Origin: Bryum argenteum
Taxonomy: Eukaryota > Streptophyta > Bryopsida > Bryales > Bryaceae
Assembly (NCBI GenBank): GCA_037043015.1
Contig: CM073329.1
Location: 4,356,648 to 4,420,647 of the forward strand
DNA length: 64,000 bases
Direction of reading: 5' to 3'
In this document: piece after piece, positions 1-64,000 of the stretch
Layout of the letters: each line of letters starts with the position of its first letter
Numbering within the stretch: position 1 is the stretch's first letter
Translations under genes and position numbers: made by a program
Notes under the pieces: model-generated
Database searches by the model: none
What the model was told of the DNA's origin: nothing
What the model saw: only the letters and a program-made list of their open reading frames with translations

Positions 1-664
1 AAGGGCAGAAACTTTGAAGAGCCACAACTTCTTCATCCAAACTCCGTTTTTGACGAAATCACTTGGGTTAGGTCACAAATCAAGTCTAGTTTATGTGGTA
101 AAAATTGCAGACTCATAAAATAAAGTATGAATAAATGGCATGGATTTTAGTGAAGGCAGCTTTTGTTTTTGGGTTTTCAAACATTTGGCATGTTTTACCA
201 TTGCAGGTTTCCAACTTACCTTGCAACTTACATTGCAACTTCTTTGGCGAGGGGTCTAGTTTTGGACTATTTTTCCTTTGCAAATTTTTTGGCAGTTTTC
301 ACGACTACAAGGCTACTATTTGAGCCAAGATTTTTTTTTGATGAATTTTTTTGGTACAAGAGTGTCTTTGAGATGAAGATGAACAACTTTCTAGTTGCTG
401 ATTTTTTGATTGCAAATTTCATGTTGGTAGTATTTTCACTTCAAAGTGGAAATGATGGTATTTTGTAGCCTGTTTCGCGCACTAATATGTTATGATCTCG
501 CAATCTATGAGGTCCCATGAGTCAAGTTTTGGTCCACATGATCTACTACAAGTCTATTACAAGTTTGTACGGTTGAGATCTGAATAGCTTATCTTTATTT
601 TCATCTATATCACTTTTTTTGAAAATGAGTTTTTGGCTAAAAATACCCCAAGGACGTTTAGGGG
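1..664. repeat. TTAA-type MITE-like repeat, cut by window edge
   Basis: AT-rich repeat whose right end reads CGTTTAGGGG and abuts the next element through TCAA, a one-base variant of TTAA. Its body starts with a GAAACTTTGAAGAGCC motif shared with copies at 669-1643 and 35490-36130 and inverted fragments at 1887-2465 and 53870-54080. No coding sequence is supported. The left end lies outside the window. Confidence 0.6.
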
Positions 665-668
665 TCAA

Positions 669-1643
669 CCCTTAAACGCCACGATGTCGAAAAACGACAT
701 TTTGGATGTACATCAGAAACTTTGAAGAGCCATATCTTCTTCATCCGAGGTCCGTTTTGGATGAAATCACTTGGATTAGGTTCCAAATCAAGTCTAGTTT
801 GTGTTGTAAAATTTTCAAGCCCATACAATAAAGTATGAATTAATGGAATGCACTTTAGTGAAGACAACTCTTGTTTTTGGGTTTCCAGGCAAGCATGGGG
901 CATGTATTACCATTGCAAGCCAATTATGTGAAATTAAAAATAGTTTTTCATGATTTTTTTTTCATGGTCATGATCTTAAGGTGATTCTTAACAACTTTGT
1001 AGTGAGAAGTTTTTTGATCCAAATGATTTTGCTATTGGATTTGCAATGATGTTTTGTCAACAGAAAAAGTGAGAAAATGGATGATATTTGAGGAGCTATA
1101 TCTCCCTCATCCACCGTTGGATTTCAACTTAATTTTTTGGGATGGCCTCCAATTAGAGTCTAGTCTAAGTGGTAGAAACCTTAACAAGACCGAAGATGTT
1201 TTGAAGATAAGGCATGAAATTGAATGCAAAGGGTCTAGTTTTGGACTATTTTTCCTTTGTAAAATGTTTGGTAGTTTTTACCATTGCATGGCTTTTATTT
1301 GAGCCAAGAATTTTTTTTGATGAATTTTTGTTGGGTAAAGGACTTATTAAGATGAAGGTAAACATCTTTCTAGTTGGTGATTTTTTCATTGCAATAGGTA
1401 TGTTGGTAGCATTTCCACCTCAAAGTGAAAATGATGAAATTTTGCAGTTTGATTTTGATATTAATATGATATGATCTCCCGATCTATAAGGCCTGATGAC
1501 TCAAATTTTGGTCCACATGATCTTCGATAAGTCTATTACAAGTTTGTACGGTTGAGATCTTAATAGCTTCTCTTGATTTTCATCTATGACGATTTCTATG
1601 GAAATGTGCTTTTCTGCTAAAAATAGGCTCGGGCGTTTACGGG
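669..1643. mobile_element. TTAA-flanked non-autonomous element (MITE-like)
   Basis: Starts CCCTTAAACGCC after TCAA (665-668) and ends GGGCGTTTACGGG before TTAA (1644-1647). Imperfect terminal inverted repeats of the CCCTTAAACG type and a TTAA target are what piggyBac- or Kolobok-type transposases produce. That assignment is inference, since no transposase is present. The body repeats the GAAACTTTGAAGAGCC family found elsewhere in the window. Confidence 0.65.
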
Positions 1644-1647
1644 TTAA

Positions 1648-1882
1648 CCCTTAAACGTCATATGCTGTCCTGATAGCACACCCAAAATCTCTTTTAAAAC
1701 TCCACTTTTAGCATTATTCTATTTTTAATTTGCGTGAGCTCTATTCTAAGAAAGTATAGATCTCTTTAAGGTGTTGAGTTTGGAATTTAAAAAATTCCAT
1801 TTGGTATAATGGAGTGTAAGTTATGAGCAAGATTCTCTCAAAAAAAAACCCAACCCCTCGGGCTGGGTCTGACGTTTAAGGG
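1648..1882. mobile_element. 235-bp TTAA MITE, copy 1
   Basis: Flanked by TTAA on both sides (1644-1647 and 1883-1886). It begins CCCTTAAACGTCATATG and ends GGTCTGACGTTTAAGGG. A near-identical copy of the same 235-bp length lies inverted at 34537-34771, which fixes both ends independently. The TIR and TTAA target fit a piggyBac-like mobiliser. Confidence 0.85.
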
Positions 1883-1886
1883 TTAA

Positions 1887-2465
1887 ATGACTCTATTGTA
1901 CCAAAAAACTTCATGGAAAAAATATTATGACTCAAATAGTAGCCTTGCAATGGTGAAAACTGCCAAATATTTTTCAAAGAAGAAATAGACCAAAACTAGA
2001 GTCCTTGCACTTTAATTCATGCCTTATTTCAATACATCATTGATCCAATCAAGGTTTCTGTTACTAAACTAGACTATAATTTGAATCCATCCCAAAAAAT
2101 AAAGTCAAAATCTAATAATGGATGAAGGAGACATAGCTCGTCAAAAATCATCCATTTTTTCACTTTTTGCATTATAGAAATAACATTGCAAAGCTAGTGC
2201 CGAAGTTATTTAGATTGAAAAACTTCTGACTACAAAGTTTATATGATGCACCTAAAGATTACACCTATGCAAGAAAGATTCAAGAACAACTATTTCTGAT
2301 TTTACATAATTGGCTTACAATCGTAAAACATGCCAAATGTTTGAAAACCAAAAAAACAATACTTGCCTTCACTAAAACACATGCCATTTATTCAGGATTT
2401 ATTGTATGGGTTTGCGATTATCATCACACATACTAACCCAACCCAAGCAATTTTGGACCTAAAAC
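1887..2465. repeat. Inverted fragment of the GAAACTTTGAAGAGCC repeat family
   Basis: Reads as the reverse complement of parts of 669-1643: the CTTCACTAAAACACATGCCATT stretch is the complement of the segment near 840-860. Together with 669-1643 it forms a large imperfect inverted repeat with the 235-bp MITE between its arms. The right edge is gradual and no terminal repeat was found. Confidence 0.55.
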
Positions 2466-3941
2466 CTAAAATTTCCATTTGAATCATGAAGATTCATTTG
2501 AAGTTGGAAATTGACTATGCAAATTTTTCCACATGCACCTTGTAGTATATGGGACACCCTGTAAAATCGTAGGAAAAAATATATTGATTTCAACCCGTGC
2601 ATCTAAGTTGCTTAAAATAGAAAAAAGCCATTTTGGCTTTCTTGGATTTTTAGGAGTTAACTATTTCCTCCATACCTATCTCATATATTGTCATTTCATA
2701 TATAAGAGATTGATAATTACATATAATTTACACTAAATATTTCAATAAAATTCCTATAGTAAATTTGACCATTTCCATTGTCTAGCATTAAAGTAATTGC
2801 AAGGTCTCATTGCACATTCCTACTCTAAGTCCATATGCTCTATCCTTCCGCTTACTTTGCCTATGCACATCGATCATTTATGATATTAACTTCACTAAGA
2901 TTTGTTAGGCAGAGGGTTGGTTTACACTACGGTGGAGAAGTCCACTGATCATGAAAACAAAGGGAATTGTGATTGGTTGAAAGCCTGCGTATTGGGCGGT
3001 GGGTGTTTACACTAGTGAAGAAAGCCATGGTAGTGAATATTTGTCATGGATGATAAAACGACATGGCCGCCTGCGTGGCAACACGTTCTGGAGAAAGAGT
3101 TTTCTAGAGGTAGAGTTTCTTCTACGGCCTCAAGAGGCCGGACAAGACAACAGTGTTCCGGAGGACCTCGACTTTAATTAATGTTATTAAATTTCCAAAA
3201 ATGCCACTCAGGTAATATTTTGAAAATAGACAGTTACGTATATAATAAGCTATAATAAGCTTTAGAGGCACAAAATACTTCTTTGATTCCTAAGTGTGAG
3301 AACAAAGTTGTATCTCTAATGTTCACCTCAACAATGTTCTTCATATACTTTTTGAATAGGAACAACTCCCTCTCCCTTGTTTTTATTGGCTCATCCCGAT
3401 GATTCCCTTCAGCCTCAAACCCCCCTTATGTTGATACTTTTTCACATAAGTGCCATGTATGTTAGAAATTATGGCCCCCATACACGTGAAAAATTATGGA
3501 CCCCTATGTATGTTGATTGGTAACTCTCCATCCTGTTATGGTATTGTAAAGATTTATGCCTCGAATATTTTTGAACAAATTGAAATAGACAAATTTTCAA
3601 ATATATTGCTATTTAGATATAGAACCAAATAATCTAGTCTCAATTTTTAACTAAAAAATCAAGTTAGTTTGAGTAACAAATTCTAGAAAACTAATTGAAA
3701 AATATTTAATCCTCACTATGCGATGAAGTTCTCTTCACCCGTGGACTTCTCCATTGTACTTCTCCGGTAGACTTCTCCGTTAGGTGCTTAGATTACAATC
3801 CGTCAAGACTTATTAAGAAATATTTTATTGCCTTTAATTTCTTTTCTGGCACATCCACCATTTGCCTCATATAGCTATGTCTTGAACTCTTGGACATGCA
3901 TTTTTGACCGACCAGTGACCTACTCCACCGTAGGTTAATTA
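2466..3941. other. AT-rich intergenic DNA
   Basis: No supported gene. A short inverted pair, GGAGAAGTCCAC near 2934 and GTGGACTTCTCC near 3739, could be the ends of an old element of about 0.8 kb, but no target duplication was found. Confidence 0.4.
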
Positions 3942-4336
3942 GGGCATCTCCACCGTTGGGGGCAATGGACCCTCCAACGGCCAACTGCCGAGAAGAAGCA
4001 GCCAGCGGCGCGACGCCAACGGCAGGCTGAAGGCCGGTCACTCCAAATGACCCTCCCCGCCCTGGAGCTTACAGGGGGTAGTTTCTCACTTCAAACAATA
4101 GATATTCCGGGAATCTTATCTTCTTGGTCAAACGTCATCATGGTAGCAGAGAGAAAGAACAAAGCGACTAGGGTGGCCGAGGAAGGAGGGCTTGTGCGTC
4201 CTGGTTTGAAGGGGGAGAACACGCTGACGCCGCGCAGGTGGGTGGGGGTCATGCCGGGGCCAGCGGCCGGCAGCCACATTTGGCACCGTCAACCACCCCG
4301 TTGGCGTCGTCATTGACGCCCAGGGTGGAGATGCCC
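3942..4336. mobile_element. Harbinger/Tourist-like MITE, 395 bp
   Basis: Terminal inverted repeats GGGCATCTCCACC and GGTGGAGATGCCC are flanked by the 3-bp direct repeat TTA (3939-3941 and 4337-4339), the typical PIF/Harbinger target. The interior is much richer in G+C than its surroundings. Open frames in it have no recognisable product and are treated as chance. Confidence 0.8.
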
Positions 4337-6613
4337 TTAAACCCGGCCTGAAATTTGGAGGTTACCTTCTGACAAGTTATCACAATACCATTGAAACTTT
4401 TTGGGTTCCGTACAATAGAATTTCTACATGACGGAATAACGATTGTCCATCAAAGGAGTGCCTTATCTAGCCAGGCAGGAACCTGTCGTCAGGAGTGATT
4501 ATCTAGCCAGGCAGAAACTTGTTTTAGTAAATGATGTAGTTGCAAATATTCAATCCATCGATCCTTTCAGAGAAATAAAAAACTATTCGGTAAAACATAC
4601 AATTTGTTAATTTTATTCGATTTGGGACAAAAGTGAACGGTGGGAAGGTTACTCCATGAATTTGTGAGTTAGAAGAAAAAAAAAAGAAAAAAGAAAAGAA
4701 AAAAAGAAAAAATAAAAAAATTCCTGAATCTCAAATTTTAACAAATTTTAGGGGTTAATCTGACGATTTACACACATGTCAAATTTGAATCTTTTATTCT
4801 TCTTCACCTGTGAGATATAATGGTAAAAGATGACTGAATAATTTTCTTGAAGGAACCCCAAGAAGCCATTTCAACGTTCTTGGATCTTTAAGAATTTAGA
4901 CGCAGCAACCTTTTCAAAGTATCAAATCAACCACAAAATGAATCTTTGGACTTTAGGGGTTAAACACCGACCAATTAGGAGTCGCTTTCAACTGATCACA
5001 ATTGAAAAGTTCCCTACATTTCATGAGCTGCTGGTGGACCTCTTCACAGTAGTGTAAATGGGCCCCAAGACTTGAGAATCTCTTCTTCTTACTGCTACTA
5101 CTACTATTAAAATGATTGGAAGGCAGCACACCAAGAATACTCATATGCTCTCCTACCGAACTGCGATTCAGAAGAAACAGGCTTACATTACAATATAAAT
5201 ATTTTGAACAGTAATAAAATACAGATGTTTTCGTTGAAATGTTGTGCCATGTGTTGACTAGTTGTCGGCAATACCAGCCTTTGAGTCCGCCGCGGACAAC
5301 ATCAATCCTCCGCTGACATTCATCGGCCATTCATCTGTTCTGTGTATGATGCGTGGGCCATTGATCCGCTCCATCCATGGGCTCCAGCAATTCGATCGTT
5401 GAAATGTGCCGCGGTTGTTCTGGTTTGCGATAGGCGCAGACAGTTTCGCTCTTCGGCTAGATATTAATTTTATTTTGTCTTTCATCTGAGCGACGAGCGG
5501 TGTTGGTGTACTCGCAGATGTAATCTCCGGTGTATGACGGATACATTTGTATATTTGTATTAGTGCATCAACAATAGATTAAGGTAACCCTTGAAGTGGA
5601 TTGAGGCAAGATTGTGATCGTTTGGGGTTTGGGCAACCTCTTATTTACTATCTTAGCTCGAGCACCTGAGATTCAAACCTTGTGGAGGTTGTAGAGTTTT
5701 TCCATACATTTCCTAAAGGTCATTTCACGCTTCAAAATTCCTCAAAATTCAGGAGATATTTACTGCCAAAGTTTAAAAACACTATTTAAAATCTGCCCAA
5801 AACTACCAATACAGGGCAATGGTAAGCTTGGGGTATCACTTTTTGGACACACTAATTACGTTATTTTTATTGAAAACCTCCAAAGTTTGTCTAATTTAGT
5901 CATTTTAATCAAGTAAAAAGACCCTAAAATAGAAAATAAAATATCATGCACCTCACTGAAATCAAAGTATATATGCCTATAGATTTTCTTTTAGATTTTT
6001 TATTTTTTTTGGATCCATTCATAGATGAGGGAAAAAGTGTTGAATTTGGGGATTTGCAGGCATTATAGTGCACAATGAATTAATTTTTTTATTATTAAAT
6101 AAATTATTTTGTATTCTATACAAGAAGATGTAGGTCATATTCAAAAATTATATTAAAATAAAAATGGTTGATATTCCATTTGCTTGATTCTATGGATTTT
6201 AGGTTATTGGGACATGACTTACTTTTTCAACTAAAAAATCAAATAAAATTACTTCAAAATATTTTTTTAAATTTTTAATTTTTTTTCTTGATACATTATA
6301 AGTATAGACAACTAAAACCACATCTAATGTAGTCTTATTGTATTACAGTTTAAAAATGGATATGTTTGTCACACCAGCATAGAGTGCAATTGTTCATGGG
6401 ACAACCTTTTTGGGTACCCCAACCAGACCATCACCTTACAACCAAACCGGAGTATATGCTCCTTCATTCTCAAAATTTGCCTTGAATGAAGAAAATTGTA
6501 GTAACTTCAGAAATTTACCAAAAAAAAGAAGATTTAACTCTTGTGTGGGAAAAATAAATTACATTGTCAGATATGAATTGCGAATCAAACATTGCAACAT
6601 GAGCTGCTTCGAA
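4337..6613. other. Intergenic DNA, nothing recognised
   Basis: AT-rich. It contains a short doubled segment (TATCTAGCCAGGCAG at about 4467 and 4501) and a purine-only tract at 4671-4720. Open frames near 4950-5490 are short, unlike any family I know, and not supported as genes. Confidence 0.4.
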
Positions 6614-6624
6614 AGGGCAATATA

Positions 6625-6894
6625 AGGGTCCGAAATGACCTTATAAACTACCCGTAAGACGGGTGCAGGTGGTAGGTGCTTGTGGTTGAACCCACGAGGT
6701 CACAAGTTCGATCCTATGTGGAGGCAAGAATGCCATTCGATCAACCTTCACTTGCACCCCGATGGGATTTCCGTGCTTGTAATTCCGGAAAAACAAACCG
6801 GTCGCATGGGTTAGAGTCAGAGTCAGTCCATTGCTGCGACTCTCAATCTCGAGGTCGTATGTGTCAAAAAAAAAAAGAAAAAAAAAAAAAAGAG
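6625..6894 (+). mobile_element. tRNA-derived SINE with poly(A) tail
   Basis: Bounded by an 11-bp direct repeat AGGGCAATATA (6614-6624 and 6895-6905), a typical LINE-mediated target duplication. The head has a box A-like GGTGGTAGGTGCTTGTGG and a box B-like AAGTTCGATCC, as expected of a tRNA-derived Pol III promoter. It ends in a long A-rich tail (about 6866-6890). No LINE partner is visible in this window. Confidence 0.85.
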
Positions 6895-6905
6895 AGGGCA
6901 ATATA

Positions 6906-7236
6906 GGTCTAGCATCTCATTCATGAGTAATAAATATCAACGTTATCTCGAAGTTAGACTTTCATAGTCTGCAGAGAACCAGAAAAGTGTAAGAACGTGT
7001 CAAAAATGATAACTAGATTGGTCAATTACGAGTCAGAGCGGATCATTCCCTGAGAAATGCCGACTCCGCCATATGGGGGTCTACGAGACCATCGATTTCT
7101 AGCTGTCCAGGCTGTCTTTGAAAATACGACCGTATTCTACTGTACACACACGCGGACGTCCCCGATTTTCAACGATGCTGCGTATCAGCTGCACTTAATC
7201 TTCGGAGAGACCCAGTTAGTCAATAGCTAAGGCGAG
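6906..7236. other. Upstream region of PPO gene 1, nothing certain
   Basis: No gene is supported. This stretch may hold distal promoter sequence of the polyphenol oxidase gene that follows. Confidence 0.35.
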
Positions 7237-7243
7237 TATTTAA
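7237..7243 (+). promoter_or_regulatory. Possible TATA box of PPO gene 1
   Basis: TATTTAA lies about 370 bp before the start codon. Position and sequence are only suggestive, and no transcription start can be seen from DNA alone. Confidence 0.25.
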
Positions 7244-7614
7244 ACAACTTGATTGTATCCACTTATCAGTGACTTGCTTCGAGCTGCTGGGGTCCGCCAA
7301 CAAACACGAGAACCCATCGCATGCACTTGCGTCGGCTCGAAGGTAACCGCGTGATGGTAAGTTGCAACATAAACCCCTTGCGTCCTTCACTTCGAGGCTA
7401 TACTGAAATTCTCGATGCCGTTTGGACTTCTGCAATAAAACTACACAGCAGCCTTCGCTACTTGAAAACTAGTACGACATAGTTACTCCCGTACGCACTG
7501 TGTACCGACAAGCTAGAGGAGGATTGTTGCACTAAATTGTGAATTGTAGGTGGAGATTTTGTGAGCAGCTGGTCCGGTTTGATCTGCTAGTCGATCAGGC
7601 TCTCCGAATTGGTC

Positions 7615-9321
7615 ATGAAGTGTGTGTTAGTCCTGGTATTTGTGTCGATGACGCTAGTCGTCATCGACGCTCAAGCCATAGGGGGACCGATTCCGGCCGC
7701 CAACTTGCCGGATCAGTGCAACAGCCAGGAGAGGTGTTGTATGCCTCGGCCTTACAAGGGAAAGGAGATGTATCAGTTTAAGTACGAGGACCTGCCCATG
7801 AGGACTCGACCTGCAGCTCACACGGTGAGCGCGGACTACATCAAGAAGATCGAGAAGGGGTACAAGATTCTCCGGGAGCTTCCGGACACCGATCCCCGCT
7901 CGCTGCTGAACCAGATGAGGCTGCACTGCCTCTACTGCGACCATGGATTGACCTTCCCGGGAGTGGAGTACGCTCTGGCCATTCACAACGGCTGGTTGTT
8001 CGTTCCCTGGCACAGGATGTTCCTCTACTTCCATGAGCGCATTCTTCAGAAAGTGCTGAACGACGACACGTTCGCGCTCCCGTACTGGGCATGGGATCTC
8101 TCCTTGGACGTGAAACCAGCACCGAATATGATGCCAGCTATGTATGCGAATCCATCGTCCCCCTTGTTCAATCCCAATCGCAACAACTGCTCATTCCCGC
8201 CCTTCGTGGCGGACATGGACACGACTGGCGGCTGCCCCCTTCCCTTCAAGACGTCAGACTACCTCCGAATTCAGAACGACAGAATCATGTACACGCAGCT
8301 GGTGTTGGGCGCTCCCACGACCTCTTTGTTCTATGGTTTGCCATACAGGTTTGGGGACTTCGGAGGCGCGGGCCAAGGTACCTTCGAGGACATGCCTCAT
8401 GGAACGATTCATTTGTGGGTTGGGAACAAGTACCCCGCCAGAAACTCCTCGTTACGCCAATATGACGACATGGGACGATTTGGTCGCGCCGCTTACGATC
8501 CCATCTTTTACGCTCACCATGGTAATGTAGACCGTCTGTGGAACGTATGGCTAGATCTGCCTGGGCGAGCGGGAGACTATCCGAAGGATCCTGTCTTCTT
8601 GGATACACAGTTTACATTCTACGACCAGGACGCTAATCTGGTGAAGGCGAACGTGTCACAGTTTCTCGACATCGAAAAGCTAAGGTCAGTAATTATATAC
8701 CTGTCTCGAGCTTAATCTTTGTTTTCGGAATCCTGAAAGTTGTTAACATATATGTTGACTGATGTGTGCAGGTATAAATATGAGAAATCGCCGACACCGT
8801 GGGTAACGAACGGAGTGCAGAAAGGCAAGGAGAATTCCATTCAGCGGTGCAGCCCGCTGTCCAAGACAGCAGTAGAGACTTTGATCAGCCAGACACCGAA
8901 GCACAAGAAATCGGTGTTGCTTTCTGCAAAGCCGGTCACATTCAAGGTGAATCGTGGTACTCGCAAGAAGAAGGGAACTGAGGTCCTAGAGATTTCGAAA
9001 ATTCACATCCCTGACGCTTTTCAGCAAGTGCATTGGAAGTTATATCTCTTCTTCCCAGGAGCGAATTTAACCAACAGCGGCGCGACTTGCCCCGAGTTTG
9101 CGGGCACCTTCAACTTCATTCCCGTCACAGGTCAGCCTAGATTCAATCCCAAGAGGGTGTGGAGAGTGGCCATTGGACCCAAATTGCAGCAACTCGGCAT
9201 GGACTACGTCGACGACATAGTCGTCACCATTGTTTCAGCGCCGAGCGATGCCGGCTATCAGAATGTCAAGGTCGACAAAGTCAAGATCATCTACGACACG
9301 AGTCCCGATAAGACACTCTAA
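7615..9321 (+). CDS. PPO: Secreted polyphenol oxidase (tyrosinase/catechol oxidase), gene 1
   Basis: Copper oxidase that oxidises o-diphenols to o-quinones. Coding exons 7615-8684 and 8772-9321 are split by an 87-bp intron with GT...GTGCAG borders and give 539 residues. The ATG at 7615 is the first in frame and starts a hydrophobic signal-like segment (residues 1 to about 21, ending AQA), which implies the secretory route instead of the chloroplast import usual in seed-plant enzymes. Copper site A: His104, His124 and His133, with Cys108 of HCLYC as the probable thioether partner. Copper site B: His262 and His266 (HGTIH) plus the His pair at 301-302 (FYAHHGNVDRLW). The tail holds the conserved C-terminal PPO domain that usually shields the active site. 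The gene has a paralogue at 38841-40579 with the intron in the same codon. Catechol oxidase versus tyrosinase activity cannot be told from sequence. Confidence 0.95.
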
Positions 9322-11301
9322 GTTGAAGCGACTGGTGGACGTTGATATTCATTCTTGCGGAAATAAGACATTTCATGCACGATATGTAGAAAACTTCAAA
9401 TTGTAATAACACCGAAAACAGGAAGTGGAACATAAACACATGCAAAAGTGCACATATGTACTCCACTTTCTTGTTGCTCAGATTTTGAACTGCTCGATCA
9501 GTTGCACAGCTCGTGTTCCTGACTGTGTACTCCATGACGTTCATGACATTGCGAACAGATGTTTGCAACACTCTTGCAATGAATTTCCAACTCTGATTTG
9601 CGAAGTCTTGATTTCTTTCAAACCTGTTCTTTCTTGCTCCAATACCTTTGCATGAGAGCATAGGCTTCCGGTTCATGTGTGTACTGATACGATATCATAC
9701 TGGTTGACAAAATTTGTCAATTGCTGTGTACTTTTTGAATTTGAGTGAAGAAGCATATACTATGTTGTTGTCGGTATACCCGGTTTTTGTGAACACATAC
9801 AGTGTTTGTACAGTAAAGTCAAAGAAAAATTCTGCCACTCAGACTTTCTTTCACTCTTGGGCTAGTTTAGCAACATTTGTACGACTCATTTGGACTTTTA
9901 TGGTTTGACTTCCATGCTTTTAAAACTTCCAATTCAACTTCAAATTAACCACATTAACCTCATGTTAAATGTATGTAACTTCAAAAACTGATGTTACGTA
10001 CCCTAAATGTTGTGGTAACTAATTTCACTTTGTAAAAATTTGTCGACTTGTTTACATCTCTTCCTTGTTACAACCTCACGTAAATATACAAAACCGTTGA
10101 AGTTCAATGTCCAGACCTCACAGTTATTTCTCATTTACTACCAGGGCTCCTTAGTGCCGACTACCTAGTCAATTGAAGTAAACTAAACATCCCTCTACAT
10201 AACACCTGATCATAAATCGTCCATATAAATCGTCCATCGTCTGGCATCGTTATTCAGCTCTTAAATTATTCTTCATTCTGCCTGTAGCATCACCTATGCT
10301 CCTGTGCTGTTTCCTACTTCCTTAGAGCTCAAGTTAGTTCGTTGTTCAAATCTCGGAGGCGCAGGATTATGGAGTATTAGATTAAATGAAGCTGTGAAAC
10401 GTCTTCAATCCTTGCTGAGAATTAAAGGATTTAGTCACTGAAAAGCTCCCCACTCGATGCACTGAAGATCATATGAACCCACACTTTAAACCGCCGTGAC
10501 CTCTCCGCTGTGCGCATCGGCATACACTTCGGAAGCACTCCTTAATCGCCGGTGGGCTCCGGAGCTCGTGCTCTCTCAGTTCCGGAAATTCCGGGATTAA
10601 AAACCCTAAATTGATTAGTGCACTTCGGTACGTGAATTGAAACGTTTCTTTTTGTTTTTGTCGTGGCGTCCCTTAACGCAACTATTACTGCACTCGAGGG
10701 GCTTTTGTACTAGGATGCGTGGCAGTGATCTAGAGTAGAACCTGAAACGTTTCTGTAGTGTTTTTGTCCTTATGCGCCATATTGATATGGGTCATGGCAG
10801 ATTGCATAATGGCAAGCAGGCACTTTGTCGTCTATGCAAGCAAGTTGTGGGAGTAGCATTGGTAGTCATGTATGTGAGTACTTAGGGTGATATAATGGAG
10901 GCGACAGAAGTTGCCTCAGGACTGATGGTGTTGCCCATCATCGGATCGTTGCACCTGCTGGGTGCAAGCCCTCACTAAAGCTTGACGAGATTAGCCAAAA
11001 AGCCCCCGCTCGATTGAACTGTGCTGTCAATGTACTGGGCGTGGAAGTAGGCAACAATAACCTCGTGAAGGAGTTTGGTGCAATAACGTAGGAGTCGAAC
11101 TGCGCTGTCAGTAGCGTGGAGTTGGGCGACGTCTTCTACCAACCTTCCGGACGTGCAGGCTCCGGAACTCGCTGCTCCGGAACTCGCTGCTCCGGAACTA
11201 GGAGCGCGTATGGATCGGTTCTACCGCACCATGCATGAGCGACTACGAGCAGTTACAAAACACAAGAAGGTTGCTACCACCGACATGAACGATTCGACTC
11301 C
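9322..11301. other. Intergenic DNA between PPO gene 1 and tRNA-Phe
   Basis: Contains the PPO 3' flank. At about 11158-11205 a short G+C-rich triplication of GCTCCGGAACTCGCT occurs in a frame resembling nothing certain. No gene is supported. Confidence 0.4.
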
Positions 11302-11306
11302 GCGGG

Positions 11307-11349
<43 letters not shown>

Positions 11350-11374
11350 GCGTGTTCGATCCACGCTCACCGCA
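11302..11374 (+). tRNA. tRNA-Phe (anticodon GAA)
   Basis: A 73-nt cloverleaf with anticodon GAA at 11335-11337, anticodon stem TCAGA/TCTGA, T-loop GTTCGATCC and discriminator A. There is no intron and no encoded CCA. The acceptor stem has one G-A opposition at its fifth pair, which I recall as a feature of plant tRNA-Phe, so it is not a sign of decay. The gene stands alone with no neighbouring tRNA genes. Confidence 0.96.
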
Positions 11375-13653
11375 ACTTCTTCTGTCACCACAACCTGGTT
11401 CCACCCTGAAAATCTAGCGCCTAGAGAGTTGTACGAACTGCTGTAATTGTTTCACAAAAATTAACTGCTTTCAAGTAAAACTTAACGATTTACAACTCCA
11501 CTATCACACCGCTTCTCGATGGATTGCATTTTGCAGCATTGCTTACCTTTACGACTCAAAACAGTTTCGATGAATTGTGCACAGCCCGGGACGTTACACG
11601 TGCAGATTAAATAGAATGGTGAAAGCAGGGGTCCACGATCACCCTGTCTGCTTGTTCAGTAGGTCGTGATGGTGTGCGTTCCCTTCGTGGTCTGTGGTTC
11701 GGTCTTGGTTAGCCACGCAACCGTGCTTCTCAATCTGATCAACTCTATGTTAACATAGTAAGAAAAGTAAAAAATCATACTCAGTCTCTACATGAAGGTA
11801 TCATCTGTTGGAATGCTACGTCCTCTGTAGCCTCGTCTAATTTGCCCCGAACAACTCGATGGTCTGATCTCGCGAAAACTAAAAATTGCTGTTCTCGATG
11901 GACCAACCTTGCCGAATAATGGAAATTAAAGGCGAAGAGGAAGCCAAGAATCGGTAATGAATGTAGCTCTTCTACAAATCTACAGCAATTCTGAGAGTGT
12001 AGCAATGAGGGACTGACTGAAACGAACGGATTCTGTGACGGTCCAAGCCCAGGTGCAATACTTACATTAGCCATTGGCCATCTCCGCAATTGCACAAAAT
12101 CGGCTCACCTAAACTTACTACCTTTTCAGGAACTCGAAGCTTGAGAACAGAGCCGATTCTTACAATACTACTATCATGTTTCACGCATGTGAGTGAGTGA
12201 ATGTGCTTCGTCTAGCACGATCGGCTCTGACAGTAGACACTCCAAAATTTTCTGGTTTTTCATAAACATTATTCTACAAATTCTATCGAACGTTTAATGA
12301 ACGGAATGCCCAGCTCCTCTCTAGATACTTTCATCTGATCCACTTCCCAACATGATACCGACTGTATTGTCAGGCAACTCTCCAGAATCCGGAGGACCCA
12401 AATCCAAAAGCAGTAATGTTTTGTCACTATTTATTACCCCGGGCTCAGTTATTACAACTCAGTAACTCCTCCGGTCTATTTCCAGATTCAATCGGCTAAT
12501 ACAAATTTTTATAGTGCAAAATTGCGGTCCAAACGTGAAACTTTGAATTCGAAGTGTTGCTGTTCAAGTTTTTGTGAAAGGAGTGATGAATATCTTCTAG
12601 GTAAGAACTTTTTTTGAGACAACCATAGAAGCAACTGAATATTCTGAAAGAGTCATCATACGTAGAATTCAAATAAATAACACTCCTCGAATAAAACACT
12701 GAAGAACTCCATGTCAGAATCTAACATTTAAACCTTTGAACGGCCTGAATGTCTTCATCTATTGTGTATTTTTGAAAAAACTTCTAGCTGGAATCTCAAA
12801 TCAAGTCTTGGCCTAGTGGTAGCTCTTTGTGTAGATGTCCAAAAAGATCTCATATGGACAAAATTTGAGTAAGATATGGCCATTTGAAAATGCCGACAAT
12901 TGATTGTTTGGTTTTCGTATGTCAGTATCAGTGCCCAATCTGTGGGTACATTCAGCTCGACTCAAACTCAGCTGCCATTGAATTGATAATTTGAATATTC
13001 CCACTATAATGAAATACACGTTTAAAATTGAAGAAGATTAGTGTTGCCAATCAGCGAAAGTGGGACTAGCATGTCAATTACTTCCTGTGTCAAAAACCAC
13101 CGCAGTCCCGAAGACCAAACCTCTGTCGTCAAATGATATACGCAAAAGATCTGCAGCATATGCACACTATATCCGGGACAATATAATTTAACTGAGAATG
13201 CACTCTTTGAAAATCTAGTTTTGATGGTTCAAGGTTCTAGTACCAGGAAGAATGCTAAAAACAATCTACCAACTCGAACTCAATTTGTATTCGGTCGTGT
13301 TAGTAAACGCAAATTTTACTTGGGTGTGTTACGACACGTCCGGTTGTACGGCCTTTTAAGATCTATAAACCTCCCTTACATTGAGGATTTCGAGAACACA
13401 CATGCATTACTAGGAGGATTCCATCAGGCATCTGCATACGTTCTGTTGTCGACGTTTGCAACGCCAATCCAGTTTTAGTGTATTACAGACTTGAGGCAAG
13501 TACATTCGTTGCATATACAGGTACCAAAACATTGCTCAATAACATATTGAAAAAAGTCGCAAATCCACACGTTACGCTAGTTGGTAGCATGGAATGATCT
13601 TTAATACATGGCTTGATCAAAGATATTCAGGCACATATGAAAATTTATATTAT
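11375..13653. other. Intergenic DNA, nothing recognised
   Basis: No gene, RNA or clear repeat is supported between the tRNA and the Copia element. The last five bases before the element's target duplication are ordinary AT-rich sequence. Confidence 0.4.
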
Positions 13654-13658
13654 GTTTT
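13654..13658. repeat. Target-site duplication of the Copia element, left copy
   Basis: GTTTT, repeated directly at 33537-33541 beside the other LTR. Confidence 0.85.
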
Positions 13659-13987
13659 TGTGAGAAATAGCTACAAAGCAGCAGATCGTATGCAAGATAC
13701 GAATAGACAAATGGGAAAGCGCTCTGAGAAATGTGCTACAGCACAATGTATTATTGAAAAGAAATCAAAGACCACTACACAATGGAAGGAAGTTATTCAC
13801 TGTGCTTACACTTCACACCGCTTAAGCGCAGCTGTGAAAGACAACACCAGCGCACTACAAACACTCCTACGGAAACATCTGTGCAAGGTAAGAACTATCA
13901 ATGTACAGCAAGCTTATGTACGGTGGTGGAACGTGGTGGAACGGACAGAAGTCCTCGATCTTCATATTAAACGAAATTCATCCAACA
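13659..13987 (-). repeat. 3' LTR of the Copia element
   Basis: 329 bp, TGTGAGAAATAG... to ...TTCATCCAACA on the plus strand, about 99% identical to 33204-33536. Homology stops sharply at both ends. Confidence 0.95.
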
Positions 13988-14099
13988 CTTCCACTCGAGT
14001 ATATGAAGATTTGAACGAAACGGAACTTGATTAGTCTCTCCCACTCGTTGAGTTTGAATTCAAAAACTTTCCCGCGCACGCTTTGTTGAAGTCGAAAAT

Positions 14100-17000
14100 C
14101 ATCCCTTAACGTACGGTGGAGTTTCGGTAAGTCCAAGAAGAGACACAGATGAAGAGAAAGCTTCCCGTGGCACAACTTTAGTAAAGACATCGGCGAGTTG
14201 ATTTTTCGTATTGACATACTGGATGTCCATTTGTCGCTTATTAAACTTCTCCCGAATAAAGTAATACTTGCGCTCAATATGTTTCGTCTTCTTGTGGTAA
14301 CGCGGATTCTTCACAAGATGAATAGCACCCTGGTTATCTGAATAGAGGATCGTAGGAGCATCTTGAGGAATGCCAAGGCTTCTGAGGAGATTAGCGAGCC
14401 ATAGCGTATCTTTCAAAGCCTCAGCAATAGCGACAAACTCAGCCTCGACAGTCGATTCAGCTGTGCACACCCCTGCCTTTTGCTCGTCCAATCTATAGCT
14501 CCATTGCTTAGAATCATGACGTAGCCGGTTCTTGACTTCCTGTCGTCTTGGTCATTTGAGAAGTCGGCGTCGCAATATTCATGAAGAGTCAAATGGTTTA
14601 TCGAACCATGATAGAGAATTCCGAAATTAGTTGTGCCTTTGAGATAACGCAAAATCCGTTTGGCAGCTATCCAATGCCGATGTCTCGGCCGGTCGGTGTC
14701 ATGGTTGTCATATTGGACAGATTACTATTCATTTCATGTCCTATAGGACGAGTTACCATTTATCAAATGTACCTTTCAAGTACATGTGATGAATAGTAAC
14801 TCGTCCTGTAGGACATGAAATGAATAGTAATTTGTCTGATATGGCAACCATGGTCGGTGTATGTTGTAACTCGACTAACAGCGTAGCAGATATCAAATCT
14901 TGTAAGAACCATTGCGTACATAATCGATCCAATTATCGCTTTGAAGGGTATCTCAGGGCTCAAGGGTTCATCTTCCGGGTCGTCCCAAATAGGAGAATGT
15001 GGATCCGCCGGTGTAGAAACAGGATTCGCATCTGCCATATTGAAGCGTTTCACAATATCATCAATATACTTAGATTGGTGTATGAAAATAGAACCTGTGA
15101 AAGGATCTCGTTGAATTTGAAATCCAACGTAGTACTCCGCGTTACTCCGCACGACTTTGAATTCTGATTCGAGGTGCTTGATGATAATGTCGAGTACAGT
15201 AGGATCCGTAGAACATGCCATGCCATCGTCTACAAAGATACCAACAATCGTATCTATCTCCCGGGTCGAATTAACTCGGTAGTAAACGAAGGAGTCATAA
15301 TCGCTTGGTGTAAGATCATGTCGCTTAAGAAAATCGTCGAATTTCAAATTCCACTGCCCTCCAGACTGCTTGAGTCCATACAGACTCTTGTGAAGTCGAC
15401 AAACATAACCTTGGTGATTGACATCCTCGTATCCTTCAGGTTGCTTCATGAAAATATCTTCAGCTAGGTCACCATTGAGGTAAGCGGTACCAATGTCAAA
15501 TTGCATCAATTGCATCTGGCGAGCCGCTGCTACAGCAAAAATGGTACGAATAGAAGCATGTTTGATTACGGGGCTATATGTTTCCTCATAATCAATACCA
15601 GCAACTTGGCTATAGCCTTTCGCCACAAGTCGAGCCTTGTATTTGTCAATCTCTCCAGAAGCCCGATACTTCAACTTATACACCCACTTGTTCGAGATGA
15701 TCTTCCTACCCGGAGGAGGTTCAACAAGAGTCCACGTTCGGTTATCAATGAGCGATTGGTATTCTTTGTTCATGGCATCCTGCCAAGAAGAAACATCCGG
15801 TGACTTTAAGGCTGCCTTGTAGGTTTGTGGCTCCCTGTATGTACTAGCTGAGTCAACCAAAGCTGCATGGGAACGTCTAGTATGACTGAGCTCCTCATCT
15901 GATAAGTTTCCTTCAGCAGCATAGATCTCCGGTATTGAGCGAAGTTTAGGTATATTCGGTGAGGAATCATAGTAAGGAGAAAAATTCGATGAAGGTTGAC
16001 TGCTCAAAACCTGAGGTGAAGACTGACGTTGATCGGTAACCATTGGAGAAAGCTCTCAGTGGAAGAGAAACTGAAGAGTTTTCCTCCATAATGTGAGTGT
16101 CAGCCGTAGGCAAGTTATCTCCCACTGAAGAGTTACGCATGATGGAACAAGGATTGTCTAGCGATTTGGAGAGAGAGCCTTCCATATCTTGTGAACAAGG
16201 TCTTGTGGAATTTTCACTCGTGTCGGAATTCGGAATATACGCTTCAAAGTCCGGAAAGATATTGTACGGAAGGTCACTGATTGTAGAATGTTCACCTAGA
16301 AACAGTGTTGAACAATAGTTCAAGGTCTTGTCAAAGATAACGTCCGAACGCTCGAAAACCTTAACGGTGTTTGGTTTCCAAAACCTCCACGCTTTGCTCA
16401 CGTTGCTGTAGCCGATAAAAACAACACGATCACCATGAGCCTCGAACTTAGTACGAGACCGCTTGTCAAGAAAGATGTATGCTATCGTTCCAAAAACACG
16501 GTAATGACTGATGGCAGGCTTCCTGTGGTTCCATAATTCGTACGGTGTTCTGATCCCAACTTGTGTGTTTATTGCTCGATTGAGAAGATACACCGCTGTA
16601 CTCATGGCTTCTGCCCAAAGCTTCAAAGGAACGCTGGTAGTATGTAGCATACTACACGCTGACTCTACAATGGTCCGGTTATCTCGTTCGACATATCCAT
16701 TTTGTTGAGGTGTGTAAACTACACTCAGCTCTCGGATAATTCCTTCTTTCTCTAGAAAAGTGTTGAACTCAGTATTATAGAACTCCGTTCCTTGATCCGT
16801 ATGTAGAAACTTGACATCATTGCCGATTTGTCGGGTGATAAGCCGAAGAGCTTGGATGACGTAAGAAAGAGTTTCCGATTTCTTTTTGAGAACATACATG
16901 AAACGGTATGAGGTACAATCATCTTTGAGAAGAAGATAGTACACAGCACCACCGAGTGATGGTTTGGAAATCTTTCCACTCAAATCCGCGTGAAGACGCT

Positions 17001-17611
17001 CGCCTGGTATCTGTGAGCGTTGTTTATCCGGAACAACTGAGTATGAAGCCTTGTGTTGTTTTCCATAAACGCACCCTGAACATACATGGAGAAGCTTCGC
17101 CGATGGAGCAAGAGAAAAATTCTCCAGACTCGAATGAGTGCTCATTTTCTTCATAGTGTCAACGTTGATGTGTCCCATTCGACGATGCCATAAACTCGGA
17201 TCCGTAACGAGTCGCGAGGTGTGTTGAGAGCTTGGGTTTACGTGAGAGACGCAACAACCACGGTGGAAGAGGATAGAAAGATAACTCATACAATGTGCCA
17301 ACTCGCACTCCTTCCATTATCTTTGGTCCTTTACCAAAATTTCGATATAGTGCGCACGTCCCACCGAGAGTGACAAAAGATATGCCGGATAAAGAAGCCA
17401 ATCCGACAGAGAAGAGGTTTCGTCGAAGATCTGGGATGTACAGAACTTTTCGGAGCGTGCCATGTTGCTGAGAACCATCAACCGTAAGCATAATATTGAT
17501 ATCACCCGTTCCTAGAACCCAAACGTCTCGATCATCGGCCACAGCAACAGACCATTTGCCAGGATCAACTAGAGTAAAGTTTGAAAACCAATCTCTATGT
17601 TCAGTCATATG
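14100..17611 (-). pseudogene. Copia pol remains: protease end, integrase, reverse transcriptase, RNase H
   Basis: Read on the minus strand. The tail of the protease region is followed by the GAG-pre-integrase and integrase region (about 16100-17400), with HRRMGHIN, a catalytic-type LHTDQGTEF and NGYVERDNRT. Reverse transcriptase (about 14860-16000) shows WVYKLKYRASGEIDKYKARLV-type motifs and the FVDDG catalytic core. RNase H (about 14110-14690) shows the SDNQGAIHL motif. These are Copia-family signatures. The region is broken as noted for the whole element, and a MITE sits between reverse transcriptase and RNase H. Confidence 0.9.
14700..14852. mobile_element. 153-bp palindromic MITE with 8-bp target duplication (hAT- or P-like)
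   Basis: The ends CATGGTTGTCATAT and ATATGGCAACCATG are inverted repeats that extend over most of the element. The 8-bp direct repeat GTCGGTGT flanks it (14692-14699 and 14853-14860). An 8-bp duplication fits hAT or P transposases. Its tips resemble those of the 340-bp element at 56759-57098 (CAAGGTTGTCATA). Confidence 0.85.
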
Positions 17612-17615
17612 CTCA
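17612..17615. repeat. Target-site duplication of the 14.5-kb transposon, left copy
   Basis: CTCA, repeated directly at 32130-32133 on the far side of the insert. Both lie in the Copia protease region. Confidence 0.85.
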
Positions 17616-17639
17616 GGGTGAAAGCACACTAGACCCATG
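17616..17639 (+). repeat. Left terminal inverted repeat of the 14.5-kb transposon
   Basis: Begins GGGTGAAAGCACACTAGACC. It pairs with the reverse complement of 32106-32129 with two mismatches at positions 12-13. Confidence 0.93.
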
Positions 17640-18998
17640 TACTTTGGGCGTCACAAACACAAATTCTGGAAGGTCTCAACTTTGTACTTCAGTTTTGCAT
17701 ATGTAAAACTTATATTTTTTGATATGTTTTGCATGATTTGGGTGACATAATGCTTGAGGATGATTTTCCAACAACCAAAGTCTAAAAATTCCTTAGATTT
17801 CTATGTGTACTTAGTAGATTTGTCATTTTGTTCCTGGGGTCACAATGAAATTAAGAATGCAAATGTACTCACCACGGGCTTGTTAGAACATTAAAGTTGT
17901 CAACTGTACTTGTTTTGAAAGCATAATATGAAGCTCTTTTAGATACTTGAAGTTGATATAGAGTGGAGAGCCTTAATATTTGTGGTTTTGCAGTTTAAGA
18001 CCAAAATTCTTCATCAAAGCATAAATGCCTCAAATTTTAACATTTTTTGGTTTTTTAAAGTGGAATCCTGAGTACCGGAATGAGTTCTTCTTTGGAACCA
18101 TGTCAAAATTCAGAAAAAACCATCGTAATGGCAATTCCAGTTTTTGCCGTTCTTGGGCATGAAAAGTACTGTTGTGTTCACTCAGACTCAGTACATCATG
18201 TACACTATTTTGATGACGTGGCAAACTGCCGTCCGAGTTGTGCAGTAAAGGCGCCCGTCAAGCCGTCACCTGCCACCAAGTCAGGGGCGGCGACCTCTGA
18301 CGTAATATTGAATTTGGCGGTTATCTTCTCCAATCCAATGTACGCATGTTTGCTTCGAATTCGTGTTCTACGTTGTCACGGAAAAATTTCTTGTGCACGC
18401 ATGTTCTCGTTCATGGAGTCGGAGCAAAACATTTGCATGCTTGTACCGATAAGTCCTAGGTAGATTGTCTATCTTCAACGTCGAATACTGTTAGTTGGCC
18501 ATCAGTTATCTACTTTTCTGCGCTTCTTTTACGTTTAGGTTGGATCCAGGGCTGACAGGCCAAAGGCACCCACGTCTTCGGAGGGACAATCGCACGCAGA
18601 CTTGGCTATGGCTGTAATGAAGTGAAGGGACGATCGATCGACGTGTAAGCTGGTGAGGCGCGTTGCAAGAAAGCCAGGATTCACGAAGCTGACGTGATTG
18701 ATGCCGCGCATATTGGGGCCGACCTTTGCCTGTGTCATAATAAGGAGGAGGTCTACCTTCGAAGTGAGCGTGCACTTCGGCTGTTGCGCTGTGCTGTCGT
18801 AGCAAGGCTCAGCTGAGTTTGGTTCGGCCGAAAGTGACCCGCAGCCAGGTCTTTGGCTCTTTGCGCTGCCAATCTCGCGGTCAGCAGTCGATGTGCCCCT
18901 GCCCTTCCGTTTCGCTCGGCTCTGCACTCTCGGTAGTCACACAGTTCACGCAGGCTACTTCTAAACCCATCCATTCTGAAATTTGCTTACGTTTTGTA
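17640..18998. other. Left subterminal region and 5' flank of the transposase gene
   Basis: No gene is supported before the transposase. The last part (18931-18985) is a copy of an internal piece of the transposase coding region (see 21747-21802). Confidence 0.5.
18931..18985 (+). repeat. 55-bp duplicated piece of the transposase gene
   Basis: Closely matches 21747-21802, including a perfect AGGCTACTTCTAAACCCATC core, and translates in the same frame (ATSKPIH in both). It lies just 5' of the transposase start codon. Confidence 0.75.
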
Positions 18999-21900
18999 AT
19001 GGGTGATATTGCAAAGAGACGCCGCGTGCGTGAGGGAGTGTCTCGTCCAGGTCCCGCCCAAAGACTTGCAGAATGTGCAGAACGTGAGGCGCGTAGAGTA
19101 GAAGTTGCTGAAGCAGCTCGAGAGAGGAAGCGTAAACAGAGGTTGCGTGATAAGGAGAGAAAAGAGTTCCTTACTGATTCACCAGAACATGCTGCGATTT
19201 CACCCCTCTCTGTAAGAAACTCATATAGGATTGCAAAGAGCGTTTCCAATGCGATTGTAGACCTTCTTAGTGCATGTCCTGATCTCATTAGCAAGAAACA
19301 AGTTATGGAAAGGGTCTTGGATCACCAGCTAGTTTCCGGATTTTTGCCTGATTGTTACCACCCTCCTCAGGAAGCACGTGCTAGGGATGCGTTCATAGAG
19401 AGCTTTAGGCATGAGTTTTCAATCGTGAAAGTTGCAAACTCCCATGATCTACTAGCTAGAAAATCAGCGTTGTTAGATGCAGCTGTGAGTAGTGGTTTTT
19501 CAGGAGTTGCTGCTTTGTCCAAAGTAGTAGGATCTACTCGAGAAAGTATTTCTATTGCTTACAAGAGAAGGATTCAAGAAGTCGTAAAGGACGGTTCAGT
19601 TCCATCAATTCCAAAGTTACGTTTGTGTAGGCTAAAAAGAGAAGGCATCTCTGACTATGTTAAAGATTGTGTAGTGGCTTGGTGGACATTGCAAACCAAG
19701 GTTTCTCCTAACAAGAAGGATGTTGTGAGACACAGAGTAGGAAGGAACGACTGGCTTCCCCCGCACCCTACTCACTATCTCTGTGAGACCCAGGTATTTC
19801 GACTTAAACTTGTTGCAAGTGTATTTGGCGTTTACTGCAAGGTTTGCCTGCAAATGTCGATTTGAAGGAAGTAGGGTTTATGTGAGTTTTACGTTTATGT
19901 AAGTTTCTGTTTTGAGGTTTCATTCAATAACTCGGAAGTATAGTAACTACTTGTGCTATGTACGAGTTCATATTAGTATGAAGTTTTCACACTCTTGTAG
20001 TATCTATGCGTTACTTAGTGTGTACTTGCCTAGTAATTCAGTATTGTGTCCTCATACTTCATTACCGTCTCGTGAACTTTCGATGTGAATCTCTGCACTA
20101 CAGTGATTTACATCAGTACTTTTGTTTTGAAGCACTGGCCTAAATGTCCTTTATATCATGTTTTAGTACATGTTGTAGTTGGAGTTCATCGTTATATACA
20201 CTTAGGTGTCATCTGACCTATGAATTTGTACATTTGTAGTTTTATCAGTAGTGTTGCTGTGAACTATAAGAAAGAGTACAGTTTGTGTAAGGGTTTTGTA
20301 CAGTTTGTAGTGGATGAACTACAGTCTGTAGATGATTGACTACATTCAATAGCAATGCAGTGAGTCTTGTACTTGGTGTCTTAGTTCTTGTAGCTCATGA
20401 GGTACTTCTTGTAGTTCATGGATAGATATTGTATAGAAGTAGGTACTCTTGTTGTGAACATTGTTGTTGTGTACGTGAGGTTTGTGTTTATTAATGTGTA
20501 TACATGTAATCAGTAATTACTTTCATTGCATGTTGGATGTAGGCGAGGTAAAGGTGCCCTGATCAGTGTGTACTTTGTCTTGTACTTTTGCAGACATCAT
20601 TTTTTCAGCGGTTTATGGAGGCACATCCGGAATGTAAAATTAGGTTAAGAGCTTTTGAGAAATTGAAACCATGGTGGGTGAAGAAGTTGAAAGAGCGGAA
20701 CACGTGCTGCTGTATCTACCACGTGGAAATGGACATGATGAAGATTGGTTTGACCAATCTTAGAGATAAGTTGAGGGGATTCCATTCTACAACAAATTGT
20801 GCTTGTAGTTGTTTGGTATGTGCAGGGCAAGAGCATGACGATGGTTGTCAAGCACATGATCGAGTGTACAAGCATATTACTCTTATGTGGGAAAGTTGTA
20901 TGTGCCCGAAAGGAGAATTTGATAGGTTCCACAAATTAGATTGTCTAGTGGGTCTGTGTCCCGATTGTGGTTTTCGTAACTTTGATATTTGTCCTCGTGA
21001 AGTAACTGATGAATCGTTCTTATTGAAGTAGAAATGTTTTGAGTATTACATAGTTGGAAACCATGGTGAAACAGGTCAACCAAAGAAACGCCTTCGAGAG
21101 GCGTTTAGGGAGACTCCAGTCCTAGATTTTTTGGCTTACATGGAGAAGACGGTGACTAAATTCATTGGTCACAATTTCAGAGCTAGGTGGCAAGATGAGC
21201 AGTGCCGGATAATGACGAAGAACATACCTGAAGGAGTACTTGTTTCTCATATTGATTACGCTAAGAATTATACATTTGCTATTCAGAATGAAGTACAGAG
21301 TATGTATTACTTCAGTACATCTGTGACTATTCTTGTGCACATTTCGATGTTCAGAGAAGGTGACGTTGTACATAAGAGTACACACTACTACATTTCTGAC
21401 GACAAATGTCACGATTCTGCATTTGTTCAACATTGTTTACTGAAACATTGGAAGTGGGCTGAAAGTTTAGGTGTTCCATTCCAAGAGCATTGGGTGTTTT
21501 CAGATGGGTGCAGTTCGCAATTCAAGTGTGCCACGGCGATGTATTTTGTGGCGAGGTTCCCTTATTTAACTGGGGGTTGTTTGATGCGATGGAATTACTT
21601 CGAATCCGCTCACGGGAAGGGCGAGTGGGATGGTGCAGGTGCTGTCGTTAAAAGGGCACTACGGCAAGAACAGATTCAAAATCCTGGGAGGCCTCTCCAG
21701 AATGCAGCCCAAGTTGTGGAATTCCTTAGAGAAAATTACTCTAACCGTGTAGTCACACACTACACGTAGGCTACTTCTAAACCCATCCATCGTGAATTTT
21801 GGCATGTTGAATCAAATGAAGTCAATCATGCGGACAATACTGCGAAATGTCGAACACTCTTGGGATCTAAGAGTTTGTATTCCATCATGGGTTTCTCAAT

Positions 21901-22501
21901 GACTGATCCAACTCTACTGAAAACTCGTGAGTTATCATGTTTCTGTGTTTCGTGTGTAGATTGTGCTTGGAATAACTGTGAGAACAAGTCCCATGTGAAG
22001 GAGTGGAAAGTAGAACGTCTGAACCCCTTTATTGCAGGGACACTACCTATACAAGTTGCACACGATGATGATGAAGTTAACTGGCAGAATGATGGGTTGT
22101 GTGAAGACCAGGGTTCCTTGCTGAGTGTTGGGGACAATTTCATGGTGCCTGCTGAAGTGGACAACGATGAAGGTGTCGATTACCACATCCTGCAATGTCA
22201 CCGTGAGAAGCATGTCTTGGAGGAAGATCATACTTGCCCGTGGGGAAACGTTTTCAGTGCGGGAGATGAAGTCGTGGTTGGGAAGTACTACAAGAAACGC
22301 GGAACAAGTGATAAGACGTATGTGCTTTGTAATAAAGCCGTTGTTGCAACCCTGGATGCCAATCTGGTAAGGGTTATTAAATTCCCTATCATACTTGCAT
22401 CTTACAGAAGTAAGGGATCACCACTGTATCAAATAACAGCCGACGCGAAAAGGCTATGTGAGAACGCGATGAGCGACTGGTGGGCCTTTAATTCGGTATG
22501 A
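18999..22501 (+). pseudogene. DDE-like transposase gene of the 14.5-kb element, two in-frame stops
   Basis: Exon 1 (18999-19793) and exon 2 (20594-22501) share one frame, with a CAG|GTATTT donor and a TTTTGCAG acceptor. The N-terminus is Arg/Glu-rich and probably coiled (RLAECAEREARRVEVAE). A Cys-rich middle (CCCIYH, CACSCLVC, CMCPKGEF, CPDCG) suggests zinc binding. An RNase H-like core follows with SHIDYAKNY, FSDGCSSQFK and HGKGEWDG, giving candidate acidic residues near 486, 569 and 609-611. The C-terminus is a small basic domain. Related proteins with DxAENY and SDG..QF motifs occur as multicopy genes in animals. I cannot name the superfamily with certainty, and Sola is the best guess. TAG stops at 21029-21031 (where a Trp is expected) and 21767-21769 (the duplicate at 18931 keeps CAG) interrupt this copy, so it is probably dead. 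Confidence 0.8.
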
Positions 22502-22507
22502 ATCATG

Positions 22508-22567
22508 GAGTATAAGTTTGTACATTCAGTATAAGTTTGTACATTCAGTATAAGTTTGTACATTGAG
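22508..22567 (+). repeat. Triple 19-bp tandem repeat
   Basis: AGTATAAGTTTGTACATTC occurs three times just after the transposase stop codon, between the two convergent genes. It may contain polyadenylation signals for either gene. Confidence 0.7.
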
Positions 22568-22762
22568 TACATTATGTTTATGTTATGTTCAGTTGATGCA
22601 TTAAGAAATTTTATGGAAAGTAATTCAAGTTTCGATATAATGTACTGAGAAGGTTAATCAACTATAGAAGAGTAAAAGTCATCTACCTAATTGTATATTT
22701 AGTATGCATGTGAATGGTGTATACTAGATATACAACATGTAGTTCTTAGTGACTAGTACTTG

Positions 22763-23880
22763 TCACGGACCCCTGCAAGACGGACTTTTGCACTTGCAAC
22801 CGAATGTAGGCACGTCTGGGTCATGTGTTAAAAAGTCGGTTTTATAGTCCCACGTGAGTTCTTCATTGGGCTCAATTTCACGTAGGGTAAAAAAGGCAAT
22901 CCGGTAGAAGCTCCTATCACTTCTCCCTACCAACACTGGGATGTCAATCAAATTTGCATCTTCACACCTGTGCACACATTGAATTTGTACAATATCTATT
23001 AGTTGTGGTGGTAGAAATACTCACCATAGTGCAAAACAATGAATCCAAAATAACACATGGGCACAGCATGGAGCCTTACCGGTGGTTTACGAACCTCGCT
23101 ACATTTCCAAACCTAGTTGCATCCAGACATAAGGCAGAGTTGTCATCCGCACTTGTCTCCAATATCCAATCAGCATCACAGTGTACACTGTAACCCGAGA
23201 CCCCACCATTTTCCTCGTTTCTCTCCATCTGCTCGGCATTTGTCAATATCTCCCCAGTCATTTCAAATACAAATGCAGCCTTCGGAATGCGGTCCCTTGC
23301 TCGAACACCCCACCCTTTCTCGTCAGTAAGGAATACCTCCACTCGATATGTCATCCCTCGTTGCACAATTCGATTTCCACACATCTTATGACACCCGCAC
23401 TTGATATTACACTCAGCTATAAACATCGGGCGCACAACGGAGTCACACAGCAAACCCGTCCCAAAATGGGCCTTGTTGAAACAGTAGCACTCCTCGGATC
23501 CATCGGGCTTTCGCTCCTTCTGTTTGGCCTTGAGAAATGAATTGCGGAGTATTCCTCCGTGAGTGTAAGCAAACCGGCCACTTGGGTCTGAGGTCGCACA
23601 CTCAAAATAAAACTTCATGAGGCAATCTCCCTCAGGAGGGCACTTACAGTATGCACCCTCGTCAATCTCAGAAAGCACCTCGTTCACCTTAGCGTCTTTG
23701 TGTACTACGCTTGTAGTTACATATTGGAATACGGGAAATGGAGTATACGAAACCACAACGGGAATTGGGAAATTCTCAAGTCCTCGGAAATGTCTTCAAT
23801 CATGTATTTGGGTGGTCCGGATCTATTTCCTATTGTTCTGACCCACACACGACAACATGAGATCCCCCTCAAACCCAATC
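22763..23880 (-). pseudogene. SUVR-type SET-domain histone-lysine methyltransferase, partial, one frameshift
   Basis: Encodes pre-SET, SET and post-SET in the order of plant SUVR1/2/4 proteins, which methylate histone H3 lysine 9. Exons seen: 23080 to about 23880 and 22763-22967, joined across CG|GTAAGG and GCACAG|G. The pre-SET cysteines include CKCPPEGDC, CGCHKMC and C-rich segments between. The SET core has KGWGV, RFVNHRCEDANL (AdoMet and lysine-channel motif) and ELTWDY. The post-SET reads CKCKSPSC. All catalytic motifs are present. The 5' part (about 23780-23880, PPKYMIEDISEDL) is one base out of frame with the rest: a single base seems missing near 23775-23782. No N-terminal SUVR exons or clear start were found, so the gene is shorter than the usual 490-720 residues. 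It lies inside the 14.5-kb transposon, tail to tail with the transposase gene. Activity is unknown. Confidence 0.82.
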
Positions 23881-24179
23881 ATCTCGCATTTACCAAGACA
23901 AGTCAAATATACGAGAAAATAATGCATTCTTAGATATGAACTTGGTGTACGATGAAGTGTCCATATTGTACAAAGTGCATCGCCCACAGTGTACCAAATG
24001 ATTACATACAATATGGACACTTTCATCACAAAGATGGACACTTATGTTCGCCAAGAATTGGCCGCGGACTACAAGTACCGAAAATGAAGGCAATACCGTG
24101 CTCTGACTCCAATAGTAGTGAAGAGAACTCAAAGAGAAAACGAGCTCTTAATTCAGTTGGAACCCATTACATCCATGGA

Positions 24180-24335
24180 CACACTTAATATGGCCCATGT
24201 CACAACTACGCAATTCAAAAACCTCTGGCATGTGTACACGCCAGAAAAAACATGGACACACTGAATGTCTCCCATGTCACAACTACGCAATTCAAAAACC
24301 TCTAGCATGTGTACACGCCAGAAAAAATGGATCTC
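24180..24335. repeat. 77-bp tandem duplication
   Basis: Two copies of CATGTCACAACTACGCAATT... at 24196 and 24273, between the SET gene and the RING-like gene. Noncoding as far as can be seen. Confidence 0.8.
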
Positions 24336-24410
24336 CTCAACGCTCATCGAAATCTAACACCTAGGTCGAGTGCACATAGTGGATAGTGCACACACAAACT
24401 TCTAAATATG

Positions 24411-27400
24411 CTAACTCTTTGACTTCCTTGTACTACGACCACGACTCGTATTGGCGCCTTTGGATTTGACAGTAGGAATTACCTTGCGCTTCTTCTTATG
24501 ATATTTTTGTTTCGGTGAAGGTGATTCTGAATTGCCTCCACCTTCGTTGTTCACCTTCCTACGACCTCGCTTATTTGGCCCTGAGGATGGTGACTCGCAT
24601 CTCCTAGAATCCGGCCCAGCCGAAGTTGCTAAATCAGAAAGGGACTTGTAATTTTGGCCCACCGAATGTAGGTTCTCCACCGCTATGTCCTCGTCACACT
24701 CCAACATCGGGTCATCAGGGATTGACTTCCCCTTTCCGCCACTCAGCTCTGTCTCCTTCTTGCGCGGCACAACGACGAAATTTTCCGCTGCATTCGCCAT
24801 CACTTGATCCATTCTGACCTCCTCGGGCTCCACTCCTTGAGGTACCGGGGTTTGCACTTCGGGTTCATCAGCCTCAGGTACCGCGGTTTCCACTCCGGGT
24901 TCATCAGCCACCGCAGCCACAGTGTTGTTTTGCAACAACGACTTCTCTAACACTCTTGGCTTCCCTAAACTCCAAATCCAAGATTAAGTCAATACATTAC
25001 AACATGCACGAAAGCTACAAGGCAATTTTGGTTTGAATTTGTACTTGCGGTTTTGGGTGAGGCTTCATTTCGGCATGCTCGAGGAGAAGATTTCCGCTGC
25101 CCTAGAGGGTTTGTAGCTGCTCCGGTTTTACTTGGGCTAATGGCTGCAATCGCATGCACCACAACTCCGGGCTTTGGGGCTGACCGGGGCTGCACCTCAG
25201 GGTTCGGGGTCGGGGCTGACGGGGGCTGCACCTCAGCGTTCGGGGTCGGGGCCTGACGGGGGCTGCACCTCAGGGTTCGGGGTCGGGGCTGACGGGGGCT
25301 GCACCTCAGTCCTTGGTGCTTGGACGGTGGCTGCAGGGGTTGTCTGAGACTTCGGTGCAAAGAAGAGGTTCGCGCCGCCACGCGCGGGGTTCGGGGTTGG
25401 GGATGACCGGGGCTGCTCCGAAGTCGTGGGTGCTTCGACGATGGCTGTAGGGGATTTACGGCAATTTGCTGGAGCAAGAGGTTGCGCTTCTCCCAGGGCG
25501 GATTTGAGGTGCACAAGTACTCCGGGTTGTACATTGGTGACGGCGGGGACGTCATCCTCCTCTGCGTCAGACTCCTCCTCTTCACCGGATCCCGCTTCTT
25601 CCTCACAGCCCCCCTCTTCTTCGTCTGATTCCTCCCCTTCTTTGTCAGACTCCTCACCCTTGCTTGCTTTAACCTCGTTCCCTTGGACGGTGGTGGGTGT
25701 GGGCTCTGCCTCCTCAGAATTGCCCTGCTCTACACCGCTACTCGGTGCAGGACCATCTAGCGACTTGTGCTCGAAGGGCTCAGGGCTTTGAGCAATTGCA
25801 GCGTCGCCCTCGTCAGAGTCGATACTGTCTCCCGAGGTGGATGGCAATTCACGAGGCATCTCCGGATCTGGCGCGTCATCATCTGAATCCTCGTCCTCGT
25901 CACTACCTAAAATGGGCTCTTCTCCTACCGGCTTCTTCAAAGACTCTGGCTGTAAGCATTCGAAGACGGCAGGCTCCACTCTCTTGCGCTTGTCTACACT
26001 CGAGGACGGCAAAGCAGCAATTGCAAGAGTTGTGTCGGATTGCTTGACTGCAGTCAGTGTAGTAGCAGGTGCGGGAAGCGTGGAATTCAGGACATCTGAA
26101 ACACACAACAACCATTACAATGTACACAAATTAGGTCCAAAATGTATGCGGATGTACTGAAGCAGTTTGCAAAGTGAAGGTAAGATTGCTCAGAAGTACC
26201 TCTTACGCCTATTCAGTACTACTGGAATTGACCGATTCGTATCCTGCAAAGGAGTATTACTATAATTGATGTAGCTAATATACACTTTTGTATTGTTAGT
26301 AGTAGCCATTGCACACTCTGTAGTGTACAGAACGTAAGTACCCATTGCACACTCTGTAGTTCAACGAGACGAGAAAATGACACTAGTACAACTTCTCTCC
26401 TTCTTGTAGAGCTGGCTACTACACAATAGAAGTACTGGACCACAAATTACAAACACTATGTACCTGTAGTACCTATATTTTACTTATCATGTTGTATGTT
26501 GTATACTTATAGTAGCAAACCAGTGTAGAACAAGTAGACGGGTAATATGCCATTGTACACACCCGGATACTCAGGTACACTATAATCCGTGAACTACTAG
26601 TTTTACAGTTATCCTCGTACACACTCCGACGTTAGCTAAGTACTCAACTCGTAAAATGTGCATGCTACACGATAACAATACTACTGAACTGCTTAGTGAC
26701 CGCCATGCATGTCGTGGACAAGACTACTCTTGTAGTGGCAAGAGTAGAATTCATCTGTACTTCTAGTACAAAACCGGCAGCACATAGACATCAGTAGGCT
26801 AAAATTGCAGCATGTATCCTAACTACGCAATTACTAACTTGCAATGAGCTTGAAGTGCACACACCTTCATGTATTGTGAATGAAAAGTACATTCACACAC
26901 AGTAAATGGAGAATGTGCATGAAGATTATTTTGATGTAATCCATGATAAAGTAGCACAATCTCACCAGAATTGAGAGGCAGGAACGTTCTTGCTCGATTC
27001 GCCCTTGCATGAAGAACCTTCCCTCGCTCCTCAGCTAATCCCAGGGCTATCGAACGCTCCTTCACCTGGGCGCTTGGCTCACCCCAACTGAAACTCCTAA
27101 ACCAATTTGGGTGGGGCAACTCGCCACATCCATCTGCCTTACATTTATGTCCATTTCCAAAAACCATCCAAGCACAATACGGATGGTATGCATGTCTACA
27201 GCTAGAAAGGACAACGTCTAAATCAGGAAAAGGAAACAAACAGAAACTACAAGTCCTGAAATCGATTGTCAGCTCCGAGGAATTGTCGTCTTTGTACACC
27301 ATGGGCATCGGCCACACCGTTGAGTTGGTCTTCCCTCTCTTGATCTGAAACACCTCGTTTGTCATTGAATCGAATTGCCTCTCCCGAGCTGCACTCAACA

Positions 27401-28617
27401 ACCGGACCTCCTCAAGCTCAAGGTCCACGAGACTCAATTCAGCCCTCTCCTTGCAAGTTTTTTTCTGTGCCCTTGCCAATTGTTCTTGAGAGCCCTCCAA
27501 CTTGATCACCTCCTTGTGTGTATCTGCCCCCGTCGCCTTCAACCGGTCAATTTCCTCCTTTCTTTCTTCAACGTCCTCCTTGAAATTCTCTACCAAGTCC
27601 TGCAGCCGATCGAGTCTCTTCTTCACACCTTCTCTTCTCTCAGTGATCTCAGCCCTCCTGTGCTGCAAACCCTTGCATTCGAGGTGAACAACTTCGAGCA
27701 ACCACTGCAAATCAGCAACCCTCTCTCCGCTTGCATCCTTCTTCCAACCTTGCAGATCACCCTCCTGATAAAGGGAGGCTCCCTGCACACAAACGGCGGA
27801 CCCTAGCCCGCTCTCCGTTTTGCATTCGAACCAGCCTCCTTCCGTTTCGCCGTACTGCGAAATGACGATTACTTCGCAATCGGTCTCCTTCCCCTTCTTG
27901 CGAGGGTATGTCACCTTCCTGTCGATCGATCCCTTCAAAGGCTGCACAACCAAACTTCGCCATTCTTGGCCACGAACGTCGTGCTCGAGTTTCCGCTCCA
28001 CTACCGACCGCAATGCCTGCAGCTTCGCCAGGTCGTCGAAGTAGCGCTTTCGCTGCCGCTCGTTCGTCAATTCACCGAACTCACACCAGTTGACTTGACC
28101 CTCCTTCTCCATATCACGCACCACTCCCTCGGCGAACTTGACCTTGGTCTGCGCTGGAATTTTCTGATTGGGGCAAGAGTACACAATGGGGTGTAGGTAC
28201 TTCACCCTCGCAATCACGTCCTTGTTGGTGCAGCTGCTCCACACGAAGCCGTTCCGTCCGCAATCGCCAATTCGCTGGCCAAAGAGTTTCTTCATCTTGT
28301 CATAGTGGAAGTCCTTCGGCGCTAGTTTGTGAGGATTCACTCCTGTGTCGCTCAACTCCGGCCACTCCCTCTTAAAATCAGCAGCTGTCATCTTCTCCGG
28401 TGGCGGCTTCAAACGTCGGATCTCGGCGTCAACATCCTGCAGGGAGGTGTAAACCTTCTCTGGCTTAGTTGATCTCCTCACATATGGCCGCTTGGATTTT
28501 GCTGCGACCTCCTCCGCTCTATCCGAATCGCTCTCCTCTACTTCATCACGGACTTGAGCAAAGAATACGGCGATCGGAAGTAGTCGCCTTCCGCTTAGTC
28601 GCCCCTGCCCCTGCCAT
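24411..28617 (-). CDS. RING-like, coiled-coil nuclear protein (transposon cargo), two frame breaks
   Basis: Three exons: 26966-28617, 25045-26095 and 24411-24964. Both introns have good borders (CTG|GTGAG...TTTCAG and GCAA|GTACAA...TTTAG) and phases fit. The first exon encodes a conserved N-terminal region, then a long coiled coil (about 27430-27740), then a zinc finger of RING type (CSFC...CRHAYHPYC...CKADGC). The second exon is acidic and Pro-rich with EVQPPSAPTPNP repeats. The third ends in a basic tail with KKKRKV, like a classical nuclear localisation signal. The ATG at 28617 is one base out of frame with the long exon, and one extra base occurs in the repeat at about 25252. These may be real lesions or sequencing indels. 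The role is unknown; an E3 ligase or chromatin scaffold is possible. It is divergent from the transposase and upstream of the SET gene on the same strand. Confidence 0.75.
26112..26820. other. GTAC-rich intron of the RING-like gene
   Basis: Intron of 870 bp (26096-26965) with unusually frequent GTAC tetramers (AGTACC, GTACAC, CAGTACT and others). The same enrichment is seen in the transposase intron at 19860-20590. No coding sequence is seen. Confidence 0.55.
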
Positions 28618-28759
28618 CTGCAAACGCAAAAGCAAACCCGACAAACGATCCGACCAAACCCTAACAATTGAGCACAACGAAATGGAGACAACGATCACAA
28701 ACTAACTACAGCGGTGAACTCCAGCGGCTCACCCTACACCTAAAAGCCCCCTCTCTAAA

Positions 28760-28947
28760 CTCACACACTCACGGCGCCAAAGGCTTTCCTCGCTCTACGT
28801 GCGATCGCAGTTCTAAACTACATCAATCAGAACTCTCTCAACGAAACTCAAAAACTGAAACTCAAAAACTCAAAAACGAAACTCAACTCCAGTCTCCAAA
28901 ACTCTCCCTATCGACACTGTGCAACTAAGCTCACACACTCACGGCGC
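28760..28947. repeat. Direct repeat in the 5' flank of the RING-like gene
   Basis: CTCACACACTCACGGCGC occurs at 28760-28777 and 28930-28947, 170 bp apart, in the G+C-richer region before the gene. It may be a duplicated promoter element. Confidence 0.6.
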
Positions 28948-29297
28948 AATGGTGAGAACGCTCTCAATCAGCTACGTACGCGATCAACAAACGGCGGCGG
29001 GGAAGAGAAAATCGATGCGCGGCGGCGGGAAAGCAAGCTGCGGAAACCAAACAATGACCAGCGCGCTCTCCCTCTCTCGCCAAACAAACATCGCTCAACT
29101 GCGAGACGATGACCGGTGGTCACCGATCGTCCATGTTCGGGACCGGTGATCACGGTTTCAGCGAGAACACGTTCCAAATGAAGACCGGCTATCAACGGTG
29201 CTTGATTTATTGTAATCTTCACCCACTCAATTGCAAATCCAATGAAATTAATACATGCAACCCTAGTATGTCAAATCCTAAATGTTCATCATTGTAG

Positions 29298-29480
29298 TAT
29301 GAATTTACCTAATTTTGTACCCATTAATCCTAGTTATGAATTTACCTAATTTTGTACCCATTAATCCTAGTTATGAATTTACCTAATTTTGTACCCCGTA
29401 ATACTAGTTATGAATTTACCTAATTTTGTATTCCGTAATACTAGTTATGAATTTACCTAATTTTATACCTATTTTAGTAT
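29298..29480. repeat. 37-bp minisatellite, five units
   Basis: Units starting TATGAATTTACCTAATTTTG begin at 29299, 29335, 29372, 29409 and 29446, so the period is 36-37 bp. It lies in the noncoding right arm of the 14.5-kb transposon. Confidence 0.92.
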
Positions 29481-29499
29481 ACAATAAACATATAAATAC

Positions 29500-29925
29500 T
29501 TTTAGTGTAATCGCACATTTACTGATTAAACACTATTATTTCTTAATGTAGATTTGTTAATAAAGAAGATCAGGTCTGGCACATTTACTATTTACACACT
29601 ATTATTTCTTAATTTAGATTTGTGCGTAAAGAAGATTACGAGTGGCACATTTACTATTTAAACACTATTATTTCTTAATATAGATTTGTTAGTAAAGAAA
29701 ATCAAGTGTGGCACATTTACTATGATTTGAACACTATTATTTCTCAATTTAGATTTGTCCTTAAAGAAGATCAAGTGTGGCACATTTACTATGATTTGAA
29801 CACTATTATTTCTCAATTTAGATTTGTCCTTAAAGAAGATCAAGTGTGGCACATTTACTATAATTTGAACACTATTATTTCTTATTTTAGATTTGTTAGT
29901 AAAGAAGATCAAGTGTGACTAGTGA
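29500..29925. repeat. 66-69-bp minisatellite, about six units
   Basis: Units with AAGAAGATCAAGTGTGGCAC repeat at 29569, about 29635, 29701, 29770, 29839 and 29908. The central period is exactly 69 bp, a multiple of three, which explains long but meaningless open frames on both strands. Confidence 0.92.
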
Positions 29926-30330
29926 GATTTTTAGTCTAACTCGTGAACTTCTATGGTAGTTTGATGTTCAAGTACGTTTCTATGATTTATTCTCTGAATT
30001 CATTCTTATAAGTATTGTAATTTCATTCAAATTGCATACAACAAATATGTGATTCCCACATCTCCAAAATTTAGTATTCAATTAATGCACCAAGATTGAA
30101 CACATACACTATCATGTATTTTCTAAATAAACTGAAATTTTGAGATAATTTTATTCTTTATATCCATATGGAAAAGTCTAGATAGTACAACTTTTCAATA
30201 AATATTTGGGTTTACATCAAAACATGTCTACACTCTACACTTACTAAGTATGATATATAATATTTAGTCTTCAATAATTACTCATTATTGGATTCCTAAA
30301 CTTGCACATCACTACATGAATTTTGGTTTG

Positions 30331-31813
30331 AAATACATATTTGATATCTACATAAAATTATGTATGATGTCAATAAAGTAGATATAAAACCAGATGTCCA
30401 CGTTCATTTCTTGAAACCGCCAGATATATCATATCCAATAATATAAAATAGAATACAGTACTACACTTTTGATAAGATATTATATTTGTACGAGGGTTAT
30501 TCAACATGAGTCATATATAAACCCTACTTATAACAATTGTATAAATTAATGCATAAATATGCCTTTATACTTCCAATTTGGCTAAAATTCCCAAACCATC
30601 ACCTCATCATTCATGATTCATCTTAACCCCTACACTATGAATTTCTAGAGTAGTCTAAAGAATGGCCATTATAAGTATTGTAAAAAAAAAAATTAAAAAT
30701 GACATTAAACAATAGCCACACAATTATTACATATGCATTGTTCAAAATTTATGTATGATCAAAATCCACATTCTAAGCTCATGTTATGAATGCAAACAAT
30801 GAATATTCAATTATTCAAATGCCTTCTTAGAGTAGATGTATGTGTTCTATGTAATCCTTCCTACAATTTAGGTATGAGAATAAGTGATCATAAATATTCA
30901 TCCTTCATTCATCCATATTAATCTTATACATCCAGGGAGATGAAGAGTTTTACATATGCAAACAATTCACATGCATTTTTGAAAGGAGGTTCATTCTCTA
31001 GGCACGTGGCAGAAAAAAGTGTTTCATCATCATCTGTATTATGTATAAATTGAGTGTTTGTTCATAGCTTTCAAGACCTTATATTTGCTACCTAAAAGTC
31101 CCTATATACTAGGTAATTAGGGTTTTGGAATACATATTTATTATTTAGATAAAATTATGAATAATGTAGCTAATAAAGTAGATATAAAAACATCCACGCT
31201 CATTTCAAACCTCCAAATATATCATATCCAATAATATAAAATAGAATACAATACTCAATTTTTGATAAGATATTAAAATTGTATGAGGGTTATTCAACAT
31301 GAGTCATATCTAAACCCTAATTATAACAAATGTACTAAAATTAATGCATGAACATGCCCTTATACTTCCAATTTCGCTACAATTCCCATACCATGACCTC
31401 CTCATTCATGATTCATCTTAACCCCTACACTATGAATTACTAGAGTAGTCTAAAGAATGGCCATTATAAGTATTGTAGAAAAATAATTAAAAATGACATT
31501 AAACAATAGCCACAAAATTATTACATATGCATGGTTCAAAATTTATATATGATTAAAATCCACATTCTAAGCCCATGTTATGAATGCAAACAATGAACAT
31601 TCAATTATTCAAATGCCTTTTTAGAGTAAATGTATGTGTTTCGTGTATTCCTTCCTACAAATTATGTATGAGAATAAGTGATCATAAATATTCATCCTTC
31701 ATTCATCCATATTAATCTTATGCATCGTAGAAAAGCATAGGTTTATCTATGCAAACAATTCATATGCATTCTTGAAAGGATGAAGTTCATTCTCTAGTCA
31801 CGTGGCTAAAAAG
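30331..31813. repeat. Large tandem duplication, about 685-bp units
   Basis: 30331-31015 and 31128-31813 are clearly homologous throughout, from AATACATATTT to TCATTCTCTAG.CACGTGGC, with many small differences. They are separated by about 110 bp. AT-rich and noncoding, in the right arm of the 14.5-kb transposon. Confidence 0.85.
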
Positions 31814-32105
31814 GTCCATTGGATCCATTCCTCTCTTCAACTTGCCACCAAGACATTCCTTTCTTTAATGTCCAAATTTAATACTTGACAGGGAATCTTC
31901 TCCAAATTGATTTGCAACTTTGCACAATGTCAGACTACGTGGCGCACTAAGAGTGGATCACCCCAACACAATCAATCGGGACCCTTCAAATTCGGGAGCA
32001 TTTATTGCCCTAACTGACGCAGTGCAGTACTCCCGCATGTGTACTCCAGAGACAGACAATGACAGAAATGTACTAAAGTGTACTGGACGGATCTGCAAAA
32101 AACTG

Positions 32106-32129
32106 CATGGGTCTAGCATGCTTTCACCC
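32106..32129 (-). repeat. Right terminal inverted repeat of the 14.5-kb transposon
   Basis: On the minus strand it reads GGGTGAAAGCATGCTAGACC and onward, matching the left end at 22 of 24 positions. Followed by the CTCA duplication at 32130-32133. Confidence 0.93.
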
Positions 32130-32133
32130 CTCA

Positions 32134-33162
32134 GTCGCACCAGTGTCCGCATACCACGTCCGTAAGTCAAGATTGACACTAAGTGCTTGAGAGTGTCGAC
32201 TGATTGTCATGAACGCGTAAGAATCACTCTCAGCGGAGTTGCAATCAGAATCATGATTAGAGTTGCATGATAAAGGCTGACTCGTAGCAGTATTTGCATC
32301 ACTCTGTTTTCGATTGTTAGAATTTCTAGAAGACTTCTCAGATCTCTTAGAATCAGACCGAGGCGGTTCCGGACATTCATCTCGCCAATGACGTGGTTTC
32401 CCACAATTGTAGCACAAGGAATTTTCCTTGAGTAGCCGGAGATGCTCCTTGTTACGCTCCTTCTCCTCTGAACGTTCCTTAATATGCTCTGGACGTTGAT
32501 ACTTTGAAGCGGATGAACTCGAGTTACGATTCGTACGAGAGAAAAAAGCTTTGTCCATCACACTCTCGACATTTCCATTCTGTAGCGATATAATGTTCTC
32601 CATCTGAAGAAGCCTCGTCTTAAGATTCTTAACAGTACGATCAGCATCGGCAAGATTCGTCCATGCCGCAATAATGCCGTTGTAACTCGGCGGGAGACTA
32701 GAGAATGTTTTGGAAATGAGCATGTCTTCTGCAACGGGCTTCCCGAGATCTTTAAGAAGATTTCCAAGAGCTAACACCTTGTTAACTAACATGTGTGTTC
32801 ATGCGATCTCCTTGTACCATCTTGTAATCGAAGAAACTCGCCTCGACGGAGTAAATATTTTCCTGCGACTTCTGTTGATAGAATGAACAAAGAGTCGACC
32901 ACATGCATGCAGCTGTAGTGCAGTTTACCAGGTTCTCGAGAACAGGGAGAGTAACAGCGGAACTGATCATTCGCCGAGCCATCGAGTTCTTTTTGTTCCA
33001 TAATTCGCGAAGTTCCTCCGGCTCGCTGAGAGAAGGCGCTATCGAAAATCCGTTGATAACGTCCAGAACCATCTTCTCCTCAAAGCAAATCTCCATGTGG
33101 AACTTCCATACAGCAAACTTCGTACCATCGAAAACCTTCAAAGAATCGTCAAGTCGCTCCAT
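32134..33162 (-). pseudogene. Copia gag and start of protease
   Basis: Minus-strand gag of the Copia element. It begins with a UBN2/gag-type region (MERLDDSLKVFDGTKFAVWK), then a CCHC zinc knuckle (CYNCGKPRHWRDEC), then the protease motif WYADTGAT at the point where the 14.5-kb transposon entered. Broken as part of the dead element. Confidence 0.9.
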
Positions 33163-33192
33163 TTTCTTCTATTGTCTATAGCGAAGAGATAA

Positions 33193-33203
33193 GGCCCATA
33201 ACC
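33193..33203 (-). other. Primer-binding site, initiator tRNA-Met anticodon region
   Basis: Directly inside the 5' LTR the plus strand reads GGCCCATAACC, identical to the anticodon-loop region of plant initiator tRNA-Met. Some Copia elements are primed by a half-tRNA cut in the anticodon loop, so this suggests half-tRNA priming instead of use of the tRNA 3' end. Confidence 0.75.
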
Positions 33204-33536
33204 TGTGAGAAATAGCTACAAAGCAGCAGATCGTATGCAAGATACGAATAGACAAATGGGAAAGCGCTCTGAGAAATGTGCTACAGCACAATGTATTATT
33301 GAAAAGAAATCAAAGACCACTACACAATGGAAGGAAGCTATTCACTGTGCTTACACTTCACACCGCTTAAGCGCAGAGCTCTGTGAAAGACAACACCAGC
33401 GCACTACAAACACTCCTACGGAAACATCTGTGCAAGGTAAGAACTATCAATGTATAGCAAGCTTATGTACGGTGGTGGAACGTGGTGGAACGGACAGAAG
33501 TCATCGATCTTCATATTAAACAAAATTCATCCAACA
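33204..33536 (-). repeat. 5' LTR of the Copia element
   Basis: 333 bp, TG...CA, about 99% identical to 13659-13987. Flanked outside by GTTTT (33537-33541). Confidence 0.95.
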
Positions 33537-33541
33537 GTTTT

Positions 33542-34532
33542 TGTTCTCTCAGAGATCAACAAGAGCACCTGTGTGCCTATCGAATAACAAGGAAAGTTTT
33601 TGACCTTCACACTTGAATGCAATTCACTTGCAGGTTATAGGTGGACCCTAGATTCGACAATTTCAGTAATGGTACTAGTACTCTGGATTTTGTTCGGAAA
33701 GTGACCAAATGTATGTAAATTTGGACCACCTTTGGCCAATAGTAAGGCTATAATGTGTCAAGACTGTCGTCGTGATATTGTTGTGGCGCTTAGAATCCTG
33801 CCATTTCGATGAGATTACCCATGATCAGGCATTTCGTTGACGAGAATTGTGAAGCTGCAGAACAAGTTTGAGTTGAATTTGTACCCTGCCGTCATTTAAC
33901 ATGTCTCTCAAGCTCACTTCTGATCCGCAAAGGCCATTCTGTGAGTTGGATTCCGAAGCAAATGCGGCGAATGATTCTGGTCACATAAGCGTTAGTATAC
34001 TCGCAGACAGATTCACGACTACACTCAATGGGTACACGGGTGAGCAAATAAGTGAATACTTCATAACCGGTTGTTGTCATTGTCAATGCTTACGTGGCTT
34101 CATCCCATTGCGCAACTCGTCCCATCACCATCACAAATTACAACTCACAACCTTCTCTCCTATCAACTTGTATCCTACACCCTTGGATCATGAAGATCAA
34201 GGGTTGCGATTAAAGAGTGCACAACCGGTTATGAACGATAACCGACTCGCCGCTACGCGGCTCGACCGGTTATCTAATCCATAATGGATCTGAAGTTGTA
34301 ATGAAGTGATATAGGAATTATGAAGATTTCTATATCAAGAGAAAATACATGACTCTGTAGACCTCGGTAAGATAATTTGGAACCAGTTCAACTTCTCCCA
34401 TTTTCATTATAGTTTCTCTTCAATCTCCCAATTTTATGAAAATGGTCAGATTTTACGGTGTACCAAATTTCTCAAACGTGTTCTAAACGCATACACGCTT
34501 AGGGGAGGCGCCTGCCTTAAGGTTCACCTACC
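33542..34532. other. Intergenic DNA right of the Copia element
   Basis: Host sequence that was contiguous with the left flank before the Copia insertion. An open frame at 33901-34284 shows no recognisable domain and is not supported as a gene. Confidence 0.4.
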
Positions 34533-34536
34533 TTAA

Positions 34537-34771
34537 CCCTTAAACGTCAGGCCCAGCCCGAGGGGTTGGGTTTTTTTTTGAGAGAATCTTGCTCATAACT
34601 TACACTCCATTATACCAAATGGAATTTTTAAAATTCCAAACTGAGCACCTTAAAGAGATCTATACTTTCTTAGAATAGAGCTCACGCAAATTAAAAATAG
34701 AATAATGCTAAAAGTAGAGTTTTAAAAGAGATTTTGGGTGTGGTATCAGGACAGCATATGACGTTTAAGGG
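34537..34771. mobile_element. 235-bp TTAA MITE, copy 2 (inverted)
   Basis: TTAA at 34533-34536 and 34772-34775, with CCCTTAAACGTCA tips. Near-identical to 1648-1882 in opposite orientation. Confidence 0.88.
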
Positions 34772-35047
34772 TTAACTTGGGCATATTGACATGGTTATGT
34801 AGAAGGTCACTAACACTCTCGGTCAAAGTGGTCCACAGACAGGGAAAGGAGGCTGGAATTTCAACGTTGGAGCAAAGTTTACAGCAGCAAATGGTGAAAT
34901 GGGTTCGAAAGGTTGAGAATTGTTGACCGACGAAAAAATGAAGTAGCCGATATTAATGTCATCATCGTGCTCATGAGAATGATTGGAGAGTATCTAGAGA
35001 GTGTTTGCAGCGTGATGAGAGGGAGTTGGGTGCTTGATCTAAGTTAA

Positions 35048-35410
35048 CCCCAAAACGCCCAAGTTAGCCCTAGGGGCTTGATTCCAATAGAATCTTCTCT
35101 GAAGCTCTCAGTGTACTCAACTCTTTACTTATATTTTGATGTCAATCTGGTCACCTTCTTATGATGCATTCAAAAAGTGAAATTTTTACAATCTGAATCA
35201 CAATTTGTATGAGTGATTTTGTGCTTTGAAAAGATTGTGGTAGGTAGTTTGGGGTTGTACATAAGTTTGTAGGAGGTTGCAAGGTCATCATTGACTCGCT
35301 CATCTAAAATGCCCAAGTTCAAAAAGTGCACTATTCATGATGCCCAAGTCTAAAAGATGTTGAAATCGAGTTTTGGGCTGCCCATTTTAGACCCCATGGG
35401 CGCTTAAGGG
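35048..35410. mobile_element. TTAA MITE, second family
   Basis: Flanked by TTAA (35044-35047 and 35411-35414). It starts CCCCAAAACGCCCAAG and ends CCCATGGGCGCTTAAGGG. A homologous copy with nested insertions is at 56211-57125. Confidence 0.82.
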
Positions 35411-35489
35411 TTAAGGGATCTCAATTTTCAATATATATATTTTTTGACCTCTTATTGTCTCCATTGTTGATTTTCTACATTTTGTATGA

Positions 35490-36130
35490 CGGGTAGAAAC
35501 TTTGAAGAGCTATTGTTTAATTTCTTCATTCGAGCTCAGTTCTTGACAACATCACTTGGGTGTGGTCCGAGTTCAAGTCTAGTTTGTGTGATAAAAATTG
35601 CAGACCCATACGAGAAAGTATGAATTATTGGCATGCATTTTAGTGCTTCTTGTTTTGGGATTTCAATAAGGCATGTTTTACAATTGCAAGCCAATTATGT
35701 CAAATCAAAAGTTGTTTTTCATGATCATAAGTATGATTTGAAGATAACTTCTCACAACTTTCTAGTTGGCCGCTTTATGACTTGAATAACTTTGGTATTG
35801 AACTTGCAATGAGGTTTCTTTTAGTAAAAAAAGTAAAGTAATGGATGGTTTTTGAGGAGCTATACCTCCTTCATCCATTGTTAGATTTTGACTTTACTTT
35901 TTGGGATAGATTCCAATGAGAAACCTTGTCTTAGTGATACTGATTAGAAACCTTAATAAGATGAAAGATATTTTGAGGATAAGGCATGATTTCAGTGAGT
36001 GCAAGTCTAGTTTTGGACTAGTCTATTAATTTTTTCAAAACTCTTTCATTGGTAGTATTCACTTTTGAGAAGCTGTCATTTGAGTCAAGAAAAGTTTTAT
36101 GGAATTTTTGTGCAATGATGAATGTGGCCT
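35490..36130. repeat. Copy of the GAAACTTTGAAGAGCC repeat family
   Basis: Same order of motifs as 669-1643 (GAAACTTTGAAGAGC, CAAGTCTAGTTTGTGT, AAAGTATGAATTA) with moderate divergence. Ends were not defined. Confidence 0.6.
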
Positions 36131-36394
36131 TTTAAATATATTTGACAATTTAAAAGGCCATATTCATCAAGTTGAGACTATGTCTCATTTCGCATGATTT
36201 CAATTTTTGTACTAGGGAGATCTCATAGTTTCCGTTTTTTCATAAAACAAATTATTCTATATTCTCAATTGGTTTCTAGTATACATAGAAAATTTATTCT
36301 TGACTCAACTGAAGGAAAAATTCTGTTTAGAAAGCCGAACAAAGATGTATAGATTTTCTTAAAATCTTTAATATATGAAAAGTAAAGCCTTAAA

Positions 36395-36630
36395 GGGTAC
36401 GATTCTGATATGGGTACCACTAAGACGCGTCTCATTATGTGTGACCTATGTGTAATTCATAATATATGTGCCAGAAATTCCATTTTTTAACTACATGTAT
36501 ACAACAATAGCCATGTCACCTATAATACCATATGGTAAGAATAATTTTTCGATAAAGTTTTTTTATCAAGAAAGTAGTTTAAAAAAAATCACACTATTTT
36601 GAAGGGGGTACCCATATCAGAACCGTACCC
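36395..36630. mobile_element. 236-bp MITE with TAAA target duplication
   Basis: Inverted ends GGGTACGATTCTGATATGGG and its near complement (one mismatch over 24 bp), flanked by TAAA (36391-36394 and 36631-36634). The superfamily is uncertain. Confidence 0.82.
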
Positions 36631-36893
36631 TAAAACATGTTTTTCCTTGGAGCAATCTAGCTTGGGCATGCACATGCCAAATCTTAGATGTCCCTCACAC
36701 TTTTTGAATGTTTATCTGAATTGGTTTCGAAACTTTTTTGGCGGAATTTTTCTCAGAAATTTCTAAAACCTCTAATTGTAACTTATTTTACAAGGAATTC
36801 TTTTGGTAAAATGACAATACAATGAGGCAGCTACATGATATTGGGTCCCCTTCTTCCACCCCTGGAGCCCAATACAGTATGCAGTAAGGGGCA

Positions 36894-37253
36894 TGCACCA
36901 CAAGCCTTGGCTTGGTGATTAGGGCTTAGGCCCCCAATGAGGAGGTCGTGGGTTCTATTCCCCATGCCGGTGTGGTGCTCACCACTTTAGTCCAGGTGCC
37001 CAACTATTGTGGGGGGTCTGTGGACCTTGTTGTATGGGTACCTCAAAGCCCTTTGGGGGGATACTATGTCATGTATCTTCAAGGCACTAGTAACCACGCT
37101 AGAAACTAGCGTAGTTATAGTGTCCACCCTCGAGAGGGGGAAGTAGTATTGTTCTAATTTCCCCTTGTCAGGTGGCCATTGGTATATTAGCATTACGAAC
37201 GGACACTTCATTCACGCCAGACCCTTAGAAAGGGACCAGAGTTTCTATCTATC
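36894..37253 (+). mobile_element. 360-bp tRNA-derived SINE
   Basis: Flanked by a 14-bp direct repeat TGCAGTAAGGGGCA (36880-36893 and 37254-37267). The head carries a box A-like TTGGCTTGGTGATTAGGGC and a box B-like GTGGGTTCTATTCCC. The G+C-rich body ends in CTATCTATC-type sequence instead of poly(A), so it differs from the SINE at 6625. Confidence 0.88.
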
Positions 37254-37267
37254 TGCAGTAAGGGGCA

Positions 37268-38592
37268 AAGCCTAATTAACTCAAGAATAATTGTGGCATT
37301 TCAAAGTGCTAAAAAAAAAGGGGACAGTAAATAATGCCATGATTATACATGGATTGAGGTGGCTACTATTTTAGGTGATGGGAGCCAGGCTCCAAGAATG
37401 TTTTTTTTTTTAATATTTTTTTTTCATCGTACGGCAATCATGGGTAGCCCAAAATCTTTGCTGAACTTGCTGCCCCCGTGCCCACGTCTAAATTTGCTCG
37501 CTGACCTCCACCCTGCCCCCCACCACAACCCCATCACCCATTGGCTTGTGAGCCAGCCCAAGTTGTCCCAGTTGGGATCTGAAATGAACATCCTCAGTAA
37601 GAAATTCTAAAAAGTGAATCTACCTTCCATATTTTTTGCCGCCCAAACTATTTAGTACAGAGAGCACGTGGTGAAAATCTTAATAAAAAATATTAATTTT
37701 AGTCCCTCCACCTAAGCTGCCCAAAACAACAAGATTTTGTAAATCTTTAGGGGTTAAATCAAATTTTGGAAGATTTCATCCCCTAATGGGTAAACCTCAA
37801 GACTTTGAACCTTGAACTTCAAGTTCTTTTGAATTTTTATCATGATGTGATGAGAGGCAAAATATAGCACGTGATTTAACTAGTCCGTCGAAAACAAGTG
37901 TGAATTCATATTGGTGCTACATAGCTTACTAGTACTTTAGCTATTTTGCTGGGAATGCCCTTAAGGGTGGTGAACCCAAAGAACTGACGACCAAAACATG
38001 CGAAAGAATGTGAATCTCAGCCGAAACTTCAAAATGTTACAATGATTGACTGTTACAAGACGACTTGATATTAAAGAAGTTTGTGGTGACATCATAGAAA
38101 CATTGTTCATATTATAGTAGAAGAGTGATATTACAGAGAAATTGTTAATTGTACAGAAAATGAGTGATTTTATAGAACACAGCCGTTTTGGGCGATGCAT
38201 ATTTATGGAAGTATTGGTGTCTCAATAATGACGCGCGTTTGGAATACCGCCATAATAACCGAGCATTGCGGATCCATTCATGACCCAACACAGTTGACCC
38301 AGTGCACATAACCATGTATTGTATATGATATCTTGCATAGATCTTTGTTCCAAATCGTAATATAAAATTTGGATTACTCTCCTAAGCTTCATAGAAAACT
38401 TCAACAAAGTGTCTGACCAATAATTAAAATGCTGCGTTTCCAGGAGGCTGCTAGAATCGGCCACTTACTGACTGGCTGCTGGGCTCGGCCCAGTAGCACT
38501 GACTACGTGCGACGAATTGCTGGCGCTGGGGTCCATCCCGATCTTGACCGAGTTGCTATGAGCCGGATTAGTAGCGCAACGAAGATCTGGAA
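37268..38592. other. Intergenic DNA upstream of PPO gene 2
   Basis: No gene is supported. Includes a T-rich tract near 37400 and a stretch at 37990-38200 weakly like 43110-43230. Confidence 0.35.
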
Positions 38593-38600
38593 CATAAATA
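38593..38600 (+). promoter_or_regulatory. Possible TATA box of PPO gene 2
   Basis: CATAAATA about 240-280 bp before the candidate start codons. Suggestive only. Confidence 0.25.
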
Positions 38601-38840
38601 CTCTGTTTTACTCAGTTTGAAACAATTAAGCTGAAGTTCAGGTTCTGCAATTAAAGCAGAAAGAGAGCAGCCTTCAGTTGCCACTTATGCTGCCGATTGT
38701 ATCAGGACTTGTATCCCGTGGTTACGTACTAGTTAAGTACCGACAAGGTGTGGAATACTGATCAGGTTGTGAGTTGTAATTGCAGAGTTCGGAATGGTGT
38801 AATTCCTTGTCGAGGAGTTCGATCTGCTAGTGGATCAGTC

Positions 38841-40579
38841 ATGGGGGCGATGAACAGGGTCTCCGATTTTGTCATGAAGTGTGTGTTGGCTCTGGTGCTC
38901 GTGTCTATGACGCTAGTCGTCATCGACGCTCAAGCCATAGGGGGACCCGTTCCCGCCGCCAACCTGCCGTATCAGTGCAACAGCCAGGAGAGATGTTGTA
39001 TGCCGACGCCGTACCAGGGGAAGGAGATTTATCAGTTCGAGTACGAGCCCAACCTGCCCATGAAGACTCGGCGACCTGCTCACCTTCTCGATGCGGAGTT
39101 CATCAAAAAGCTCGAGAAGGGGTACAAGATACTCCGGGAGCTTCCCGACAGCGACCCACGGTCGCTGCTGAACCAGATGAAGCTGCACTGCCTCTACTGC
39201 GACCACTCGTTGTACTTCCCCGGAGTGGAGTACCCGCTTGCCATTCACAACGGCTGGCTGTTCGTTCCGTGGCATCGCATGTTCCTGTACTTTCATGAGC
39301 GCATTCTTCAGAAAGTTCTGAACGACGACACGTTCGCGCTCCCCTACTGGGCATGGGACAACTCCATGAACGTGACGCCTGCGGCCAATATGATGCCGGC
39401 CATGTATGCCAATTCTTCGTCTCCCTTGTGGAACCAAAACCGCAACAACTGCTCATATCCGCCCTACGTGGTGGACATGGACACGAATGGCGGCTGTCCC
39501 CTGCCCTTCAAGACGTCGGACTACCTCCGAGTTCAGAACGATCGAATCATGTACACGCAGCTGGTGTTAGGCGCTCCTACGACCTCTCTGTTCTATGGCA
39601 TGCCATATAAATTTGGCGACTTCGGAGGCATGGGCCAGGGTACCCTCGAGGACATGCCTCACGGCACAATTCATCTGTGGGTGGGCAACAAGTACCCTGA
39701 CAAAAACTCTACTTTCCACCCTTTCGACGATATGGGCAATTTTGGGCGCGCTGCTTACGATCCCATCTTCTATGCTCACCATAGTAATATGGACCGCCTG
39801 TGGAATGTGTGGCTGGAGCTTCCTGGTCGTGCACGAGACTACCCCGACGACCCTGCCTTCATGGATTCAGCATTCACATTCTACGACCAGGACGCTAATC
39901 TTGTGAAGGCCAACGTTTCGCAGTTTCTTGACATCGACAAGCTAAGGTCCGCAATTCTCGATCGCTGTCGATGTACTGCCTAAGCATAATTATGAAATTG
40001 TGATCGAGTTGTTTACATATTGTTGATGTGCGCAGGTATAACTATGAGAAATTGCCGACGCCGTGGGTGACGAACGGGGTGCTCAAGGGCGAGGAGAATT
40101 CGATTGCGCGCTGCAACCCGCTTTCCAAGACAGCAGTAGAGACTTTGATCAGCCAGACACCGAAGCACAAGAAGTCGCTGGTGGTTTCTTCAAAGCCGGT
40201 CACATACAAGGTGAAACGCGGTACCCACAAGAAGAAGGGAACAGAGGTCCTTGAGTTTTCGGGATTGCACATTCCAGACGCTTTTCTGCAAGTGCATTGG
40301 AAGATATATCTCTTCTACCCTGGAGCGAATTTGACCAACAGCTCGCCGATGTGCCCCGAGTTTGCGGGCACCTGGAACTACGTTCCCGTTGTTGGGCAGC
40401 CTACATTCAATCCCAAGAGAGTGTGGAGAGTGGCCATTGGACCCAAATTGCAGCAACTTGGCTTGGACTACGTGGACAGCATCGTCGTCACCACTGTGCC
40501 TCTTGGAGATTACTATCAGAATGTCACTATCGACAAAGTCAAGGTCATGTACGACAGAAGTCCCGAGGTGTCAATTTAG
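38841..40579 (+). CDS. PPO: Secreted polyphenol oxidase, gene 2
   Basis: Paralogue of gene 1 with the same two-exon plan: exons 38841-39946 and 40036-40579, an 89-bp intron in the same codon, 549 residues. Two starts are possible: ATG 38841, or ATG 38874, which aligns with gene 1 and places the hydrophobic signal segment at the very N-terminus. The second is more likely used. Numbered from 38841, copper site A is His116, His136 and His145 with thioether Cys120; site B has HGTIH and FYAHHSNMDRLW. Potential N-glycosylation motifs occur (NSS, NCS, NVS). The C-terminal shielding domain is complete. The donor GTCCGC is weaker than in gene 1, and read-through would add a short tail and stop. Copies 31 kb apart and in the same orientation imply an old tandem pair later pushed apart by mobile DNA. 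Confidence 0.94.
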
Positions 40580-42215
40580 GGTTGCGCTAGCTCGTGGACG
40601 TTGATATTCATTCTTTCCGGTGACAGACCTTCCATTCTCGAGATTCAGCTAAAAGTAGCCTGCAGCTCGAGAATGGTATAACCGTATACAGGTTCGTATG
40701 CTTGAAAGCTGTAATATTATGAATTGGAGTTTTGATCTATTTGAATAATCCTCGAGAATGTCTGAAAATGCAGAATCTCTCGCCACTTGCACAACCATCT
40801 CCTGCTTCAATCCAAATTGCTAGATAGATCAATTCCTCAGTTGGTGTTCCTGGTTTCTTTCTTAAACTCAACGTACACGTTACCGACAAACTTTCATTCT
40901 ACAAATTTCCGATCCAGGTTTTCGATCGTTGATTTTCTTTGTGAACCTGTAATCCTCGAACTGTGGAAAGCTATTCCGAACCCTTAGTCATAAACCCAAT
41001 GTTATTAAACTGGCGGTAATTATCAGTAAAAACAGTGGGTATAACGAAAGGGGGAAAAGGAAAGAAAAACATGCGAGTCTAAATTTGGAAAAAACATGCA
41101 AAGAACATGTGAGTTCAAGGTGATACCACAAAGTTTGGAGGGAAGCATACAAATGCAAGTTTTGATGTGCCAACGAGTTCACCAATTCGTTTTCAAATAC
41201 TTCAGGCTTCAGTAAACCTTAATTATAATGGACAAGCCACCTCTGTTTTGCGAGGGGCTTTCAGAAGATCCAAAGGCTCAATTTGTATATCTCGGTATTC
41301 ATATGAAAATAATGATGCTCGAGCACACGAGGTTAAAGTCAAATCGGGGGGCTCTAGAACAAGCCATAACAACGAAGATGCCATAACGTGCTTTAGTAAA
41401 TAAATCACTTGGTTTCCGATCTAGATCTAGATCGAGGTTTTAAGTGCTATACATAGAATATGCATACGTCACTGACCATGTCACCTGCACATGTGCGGTG
41501 AAATTTGGAACGTGTCATGGAACGAAGCTCATTGCGAACATGCTTCCGAACCATCAAGGTCAGACAGACGACGTCACTGTGATGGATAAACATTGAATTG
41601 AGAAGTAGCTGATTAGCAGCTTATGGTAAGAGGGCTCAAAACCAGCATCAAAATTGGCGTTCAAAATCTAACATGGTACAAGCAGAAGGTAATTATATAA
41701 TAGCTTCTTACTTTGAATCTCAATGTACTGATGATGTACATCATACTTGAACTGATTGGTTTGGGTACACAGTCTCGAATTCAGGATAAATCCGTTATGT
41801 TTCCCAATCTCCTACATGCTTTTGTACGTTTTCCAAGATAGATTCCTTCACTGCCCAATGAGGTTGTCAATCTGAAAATCGTGAGCCTCCCACTAAATGT
41901 AAACGTGGAGACTTTTTGGAGTTTGAATCTCAAAAAGCACCATAAGTTCGTTTTACTTTAGAAACATCTTCGAAGACAAGTATGTGATACGACGACCTTG
42001 TGATATTCGCGTGTCTGACCATGCACCTCCAGCTACAAACTGCTCATGCATGTGTCACAGAAGTCAAGTATCTGTTTTCTTTTCTTTTCTTTTTTGTCAT
42101 GAACCAGTTGACGTTATGAATATTTGAGCAATAGTGAAGTCAAATCTTTCTGAAACCGGCCCGATGACAGAGTCCATGCTTTAAGTTCGTGGCGCCTGTA
42201 ACTGATCAAGTAATA
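40580..42215. other. Intergenic DNA after PPO gene 2
   Basis: No gene is supported. Contains the palindromic TAGATCTAGATCTA-like motif near 41420 and otherwise ordinary AT-rich sequence. Confidence 0.4.
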
Positions 42216-42217
42216 TA

Positions 42218-42319
42218 CTCCCTCTGTCCCATTATGATTTTCCGGTAGGTTCTCTCAAATCTACCTTTGGAGGTAGATTTGAGAGAACCTACCGGAAAAT
42301 CATAATGGGACAGAGGGAG
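42218..42319. mobile_element. Stowaway MITE (Tc1/mariner type), 102 bp
   Basis: An almost perfect palindrome starting CTCCCTCTGTCCCATTATG, the classic plant Stowaway end, with the TA target duplicated at 42216-42217 and 42320-42321. The near-complete hairpin suggests recent insertion. Confidence 0.95.
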
Positions 42320-42387
42320 TAGTAAAGTAATATAGTAAGGTGGGCAGGCCAACAATGACGCAATTTCCAGCACAAGAAATTTAAACC

Positions 42388-42627
42388 CCATATTCGTTAA
42401 TTTGGCCCAATTCCCTTTATATTTGGCCGCACACTATTCAATAAATAGAGTAAAGTGAAACAAAAAAGCTTTAAGATGGGAAAATATATTAATAATTTAT
42501 TTTAGTCCTCTCAATGCATGTTGATTTTAATGTAATTATCTACAATCATGGCATTGTTTTCATTTGTGCTATATACACTATTTCAAGCGGCCAAAATAAT
42601 AGGGATTGGCCAATTTAACGAATATGG
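42388..42627. mobile_element. Palindromic MITE, about 240 bp
   Basis: The ends CCATATTCGTTAATTTGGCC and GGCCAATTTAACGAATATGG are inverted repeats continuing inward (AATTCCCTTT / AATAGGGATT). The target duplication is unclear, so the family is not named. Confidence 0.7.
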
Positions 42628-42669
42628 CGTTATTTACGGGGATGTTACAGGGAAATTTACATGGAAGTT

Positions 42670-42894
42670 ACTACACTAAATTTGATAATTAGTGTTAGAT
42701 TATTATAAGATTTGAAAATGCTATAAGTTTTTACTTTTGTTTAAAAGAATTTACCAAGAGCATTGATTCTGATACTATATAAGGACCCCCATCTTGACCA
42801 ATATAGTGGGTAAAATTATTGAACAACAGTAAAAAATTATAACATGTTCATGTAAATTAGTGCATCTAACACTAATTATCAAATTTAGTGTAGT
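42670..42894. mobile_element. MITE with 31-bp terminal inverted repeats
   Basis: ACTACACTAAATTTGATAAT... at the left and its perfect complement at the right (ends at 42894). No clear target duplication. Confidence 0.72.
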
Positions 42895-43499
42895 GCAAGC
42901 AACTTTTGTGTATGGGTTGTCAATCAGAAGGCTAGAGCAAGTGGAATCATCAAATTTGGACTTTTCTACTTTGAGTCATGAATTTTTGAAGTTGGTAAAA
43001 TAAGTGTTCTTGACATGGTGCCCTCAAGTGATACCAATCACAATTCTGTTAAAATGGCATTATTCCGGTAAAATGGCACACCTCAACTTTCTCAACTGTA
43101 GTTCAAAAACCATGTGATATATAACAGAATTTTGAGGTGATATTAGGGAAAATGGGTGACAATGTGTATAAAGAAGTGATGTTACAAAAAAAATTATGAT
43201 ATTACAGAATACACCATTTTGTATGAGCACAGATGTAAGATCTAGTGTGACAAAATGGCACAGTCATGGCATAGTGCCATTTTAACGAAATGGGGATTTC
43301 CCATATAATGTTTGCACTGTTTGCAGTGAGTACACGATATCGCTGTATTGAAAAGTTGTTATGTACTTGACTCTGAGTGAAGATTACTATAACTCCATTG
43401 TGGGGCTTGCTCCATCTTAGACCACTCTACTAAAACCCTTGAATCTACGAGACCTGATTTCAACATTTCACTCTCAAGATTGACTTTTTTCAGTGCAAG

Positions 43500-44080
43500 C
43501 CAAGTTTTTTCACTTTGTGATGTATCCTGACGATCGTAACCAATGGATCACTAGTACCTAACTTTTACATGATCATTTCCACCAAGTATTAAATTGAGAT
43601 TCCTCATTGTTTATGAGATCATAATATTCAAGGTTGAATTTAAAGGAAGTATTTTTGCCTTGTTTTCAAAAAGGAAATCAGTACTTTGGAGCCCAAAAAT
43701 ATCATTTAGTCTAGAAGTAAATTTGATCGGATGCTCTTCGAATTCTCATTCCTAGGCAAGTTAGTTACATGTTCATGTACTTTTTACCCTCATAGGACGT
43801 ATAAAACCTAAAGAAAAGCTTGAATTTTCAAATGGGGGTATGCTGAGAATTTCACAAAGGCCTATTTTTGACCGTTTTGAAGGCATGTGAAATTTTTTCA
43901 TACAGGAAATTAGAACAGTGAGAATGTGCCTTTATACCTATTATACAAAAACCAAAATTTGAGAAGACTTAAATTCTTAATTATATTAGGTGAATTTTTG
44001 AAGTAAATGCAATCTTATTGTTATTGGGCAGAATTTTGAGAATACATGGGAATATACGGTAGTTTTGGGCAGATTTCAAC
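43500..44080. repeat. Dispersed repeat family, copy 1
   Basis: Shares the order of motifs (TTTTTACCCTCAT, AAAACCTAAAGAAA, GTATGCTGA, CAAAGG) with 55610-56170 and 59090-59480. Noncoding remains of an older element. The preceding 42895-43500 shows nothing recognisable. Confidence 0.55.
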
Positions 44081-44559
44081 ATGCATGCACAAATAGTGTT
44101 TTCACAGTGTGAGAGCACTTGAATATTATCTAAATAACGAGTGCATGTGCAGCTCCCAACATGTGCACCTCAACGTGCACGACTTACCTTAGTCATTGCA
44201 TGTTTTTGGCTGGCGTCAGCTGAGAGGGCTGGTGACAAAATCTAAGAATTATTTACAGCTGGAGATACTGAATCCCTGCCTGGATCTCTTGGCTCTCATC
44301 ACCCGGTCGATCGACTCTGCATCAATCGACTACTAGTCGGTAAAGTTGGGTAACTCATACATGTGCATAGCTGTAATGAGGATTTCGAAGGCAGGCAGAA
44401 GGATCCACTGTTTTAGATTTTCGATTTTCTTTCAACCCACGTGCACTAAACCCCGGCATCACCAAGAGATGCCGCCACTAAAGTTAGTGAAATTGGCACA
44501 AGAAACATTTTGCAGATTCCCTATAGGCAAAATGTATTTAAATTCCCTTTGAGAACGGG

Positions 44560-44870
44560 TTCTTTTTCTATTACACAGGGAAATTTAGTGTCACAGGGAA
44601 AGGTGAGACAGGGAAAAACGAGGACACGTATAACAATCAACACATGGGGAAATTTTATAGAAAGCAATGAAGGGGAATTCAGTGTAATGCAATGAAGGGA
44701 AACTTATTAGAAAACGATGAAGGGAAACTTAATAGAAAACAATGAGGGGAAACTTTGTGCAAAACAGTGAAGGGAAACTTAGTGCAAATCAATGAAGGGA
44801 TATGTAATGGAAAACAATGAAGGGAAATGTAATGGAAAACAATGAAGGGAAATGTACATGAAAAACATTG
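44560..44870. repeat. Subterminal AGGGAAA cluster, left side of CACTA-like element
   Basis: More than ten AGGGAAA motifs spaced about 26-28 bp apart, many in GAAAACAATGAAGGGAAA units. Such clusters near the ends are typical transposase-binding arrays of CACTA elements. A matching cluster is at 54110-54640. Confidence 0.75.
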
Positions 44871-46300
44871 TGAAAAACATGGTGATCAGCCACTGTTCTT
44901 TCACAAAAGAATGAACTAAAATGGTAGAGAAAAAATTGAAAAATTGAAAAATTGAAAAATTGAAAAATGTCATATGTCCAAGGAATATTGCACTACACAT
45001 CCCTTTATCTCTCTACACAAGTAAACTAAGACATACTTCTAAAAAAACAAACATACTTCTCACAGACACGAGAGCCGCATGCACTCCACAGGATCCCGAG
45101 CTGCCAAAACCGAACCGGTGAAGAGCTTGCACACCGAAGCATAACTTGCGTGGCGACCAGACGCTCCATGCCATTGTTCATATTGTCTTCTGCCGCCATC
45201 CTCCTTATTCCAACCCCATGCTTCCACGCTCCTCGCCTCCCCAGGCTTCAATTCAAGATCTCTCTGTCACCGGCGTCAACTCGTTGCCATCCACCATAGC
45301 AATTCCGTCCCAAACCCTACTCCAATCATGCCGGATAAACAACGCGATTACCCGTTATTATCACTCCCATTCTTAGGATCCGATCAATCCACTTACCATT
45401 TTCGAGCTCTATATCTATACAACGGCCCTCAATATGTGCAAAAATTCACACCATCACGCCACTAGCCTTGACCAATCCGTACTCTAGCTTTCAAAGACAT
45501 CAAAACACTCCCCGTCCGGCTCGCAGAGCTACATGCATTCCGTAGGGGCGGAGACTCCAACCGACAAATTCAATGAGAACCATTTCATCACTTGCAAAAT
45601 ATTCTAAGGCATGGAACGGTATCGAATTCAAGCCCAAAGAACTCCTCAAGAAGAAAGCATTCCTGCAGTGGACACAATGAGGGGTTCTTTTCAACAATTC
45701 AAGACTTTGAGCACATACCGTAAAACACCCCAAAGATGTTGTTGTGGTTAAGCTCATACCAGAAGGACTCCTGCAGATCAGAGAGCGAAACACAACAGTT
45801 ACTCATTGTCAGTACCATCTTCTTTCCACCATCCTACAAGCAGCTGACGTTGTGCCCACAAATATGCCATCGAACCCTTTCGATTGTCAGTCAATTGCAT
45901 GGAAATGAAAGCTAAAATTAGCTCCTGGAAACTCCCGGAAAATTAGAGTGCACATCCCTAATGAGGCTTTGCACTTACTTAGATATTATCTAATAGGCGA
46001 GAAAGGTGCCCTGCAATTACGGTATACTCATGAACCCAGAAGCTTATGAGATCATCACTAATCGAATCTTTACTCTTAAGCATAAATCGAAAGTTAAAGT
46101 AATTCGAAGCTGGAAGAGATTTTAATGGATGATCAGTCCGTGACCCAAAGCACATGGAGTAGTCAAAGTGCGTGTGGTACAATTTTAAGGCTACCCTTGA
46201 TTCCATGCCGGCAGTCGTTGTTGATATACTCAGTACGATAAAACAAATGGATTGCAATGTGTGACTGAAGTGGTACATCAATTGGTACTGAAGACTCACC
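44871..46300. other. Region between left cluster and the first CACTA-associated gene
   Basis: Holds a short AAATTG tandem near 44935-44965. Open frames at 45060-45800 show no domain. A splice donor just after the stop at 46301 (GAG|GTGAGT) suggests that 3' untranslated exons of the next gene extend into this region. Confidence 0.4.
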
Positions 46301-47351
46301 TCAACTTCGTTTCCTCTTGTAATGCTTGATTTCAAAAGCGTACTTCATGATGTCGTCAACCTTCCATCGCATGGTTATACTCTCCTCAATGAACACAAGA
46401 GTAGCTAGTTCTGGTTCTCTTGCCTTGACAAAATCTAAGAGCCTCTTCAGAAATGGACCATCGTGTCTGATGGAGGGACGCTTAAAAAATTCATCAACCA
46501 AAGGATCTTTTGTATTTGAGAACCAGTGCCTCACATCTCCATGAATGAGATTCAGTTTCTCATGTTGCCTTGGATAGTATTTCTTCAAGAATTGCTTACC
46601 CCAGAGTTGTTTGTTATCAGCCATGTGTCGTGGGCGAGGGTGAAAGACTCTCTCGTATGAAAGTTGGCGATCAGAAATGCTTGGTCCATTGACTTGAGAA
46701 TCTGAGCTGTGACTTGAGAACAACTTACCTTGGCTTTCAGCTCCACCAGAGCCCTGGACCAGTAAGTGGCCTTCAGCTCCACCGGAGCCTTGGACCTGTA
46801 AGTGGCTTTCAGTTGCACCAGCCGATTGTCTTGCACCGCAATAGCTGCAGTATGAATAGGCTGAGCTCATGAGTCGTAGCTTGCACCTCCAGCAATGTGC
46901 CGTTTGAAATGGTGAAGTCTCAGTATCAGCCTCCTCCGAGGGTGCATCATCAGTTGTCTCAATATTTGTCTTCGATGTTGTTCTCTCCTTGCGTGAGCTC
47001 TCAAATGGCGGTAGTCCTAAAGTCTTCAAGACCATAGCATTTCTCCTCATGTTGGAATCTCGGAGCTTTTCATATTCATTTTCTCCAACTTCTCCTCCAA
47101 TTTGAACATGAGATGTCATGTTCTTTTGATTCACACGTCGAGGCTCTCCAATATCAATTGATTTTTTCCCTTTCTTTATGACCTTTTGATGCCTGTTCAA
47201 TACCACAATACCATATCAGAAGAACGGTTTGTAATTCATGAGCATAACTATATTGAAATTCAAAACACATATCAATACATATTTAGTATACATACAACAC
47301 TTACTTTATAACCGGTTCGGAGGCACCGCACTGGAACTGTATCGGCTTCAT
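46301..47351 (-). CDS. Uncharacterised zinc-ribbon protein, CACTA-associated
   Basis: Two exons: 47305-47351 (ATG at 47351) and 46301-47192, joined AA|GTAAGT...GAACAG|G, giving 312 residues. I do not recognise the family. Visible: a Lys-rich N-terminus (HQKVIKKGKK), a C-x2-C...C-x2-C zinc ribbon (HCWRC and CSYCG), a short Gly/Ser tandem repeat (VQGSGGAE), and a C-terminal conserved-looking block (WGKQFLKKYYPRQHEKLN to MRWKVDDIMKYAFEIKHYKRKRS). It is divergent from the TNP2-like gene at 48339 across about 1 kb, an arrangement compatible with a second CACTA-encoded DNA-binding protein. That role is inference. Confidence 0.6.
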
Positions 47352-48338
47352 TTTCCTGTTTTTTTGTCTCACTCATAAACATCAATCCACTGAGGAGTCA
47401 ATTACATAAAAACGACAAACCTCCGAAATAATAGACGAGACAGAAGGAAATGCTAATGCCAGAGACAACTAAAAAGTGAGCAACACCAAACAGTGCTAAG
47501 AAGCGCAAACAACATTGTCAAAGAATTCGTCAGAAACAAAACGAAACATCACACTAAATGCAATCAAAGCACCGAATTACTCCTTCAAAGCATCGCAGCT
47601 TATTTGCAATTGCAGCAATTGAAAATTAAATCACAGTGAACAAGAAAACAACAACCCGCACAAAGAACACTCCGTCCAGTTCGAAATTCCCCGCGCAGGT
47701 TCTCCTCCGTCCACTCCTCGAAATTCTCCGCACGCGGTACTCCTCCGTCCACTCCCGAAATTCTCTTGCACAGTACTCCCAAAGAAATGCATAGAACCGC
47801 AAATCCAATCAAACCAAACATCACCTTATCCAAGCAAGAAATTAAACTCCAGTACATCTTGACACGAGAATACTAATCTTCCGAAAAAAGCACACAACCG
47901 CACATCCAATTCAACCAAGTATTTCTCCAATCAAGAACTCCACCACCGGCACACCAATCAAAAAATCATGATCTTAATAAAAAAAAAATGCTAATCTCCT
48001 CAGAATCACACGGAGCGTTCAACGAAATCGAACTTACCTTATCCAATGAACAAAGTCACCGCTCCAAGTCCAACGAAACAGAACATCGCTAGAATTATAA
48101 CAACCTCCACTGCAGCTCCTGCTCCGGCTCCACAACAAGCGCCATTCGCTAGAACGAAGCGTAATCCTTCCGAGTCCCGGTCGTTGTCTCTAGGCTCGTA
48201 TATACAAGATACGTAATATCGCCAAACGTCAACATCAAATCATCAAATGAACTCCACTACGTTGCTTGGAGGTTACACATCAACATCAAATGAACCTTAC
48301 CTGTTACGTCGCCTGTAGGTTACATCAACATCAAATGG

Positions 48339-51300
48339 ATGAAAAATGTGCTGGAAAGATGGATGAAAACTGAGTTGGATCTGAGGGAAGACGAAGAGTT
48401 GGCTTTTGCAGAGATTGGAGACATGCGCATGCTGTTCAGGAGGTTAGTACTGCAATGCAATGCACGTATCAATTTTTTTTAAGCTTGTTTGAGCTTGTTT
48501 GAGCATGTATGATTCTTCTCATTGCAGAAATGTACAACTTAATGATGGATTGCAACTGTTCATCTTGCAATATAGTTTTCTGGTTTAGCACAGGTTTATG
48601 TTGTTTGCGGCGTAGCATCGAATCTGACAATCATCCTTCAAAAATATCCGAATTTTGGGATGGATCCAAGTTTCGAATGAACCAAGCATTTTGGGATCCT
48701 GATCGACAGTGGGAGCTCCCAGTGAGATGTGCCAATGAAGAGTGCGCACAAGTTTATCGTGCATTTCCCTCTGCTTGTGAAGAGTTACTACATGGGTGGA
48801 ATGAGAATACTCAAGAGTACATGTTTAGATGCGCGGCTTGCTCTACAATTGTACACAGTAAGAAGACTTTTGTTCAGGTTAGTTTTAACTCTACTTTGTT
48901 TATTATCTTTTGGAATGAACGTTTTGACTCTGATTTTGAAAACGTGCTTCAGCTGTGCATCATATGCAGGGGTGGTCTACTTATGTAACCCTAATCTCTT
49001 GTAAGTCTAATTGGAACGGCAAGGATGTGTTAAGGAATCGAATCATTCGTATGAGTGCTAGCGTCCTGTGTCTACTCGCGGTGATCAAGTCCATGGCTGG
49101 ATTCTTGGTGCTCGAATGGATTTTTTCCCTGTTGTATTTGATGTTGCGAAGTGGTCAGTGAGAGCTGAGAATACTTATCTGCAGGTCTGCAAGAACGAAT
49201 CGAATATGTAAGGACACTTGTTCTATTATAAATATTGATTGTAAGTCTACTGTTTGTTTGAATCAGGGAGATCCAAGAAATTTTGCTTAGGAGGTCATTG
49301 GGATGGATTTCTGAGTGCTTCTACAAAGTTCAAGAATACATGGACAGTTGAAGTTGAAATCATGAATGATGGGAAGAAAAACATTCTTGGCCCTATTCCT
49401 CTAGTTTTTATTCCGGCTTCTTCGAAGGAGATTATCAAGCAATCCGAAGACCATATCCTCACAATGTTCTTAGAGCCATTGTTTCGAGATTTGGAGGCCC
49501 TTTTTACAACTGGTTTTTTGGTGGACTACAACTACCCCCAACATCTCATCTCCTCCAATTTGCCAATCCTTGAGAATGGGAAGGCTAGGCTAAGAGGGAT
49601 GCTAATGCTTTGGACAGGAGATCATCCCGCTCAAACAAAAATTGGTGGATTAAAAGATAAAGGATATAATGCATGCCGAAGGGATGTGATGGTAGAAGGT
49701 TTATTTGAAAGGAGAGTTGTTTACCATGACAATCGAAGACAAGCATGCTATCCACCACCATTGCGGAGCATGAAGGATCTTTTATCTGAAGTAAGTTATC
49801 TGGGTGATTGGTTGTTCTTTGCTCGATTTCTTTGTTATCTTTGTTATGTTGCCTCCTCTGTCGTCTATGCTTTTGGCTCAGTGGATATGGTAAGAGTTTG
49901 GGATGGATGCTTTTGAATTGGGTGTACTAAGTCTGGCTCGTCTGTGGAGCTCGATGAGGATGTCGGACGAGTGTTTGTTATTGAGTTTTAGGTTTGGGAT
50001 TTGCATCTGGTGTGGGAATTAGTTAGGGCTTAAGATTTTCCTGGGATGGAGGTGGCGTTGGGCTTGAAGGGCTTATTTTCATTGATCATATTTATGAATT
50101 TTATTTTGATTGTATCAGGTACATAACTTGAAGAAAGTTGATTCAAGACGGATGTGCATCACTGGTGTTTCAAAGCTTTGGCGACTATATTACCTGTATG
50201 AGTTTAATATCTCGTTGGATTTGGTTTATGATGTGATGCACATCTTACCATTGTGCATTTTAAAAAAATATGTTTGTAAACTGAAAGAGGAGTGCCACTC
50301 AAGAGGTGATATTCTTGAGAAAGCTTTAGTAGAAGTTAGTGCTTATAGACCTACTGACCTCGGTGCTAGATGGCCTATTGGCATCAATGATAGACTTGGA
50401 TATTGGAAAGCGAGAAGAGTATGTGCTTTTCATCCAATGGTGTTTACCGTATATCTTGGATCAATTTGGGTTACAAAAAAAGATGAAGAGTTTTGTCTTT
50501 TGGGGCTGATTTTAGTCGAAATCTCTCGATTATTCTTTACCCATTCTCGAATACATGGGTGGACATTTGAGGCGATAATCATTGCAAGGGAATATCTAGC
50601 CGCTTGGAGGGTCCGCTGGGAAGAGCTTTATGGACCTAATGGATCCATCCTTGAACACGTAGTTTGGTAATGTTGCATTGTAACTTTTTATGTGTTAATT
50701 TCGCTTTTTTTATATTATGTTATTAATGTGACATGCATATGTTGGATAATAGTGATGATTGATTTCATTGTTTGTGTTGTAGGAAATGGTGAGATATTGG
50801 ACGATGTACTACGACATGGATCACATGACATCTTTTGGTGCTTTAGACATGAAAGGAAGGTGTCAAGTTATGTCAACATCAAAACCAACAAGAAGGAGAA
50901 TGAACTTACATATGCGACTTACCATGGGAGAACAAGATTTAGTTCCTTATATAAGCAGAATCAAATTGATTTGGACTTGTTACTTCCGCCTCATAGAGCT
51001 ATTCATTTGTTGCATGATCATTTGATGACTTCATCAAGAAGGCATGGAGTTGAAGGTATGTGAAATTGAGATGTGTTTCTCAATTCTGTTTTGTACTTGC
51101 ATTATTAAATTTTTTGTTTATTATATGCTATGTTGAGGCATCGGAACAATCAGTGACCAATATGAATGAGATTGTTCCCAATATGAATGTCTTCCATTGA
51201 AACAACTTCCACTTTAATTGATTGTTAGTTAGATTCTTTGTAAGCTTATTCTTTTAATAGTCTTCTATTGAAACGACTTCCACTTTATTTTATTGTTAGT

Positions 51301-52331
51301 TTTATTCTATGTAGGCTTATTCTTTTAACATGAACAAGTATTAATGGTGGGTTTGCATACGGTGTCTATCCGGAGAAATGCTCTTTAGATCACTCAGACG
51401 GATGTTTTGTGACATCGTCTCAAGATCTCGCCATTGAATTATGGAAACTTTTTCCAACTCTTCCAAATTGTACATGCAAAGAAGTCTTGGAGAGAAAGGG
51501 GGTCGGTGTGGGATGGAAAAGTGGAAACAAACGGCCAATGAGTAAGACAAGAAAGGCATACCTTACGAATATTGGAGGAAATAAGGGTGATGAATGAGGA
51601 GAGCGGACATCAATTCAAGGACGAGATTGAAAAAATGTCATTTTTGATCCACAGGGGAACACACTATAAGATGAATGATTTAGTAGTGGTTAGGCACGAT
51701 GGGGTGGAGGAGTGCGAAGAGATGGACTACTTATCTTGGACTTGGAAGGCTAAGATAATGAGTATTTTTGTACATGAGTTCATGGGAGTACATGAAGTTT
51801 TTTTCCGTCTTTGAGTATTTTGACCAAGTACCATCAAGTGAAGGAAGCTGCTTAGCAAAACAGTCCGAGCTCTCTTTTATGAGAATCTTAAAATCAAACC
51901 CTCGGCAACACTATGGAGATGATACACGACCTGTCAACCAATTGCTTCACAAATTCATTAGACACCCGATACCTAATAGGAAAGATGCAATAGTGGCTTA
52001 TGAACTATGTGATCTTAGTGTCAGGTCTCACTTGCTCTCAGATGGTCATAGAAGTGTTCTACCACCTTGGCCTGAAGTTGAGAAATTATATTGGTTTGAA
52101 GCAAGCCAGGGTTTAGGGAAGTTCAATTTAGGTGTCGTGAGACGGGTGTCACTGCCGAGGCACTTACAAATTGAAGAAGAAGCTGGAGAGGTTGAGGAAG
52201 ATCAAAATCATGATCCATATATAGGGTTGGTTCATATAAGTCAATTGAGGAAAATTGTAGGCAAAGAAAGGGAATATCAAGCATCAGTGAAGGACTTTCC
52301 TCTTTCGTGGAGATGCCTTGAGAGTACGTGA
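48339..52331 (+). pseudogene. TNP2-like CACTA transposase gene, probably degenerate
   Basis: Several exons can be read: about 48592-48877 (Cys-rich, PVRCANEEC), about 48971-49180, about 49266-49790, 50119-50660, then pieces to 52331. The third and fourth match the Transposase_21/TNP2 family: FLEPLFRDLEALFTTG, RLRGMLMLWTGDHPAQ, GYNACRRD and VYDVMHILPLC. A DUF4218-like part follows (about 50780-51060). Donors at 48878 (CAG|GTTAGT) and 49791 (GAA|GTAAGT) and the acceptor at 50118 look functional. Around 50770-50870 related words occur in two frames, and I could not trace one open frame through the gene, so it is probably decayed. The C-terminal part (51570-52331) is of unknown function. TNP2 cuts and joins element ends. 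Confidence 0.65.
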
Positions 52332-53640
52332 TGTCAAATTATCACGTGACGGGGAATCAAGAAGGGTATTCCCATCTCATGGGGATTTTTGTGAGTGAGT
52401 TGCTGGAGGTGTCTTAGGTTGAAGAGTGAGATGGAGTTTGCGGTGGGGGCTTGCGGTGGGGGGCGAGGTTGGGTCGCTGCAATTGGCGGATGGTGTGCGG
52501 ATCGAGACGGGGGGTTGTTGCAGCTCACGCAGAAGGGGCTGCCCGCCACCATTCCAGAGGACATGCTCCTGGACTTGCATCCAGATGCTCGTCTGTGCCA
52601 GTTCACGCCCTTACACTTGTAAATATGTCGAAGTGATCGTGAAGGTTATATGTTTTTTGTTACTTACAGTGTAACGCTTTTCTTTCGTTGTTGTTGTCTT
52701 TCGTTGTTGTCGTTTTTACTTGTTAGGTCTCAGATCATTTGTAACGGAGCAATATGCTTACTTTCGCATTCTGCTATAACAGGTTGGACAGATGAAGGGA
52801 AGCACGATACTTCGACATGATTTATTCACGAATGATGTGTTGTATACCGAAGTTGCTTTTGACATGCGTACAGTGAAAGCAGAGCTGCTTCCTCTCGTTC
52901 CCCTCTTCTGGCAAGTCTTGAATGGAGGTGCTAGTCTCGAATGGAGGGTGTAGTTACCGGGTGGGAGTAGCATTTGTCCATTTGAGATGAGAAGGTTGTG
53001 GATAGTGACTAAACACATCGTACGTTTATTGCAGATTCGAAAGGAAAGGTGCTCCAGGATGTCAAGTTCGATGACCAAGGCCGCTTCAATCAGTTTGTTC
53101 TGCAAAGCAAGTCTCGAATAGAGGTGCTAAGTCTATTACCCTTTGACAATTTACCAATTCATTTCTGGGCGGTTGTTTTTGTGAGGCTATTATGGTACTC
53201 CACTGTCATGAAACTAATATATCGGATTTTTTTTTTCATGCAGAGCCGGATAACGGGCGGAGGTCATAGTGTTGCCGCAGCACGTCTAGATGCGAAGCTC
53301 AACTCCTCAGGATGGGTTAGCGAGAATGGGAGGACTCATGTAAGTACACCCTCACTTGTCAAAGCTCTTGTGATTCTTTCAGTAATACGCTGAACTGAAC
53401 TCCATATGTTACCTTGCAGTTACTGAGGGATCTGGAAAAAAGGGTGGATGAAGATTGGCCCTCAGTAGCCGAATTATTGTTGTTTCCTTGAGATAACCCC
53501 TTCAAAACTTGAAAGTTGCTTGTGATGTTGGAAGGTGTCACATTAGTCTTACAAGCATAACATATGCTAATAAGTATAAAAATGCAAATATAAGAAAACA
53601 TAGGCATATGCCTATTGAGAGTTGCATAAAGAAAAACAAC
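52332..53640. other. 3' flank of the TNP2-like gene
   Basis: A G+C-rich patch at 52400-52620 and short open stretches near 53230-53340 (GGGHSVAAARLDAKLNSSGW) may be further exons, but they could not be tied to the gene. Confidence 0.35.
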
Positions 53641-53869
53641 TCCAAACCTATTTTCGAGGTCGGTGTGGGGCTTTAAGTGTTGAATGCATAGTCCAAAATT
53701 GTGTCCTCATCCAAGGGTTGCAAGTTGTGCTCACCCTTTGATCAAGAATAACTCCAAATCTATTGTGTATTGTTTTGAATAGAGTGTTGGTTAAACCTAC
53801 CTCACGGAAAATTACACTCTTACATAGTGACAAAAATTAGGGAGGTAGTTCTGCGTTCATCTTTTAAAT

Positions 53870-54080
53870 TAAAAATTATGATATCACTTGTAATTGGCTT
53901 ACAATGGAAAAACATGCTTAATATTTGAAAATCCTAAAATGAAATTTTCCTTCACTAAAATGCATGCCATTAATTCATCCTTTCTTGAATGGATTTGCAA
54001 ATTTTATCACAAAATTAGACTTGATTTGGAACCCAACCCAAGTGATTTCGTCAAAAATGGAGTACGGATGAAGAACTTCA
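53870..54080. repeat. Inverted fragment of the GAAACTTTGAAGAGCC family
   Basis: Reverse complement of the segment containing GATGAAATCACTTGG and CAAGTCTAGTTT. A fragment without ends. Confidence 0.55.
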
Positions 54081-54109
54081 CGTGAACTAAAATGTAATTC
54101 CCTATTATC

Positions 54110-54640
54110 ACTTGAAATTTGGAAAATGATAGTATCTTTCCTACAATAGAAACGAACAAAGTCACTTCAACTTTGTTTCCCTATACAAAAATGTATGAAA
54201 ATGCCCTGCAAGAAAAACGAAAAATTTCCCTTCAATGTTAATGTGCAAGTTTCCCTGTATGAAAATACAAAAATGTATGAAACTCCCCTCCGAGAAAAAC
54301 AAACAATTTTCCTTCAATATTAATGTGAAAGTTTCCCTGTATGAAAATGCCCTGCAAGAAAAACAAACAATTTCCCTTCGATGTTTATGTGCAAGTTTCC
54401 CTATATGATAATTCCCTTCGAGAACTAAAATGCAATTTCCTCTTATCACTTAAAATTGTGGGAAATAATAGTATCTTCCCTATAATAAAAACGATCCATT
54501 TCCCTCTAATATAATATCTTTTAAAATATCCCTACAAGGAAACATTCCAACATAGGGAATACATACAAACTAGGAAAAGACATAGGGAAAACGTGATAAA
54601 TCTCCGAAACATACACAGGGAAAATGAAAAAAGCTCCTTG
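54110..54640. repeat. Subterminal TTTCCCT/AGGGAAA cluster, right side of CACTA-like element
   Basis: About fifteen copies of TTTCCCT or its complement in tandem-like blocks (GCAAGTTTCCCTGTATGAAAA and variants). It mirrors the left cluster at 44560-44870, mostly in the opposite orientation, which supports a single element spanning roughly 44.5-54.6 kb. Exact terminal repeats were not found. Confidence 0.72.
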
Positions 54641-55609
54641 TGTGGGGTTGGGTAGCATGATTATCTTCGTCTTAAAGCAAGCAGCACGATTAATGGAATT
54701 TAGTCTGCATCGTTGACGAAGTGGACTAAATCTCACAGGGACGCTTTGCTTGACTTGTCATGCACGGGATCAAGCGCGCCACGCAGTCCTGATCCTCGGT
54801 TTTGAAATCTTCAGTTTGCTGTAGGATCTTATTGAATTCTCCTCGATTCTCGAGTTTGTCGAACTGAATTCCCAAAGCGGCAGCTCTAAGTAATTCCAGA
54901 GTTGCATTGAGGGAATTAGAGGTCTATTACTGAAAATGGCTCAGTGGAAAAGAAGCGAAGACACTGGTCTTCAAAGTAGAAAGGGAGTACTATGGAAAGG
55001 AAAGGATAACAGTATGAAATTTGTACCTCATCGCAGAAAGGGAGTAGCTGAAATGTAAGTTCACTTGGAATTTGACCCCGGATATGAGTATGTCGATGCT
55101 TTGGAAGTCAGAGTGTTAGGATGGCAGTAAAATAGCTAGATTACTTGTATGTATCTCCGGTTGTGATCTGATCTTCGGCTGCTGTGATGCTGGATGATCG
55201 TGTGTATCCTTGGTCGCTTGACTTTGTAAAGAAGTCGATTATTTCAATGATAAAAAGCACGACGGATTCCTGTGTAGTATATGCGGTGCCCCGACCGGGC
55301 ATTACCTTCACCAGTAAAGCCTTCGAGGGTAACGGACGCACTACTCATGGCTCTCACTCATGGAATCCAAAGTCAACCTGGCTTTGCCTCCTTTTTGGAT
55401 CAAAAGGAAGGTGGAAATTTGAAAATGCGTTGAGGTATCCACCCACCCCGGTCCAACCGACAACGTTCCTGCCTTCCTGGGATCCGTGGCTTGCACATAA
55501 GGACCGGTTATTAATCAGTCAAGTCGGTATCTCTAGTAATGCGACTGAAGGTCCCTTCCCACCTAGCGTTTGTTGACCTCTAACGTTTCAAGGCACTGTT
55601 TGCATGCTT
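54641..55609. other. Intergenic DNA
   Basis: No gene is supported. Open frames at 55140-55580 overlap on both strands and show no domain. Confidence 0.4.
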
Positions 55610-56170
55610 TACCTTCAAAATTTCCCTCTTTTAACTAGTGCAAAGTGAGATGTTTTCAAACTAATACATATTTTAAAGTATGTAACCGAAGGATTTGGTG
55701 CTCAACTTGTGCAAGATCATGTATATGCCAATGAAATCTTAGACTCAAAGTCCTTCGTGACCATTTGTGAGATCATGGTTGAGAAGACGTTTTTTTCACT
55801 TGTTGTGAAAAGGGACATGAGTGTTTTGTGGACCAAAGTAACCATTTTGGAAGTGAATATGAAGTCAGGCTCTTCACATTCTTCAACTCCCCTGAGTTAG
55901 AAATATATATACACAATTTTTGAATGCCCTTTAAAACCTATAGAAATGCTTTAATTTTCACATAGAGGTAATTATGCTGAAATTGAAATACAAAGGTCCC
56001 TTTTCTACCATGAATAAGGCACTTGAAAAATTAGTTCGAAGCATCTCACTTTGCCCTGAAAGAGGGCAGTTTTGAGGGTTACAAAGCATGCAAATAGTGC
56101 CTTGAAACTTTAGCGGTCACTTTTGAGGATCTAGGCATACCTTGACCAATAATGCGTAGCTTTCGGCCTA
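55610..56170. repeat. Dispersed repeat family, copy 2
   Basis: Homologous in motif order to 43500-44080 and 59090-59480. Noncoding. Confidence 0.5.
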
Positions 56171-56392
56171 TAGCGATATGAAACATAGCCTTAATAGATG
56201 GGCTCCTTAACCCTTAAAGGCCCAAGCAAGCCCGAGGGGCTTGATTCCAACAAAATCTTCTCTGTAGCTCTCACTGTAATCAACTTTTCACTTATATTTT
56301 GATGTCAAACTGGTCACCGTCTTATGATGCATTCAAAATGTGAAATTTTACAATTCAAATCACAATTTGTATGTACATTATGATTTTACATG

Positions 56393-56586
56393 CACTACTA
56401 GGATTTGACCCTGTTTGCTACGTTTGGGTTTTCACTAAAGCGACTTCAGGGGTGTAACGCTAGCTACGTTTTTGCTGAAACGTAGTTTCAAAAGCTACGT
56501 TTAAGCAAACACGTAGCTAGCGTTACACCCCTGAAGTTGCTTTAGTGAAAACCCAAACGTAGCAAACAAGGTCAAATCCTAGTAGT
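56393..56586. mobile_element. CACTA-type MITE, 194 bp
   Basis: Ends CACTACTAGGATTTGACC and GGTCAAATCCTAGTAGTG, with inverted repeats covering most of its length. The 3-bp duplication ATG (56390-56392 and 56587-56589) is as expected for CACTA. Its ends could be cut by a transposase like the one at 48339; that link is inference. Confidence 0.9.
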
Positions 56587-56758
56587 GATGGTTTGAAAGG
56601 ATTGTGGTAGGTGGGTTGGGGTTGTACATAACCTTGTAGGAGGTTGCAAGCTCATCATTGATTGGTTCATTCATGGTGCCCAAGTTCAAAAAGTGCACTA
56701 TTCATGATGCCCAAGTCCAAAAGATGCTGTGATCCAATTTTGAGCTGCCCGTTTTAGA

Positions 56759-57098
56759 CAAGGTTGTCATACCGGACGGACACGCCGCCCGTCCGTCCGT
56801 CCGCCTTGTCCGTCCGATTGAGTTGTGGCTTGCCCGATAGGGTCAAATGGCTGTTGACTTTTAGTTTAGGTAAAGAAACGACGACGTGGCAAGGGTTTAG
56901 GTGAAAACTAAGCCACTTGGCCGCCGCGTACGGGCCGCGTGGAACGCCACACACGCTTTTTACTGCAAAGTTTGTTTCAAATGAAAAATTACACACCCCC
57001 TACAATCAAGGTGGACGGACACGCCCGTCTGTCCGGGACAACTCATACGTCCGTTTTGTCCGTCCAATTACCTCAACACGCCCGATATGACAACCTTG
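56759..57098. mobile_element. hAT-like MITE, 340 bp, G+C-rich core
   Basis: Ends CAAGGTTGTCATA and TATGACAACCTTG with the 8-bp duplication GTTTTAGA (56751-56758 and 57099-57106). The interior has CCGTCCGT repeats near both ends. Its tips resemble the MITE at 14700-14852. Confidence 0.87.
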
Positions 57099-57239
57099 GT
57101 TTTAGACCCCATGGGCGTTTAAGGGTTAACAAGTGAGACCTCAAATTTTTGAATGCGGTGATTGTGAGGTTACAAATACGGTTGTTGAATGCACCATTTA
57201 ATGCTACATCTGTAGCTATTAGTATCTAGACAAATGCGA

Positions 57240-57997
57240 TCTCAAGGATCAAGTTTGAGTGATGATACAAAATAAAAGATGTCTTCAGAGGCAAGGATTG
57301 AGAGCATGAGAAAAAACTAAGAAGCCATTCTTGTCAAAGGAGCACAAAGCATGTTGATATGCATGGGCAAAAAAGTATAGGCATGCAAGTTGGATAGATT
57401 CGAGTTATATGGTTTTTTCAAATTAGTCAAATTTCAGTTTATTTGGCTTAGAGGGAAGGCAATATTGTTGGAGGAAGAGAAGGGAACATATTTTACATGA
57501 GCATGTGCAACCTAATATCAAATTTGGGGTGGCAATATTATGTTTTGGGGATGTATGACATAAAAGGGAGTTGACAATCTTCATATTTTAGAAGGTAACA
57601 TGGATAAGTTTGTGTATTGTGAAATTTGGAGATGAAACACATGAATACCTTACACATGGATGATTTAGGAGAAGAGATTCTTATTTCTCAACACGACAAC
57701 CGTCCCAAAATACTTCTAAATATGTTAGAGATTAGTTGTTAGCATAGGAGTTTCAACTAATTTGGCATCCAGCTCAAGTCCTTGACTTGAATTCTACAGA
57801 ACACCTTTGAGATTACGTAGATTGTTGTATGAGAATGATGGCCGGAGAAGAAACCCACTAACAAGAAGGATTTGTGGGAAAAATTGCAAGAAATTTGGTA
57901 TAGCATTGAGGTTGAGGTTGATACTGTGAGGAAATTGATCATGTCTATGCCTGAGCTAGCTATATATGTTTATCAAGCAAAAGGTGGCTATAGATGA
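57240..57997 (+). pseudogene. Tc1/mariner transposase relic
   Basis: Broken reading frames in all three phases still show the family order: KEHKACRYAWAKKYRHASW, then SLFGLEGRQYCWRK, HVQPNIKFG, then FQLIWHPAQVLDLNSTEHL and a C-terminal YVYQAKGGYR before TGA. These are the blocks of Tc1-type DDE transposases around the catalytic aspartates. Many stops and frameshifts make it long dead. Terminal repeats were not found, though GACCACTGTATAGTTGAG near 58323 is a possible end. Confidence 0.8.
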
Positions 57998-59089
57998 TTT
58001 CTAATAGTTATTATGATTTAACATTCAAGTTTTAAGGTGGTCATCATGATTCTACATTTAAGTTTTTAGCTTGGTTTCGTAGCTCATGGCTTTGTTTTCA
58101 AATTAAATAGTTAACCACTTCATTTTTTGCATACCGACTTGGACACGTACATCATGTGTTTTATTTTTGATTAATTGTTCTTTTAGATTTCTGTTTGTGA
58201 GTGGTATGTTACATCTTGTTGTAACTATCTCATTTTATGTTTAATTTTTTAGAACTTGAGTGTGAGTTATGAAGAAAAACTATCGCATATTGGAAGAGGA
58301 AGCAACCCATCCGAACACTTTTGTTGACCACTGTATAGTTGAGTGGTCTTAAATGGCACAAGGTTTCATTATTGAGCTCTACTTAGTGGTATTTTTAATA
58401 AATGTTGACACAAATAAAGGGAAAATTTTACCACATGCATAGAGTCACAAGAGCTTTAATAATCTCCACTCAAAGGTACATAATAGCTTCCCCATGCAAT
58501 AGTACTCATTGCAAACATGATAGGGTGTCACGTCAGGGCACCAATTTGGGAACACCAATATTTCAACTATTAACAACTCATTGTAAAAGAGATTAAAAAT
58601 GATGATTCCACTTGCTTTATATTTCTACTAATTTTCTACATGCAAAAAATTGCTTGCACTAATAACATCGTTGTCTGAAAATTCTTGTTTGTAAATTGAG
58701 CCATTATTGAACACCTAAGTCTAAACTTGGTTTACTTAGGGCCGTTCTACACAAAGGACTAATCCATTGATGAGGCCAATTCATTGAAAATTTGAGAGGG
58801 CCTCAAAAAAGCAAGCCATTCCAATGCAACCCAACCCATAAGTGGTTTTACGGGAACATGTAAGATTCAAGGGCTTGCCAAGGGGAGGTGGCAAGCCCTT
58901 GAAATAAAAATAGAACCCTTGATGCAAGTTTGGGGGCTTTATTATCTTGTATTTGCCTTTTTGAGGATGAATAGTTCTTTCTCAAATGGAGGACAACTAT
59001 TCCCTCAAAAGGAGGACTTAAATTTGGATTTCAACCCGTAAAGTCGAAAGGCTCCAAAACTGCCAATAGGCCTCAAAACCACCCTCACT
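57998..59089. other. AT-rich intergenic DNA
   Basis: No gene is supported. A hairpin CAAGGGCTTGCCA...GGCAAGCCCTTG lies near 58869-58899. Confidence 0.4.
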
Positions 59090-59480
59090 CAATGCAAGAT
59101 GAAAATTTTCAACTTTTGACGCTATATCAAGTATGTAACCGTAAGATCTTGTACGGAACTTGTCCAAGTACATGTGTACCAAATCTTGGCTTCAAGTTCT
59201 TCATCAATTGTGAGATCATGACATTCAAAGTTGAGAAAAGAGCTTTTTCCCCTTGTTGCAAAATAGGTTTGAAGTTTTTGGTGAACCTAAAGAATCAATT
59301 TTAAGAGTAAATTTGAATTGAGGCTCTTCACATTCTTGTTCCTAAGTAAGTTAGAAGCATGTCTATGGAATTTTTACCCTCATGGAACCTAAAAAACTCA
59401 AGAAATGCTTAAGTTATTATATGGAAGTATGCTGAAATTAAAATCCAAAGGCTGGTCTTTGACAATAAAAATTGCATGTG
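59090..59480. repeat. Dispersed repeat family, copy 3
   Basis: Shares TTTTTACCCTCATGGAACCTA and GTATGCTGAAATTAAAATCC with copies 1 and 2. Confidence 0.5.
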
Positions 59481-61341
59481 AAAAATGAATGGACTGAAGA
59501 TCCAAATGCTAAGATCATGCCTTGGTACCTCGTCAAGGGTTTAGGGTCTCACATGGGATGGGTCCTTACAAAGGTGATGCCCCACGAGGGTTGTTTATTT
59601 CGAACAAGAGTACGGGCTAGCTGAGACTGCCGAGGCGCATGTGCAAAGATACCGGAGGAATTGGTACCTCCTCACATAAAATAATGTATGCCAACATTGT
59701 CTTATTAGACATGATCATATTCCTGGATTACATGGTATAACACATCATTGTCAACAACGACTAGCATAGCAGAAAGAAAGGTGCTCTCTTTTTGCTATTC
59801 AAATAACTAAAAAAAAAAAAGGAGTAGAAAATTGTACTAGGATTGACTAAGATCAATCGATTTTGTAACCGATGTGTAGGAACTTGGTGGAGAATAAACG
59901 GTAAAAATATCATAAAAAGAAACCCTAAGAAAATATTTTGGTGGTCCGCAAGGACGCAGTGGTTCACGAGTTGCGCAGGATAGGCGCTGGAAGGCGGGCT
60001 ACAGGGAGAAGGGCTCTCTTCGGGAAGGGAGGGTGTTTCTCAACCATGCTGCGAGCTCAGCCAGAGTGCACTAAGGTAGACCATGCTAAATCCGTGCATT
60101 TAAGGACTACACTACAATTGGAAAGTTGGAATATGTGAATCAATATTTTTCAATTATAAATACGAAAAAATGAAGAAGTTTCATATTTTTTATTTTTTGA
60201 TATTTTTTAAGCACTTATAAAAATAAATAAAAAAACTCAGAAGTGACATGTACCACATTACCTAAAATCATTCACATGCTCCATGTGCACACAAGGCACA
60301 TTCTTTTACATGAAATCTAGAAAGTAGGCAAGAATTTAGAGTGGGTGGTTTAAGGAGATGTACGGATTTAGCATTGTCTACCTTAGTATCTAGGCACTCG
60401 AGTTGTCCAAGTCCAAAGACTCTTGGACAACTTGGGGCCACTTCACACTATGGGGGCCGGTTCACACTATGCTGCCCAAGTCAAGAGGTAGTTGATCAAA
60501 CTTCTCTCATTCTTAGGCAAGAGGTGGAGAGAGAAGTCCATCAAAAATTGTTATATTCTTTTAGTAAGTTGATCATTTGGACATACATTGAGTAGTTAAT
60601 TTGGATATGCATTGTGATATAAGCAAAAAACGAAAGTACGTACTTAGTTATATGATTTTTGTGATTGGAAATGCCAATTCTGCAATTATCTTGAAATAAA
60701 CAAGTTTCACCTTGAAGAGAGTCCTCCAAATGAATGAAGAATGTGAATATGTATTGTGACATATGCAAACTAGAAGAGAAGTCTCCAATGAAGAATGTGA
60801 ATATGTATTGTGACATATGCAAACTAGTTCGGAGTTCACTTGGTGTATATAGAAGCAACCTGAATTTTTTCAAATTTGCACAATCCAAACATGTTCACAT
60901 AAATAATTGGCACCTGGTCCACATGAAACCAGACAATATGTTTATGTGTAGAGTTACAAGAAAACAAAGAAAAGCCAACTATATATGAAGATATAGCAAT
61001 GTAGACAACGCAAGCATGTAAGTTTTCACGGTTGCTAAATAACCTTGGTAACAAATGCATTCGTAGTGACAAGATGTATATAGTGACTTGTCCCTTATGA
61101 CATGCCACAAGCCATGTCCTTACAACCATAACTTCTCCAAAATGACTCCCTAGCCTATCACTACAGTCATCATTTTTTGGTATTTTTCTACTAGTGATTT
61201 GTTGGGGATGAAATAAAATATTACGACCAATAGCTTGACAATTGTGTTTTTAAATTTGTTAAATAGAACCAAAAGTTGAGGCCGACAACAACTCAACCTT
61301 TGATTTGAAATACAAGGTGAGACTTACTCGTGAGCCATATA
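59481..61341. other. Intergenic DNA downstream of GLYK
   Basis: A G+C-richer patch at 59940-60080 and a short hairpin near 60400-60433 are the only notable structures. No gene is supported. Confidence 0.4.
60734..60828. repeat. 54-bp tandem duplication
   Basis: ATGAAGAATGTGAATATGTA begins at 60734 and 60788, and both copies end ATGCAAACTAG. Just downstream of the GLYK 3' end. Confidence 0.85.
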
Positions 61342-63964
61342 TCAACCAAGAGGGCTACGGTTCTCATCTATGTGTAGCACCAAAGTGTGCTCTTCACTTG
61401 CACCACTTGGTCCTTGGCCATATAATGCTGGCAAATAAGCTTTGTAGGCAGGCATGTATCTTGAACAAAAGTCAGCCACCTACAAAACATAACATCAATT
61501 GGAAAACAATAAACTCAAACTCAAGAACTATTGATTGTTCGAAAAGATTTTTTTTAGAAGCAGTTAACTACTTGAATTTATATACCTACAAATAAGCAGT
61601 TTGTTTCTAATTCTCAACTTGTAAACAAAAGATACATTGATTTCCAAAACTTCCAGTTATAATCAAAATCTTCCTCCTTATAAACACTCACAATCATTTA
61701 TTTAAAACCCTCAATCTCTAGTAGCAAAAGCCGGATGATCGATATACTCAATCACTCAAGACTTGTGAATTAATTTAGACTCTACAATTAAAGCTCCGGA
61801 CCCATTATTCAGGAGCTTCCCTACTTTTACACTGAAAGGACTACCAATTGATTTCATCACCCTGATGGCCAAGGAGAATAATTTTGCGGTGTAGTACATG
61901 CACTTCATCAACTCAGAAATCGCAGAAACAAACTTCTCCACGTTGCTAGAATGATAAGGTATGCTATGCATCGATTCAAATCATATCTTGAAAATCCGAA
62001 CACATTCAACTTCGGACTTAGATTAGTGTGGCACTGACCTGCTGGTCCGTCATTCCTGTCTTTCCTTCCGCTCGCATTGCAACTTCCGCCTGCGACACAT
62101 GATTTGAGTTAGTCTCATCATAAAATTTCTTGATATCTTCATGATTTTATGAACTCAAGGAGCTAAACGATGCGGAACATGGCTATAGCCTATAGACCTG
62201 CAAACGCCACCGAAACACCCACTGAGGGTCTTCGACTTGGACGATGATCCACGAGTTGATAAATTTGTGCCAAGCATCATGGTATGCTGCCAAATTCCTG
62301 TTCACAGGAACAAGCTGCAACACCAACAGTAACCATAATTATTTCATTGCATCTTTAGTATCATAAAGTATCAGTTTTAACATGAGCATGGTTACCTGAG
62401 GATCAACAGATGCAACAGCGAATTCTTCTTGAGGCTCGAATCCCAGCATCCAGCCTTCAAACAGCACCACCTGTGCATTAATTTAGCGAAGTTATGCTAC
62501 AAGTTAGAGATATTTGGAGGACAAGGGAAGCAAAATACAACCCACTCGATTCTATGAAGCACTAATTCGGGTGGCATTTCTTTCATTATAGTCTGAGAAC
62601 TGTTGTGATATTGACTGTACCTTTACAGGTCCGTTGATTTTCGGCCATTGTGATCGATCAGCGCGATCACCTAAACCACCATATGCCGACTGCATCACCC
62701 AATTGAAGGACTTGAAGTATGATTGTGTTCATAACCCCACTAATTAATCGAAATGTTGTGATTAGATAGACAGAGGAGTCAATACCTTGTCATATCGTGG
62801 GAGCATGACTTCTTTACCTGAGAAAAACACCAACAGCAAGTAGTATAAGAGACCCCAAAAGTAATTTGTTAGGATATATGGAAATTATCAAATAGCAACT
62901 CCATAAATATGGCGAGACAGTTCAAGATGGTTGGAATCATAGCAATTTCATAAACATGGAGTTGGAATCATAGAGTAATAAAAAATGAAAACAGAAAATG
63001 TGTGAGTTTGGATCATTTTGGGCCAAAATTGGGTGAGGCTACAATGTTTCAGATCAGTGATGATAATAATTATAGAGTGTGATGATGATGTTACAAGTGA
63101 TAAAGATCTTGGTATAGCAATATGATGTTTGGGATACCACAACTTCAATAGGGTTGCGTATAATCAACAAGTGACACCTGTTATTATTTAGCATGATTGT
63201 GTAATTGAAAAAAATGTTATTACACATGTTGAATGAGAGAGATAGAGATTAAACCCAGTATTAGGTGGAGGCCAACCACTTGTTGTAAGACACTGCAAAG
63301 CTTTTAACGTCTCACTCCCAAGCTTTAAGTCATGACTCCCCGCATTACCCCGCATCTGAATATCAACATCAATTTAGCCCTCCAAAGATTGATTCAAGGT
63401 TATGAAACAAGCAAAGCCTGAATATATAATGAGAGAACAAGGATACCTCCAATAATTTATTTCCTGGGTTGCTTGCAGAGAGCTTTCTCTGCATCACAAA
63501 AGCAAAATTACTTCATTCTACAACGACCACAATGCTTTGTAAAGACATAAAAACAACAAATAAAAGTAATAAAAAAAAGAATCTAACAGGTAAGGACGAT
63601 ATTGTATTATTTTATAACATGAAGGATGGCGATTGTGACAAAATTTAGAGATGTGGAAGAGGCAAACTTGCTCGGCGGCTGTAAGGTAGAAGTCATCAAT
63701 TGAAATAGAGGCAGCTCGACTGTTGAAAGGCCACAATCAAATTTAGTGAACTTCTTTACAAAACATTGAAAAAAAAACTATCCATAAGGGCTTGTCTGTA
63801 ATAACTCAAAGAATTGGAAGTCGGACACAAGAACAAGTTGTAATTGACAATATTTCTACCAATGAAACAAAGATAGCCATTTACCAGCCAAGAGAGTTGA
63901 ACAAATACTCAAGGGAGTAGACAATTGTTGTTTTGCCACACCCTTGCGGAGCACTGATACCAAT
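61342..63964 (-). CDS. GLYK: D-glycerate 3-kinase (3' ten exons; 5' end beyond window)
   Basis: Last enzyme of photorespiration: it phosphorylates D-glycerate with ATP to 3-phosphoglycerate in the chloroplast. Exons on the minus strand: 63885-63964, 63668-63719, 63447-63488, 63280-63355, 62786-62817, 62621-62689, 62396-62470, 62198-62314, 62039-62089 and 61342-61479. They join in phase to 243 residues plus TGA. Motifs in order: P-loop GISAPQGCGKTT, SIDDFYLTA, RGNAGSHDLK, GDRADRSQWP, VVLFEGWMLGF, FRWRLQAEVAMR and RYMPAYKAYLPALY, all matching plant GLYK. Upstream exons, including the transit peptide, lie past base 64000. Two donors are unusual (CAA|GTTTGC and ACAA|GTGGTT), but no better choice keeps the frame. 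The only clear housekeeping protein gene here. Confidence 0.96.
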
Positions 63965-64000
63965 CTGCAGTAAAAGATGACAAGATTGTAGCAGATGTGG

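Follow-up and report, generated by a model that had tools for sequence, protein, structure and literature searches.

A Sola-like DNA transposon family in the moss Bryum argenteum carrying a SUVR4-type SET gene and a RING-like gene beside its transposase

The window analysed here, a stretch of 64,000 nucleotides from Bryum argenteum (contig CM073329.1), contains a DNA transposon of 14,514 bp (17616-32129) that is bounded by terminal inverted repeats (TIRs) and nested in a Copia retrotransposon. The left TIR of 24 bp (17616-17639, plus strand, GGGTGAAAGCACACTAGACCCATG) and the right TIR of 24 bp (32106-32129, minus strand, reverse complement GGGTGAAAGCATGCTAGACCCATG) are identical at 22 of 24 positions, and a perfect 4-bp target-site duplication, CTCA, lies on either side (17612-17615 and 32130-32133). 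The host Copia element (13654-33541, minus strand) has long terminal repeats (LTRs) at 13659-13987 and 33204-33536 and a 5-bp duplication, GTTTT, and RVT_2 was detected in its open reading frame (ORF). When the flanks of the transposon are joined with a single CTCA, the Copia protease frame is restored through its DTG motif (...WYADTGATEHMTEH...). The matching ends, the perfect CTCA and this restored frame bear out the earlier note, which had described a complete cut-and-paste element with both boundaries resolved and with Copia protease sequence directly outside each end. The same note had called the Copia host young, in agreement with LTRs of about 330 bp between which 4 mismatches and a single 4-base gap were counted; their near-identity, together with the 5-bp duplication of the Copia element itself, indicates that the transposon inserted recently. 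Inside the transposon are two tandem arrays (29298-29473, 37-bp unit; 29513-29917, 69-bp unit) and, within its right end, a direct repeat (30411-30932 and 31204-31726, 90-94% identical in pieces). As for the host, two polyphenol oxidase genes and a SUVR4-like gene point to a land plant.

The transposase gene appears to comprise exon 1 (18999-19793, plus strand, in an open frame of 18768-19865, with a donor GT after 19793) and exon 2 (20594-22501, plus strand, with an acceptor AG before 20594), the latter encoding the catalytic core. Two in-frame stops interrupt exon 2 in the window copy (21029-21031 and 21767-21769), and the 365-aa frame of exon 1 is retained in 2 other copies. Convergent with the transposase, on the minus strand, lies a SUVR4-like gene, whose exon a (23080-23795) encodes the pre-SET domain and most of the SET domain and whose exon b (22763-22967), following a GT-AG intron of phase 2 (22968-23079), encodes the end of SET and the post-SET; the start region of exon a is out of frame relative to two other copies. 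A third gene region (24411-26114, minus strand) consists of low-complexity acidic and basic frames, and a RING-like coiled-coil gene (26823-28694, minus strand) has an open frame of 623 aa.

A search of the 258.8-Mb host assembly (25 contigs) with the left 24-mer, allowing up to 3 mismatches and using the reversed sequence as control, gave 26 matches for the 24-mer and 0 for the control; within the 64-kb window, the 24-mer has no other match at up to 7 mismatches. Exact matches account for 19 of the 26; sixteen of them make up 8 convergent pairs, 14.1-92.7 kb apart, and the remaining 3 are single ends. The 4-bp flanks are identical in all 8 pairs and identical 5-bp flanks occur in none, the eight duplications being different from one another (CTCA, ACCT, GTTT, TTAT, TTCA, TCGA, ATAT and CATT). 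The check proposed in the earlier note, a search of the host genome for paired ends with 4-bp repeats, thus had a positive outcome; further copies exist, and the ends are not simply part of a larger conserved segment, since flanks and duplications vary between copies. A chance inverted repeat is ruled out by the empty control and the eight perfect duplications. A degenerate end pattern gave 61 matches against 10 in its control and yielded no additional clear pair.

Seven of the eight two-ended copies were examined in full and could be aligned over the whole element with an identical gene set, and all four genes lie between the TIRs in these seven, which rules out that a cluster of host genes was misread as a transposon. 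Long blocks among them are mostly 92-98% identical, with one 3.2-kb block at 88% and one 0.7-kb block at 83%, and additional sequence lies inside the 20-, 25- and 43-kb copies. In the eighth copy (92.7 kb), assessed by its ends and match positions only, transposase, SET, third-gene and RING-like matches are found between the ends in the usual order. A decayed derivative of 812 bp at C4:485188 has both ends (1 and 7 mismatches), flanks alike at 3 of 4 bases, and no genes.

The transposase is of DDD type, and structural modelling gives it an RNase H fold. Against Pfam and NCBIfam the protein has no family relative, its sole named relative in the protein search was one liverwort protein, and a Foldseek search of its model against PDB and viral models returned no match at E <= 0.001. 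In structure comparison integrases came first with Argonaute-type RNase H folds close behind, so that the fold alone cannot name the transposase family. None of 12 pattern matches in a viral contig scan was confirmed, and a scan of prokaryote genomes gave a single fragment, in a cyanobacterial bin.

Harbinger elements produce 3-bp duplications, and a transposase of Harbinger type does not fit the 4-bp duplications seen here or the lack of any match to a Pfam transposase family. A plausible placement, by description and not by transposase sequence, is one of the two suggested in the earlier note, the Sola superfamily, which reportedly goes back to Bao et al. (2009). As described in the excerpted text of PMC10741241, Sola elements have 4-bp target duplications, DDD transposases and TIRs of 11-1124 bp, are known from Physcomitrella, and in some cases exceed 15 kb in length. 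The element in the window resembles them in its 4-bp duplication, its DDD RNase H-core transposase, its TIRs (24 bp, within that range) and its occurrence in a moss, and differs in carrying SET and RING-like genes, which go unmentioned in that excerpted description. The length of 14.5 kb, which the earlier note had treated as unusual, is therefore weaker evidence than claimed: because Sola is described with 4-bp duplications, a DDD transposase and lengths above 15 kb, length is no mark of novelty and Sola is a good fit. Ginger is ruled out by its 5'-TG...CA-3' ends (PMC10741241, excerpted text), and the CMCT group, which includes Lanisha and EnSpm/CACTA, by ends that are mostly 5'-CA..TG-3' (PMC12730594, excerpted text), as against GGG...CCC here. 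That the element represents a new superfamily instead of Sola is possible but on balance not probable. The lack of a Pfam or NCBIfam relative, the single named relative from a liverwort and the empty Foldseek result at E <= 0.001 speak for it, but the 4-bp duplication and DDD core fit a superfamily already reported from Physcomitrella (PMC10741241, excerpted text), and distant Sola proteins would escape the protein search, which requires shared 5-residue words.

The SUVR4-like gene matches PF05033 and PF00856 above cut-off, and its spliced protein aligns with EHMT1 (5.5e-34) across the NHxC and ELTWDY motifs and the post-SET cysteines, so that the protein is predicted to be of the H3K9-methyltransferase type, SUVR4-like, with pre-SET, SET and post-SET. 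NCBIfam gave no SET family assignment, and the frames scanned showed no WIYLD, the domain at the N-terminus with which SUVR4 binds ubiquitin. The RING-like protein combines a coiled coil with an eight-ligand zinc motif, whose C/H ligands are invariant in all five aligned rows and which ends in an unusual C-x4-C. All its zf-RING matches are below cut-off, its NCBIfam matches are confined to weak coiled-coil ones, and its structure model (mean pLDDT 45) was too poor for structure search. Scoring of the 7,998 candidates with the most words in common yielded four homologs, all unnamed, and with so few relatives the gene looks specific to these elements.

The pairing of these genes, a central point that the earlier note missed, extends well beyond the window family. 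In the genome-wide transposase and SET searches (429 and 280 candidates), 150 of 153 matches were used for each gene. A SET match lies within 6 kb of 95 of the 150 listed transposase matches, in all 95 cases downstream and on the opposite strand, and 101 of the 150 listed SET matches lie at most 6 kb downstream of a transposase match. Random placement, based on approximate contig sizes with those of C6 and C11 guessed, produced a mean of 0.25 and a maximum of 3 such links in 200 trials. No listed SET match occurs within 6 kb of the other 55 transposase matches, and no listed transposase match accompanies 49 of the SET matches; these may have partners beyond those listed, or may reflect real loss. 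RING-like genes (61 after merging) follow the same arrangement, with 35 of the 61 within 15 kb of a listed transposase match, 34 of these 35 downstream and on the opposite strand, against a maximum of 2 links in 300 random trials; 26 have no listed transposase match within 15 kb. The listed transposase matches go down to 41% identity, which indicates that the arrangement is old within the genome. The rank correlation of identities (rho 0.34, p 0.12; 22 pairs, several of them loosely matched) does not support co-divergence. Ends are defined for the window family alone; in the other families it is the transposase that SET is shown to adjoin. We put at roughly 60% the reading in which the standard gene set of the family combines a DDD transposase of Sola-like kind with a SET protein of SUVR4 type and a coiled-coil, RING-like protein, with a presumed role in chromatin.

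Among the best 120 of 197 SET matches, the closest relatives are unnamed sequences at 52-69% identity and the best named ones, with about 39-45%, are SUVR4 proteins of plants. In the host genome itself, a probable SUVR gene lies at C2:7.294 Mb (exons at 56% and 65%, the top identities with the Selaginella SUVR4 query, P0131), with no transposase nearby among the matches listed. The transposon SET gene and this probable host gene each have an intron that interrupts the NHR/C codons, and the two introns agree in position and phase. In a tree of 37 sequences, for which 19 unnamed and 16 plant rows were hand-picked from the best 120 of 197 matches and one near-duplicate was excluded, the window SET and the 19 unnamed relatives form a separate clade (100/100), and the probable host gene, whose row fills just 49% of the tree columns, groups with the 16 plant SUVR proteins; the tree without the host gene splits the SET sequences identically. 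The transposon gene thus resembles plant SUVR4 H3K9 methyltransferases in its pre-SET, SET and post-SET, its 39-45% identity and the intron position common with the probable host gene, but differs in being mobile and multicopy, in forming its own clade and in that no WIYLD was seen. On the simplest reading, the SET gene probably goes back to a SUVR4-type gene captured once and long ago, because the intron is shared with the host SUVR gene and yet the clade is its own. Several independent captures by separate elements are very improbable: elsewhere, at least two lineages did give rise to SET-carrying transposons (PMC12730594, excerpted text), but here the window SET and its 19 relatives, presumed to be transposon-borne, make up a single 100/100 clade apart from plant SUVR proteins, and the position and orientation of SET beside the transposase are constant.

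Comparison of the window family with its sibling at C3:6.66 Mb gave the transposase core a dN/dS of 0.125 and SET exon a one of 0.23-0.28 (three comparisons); transposase and SET are under purifying selection between sibling families. Within the family, pN/pS was 0.30-0.31 for SET and 0.32 for the RING-like gene. The transposase, at 0.45-0.50, is not clearly below two non-coding controls (0.53 and 0.69, one control stretch being 30330-31499), and the third gene, at 0.68-0.93, shows no constraint within the family, to which the genome search found it to be nearly confined. Together these ratios indicate that transposase and SET were constrained while the families diverged and that single copies decay afterwards; the window copy itself is broken, with stops in its transposase and a start region of SET that is no longer in frame. 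DNA transposons commonly capture genes, which favours the reading that a host SUVR gene entered one ancestral element accidentally and that the descendants of this element carry SET unused, and many SET copies across the genome do contain stops. Such passive carriage is nevertheless improbable, in view of the dN/dS of SET between sibling families, its retained catalytic motifs and its fixed position and orientation in all 95 linked pairs among the matches listed.

Since the transposase-SET pairing recurs at many related loci, our results suggest that the element manipulates host chromatin, and from the sequences a chromatin role of some kind is rather probable. The transposase would bind the GGGTGAAAGC ends, excise the element and place it into a target cut with a 4-bp stagger; the SET protein could methylate H3K9 on the chromatin of the element or of its target and thereby set the silencing, expression or placement of the copy; and the RING-like protein might assist, perhaps as a ubiquitin ligase. 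As to direction, relief of host silencing is slightly and speculatively favoured over the other possibilities, because Arabidopsis SUVR4 can make H3K9me3 and H3K9me3 is described as permissive. In the excerpted text of PMC7218100, SUVR4 is listed as depositing H3K9me2/me3 under the influence of ubiquitin, and its statements on direction differ; that of PMC13017857 describes H3K9me3 in Arabidopsis as a permissive mark. In its precise form, that a SUVR4-derived enzyme and a RING-like helper would turn the silencing H3K9me1/me2 of the host into permissive H3K9me3 at the element as a standard step of the life cycle, this proposal is doubtful. The SET protein could conversely add silencing H3K9 methylation to the element's own copies, or steer insertion to heterochromatin, and so limit damage to the host, which we regard as somewhat unlikely: H3K9 methylation is a transposon-silencing mark in plants (PMC7218100, excerpted text) and the window copy is nested in another transposon, but a single copy in Copia makes no trend.

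Under the broader reading of a chromatin role, the family would be of interest because H3K9 methylation is normally directed at transposons, and here a lineage has retained a SUVR4-type gene of its own next to the transposase, at scores of loci and under purifying selection. It could serve as a natural setting in which to study whether histone methylation is a means by which selfish DNA escapes, tunes or aims its silencing, and the defined ends, the target duplication and the sibling loci with open frames make this question testable. Transposons with SET genes are already known, and a literature search of partial coverage, which says little, found no plant or Sola-like transposon that combines a SUVR-type SET gene with a RING-like one. 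In Phytophthora, HarbingerS and those MuDR transposons that carry SET (Kojima and Jurka 2014, Repbase Reports, cited in PMC12730594, excerpted text) likewise hold a SET-domain histone methyltransferase gene within a DNA transposon, as seen here in 7 whole copies, but they have Harbinger and MuDR transposases and oomycete hosts, and the excerpt mentions no RING-like partner. VANDAL MuDR elements with VANC are plant DNA transposons with a gene that affects how they themselves are silenced, but VANC is described as a sequence-specific anti-silencing protein and not a methyltransferase, and their transposase is unrelated (PMC10398659 and PMC12730594, both in excerpt). The fungal DNA transposons with TET/JBP dioxygenases also carry a recurrent gene for a chromatin- or DNA-modifying enzyme, which in their case is a DNA dioxygenase found in fungal hosts and in several other transposon lineages (PMC12730594, excerpted text).

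Diverged ends of the transposon occur at five loci on contigs of the host assembly (C10:13394280, C10:6911260, C10:13552882, C3:8276159 and C2:18611914), where they retain about 70–82% identity across approximately 180–460 bp and mark families akin to the element in the window. At the C2 locus, RING-like sequence was found 1.9 kb inward of the diverged end.

Within the element itself, a 53-bp piece of the transposase core (21749–21801) is duplicated close to the start of the open frame of exon 1 (18933–18985), and the two stretches are about 89–96% identical in the element copies. A long direct repeat with a spacing of about 794 bp lies close to the right end of the element (30411–31726) and is present again in the other copies.

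A sequence related to the transposase, at 30% identity, was located at positions 4696–5362 of L057, a contig assigned to an uncultured Trichormus, with reverse-transcriptase-like frames upstream of it; this contig may be host-plant DNA, perhaps from a fern, inside a cyanobacterial bin.

Elsewhere in the window, a weak Transposase_21 match below the cut-off (49245–49916, plus strand; E = 0.002) perhaps represents the remnant of another DNA transposon, of CACTA type. The Copia and its insert are flanked on each side by one polyphenol oxidase gene (7591–8715 and 38733–40579, both on the plus strand), with Tyrosinase and PPO1 domains; these two genes identify the host as a plant, and they share about 86–87% identity over 300-base stretches.
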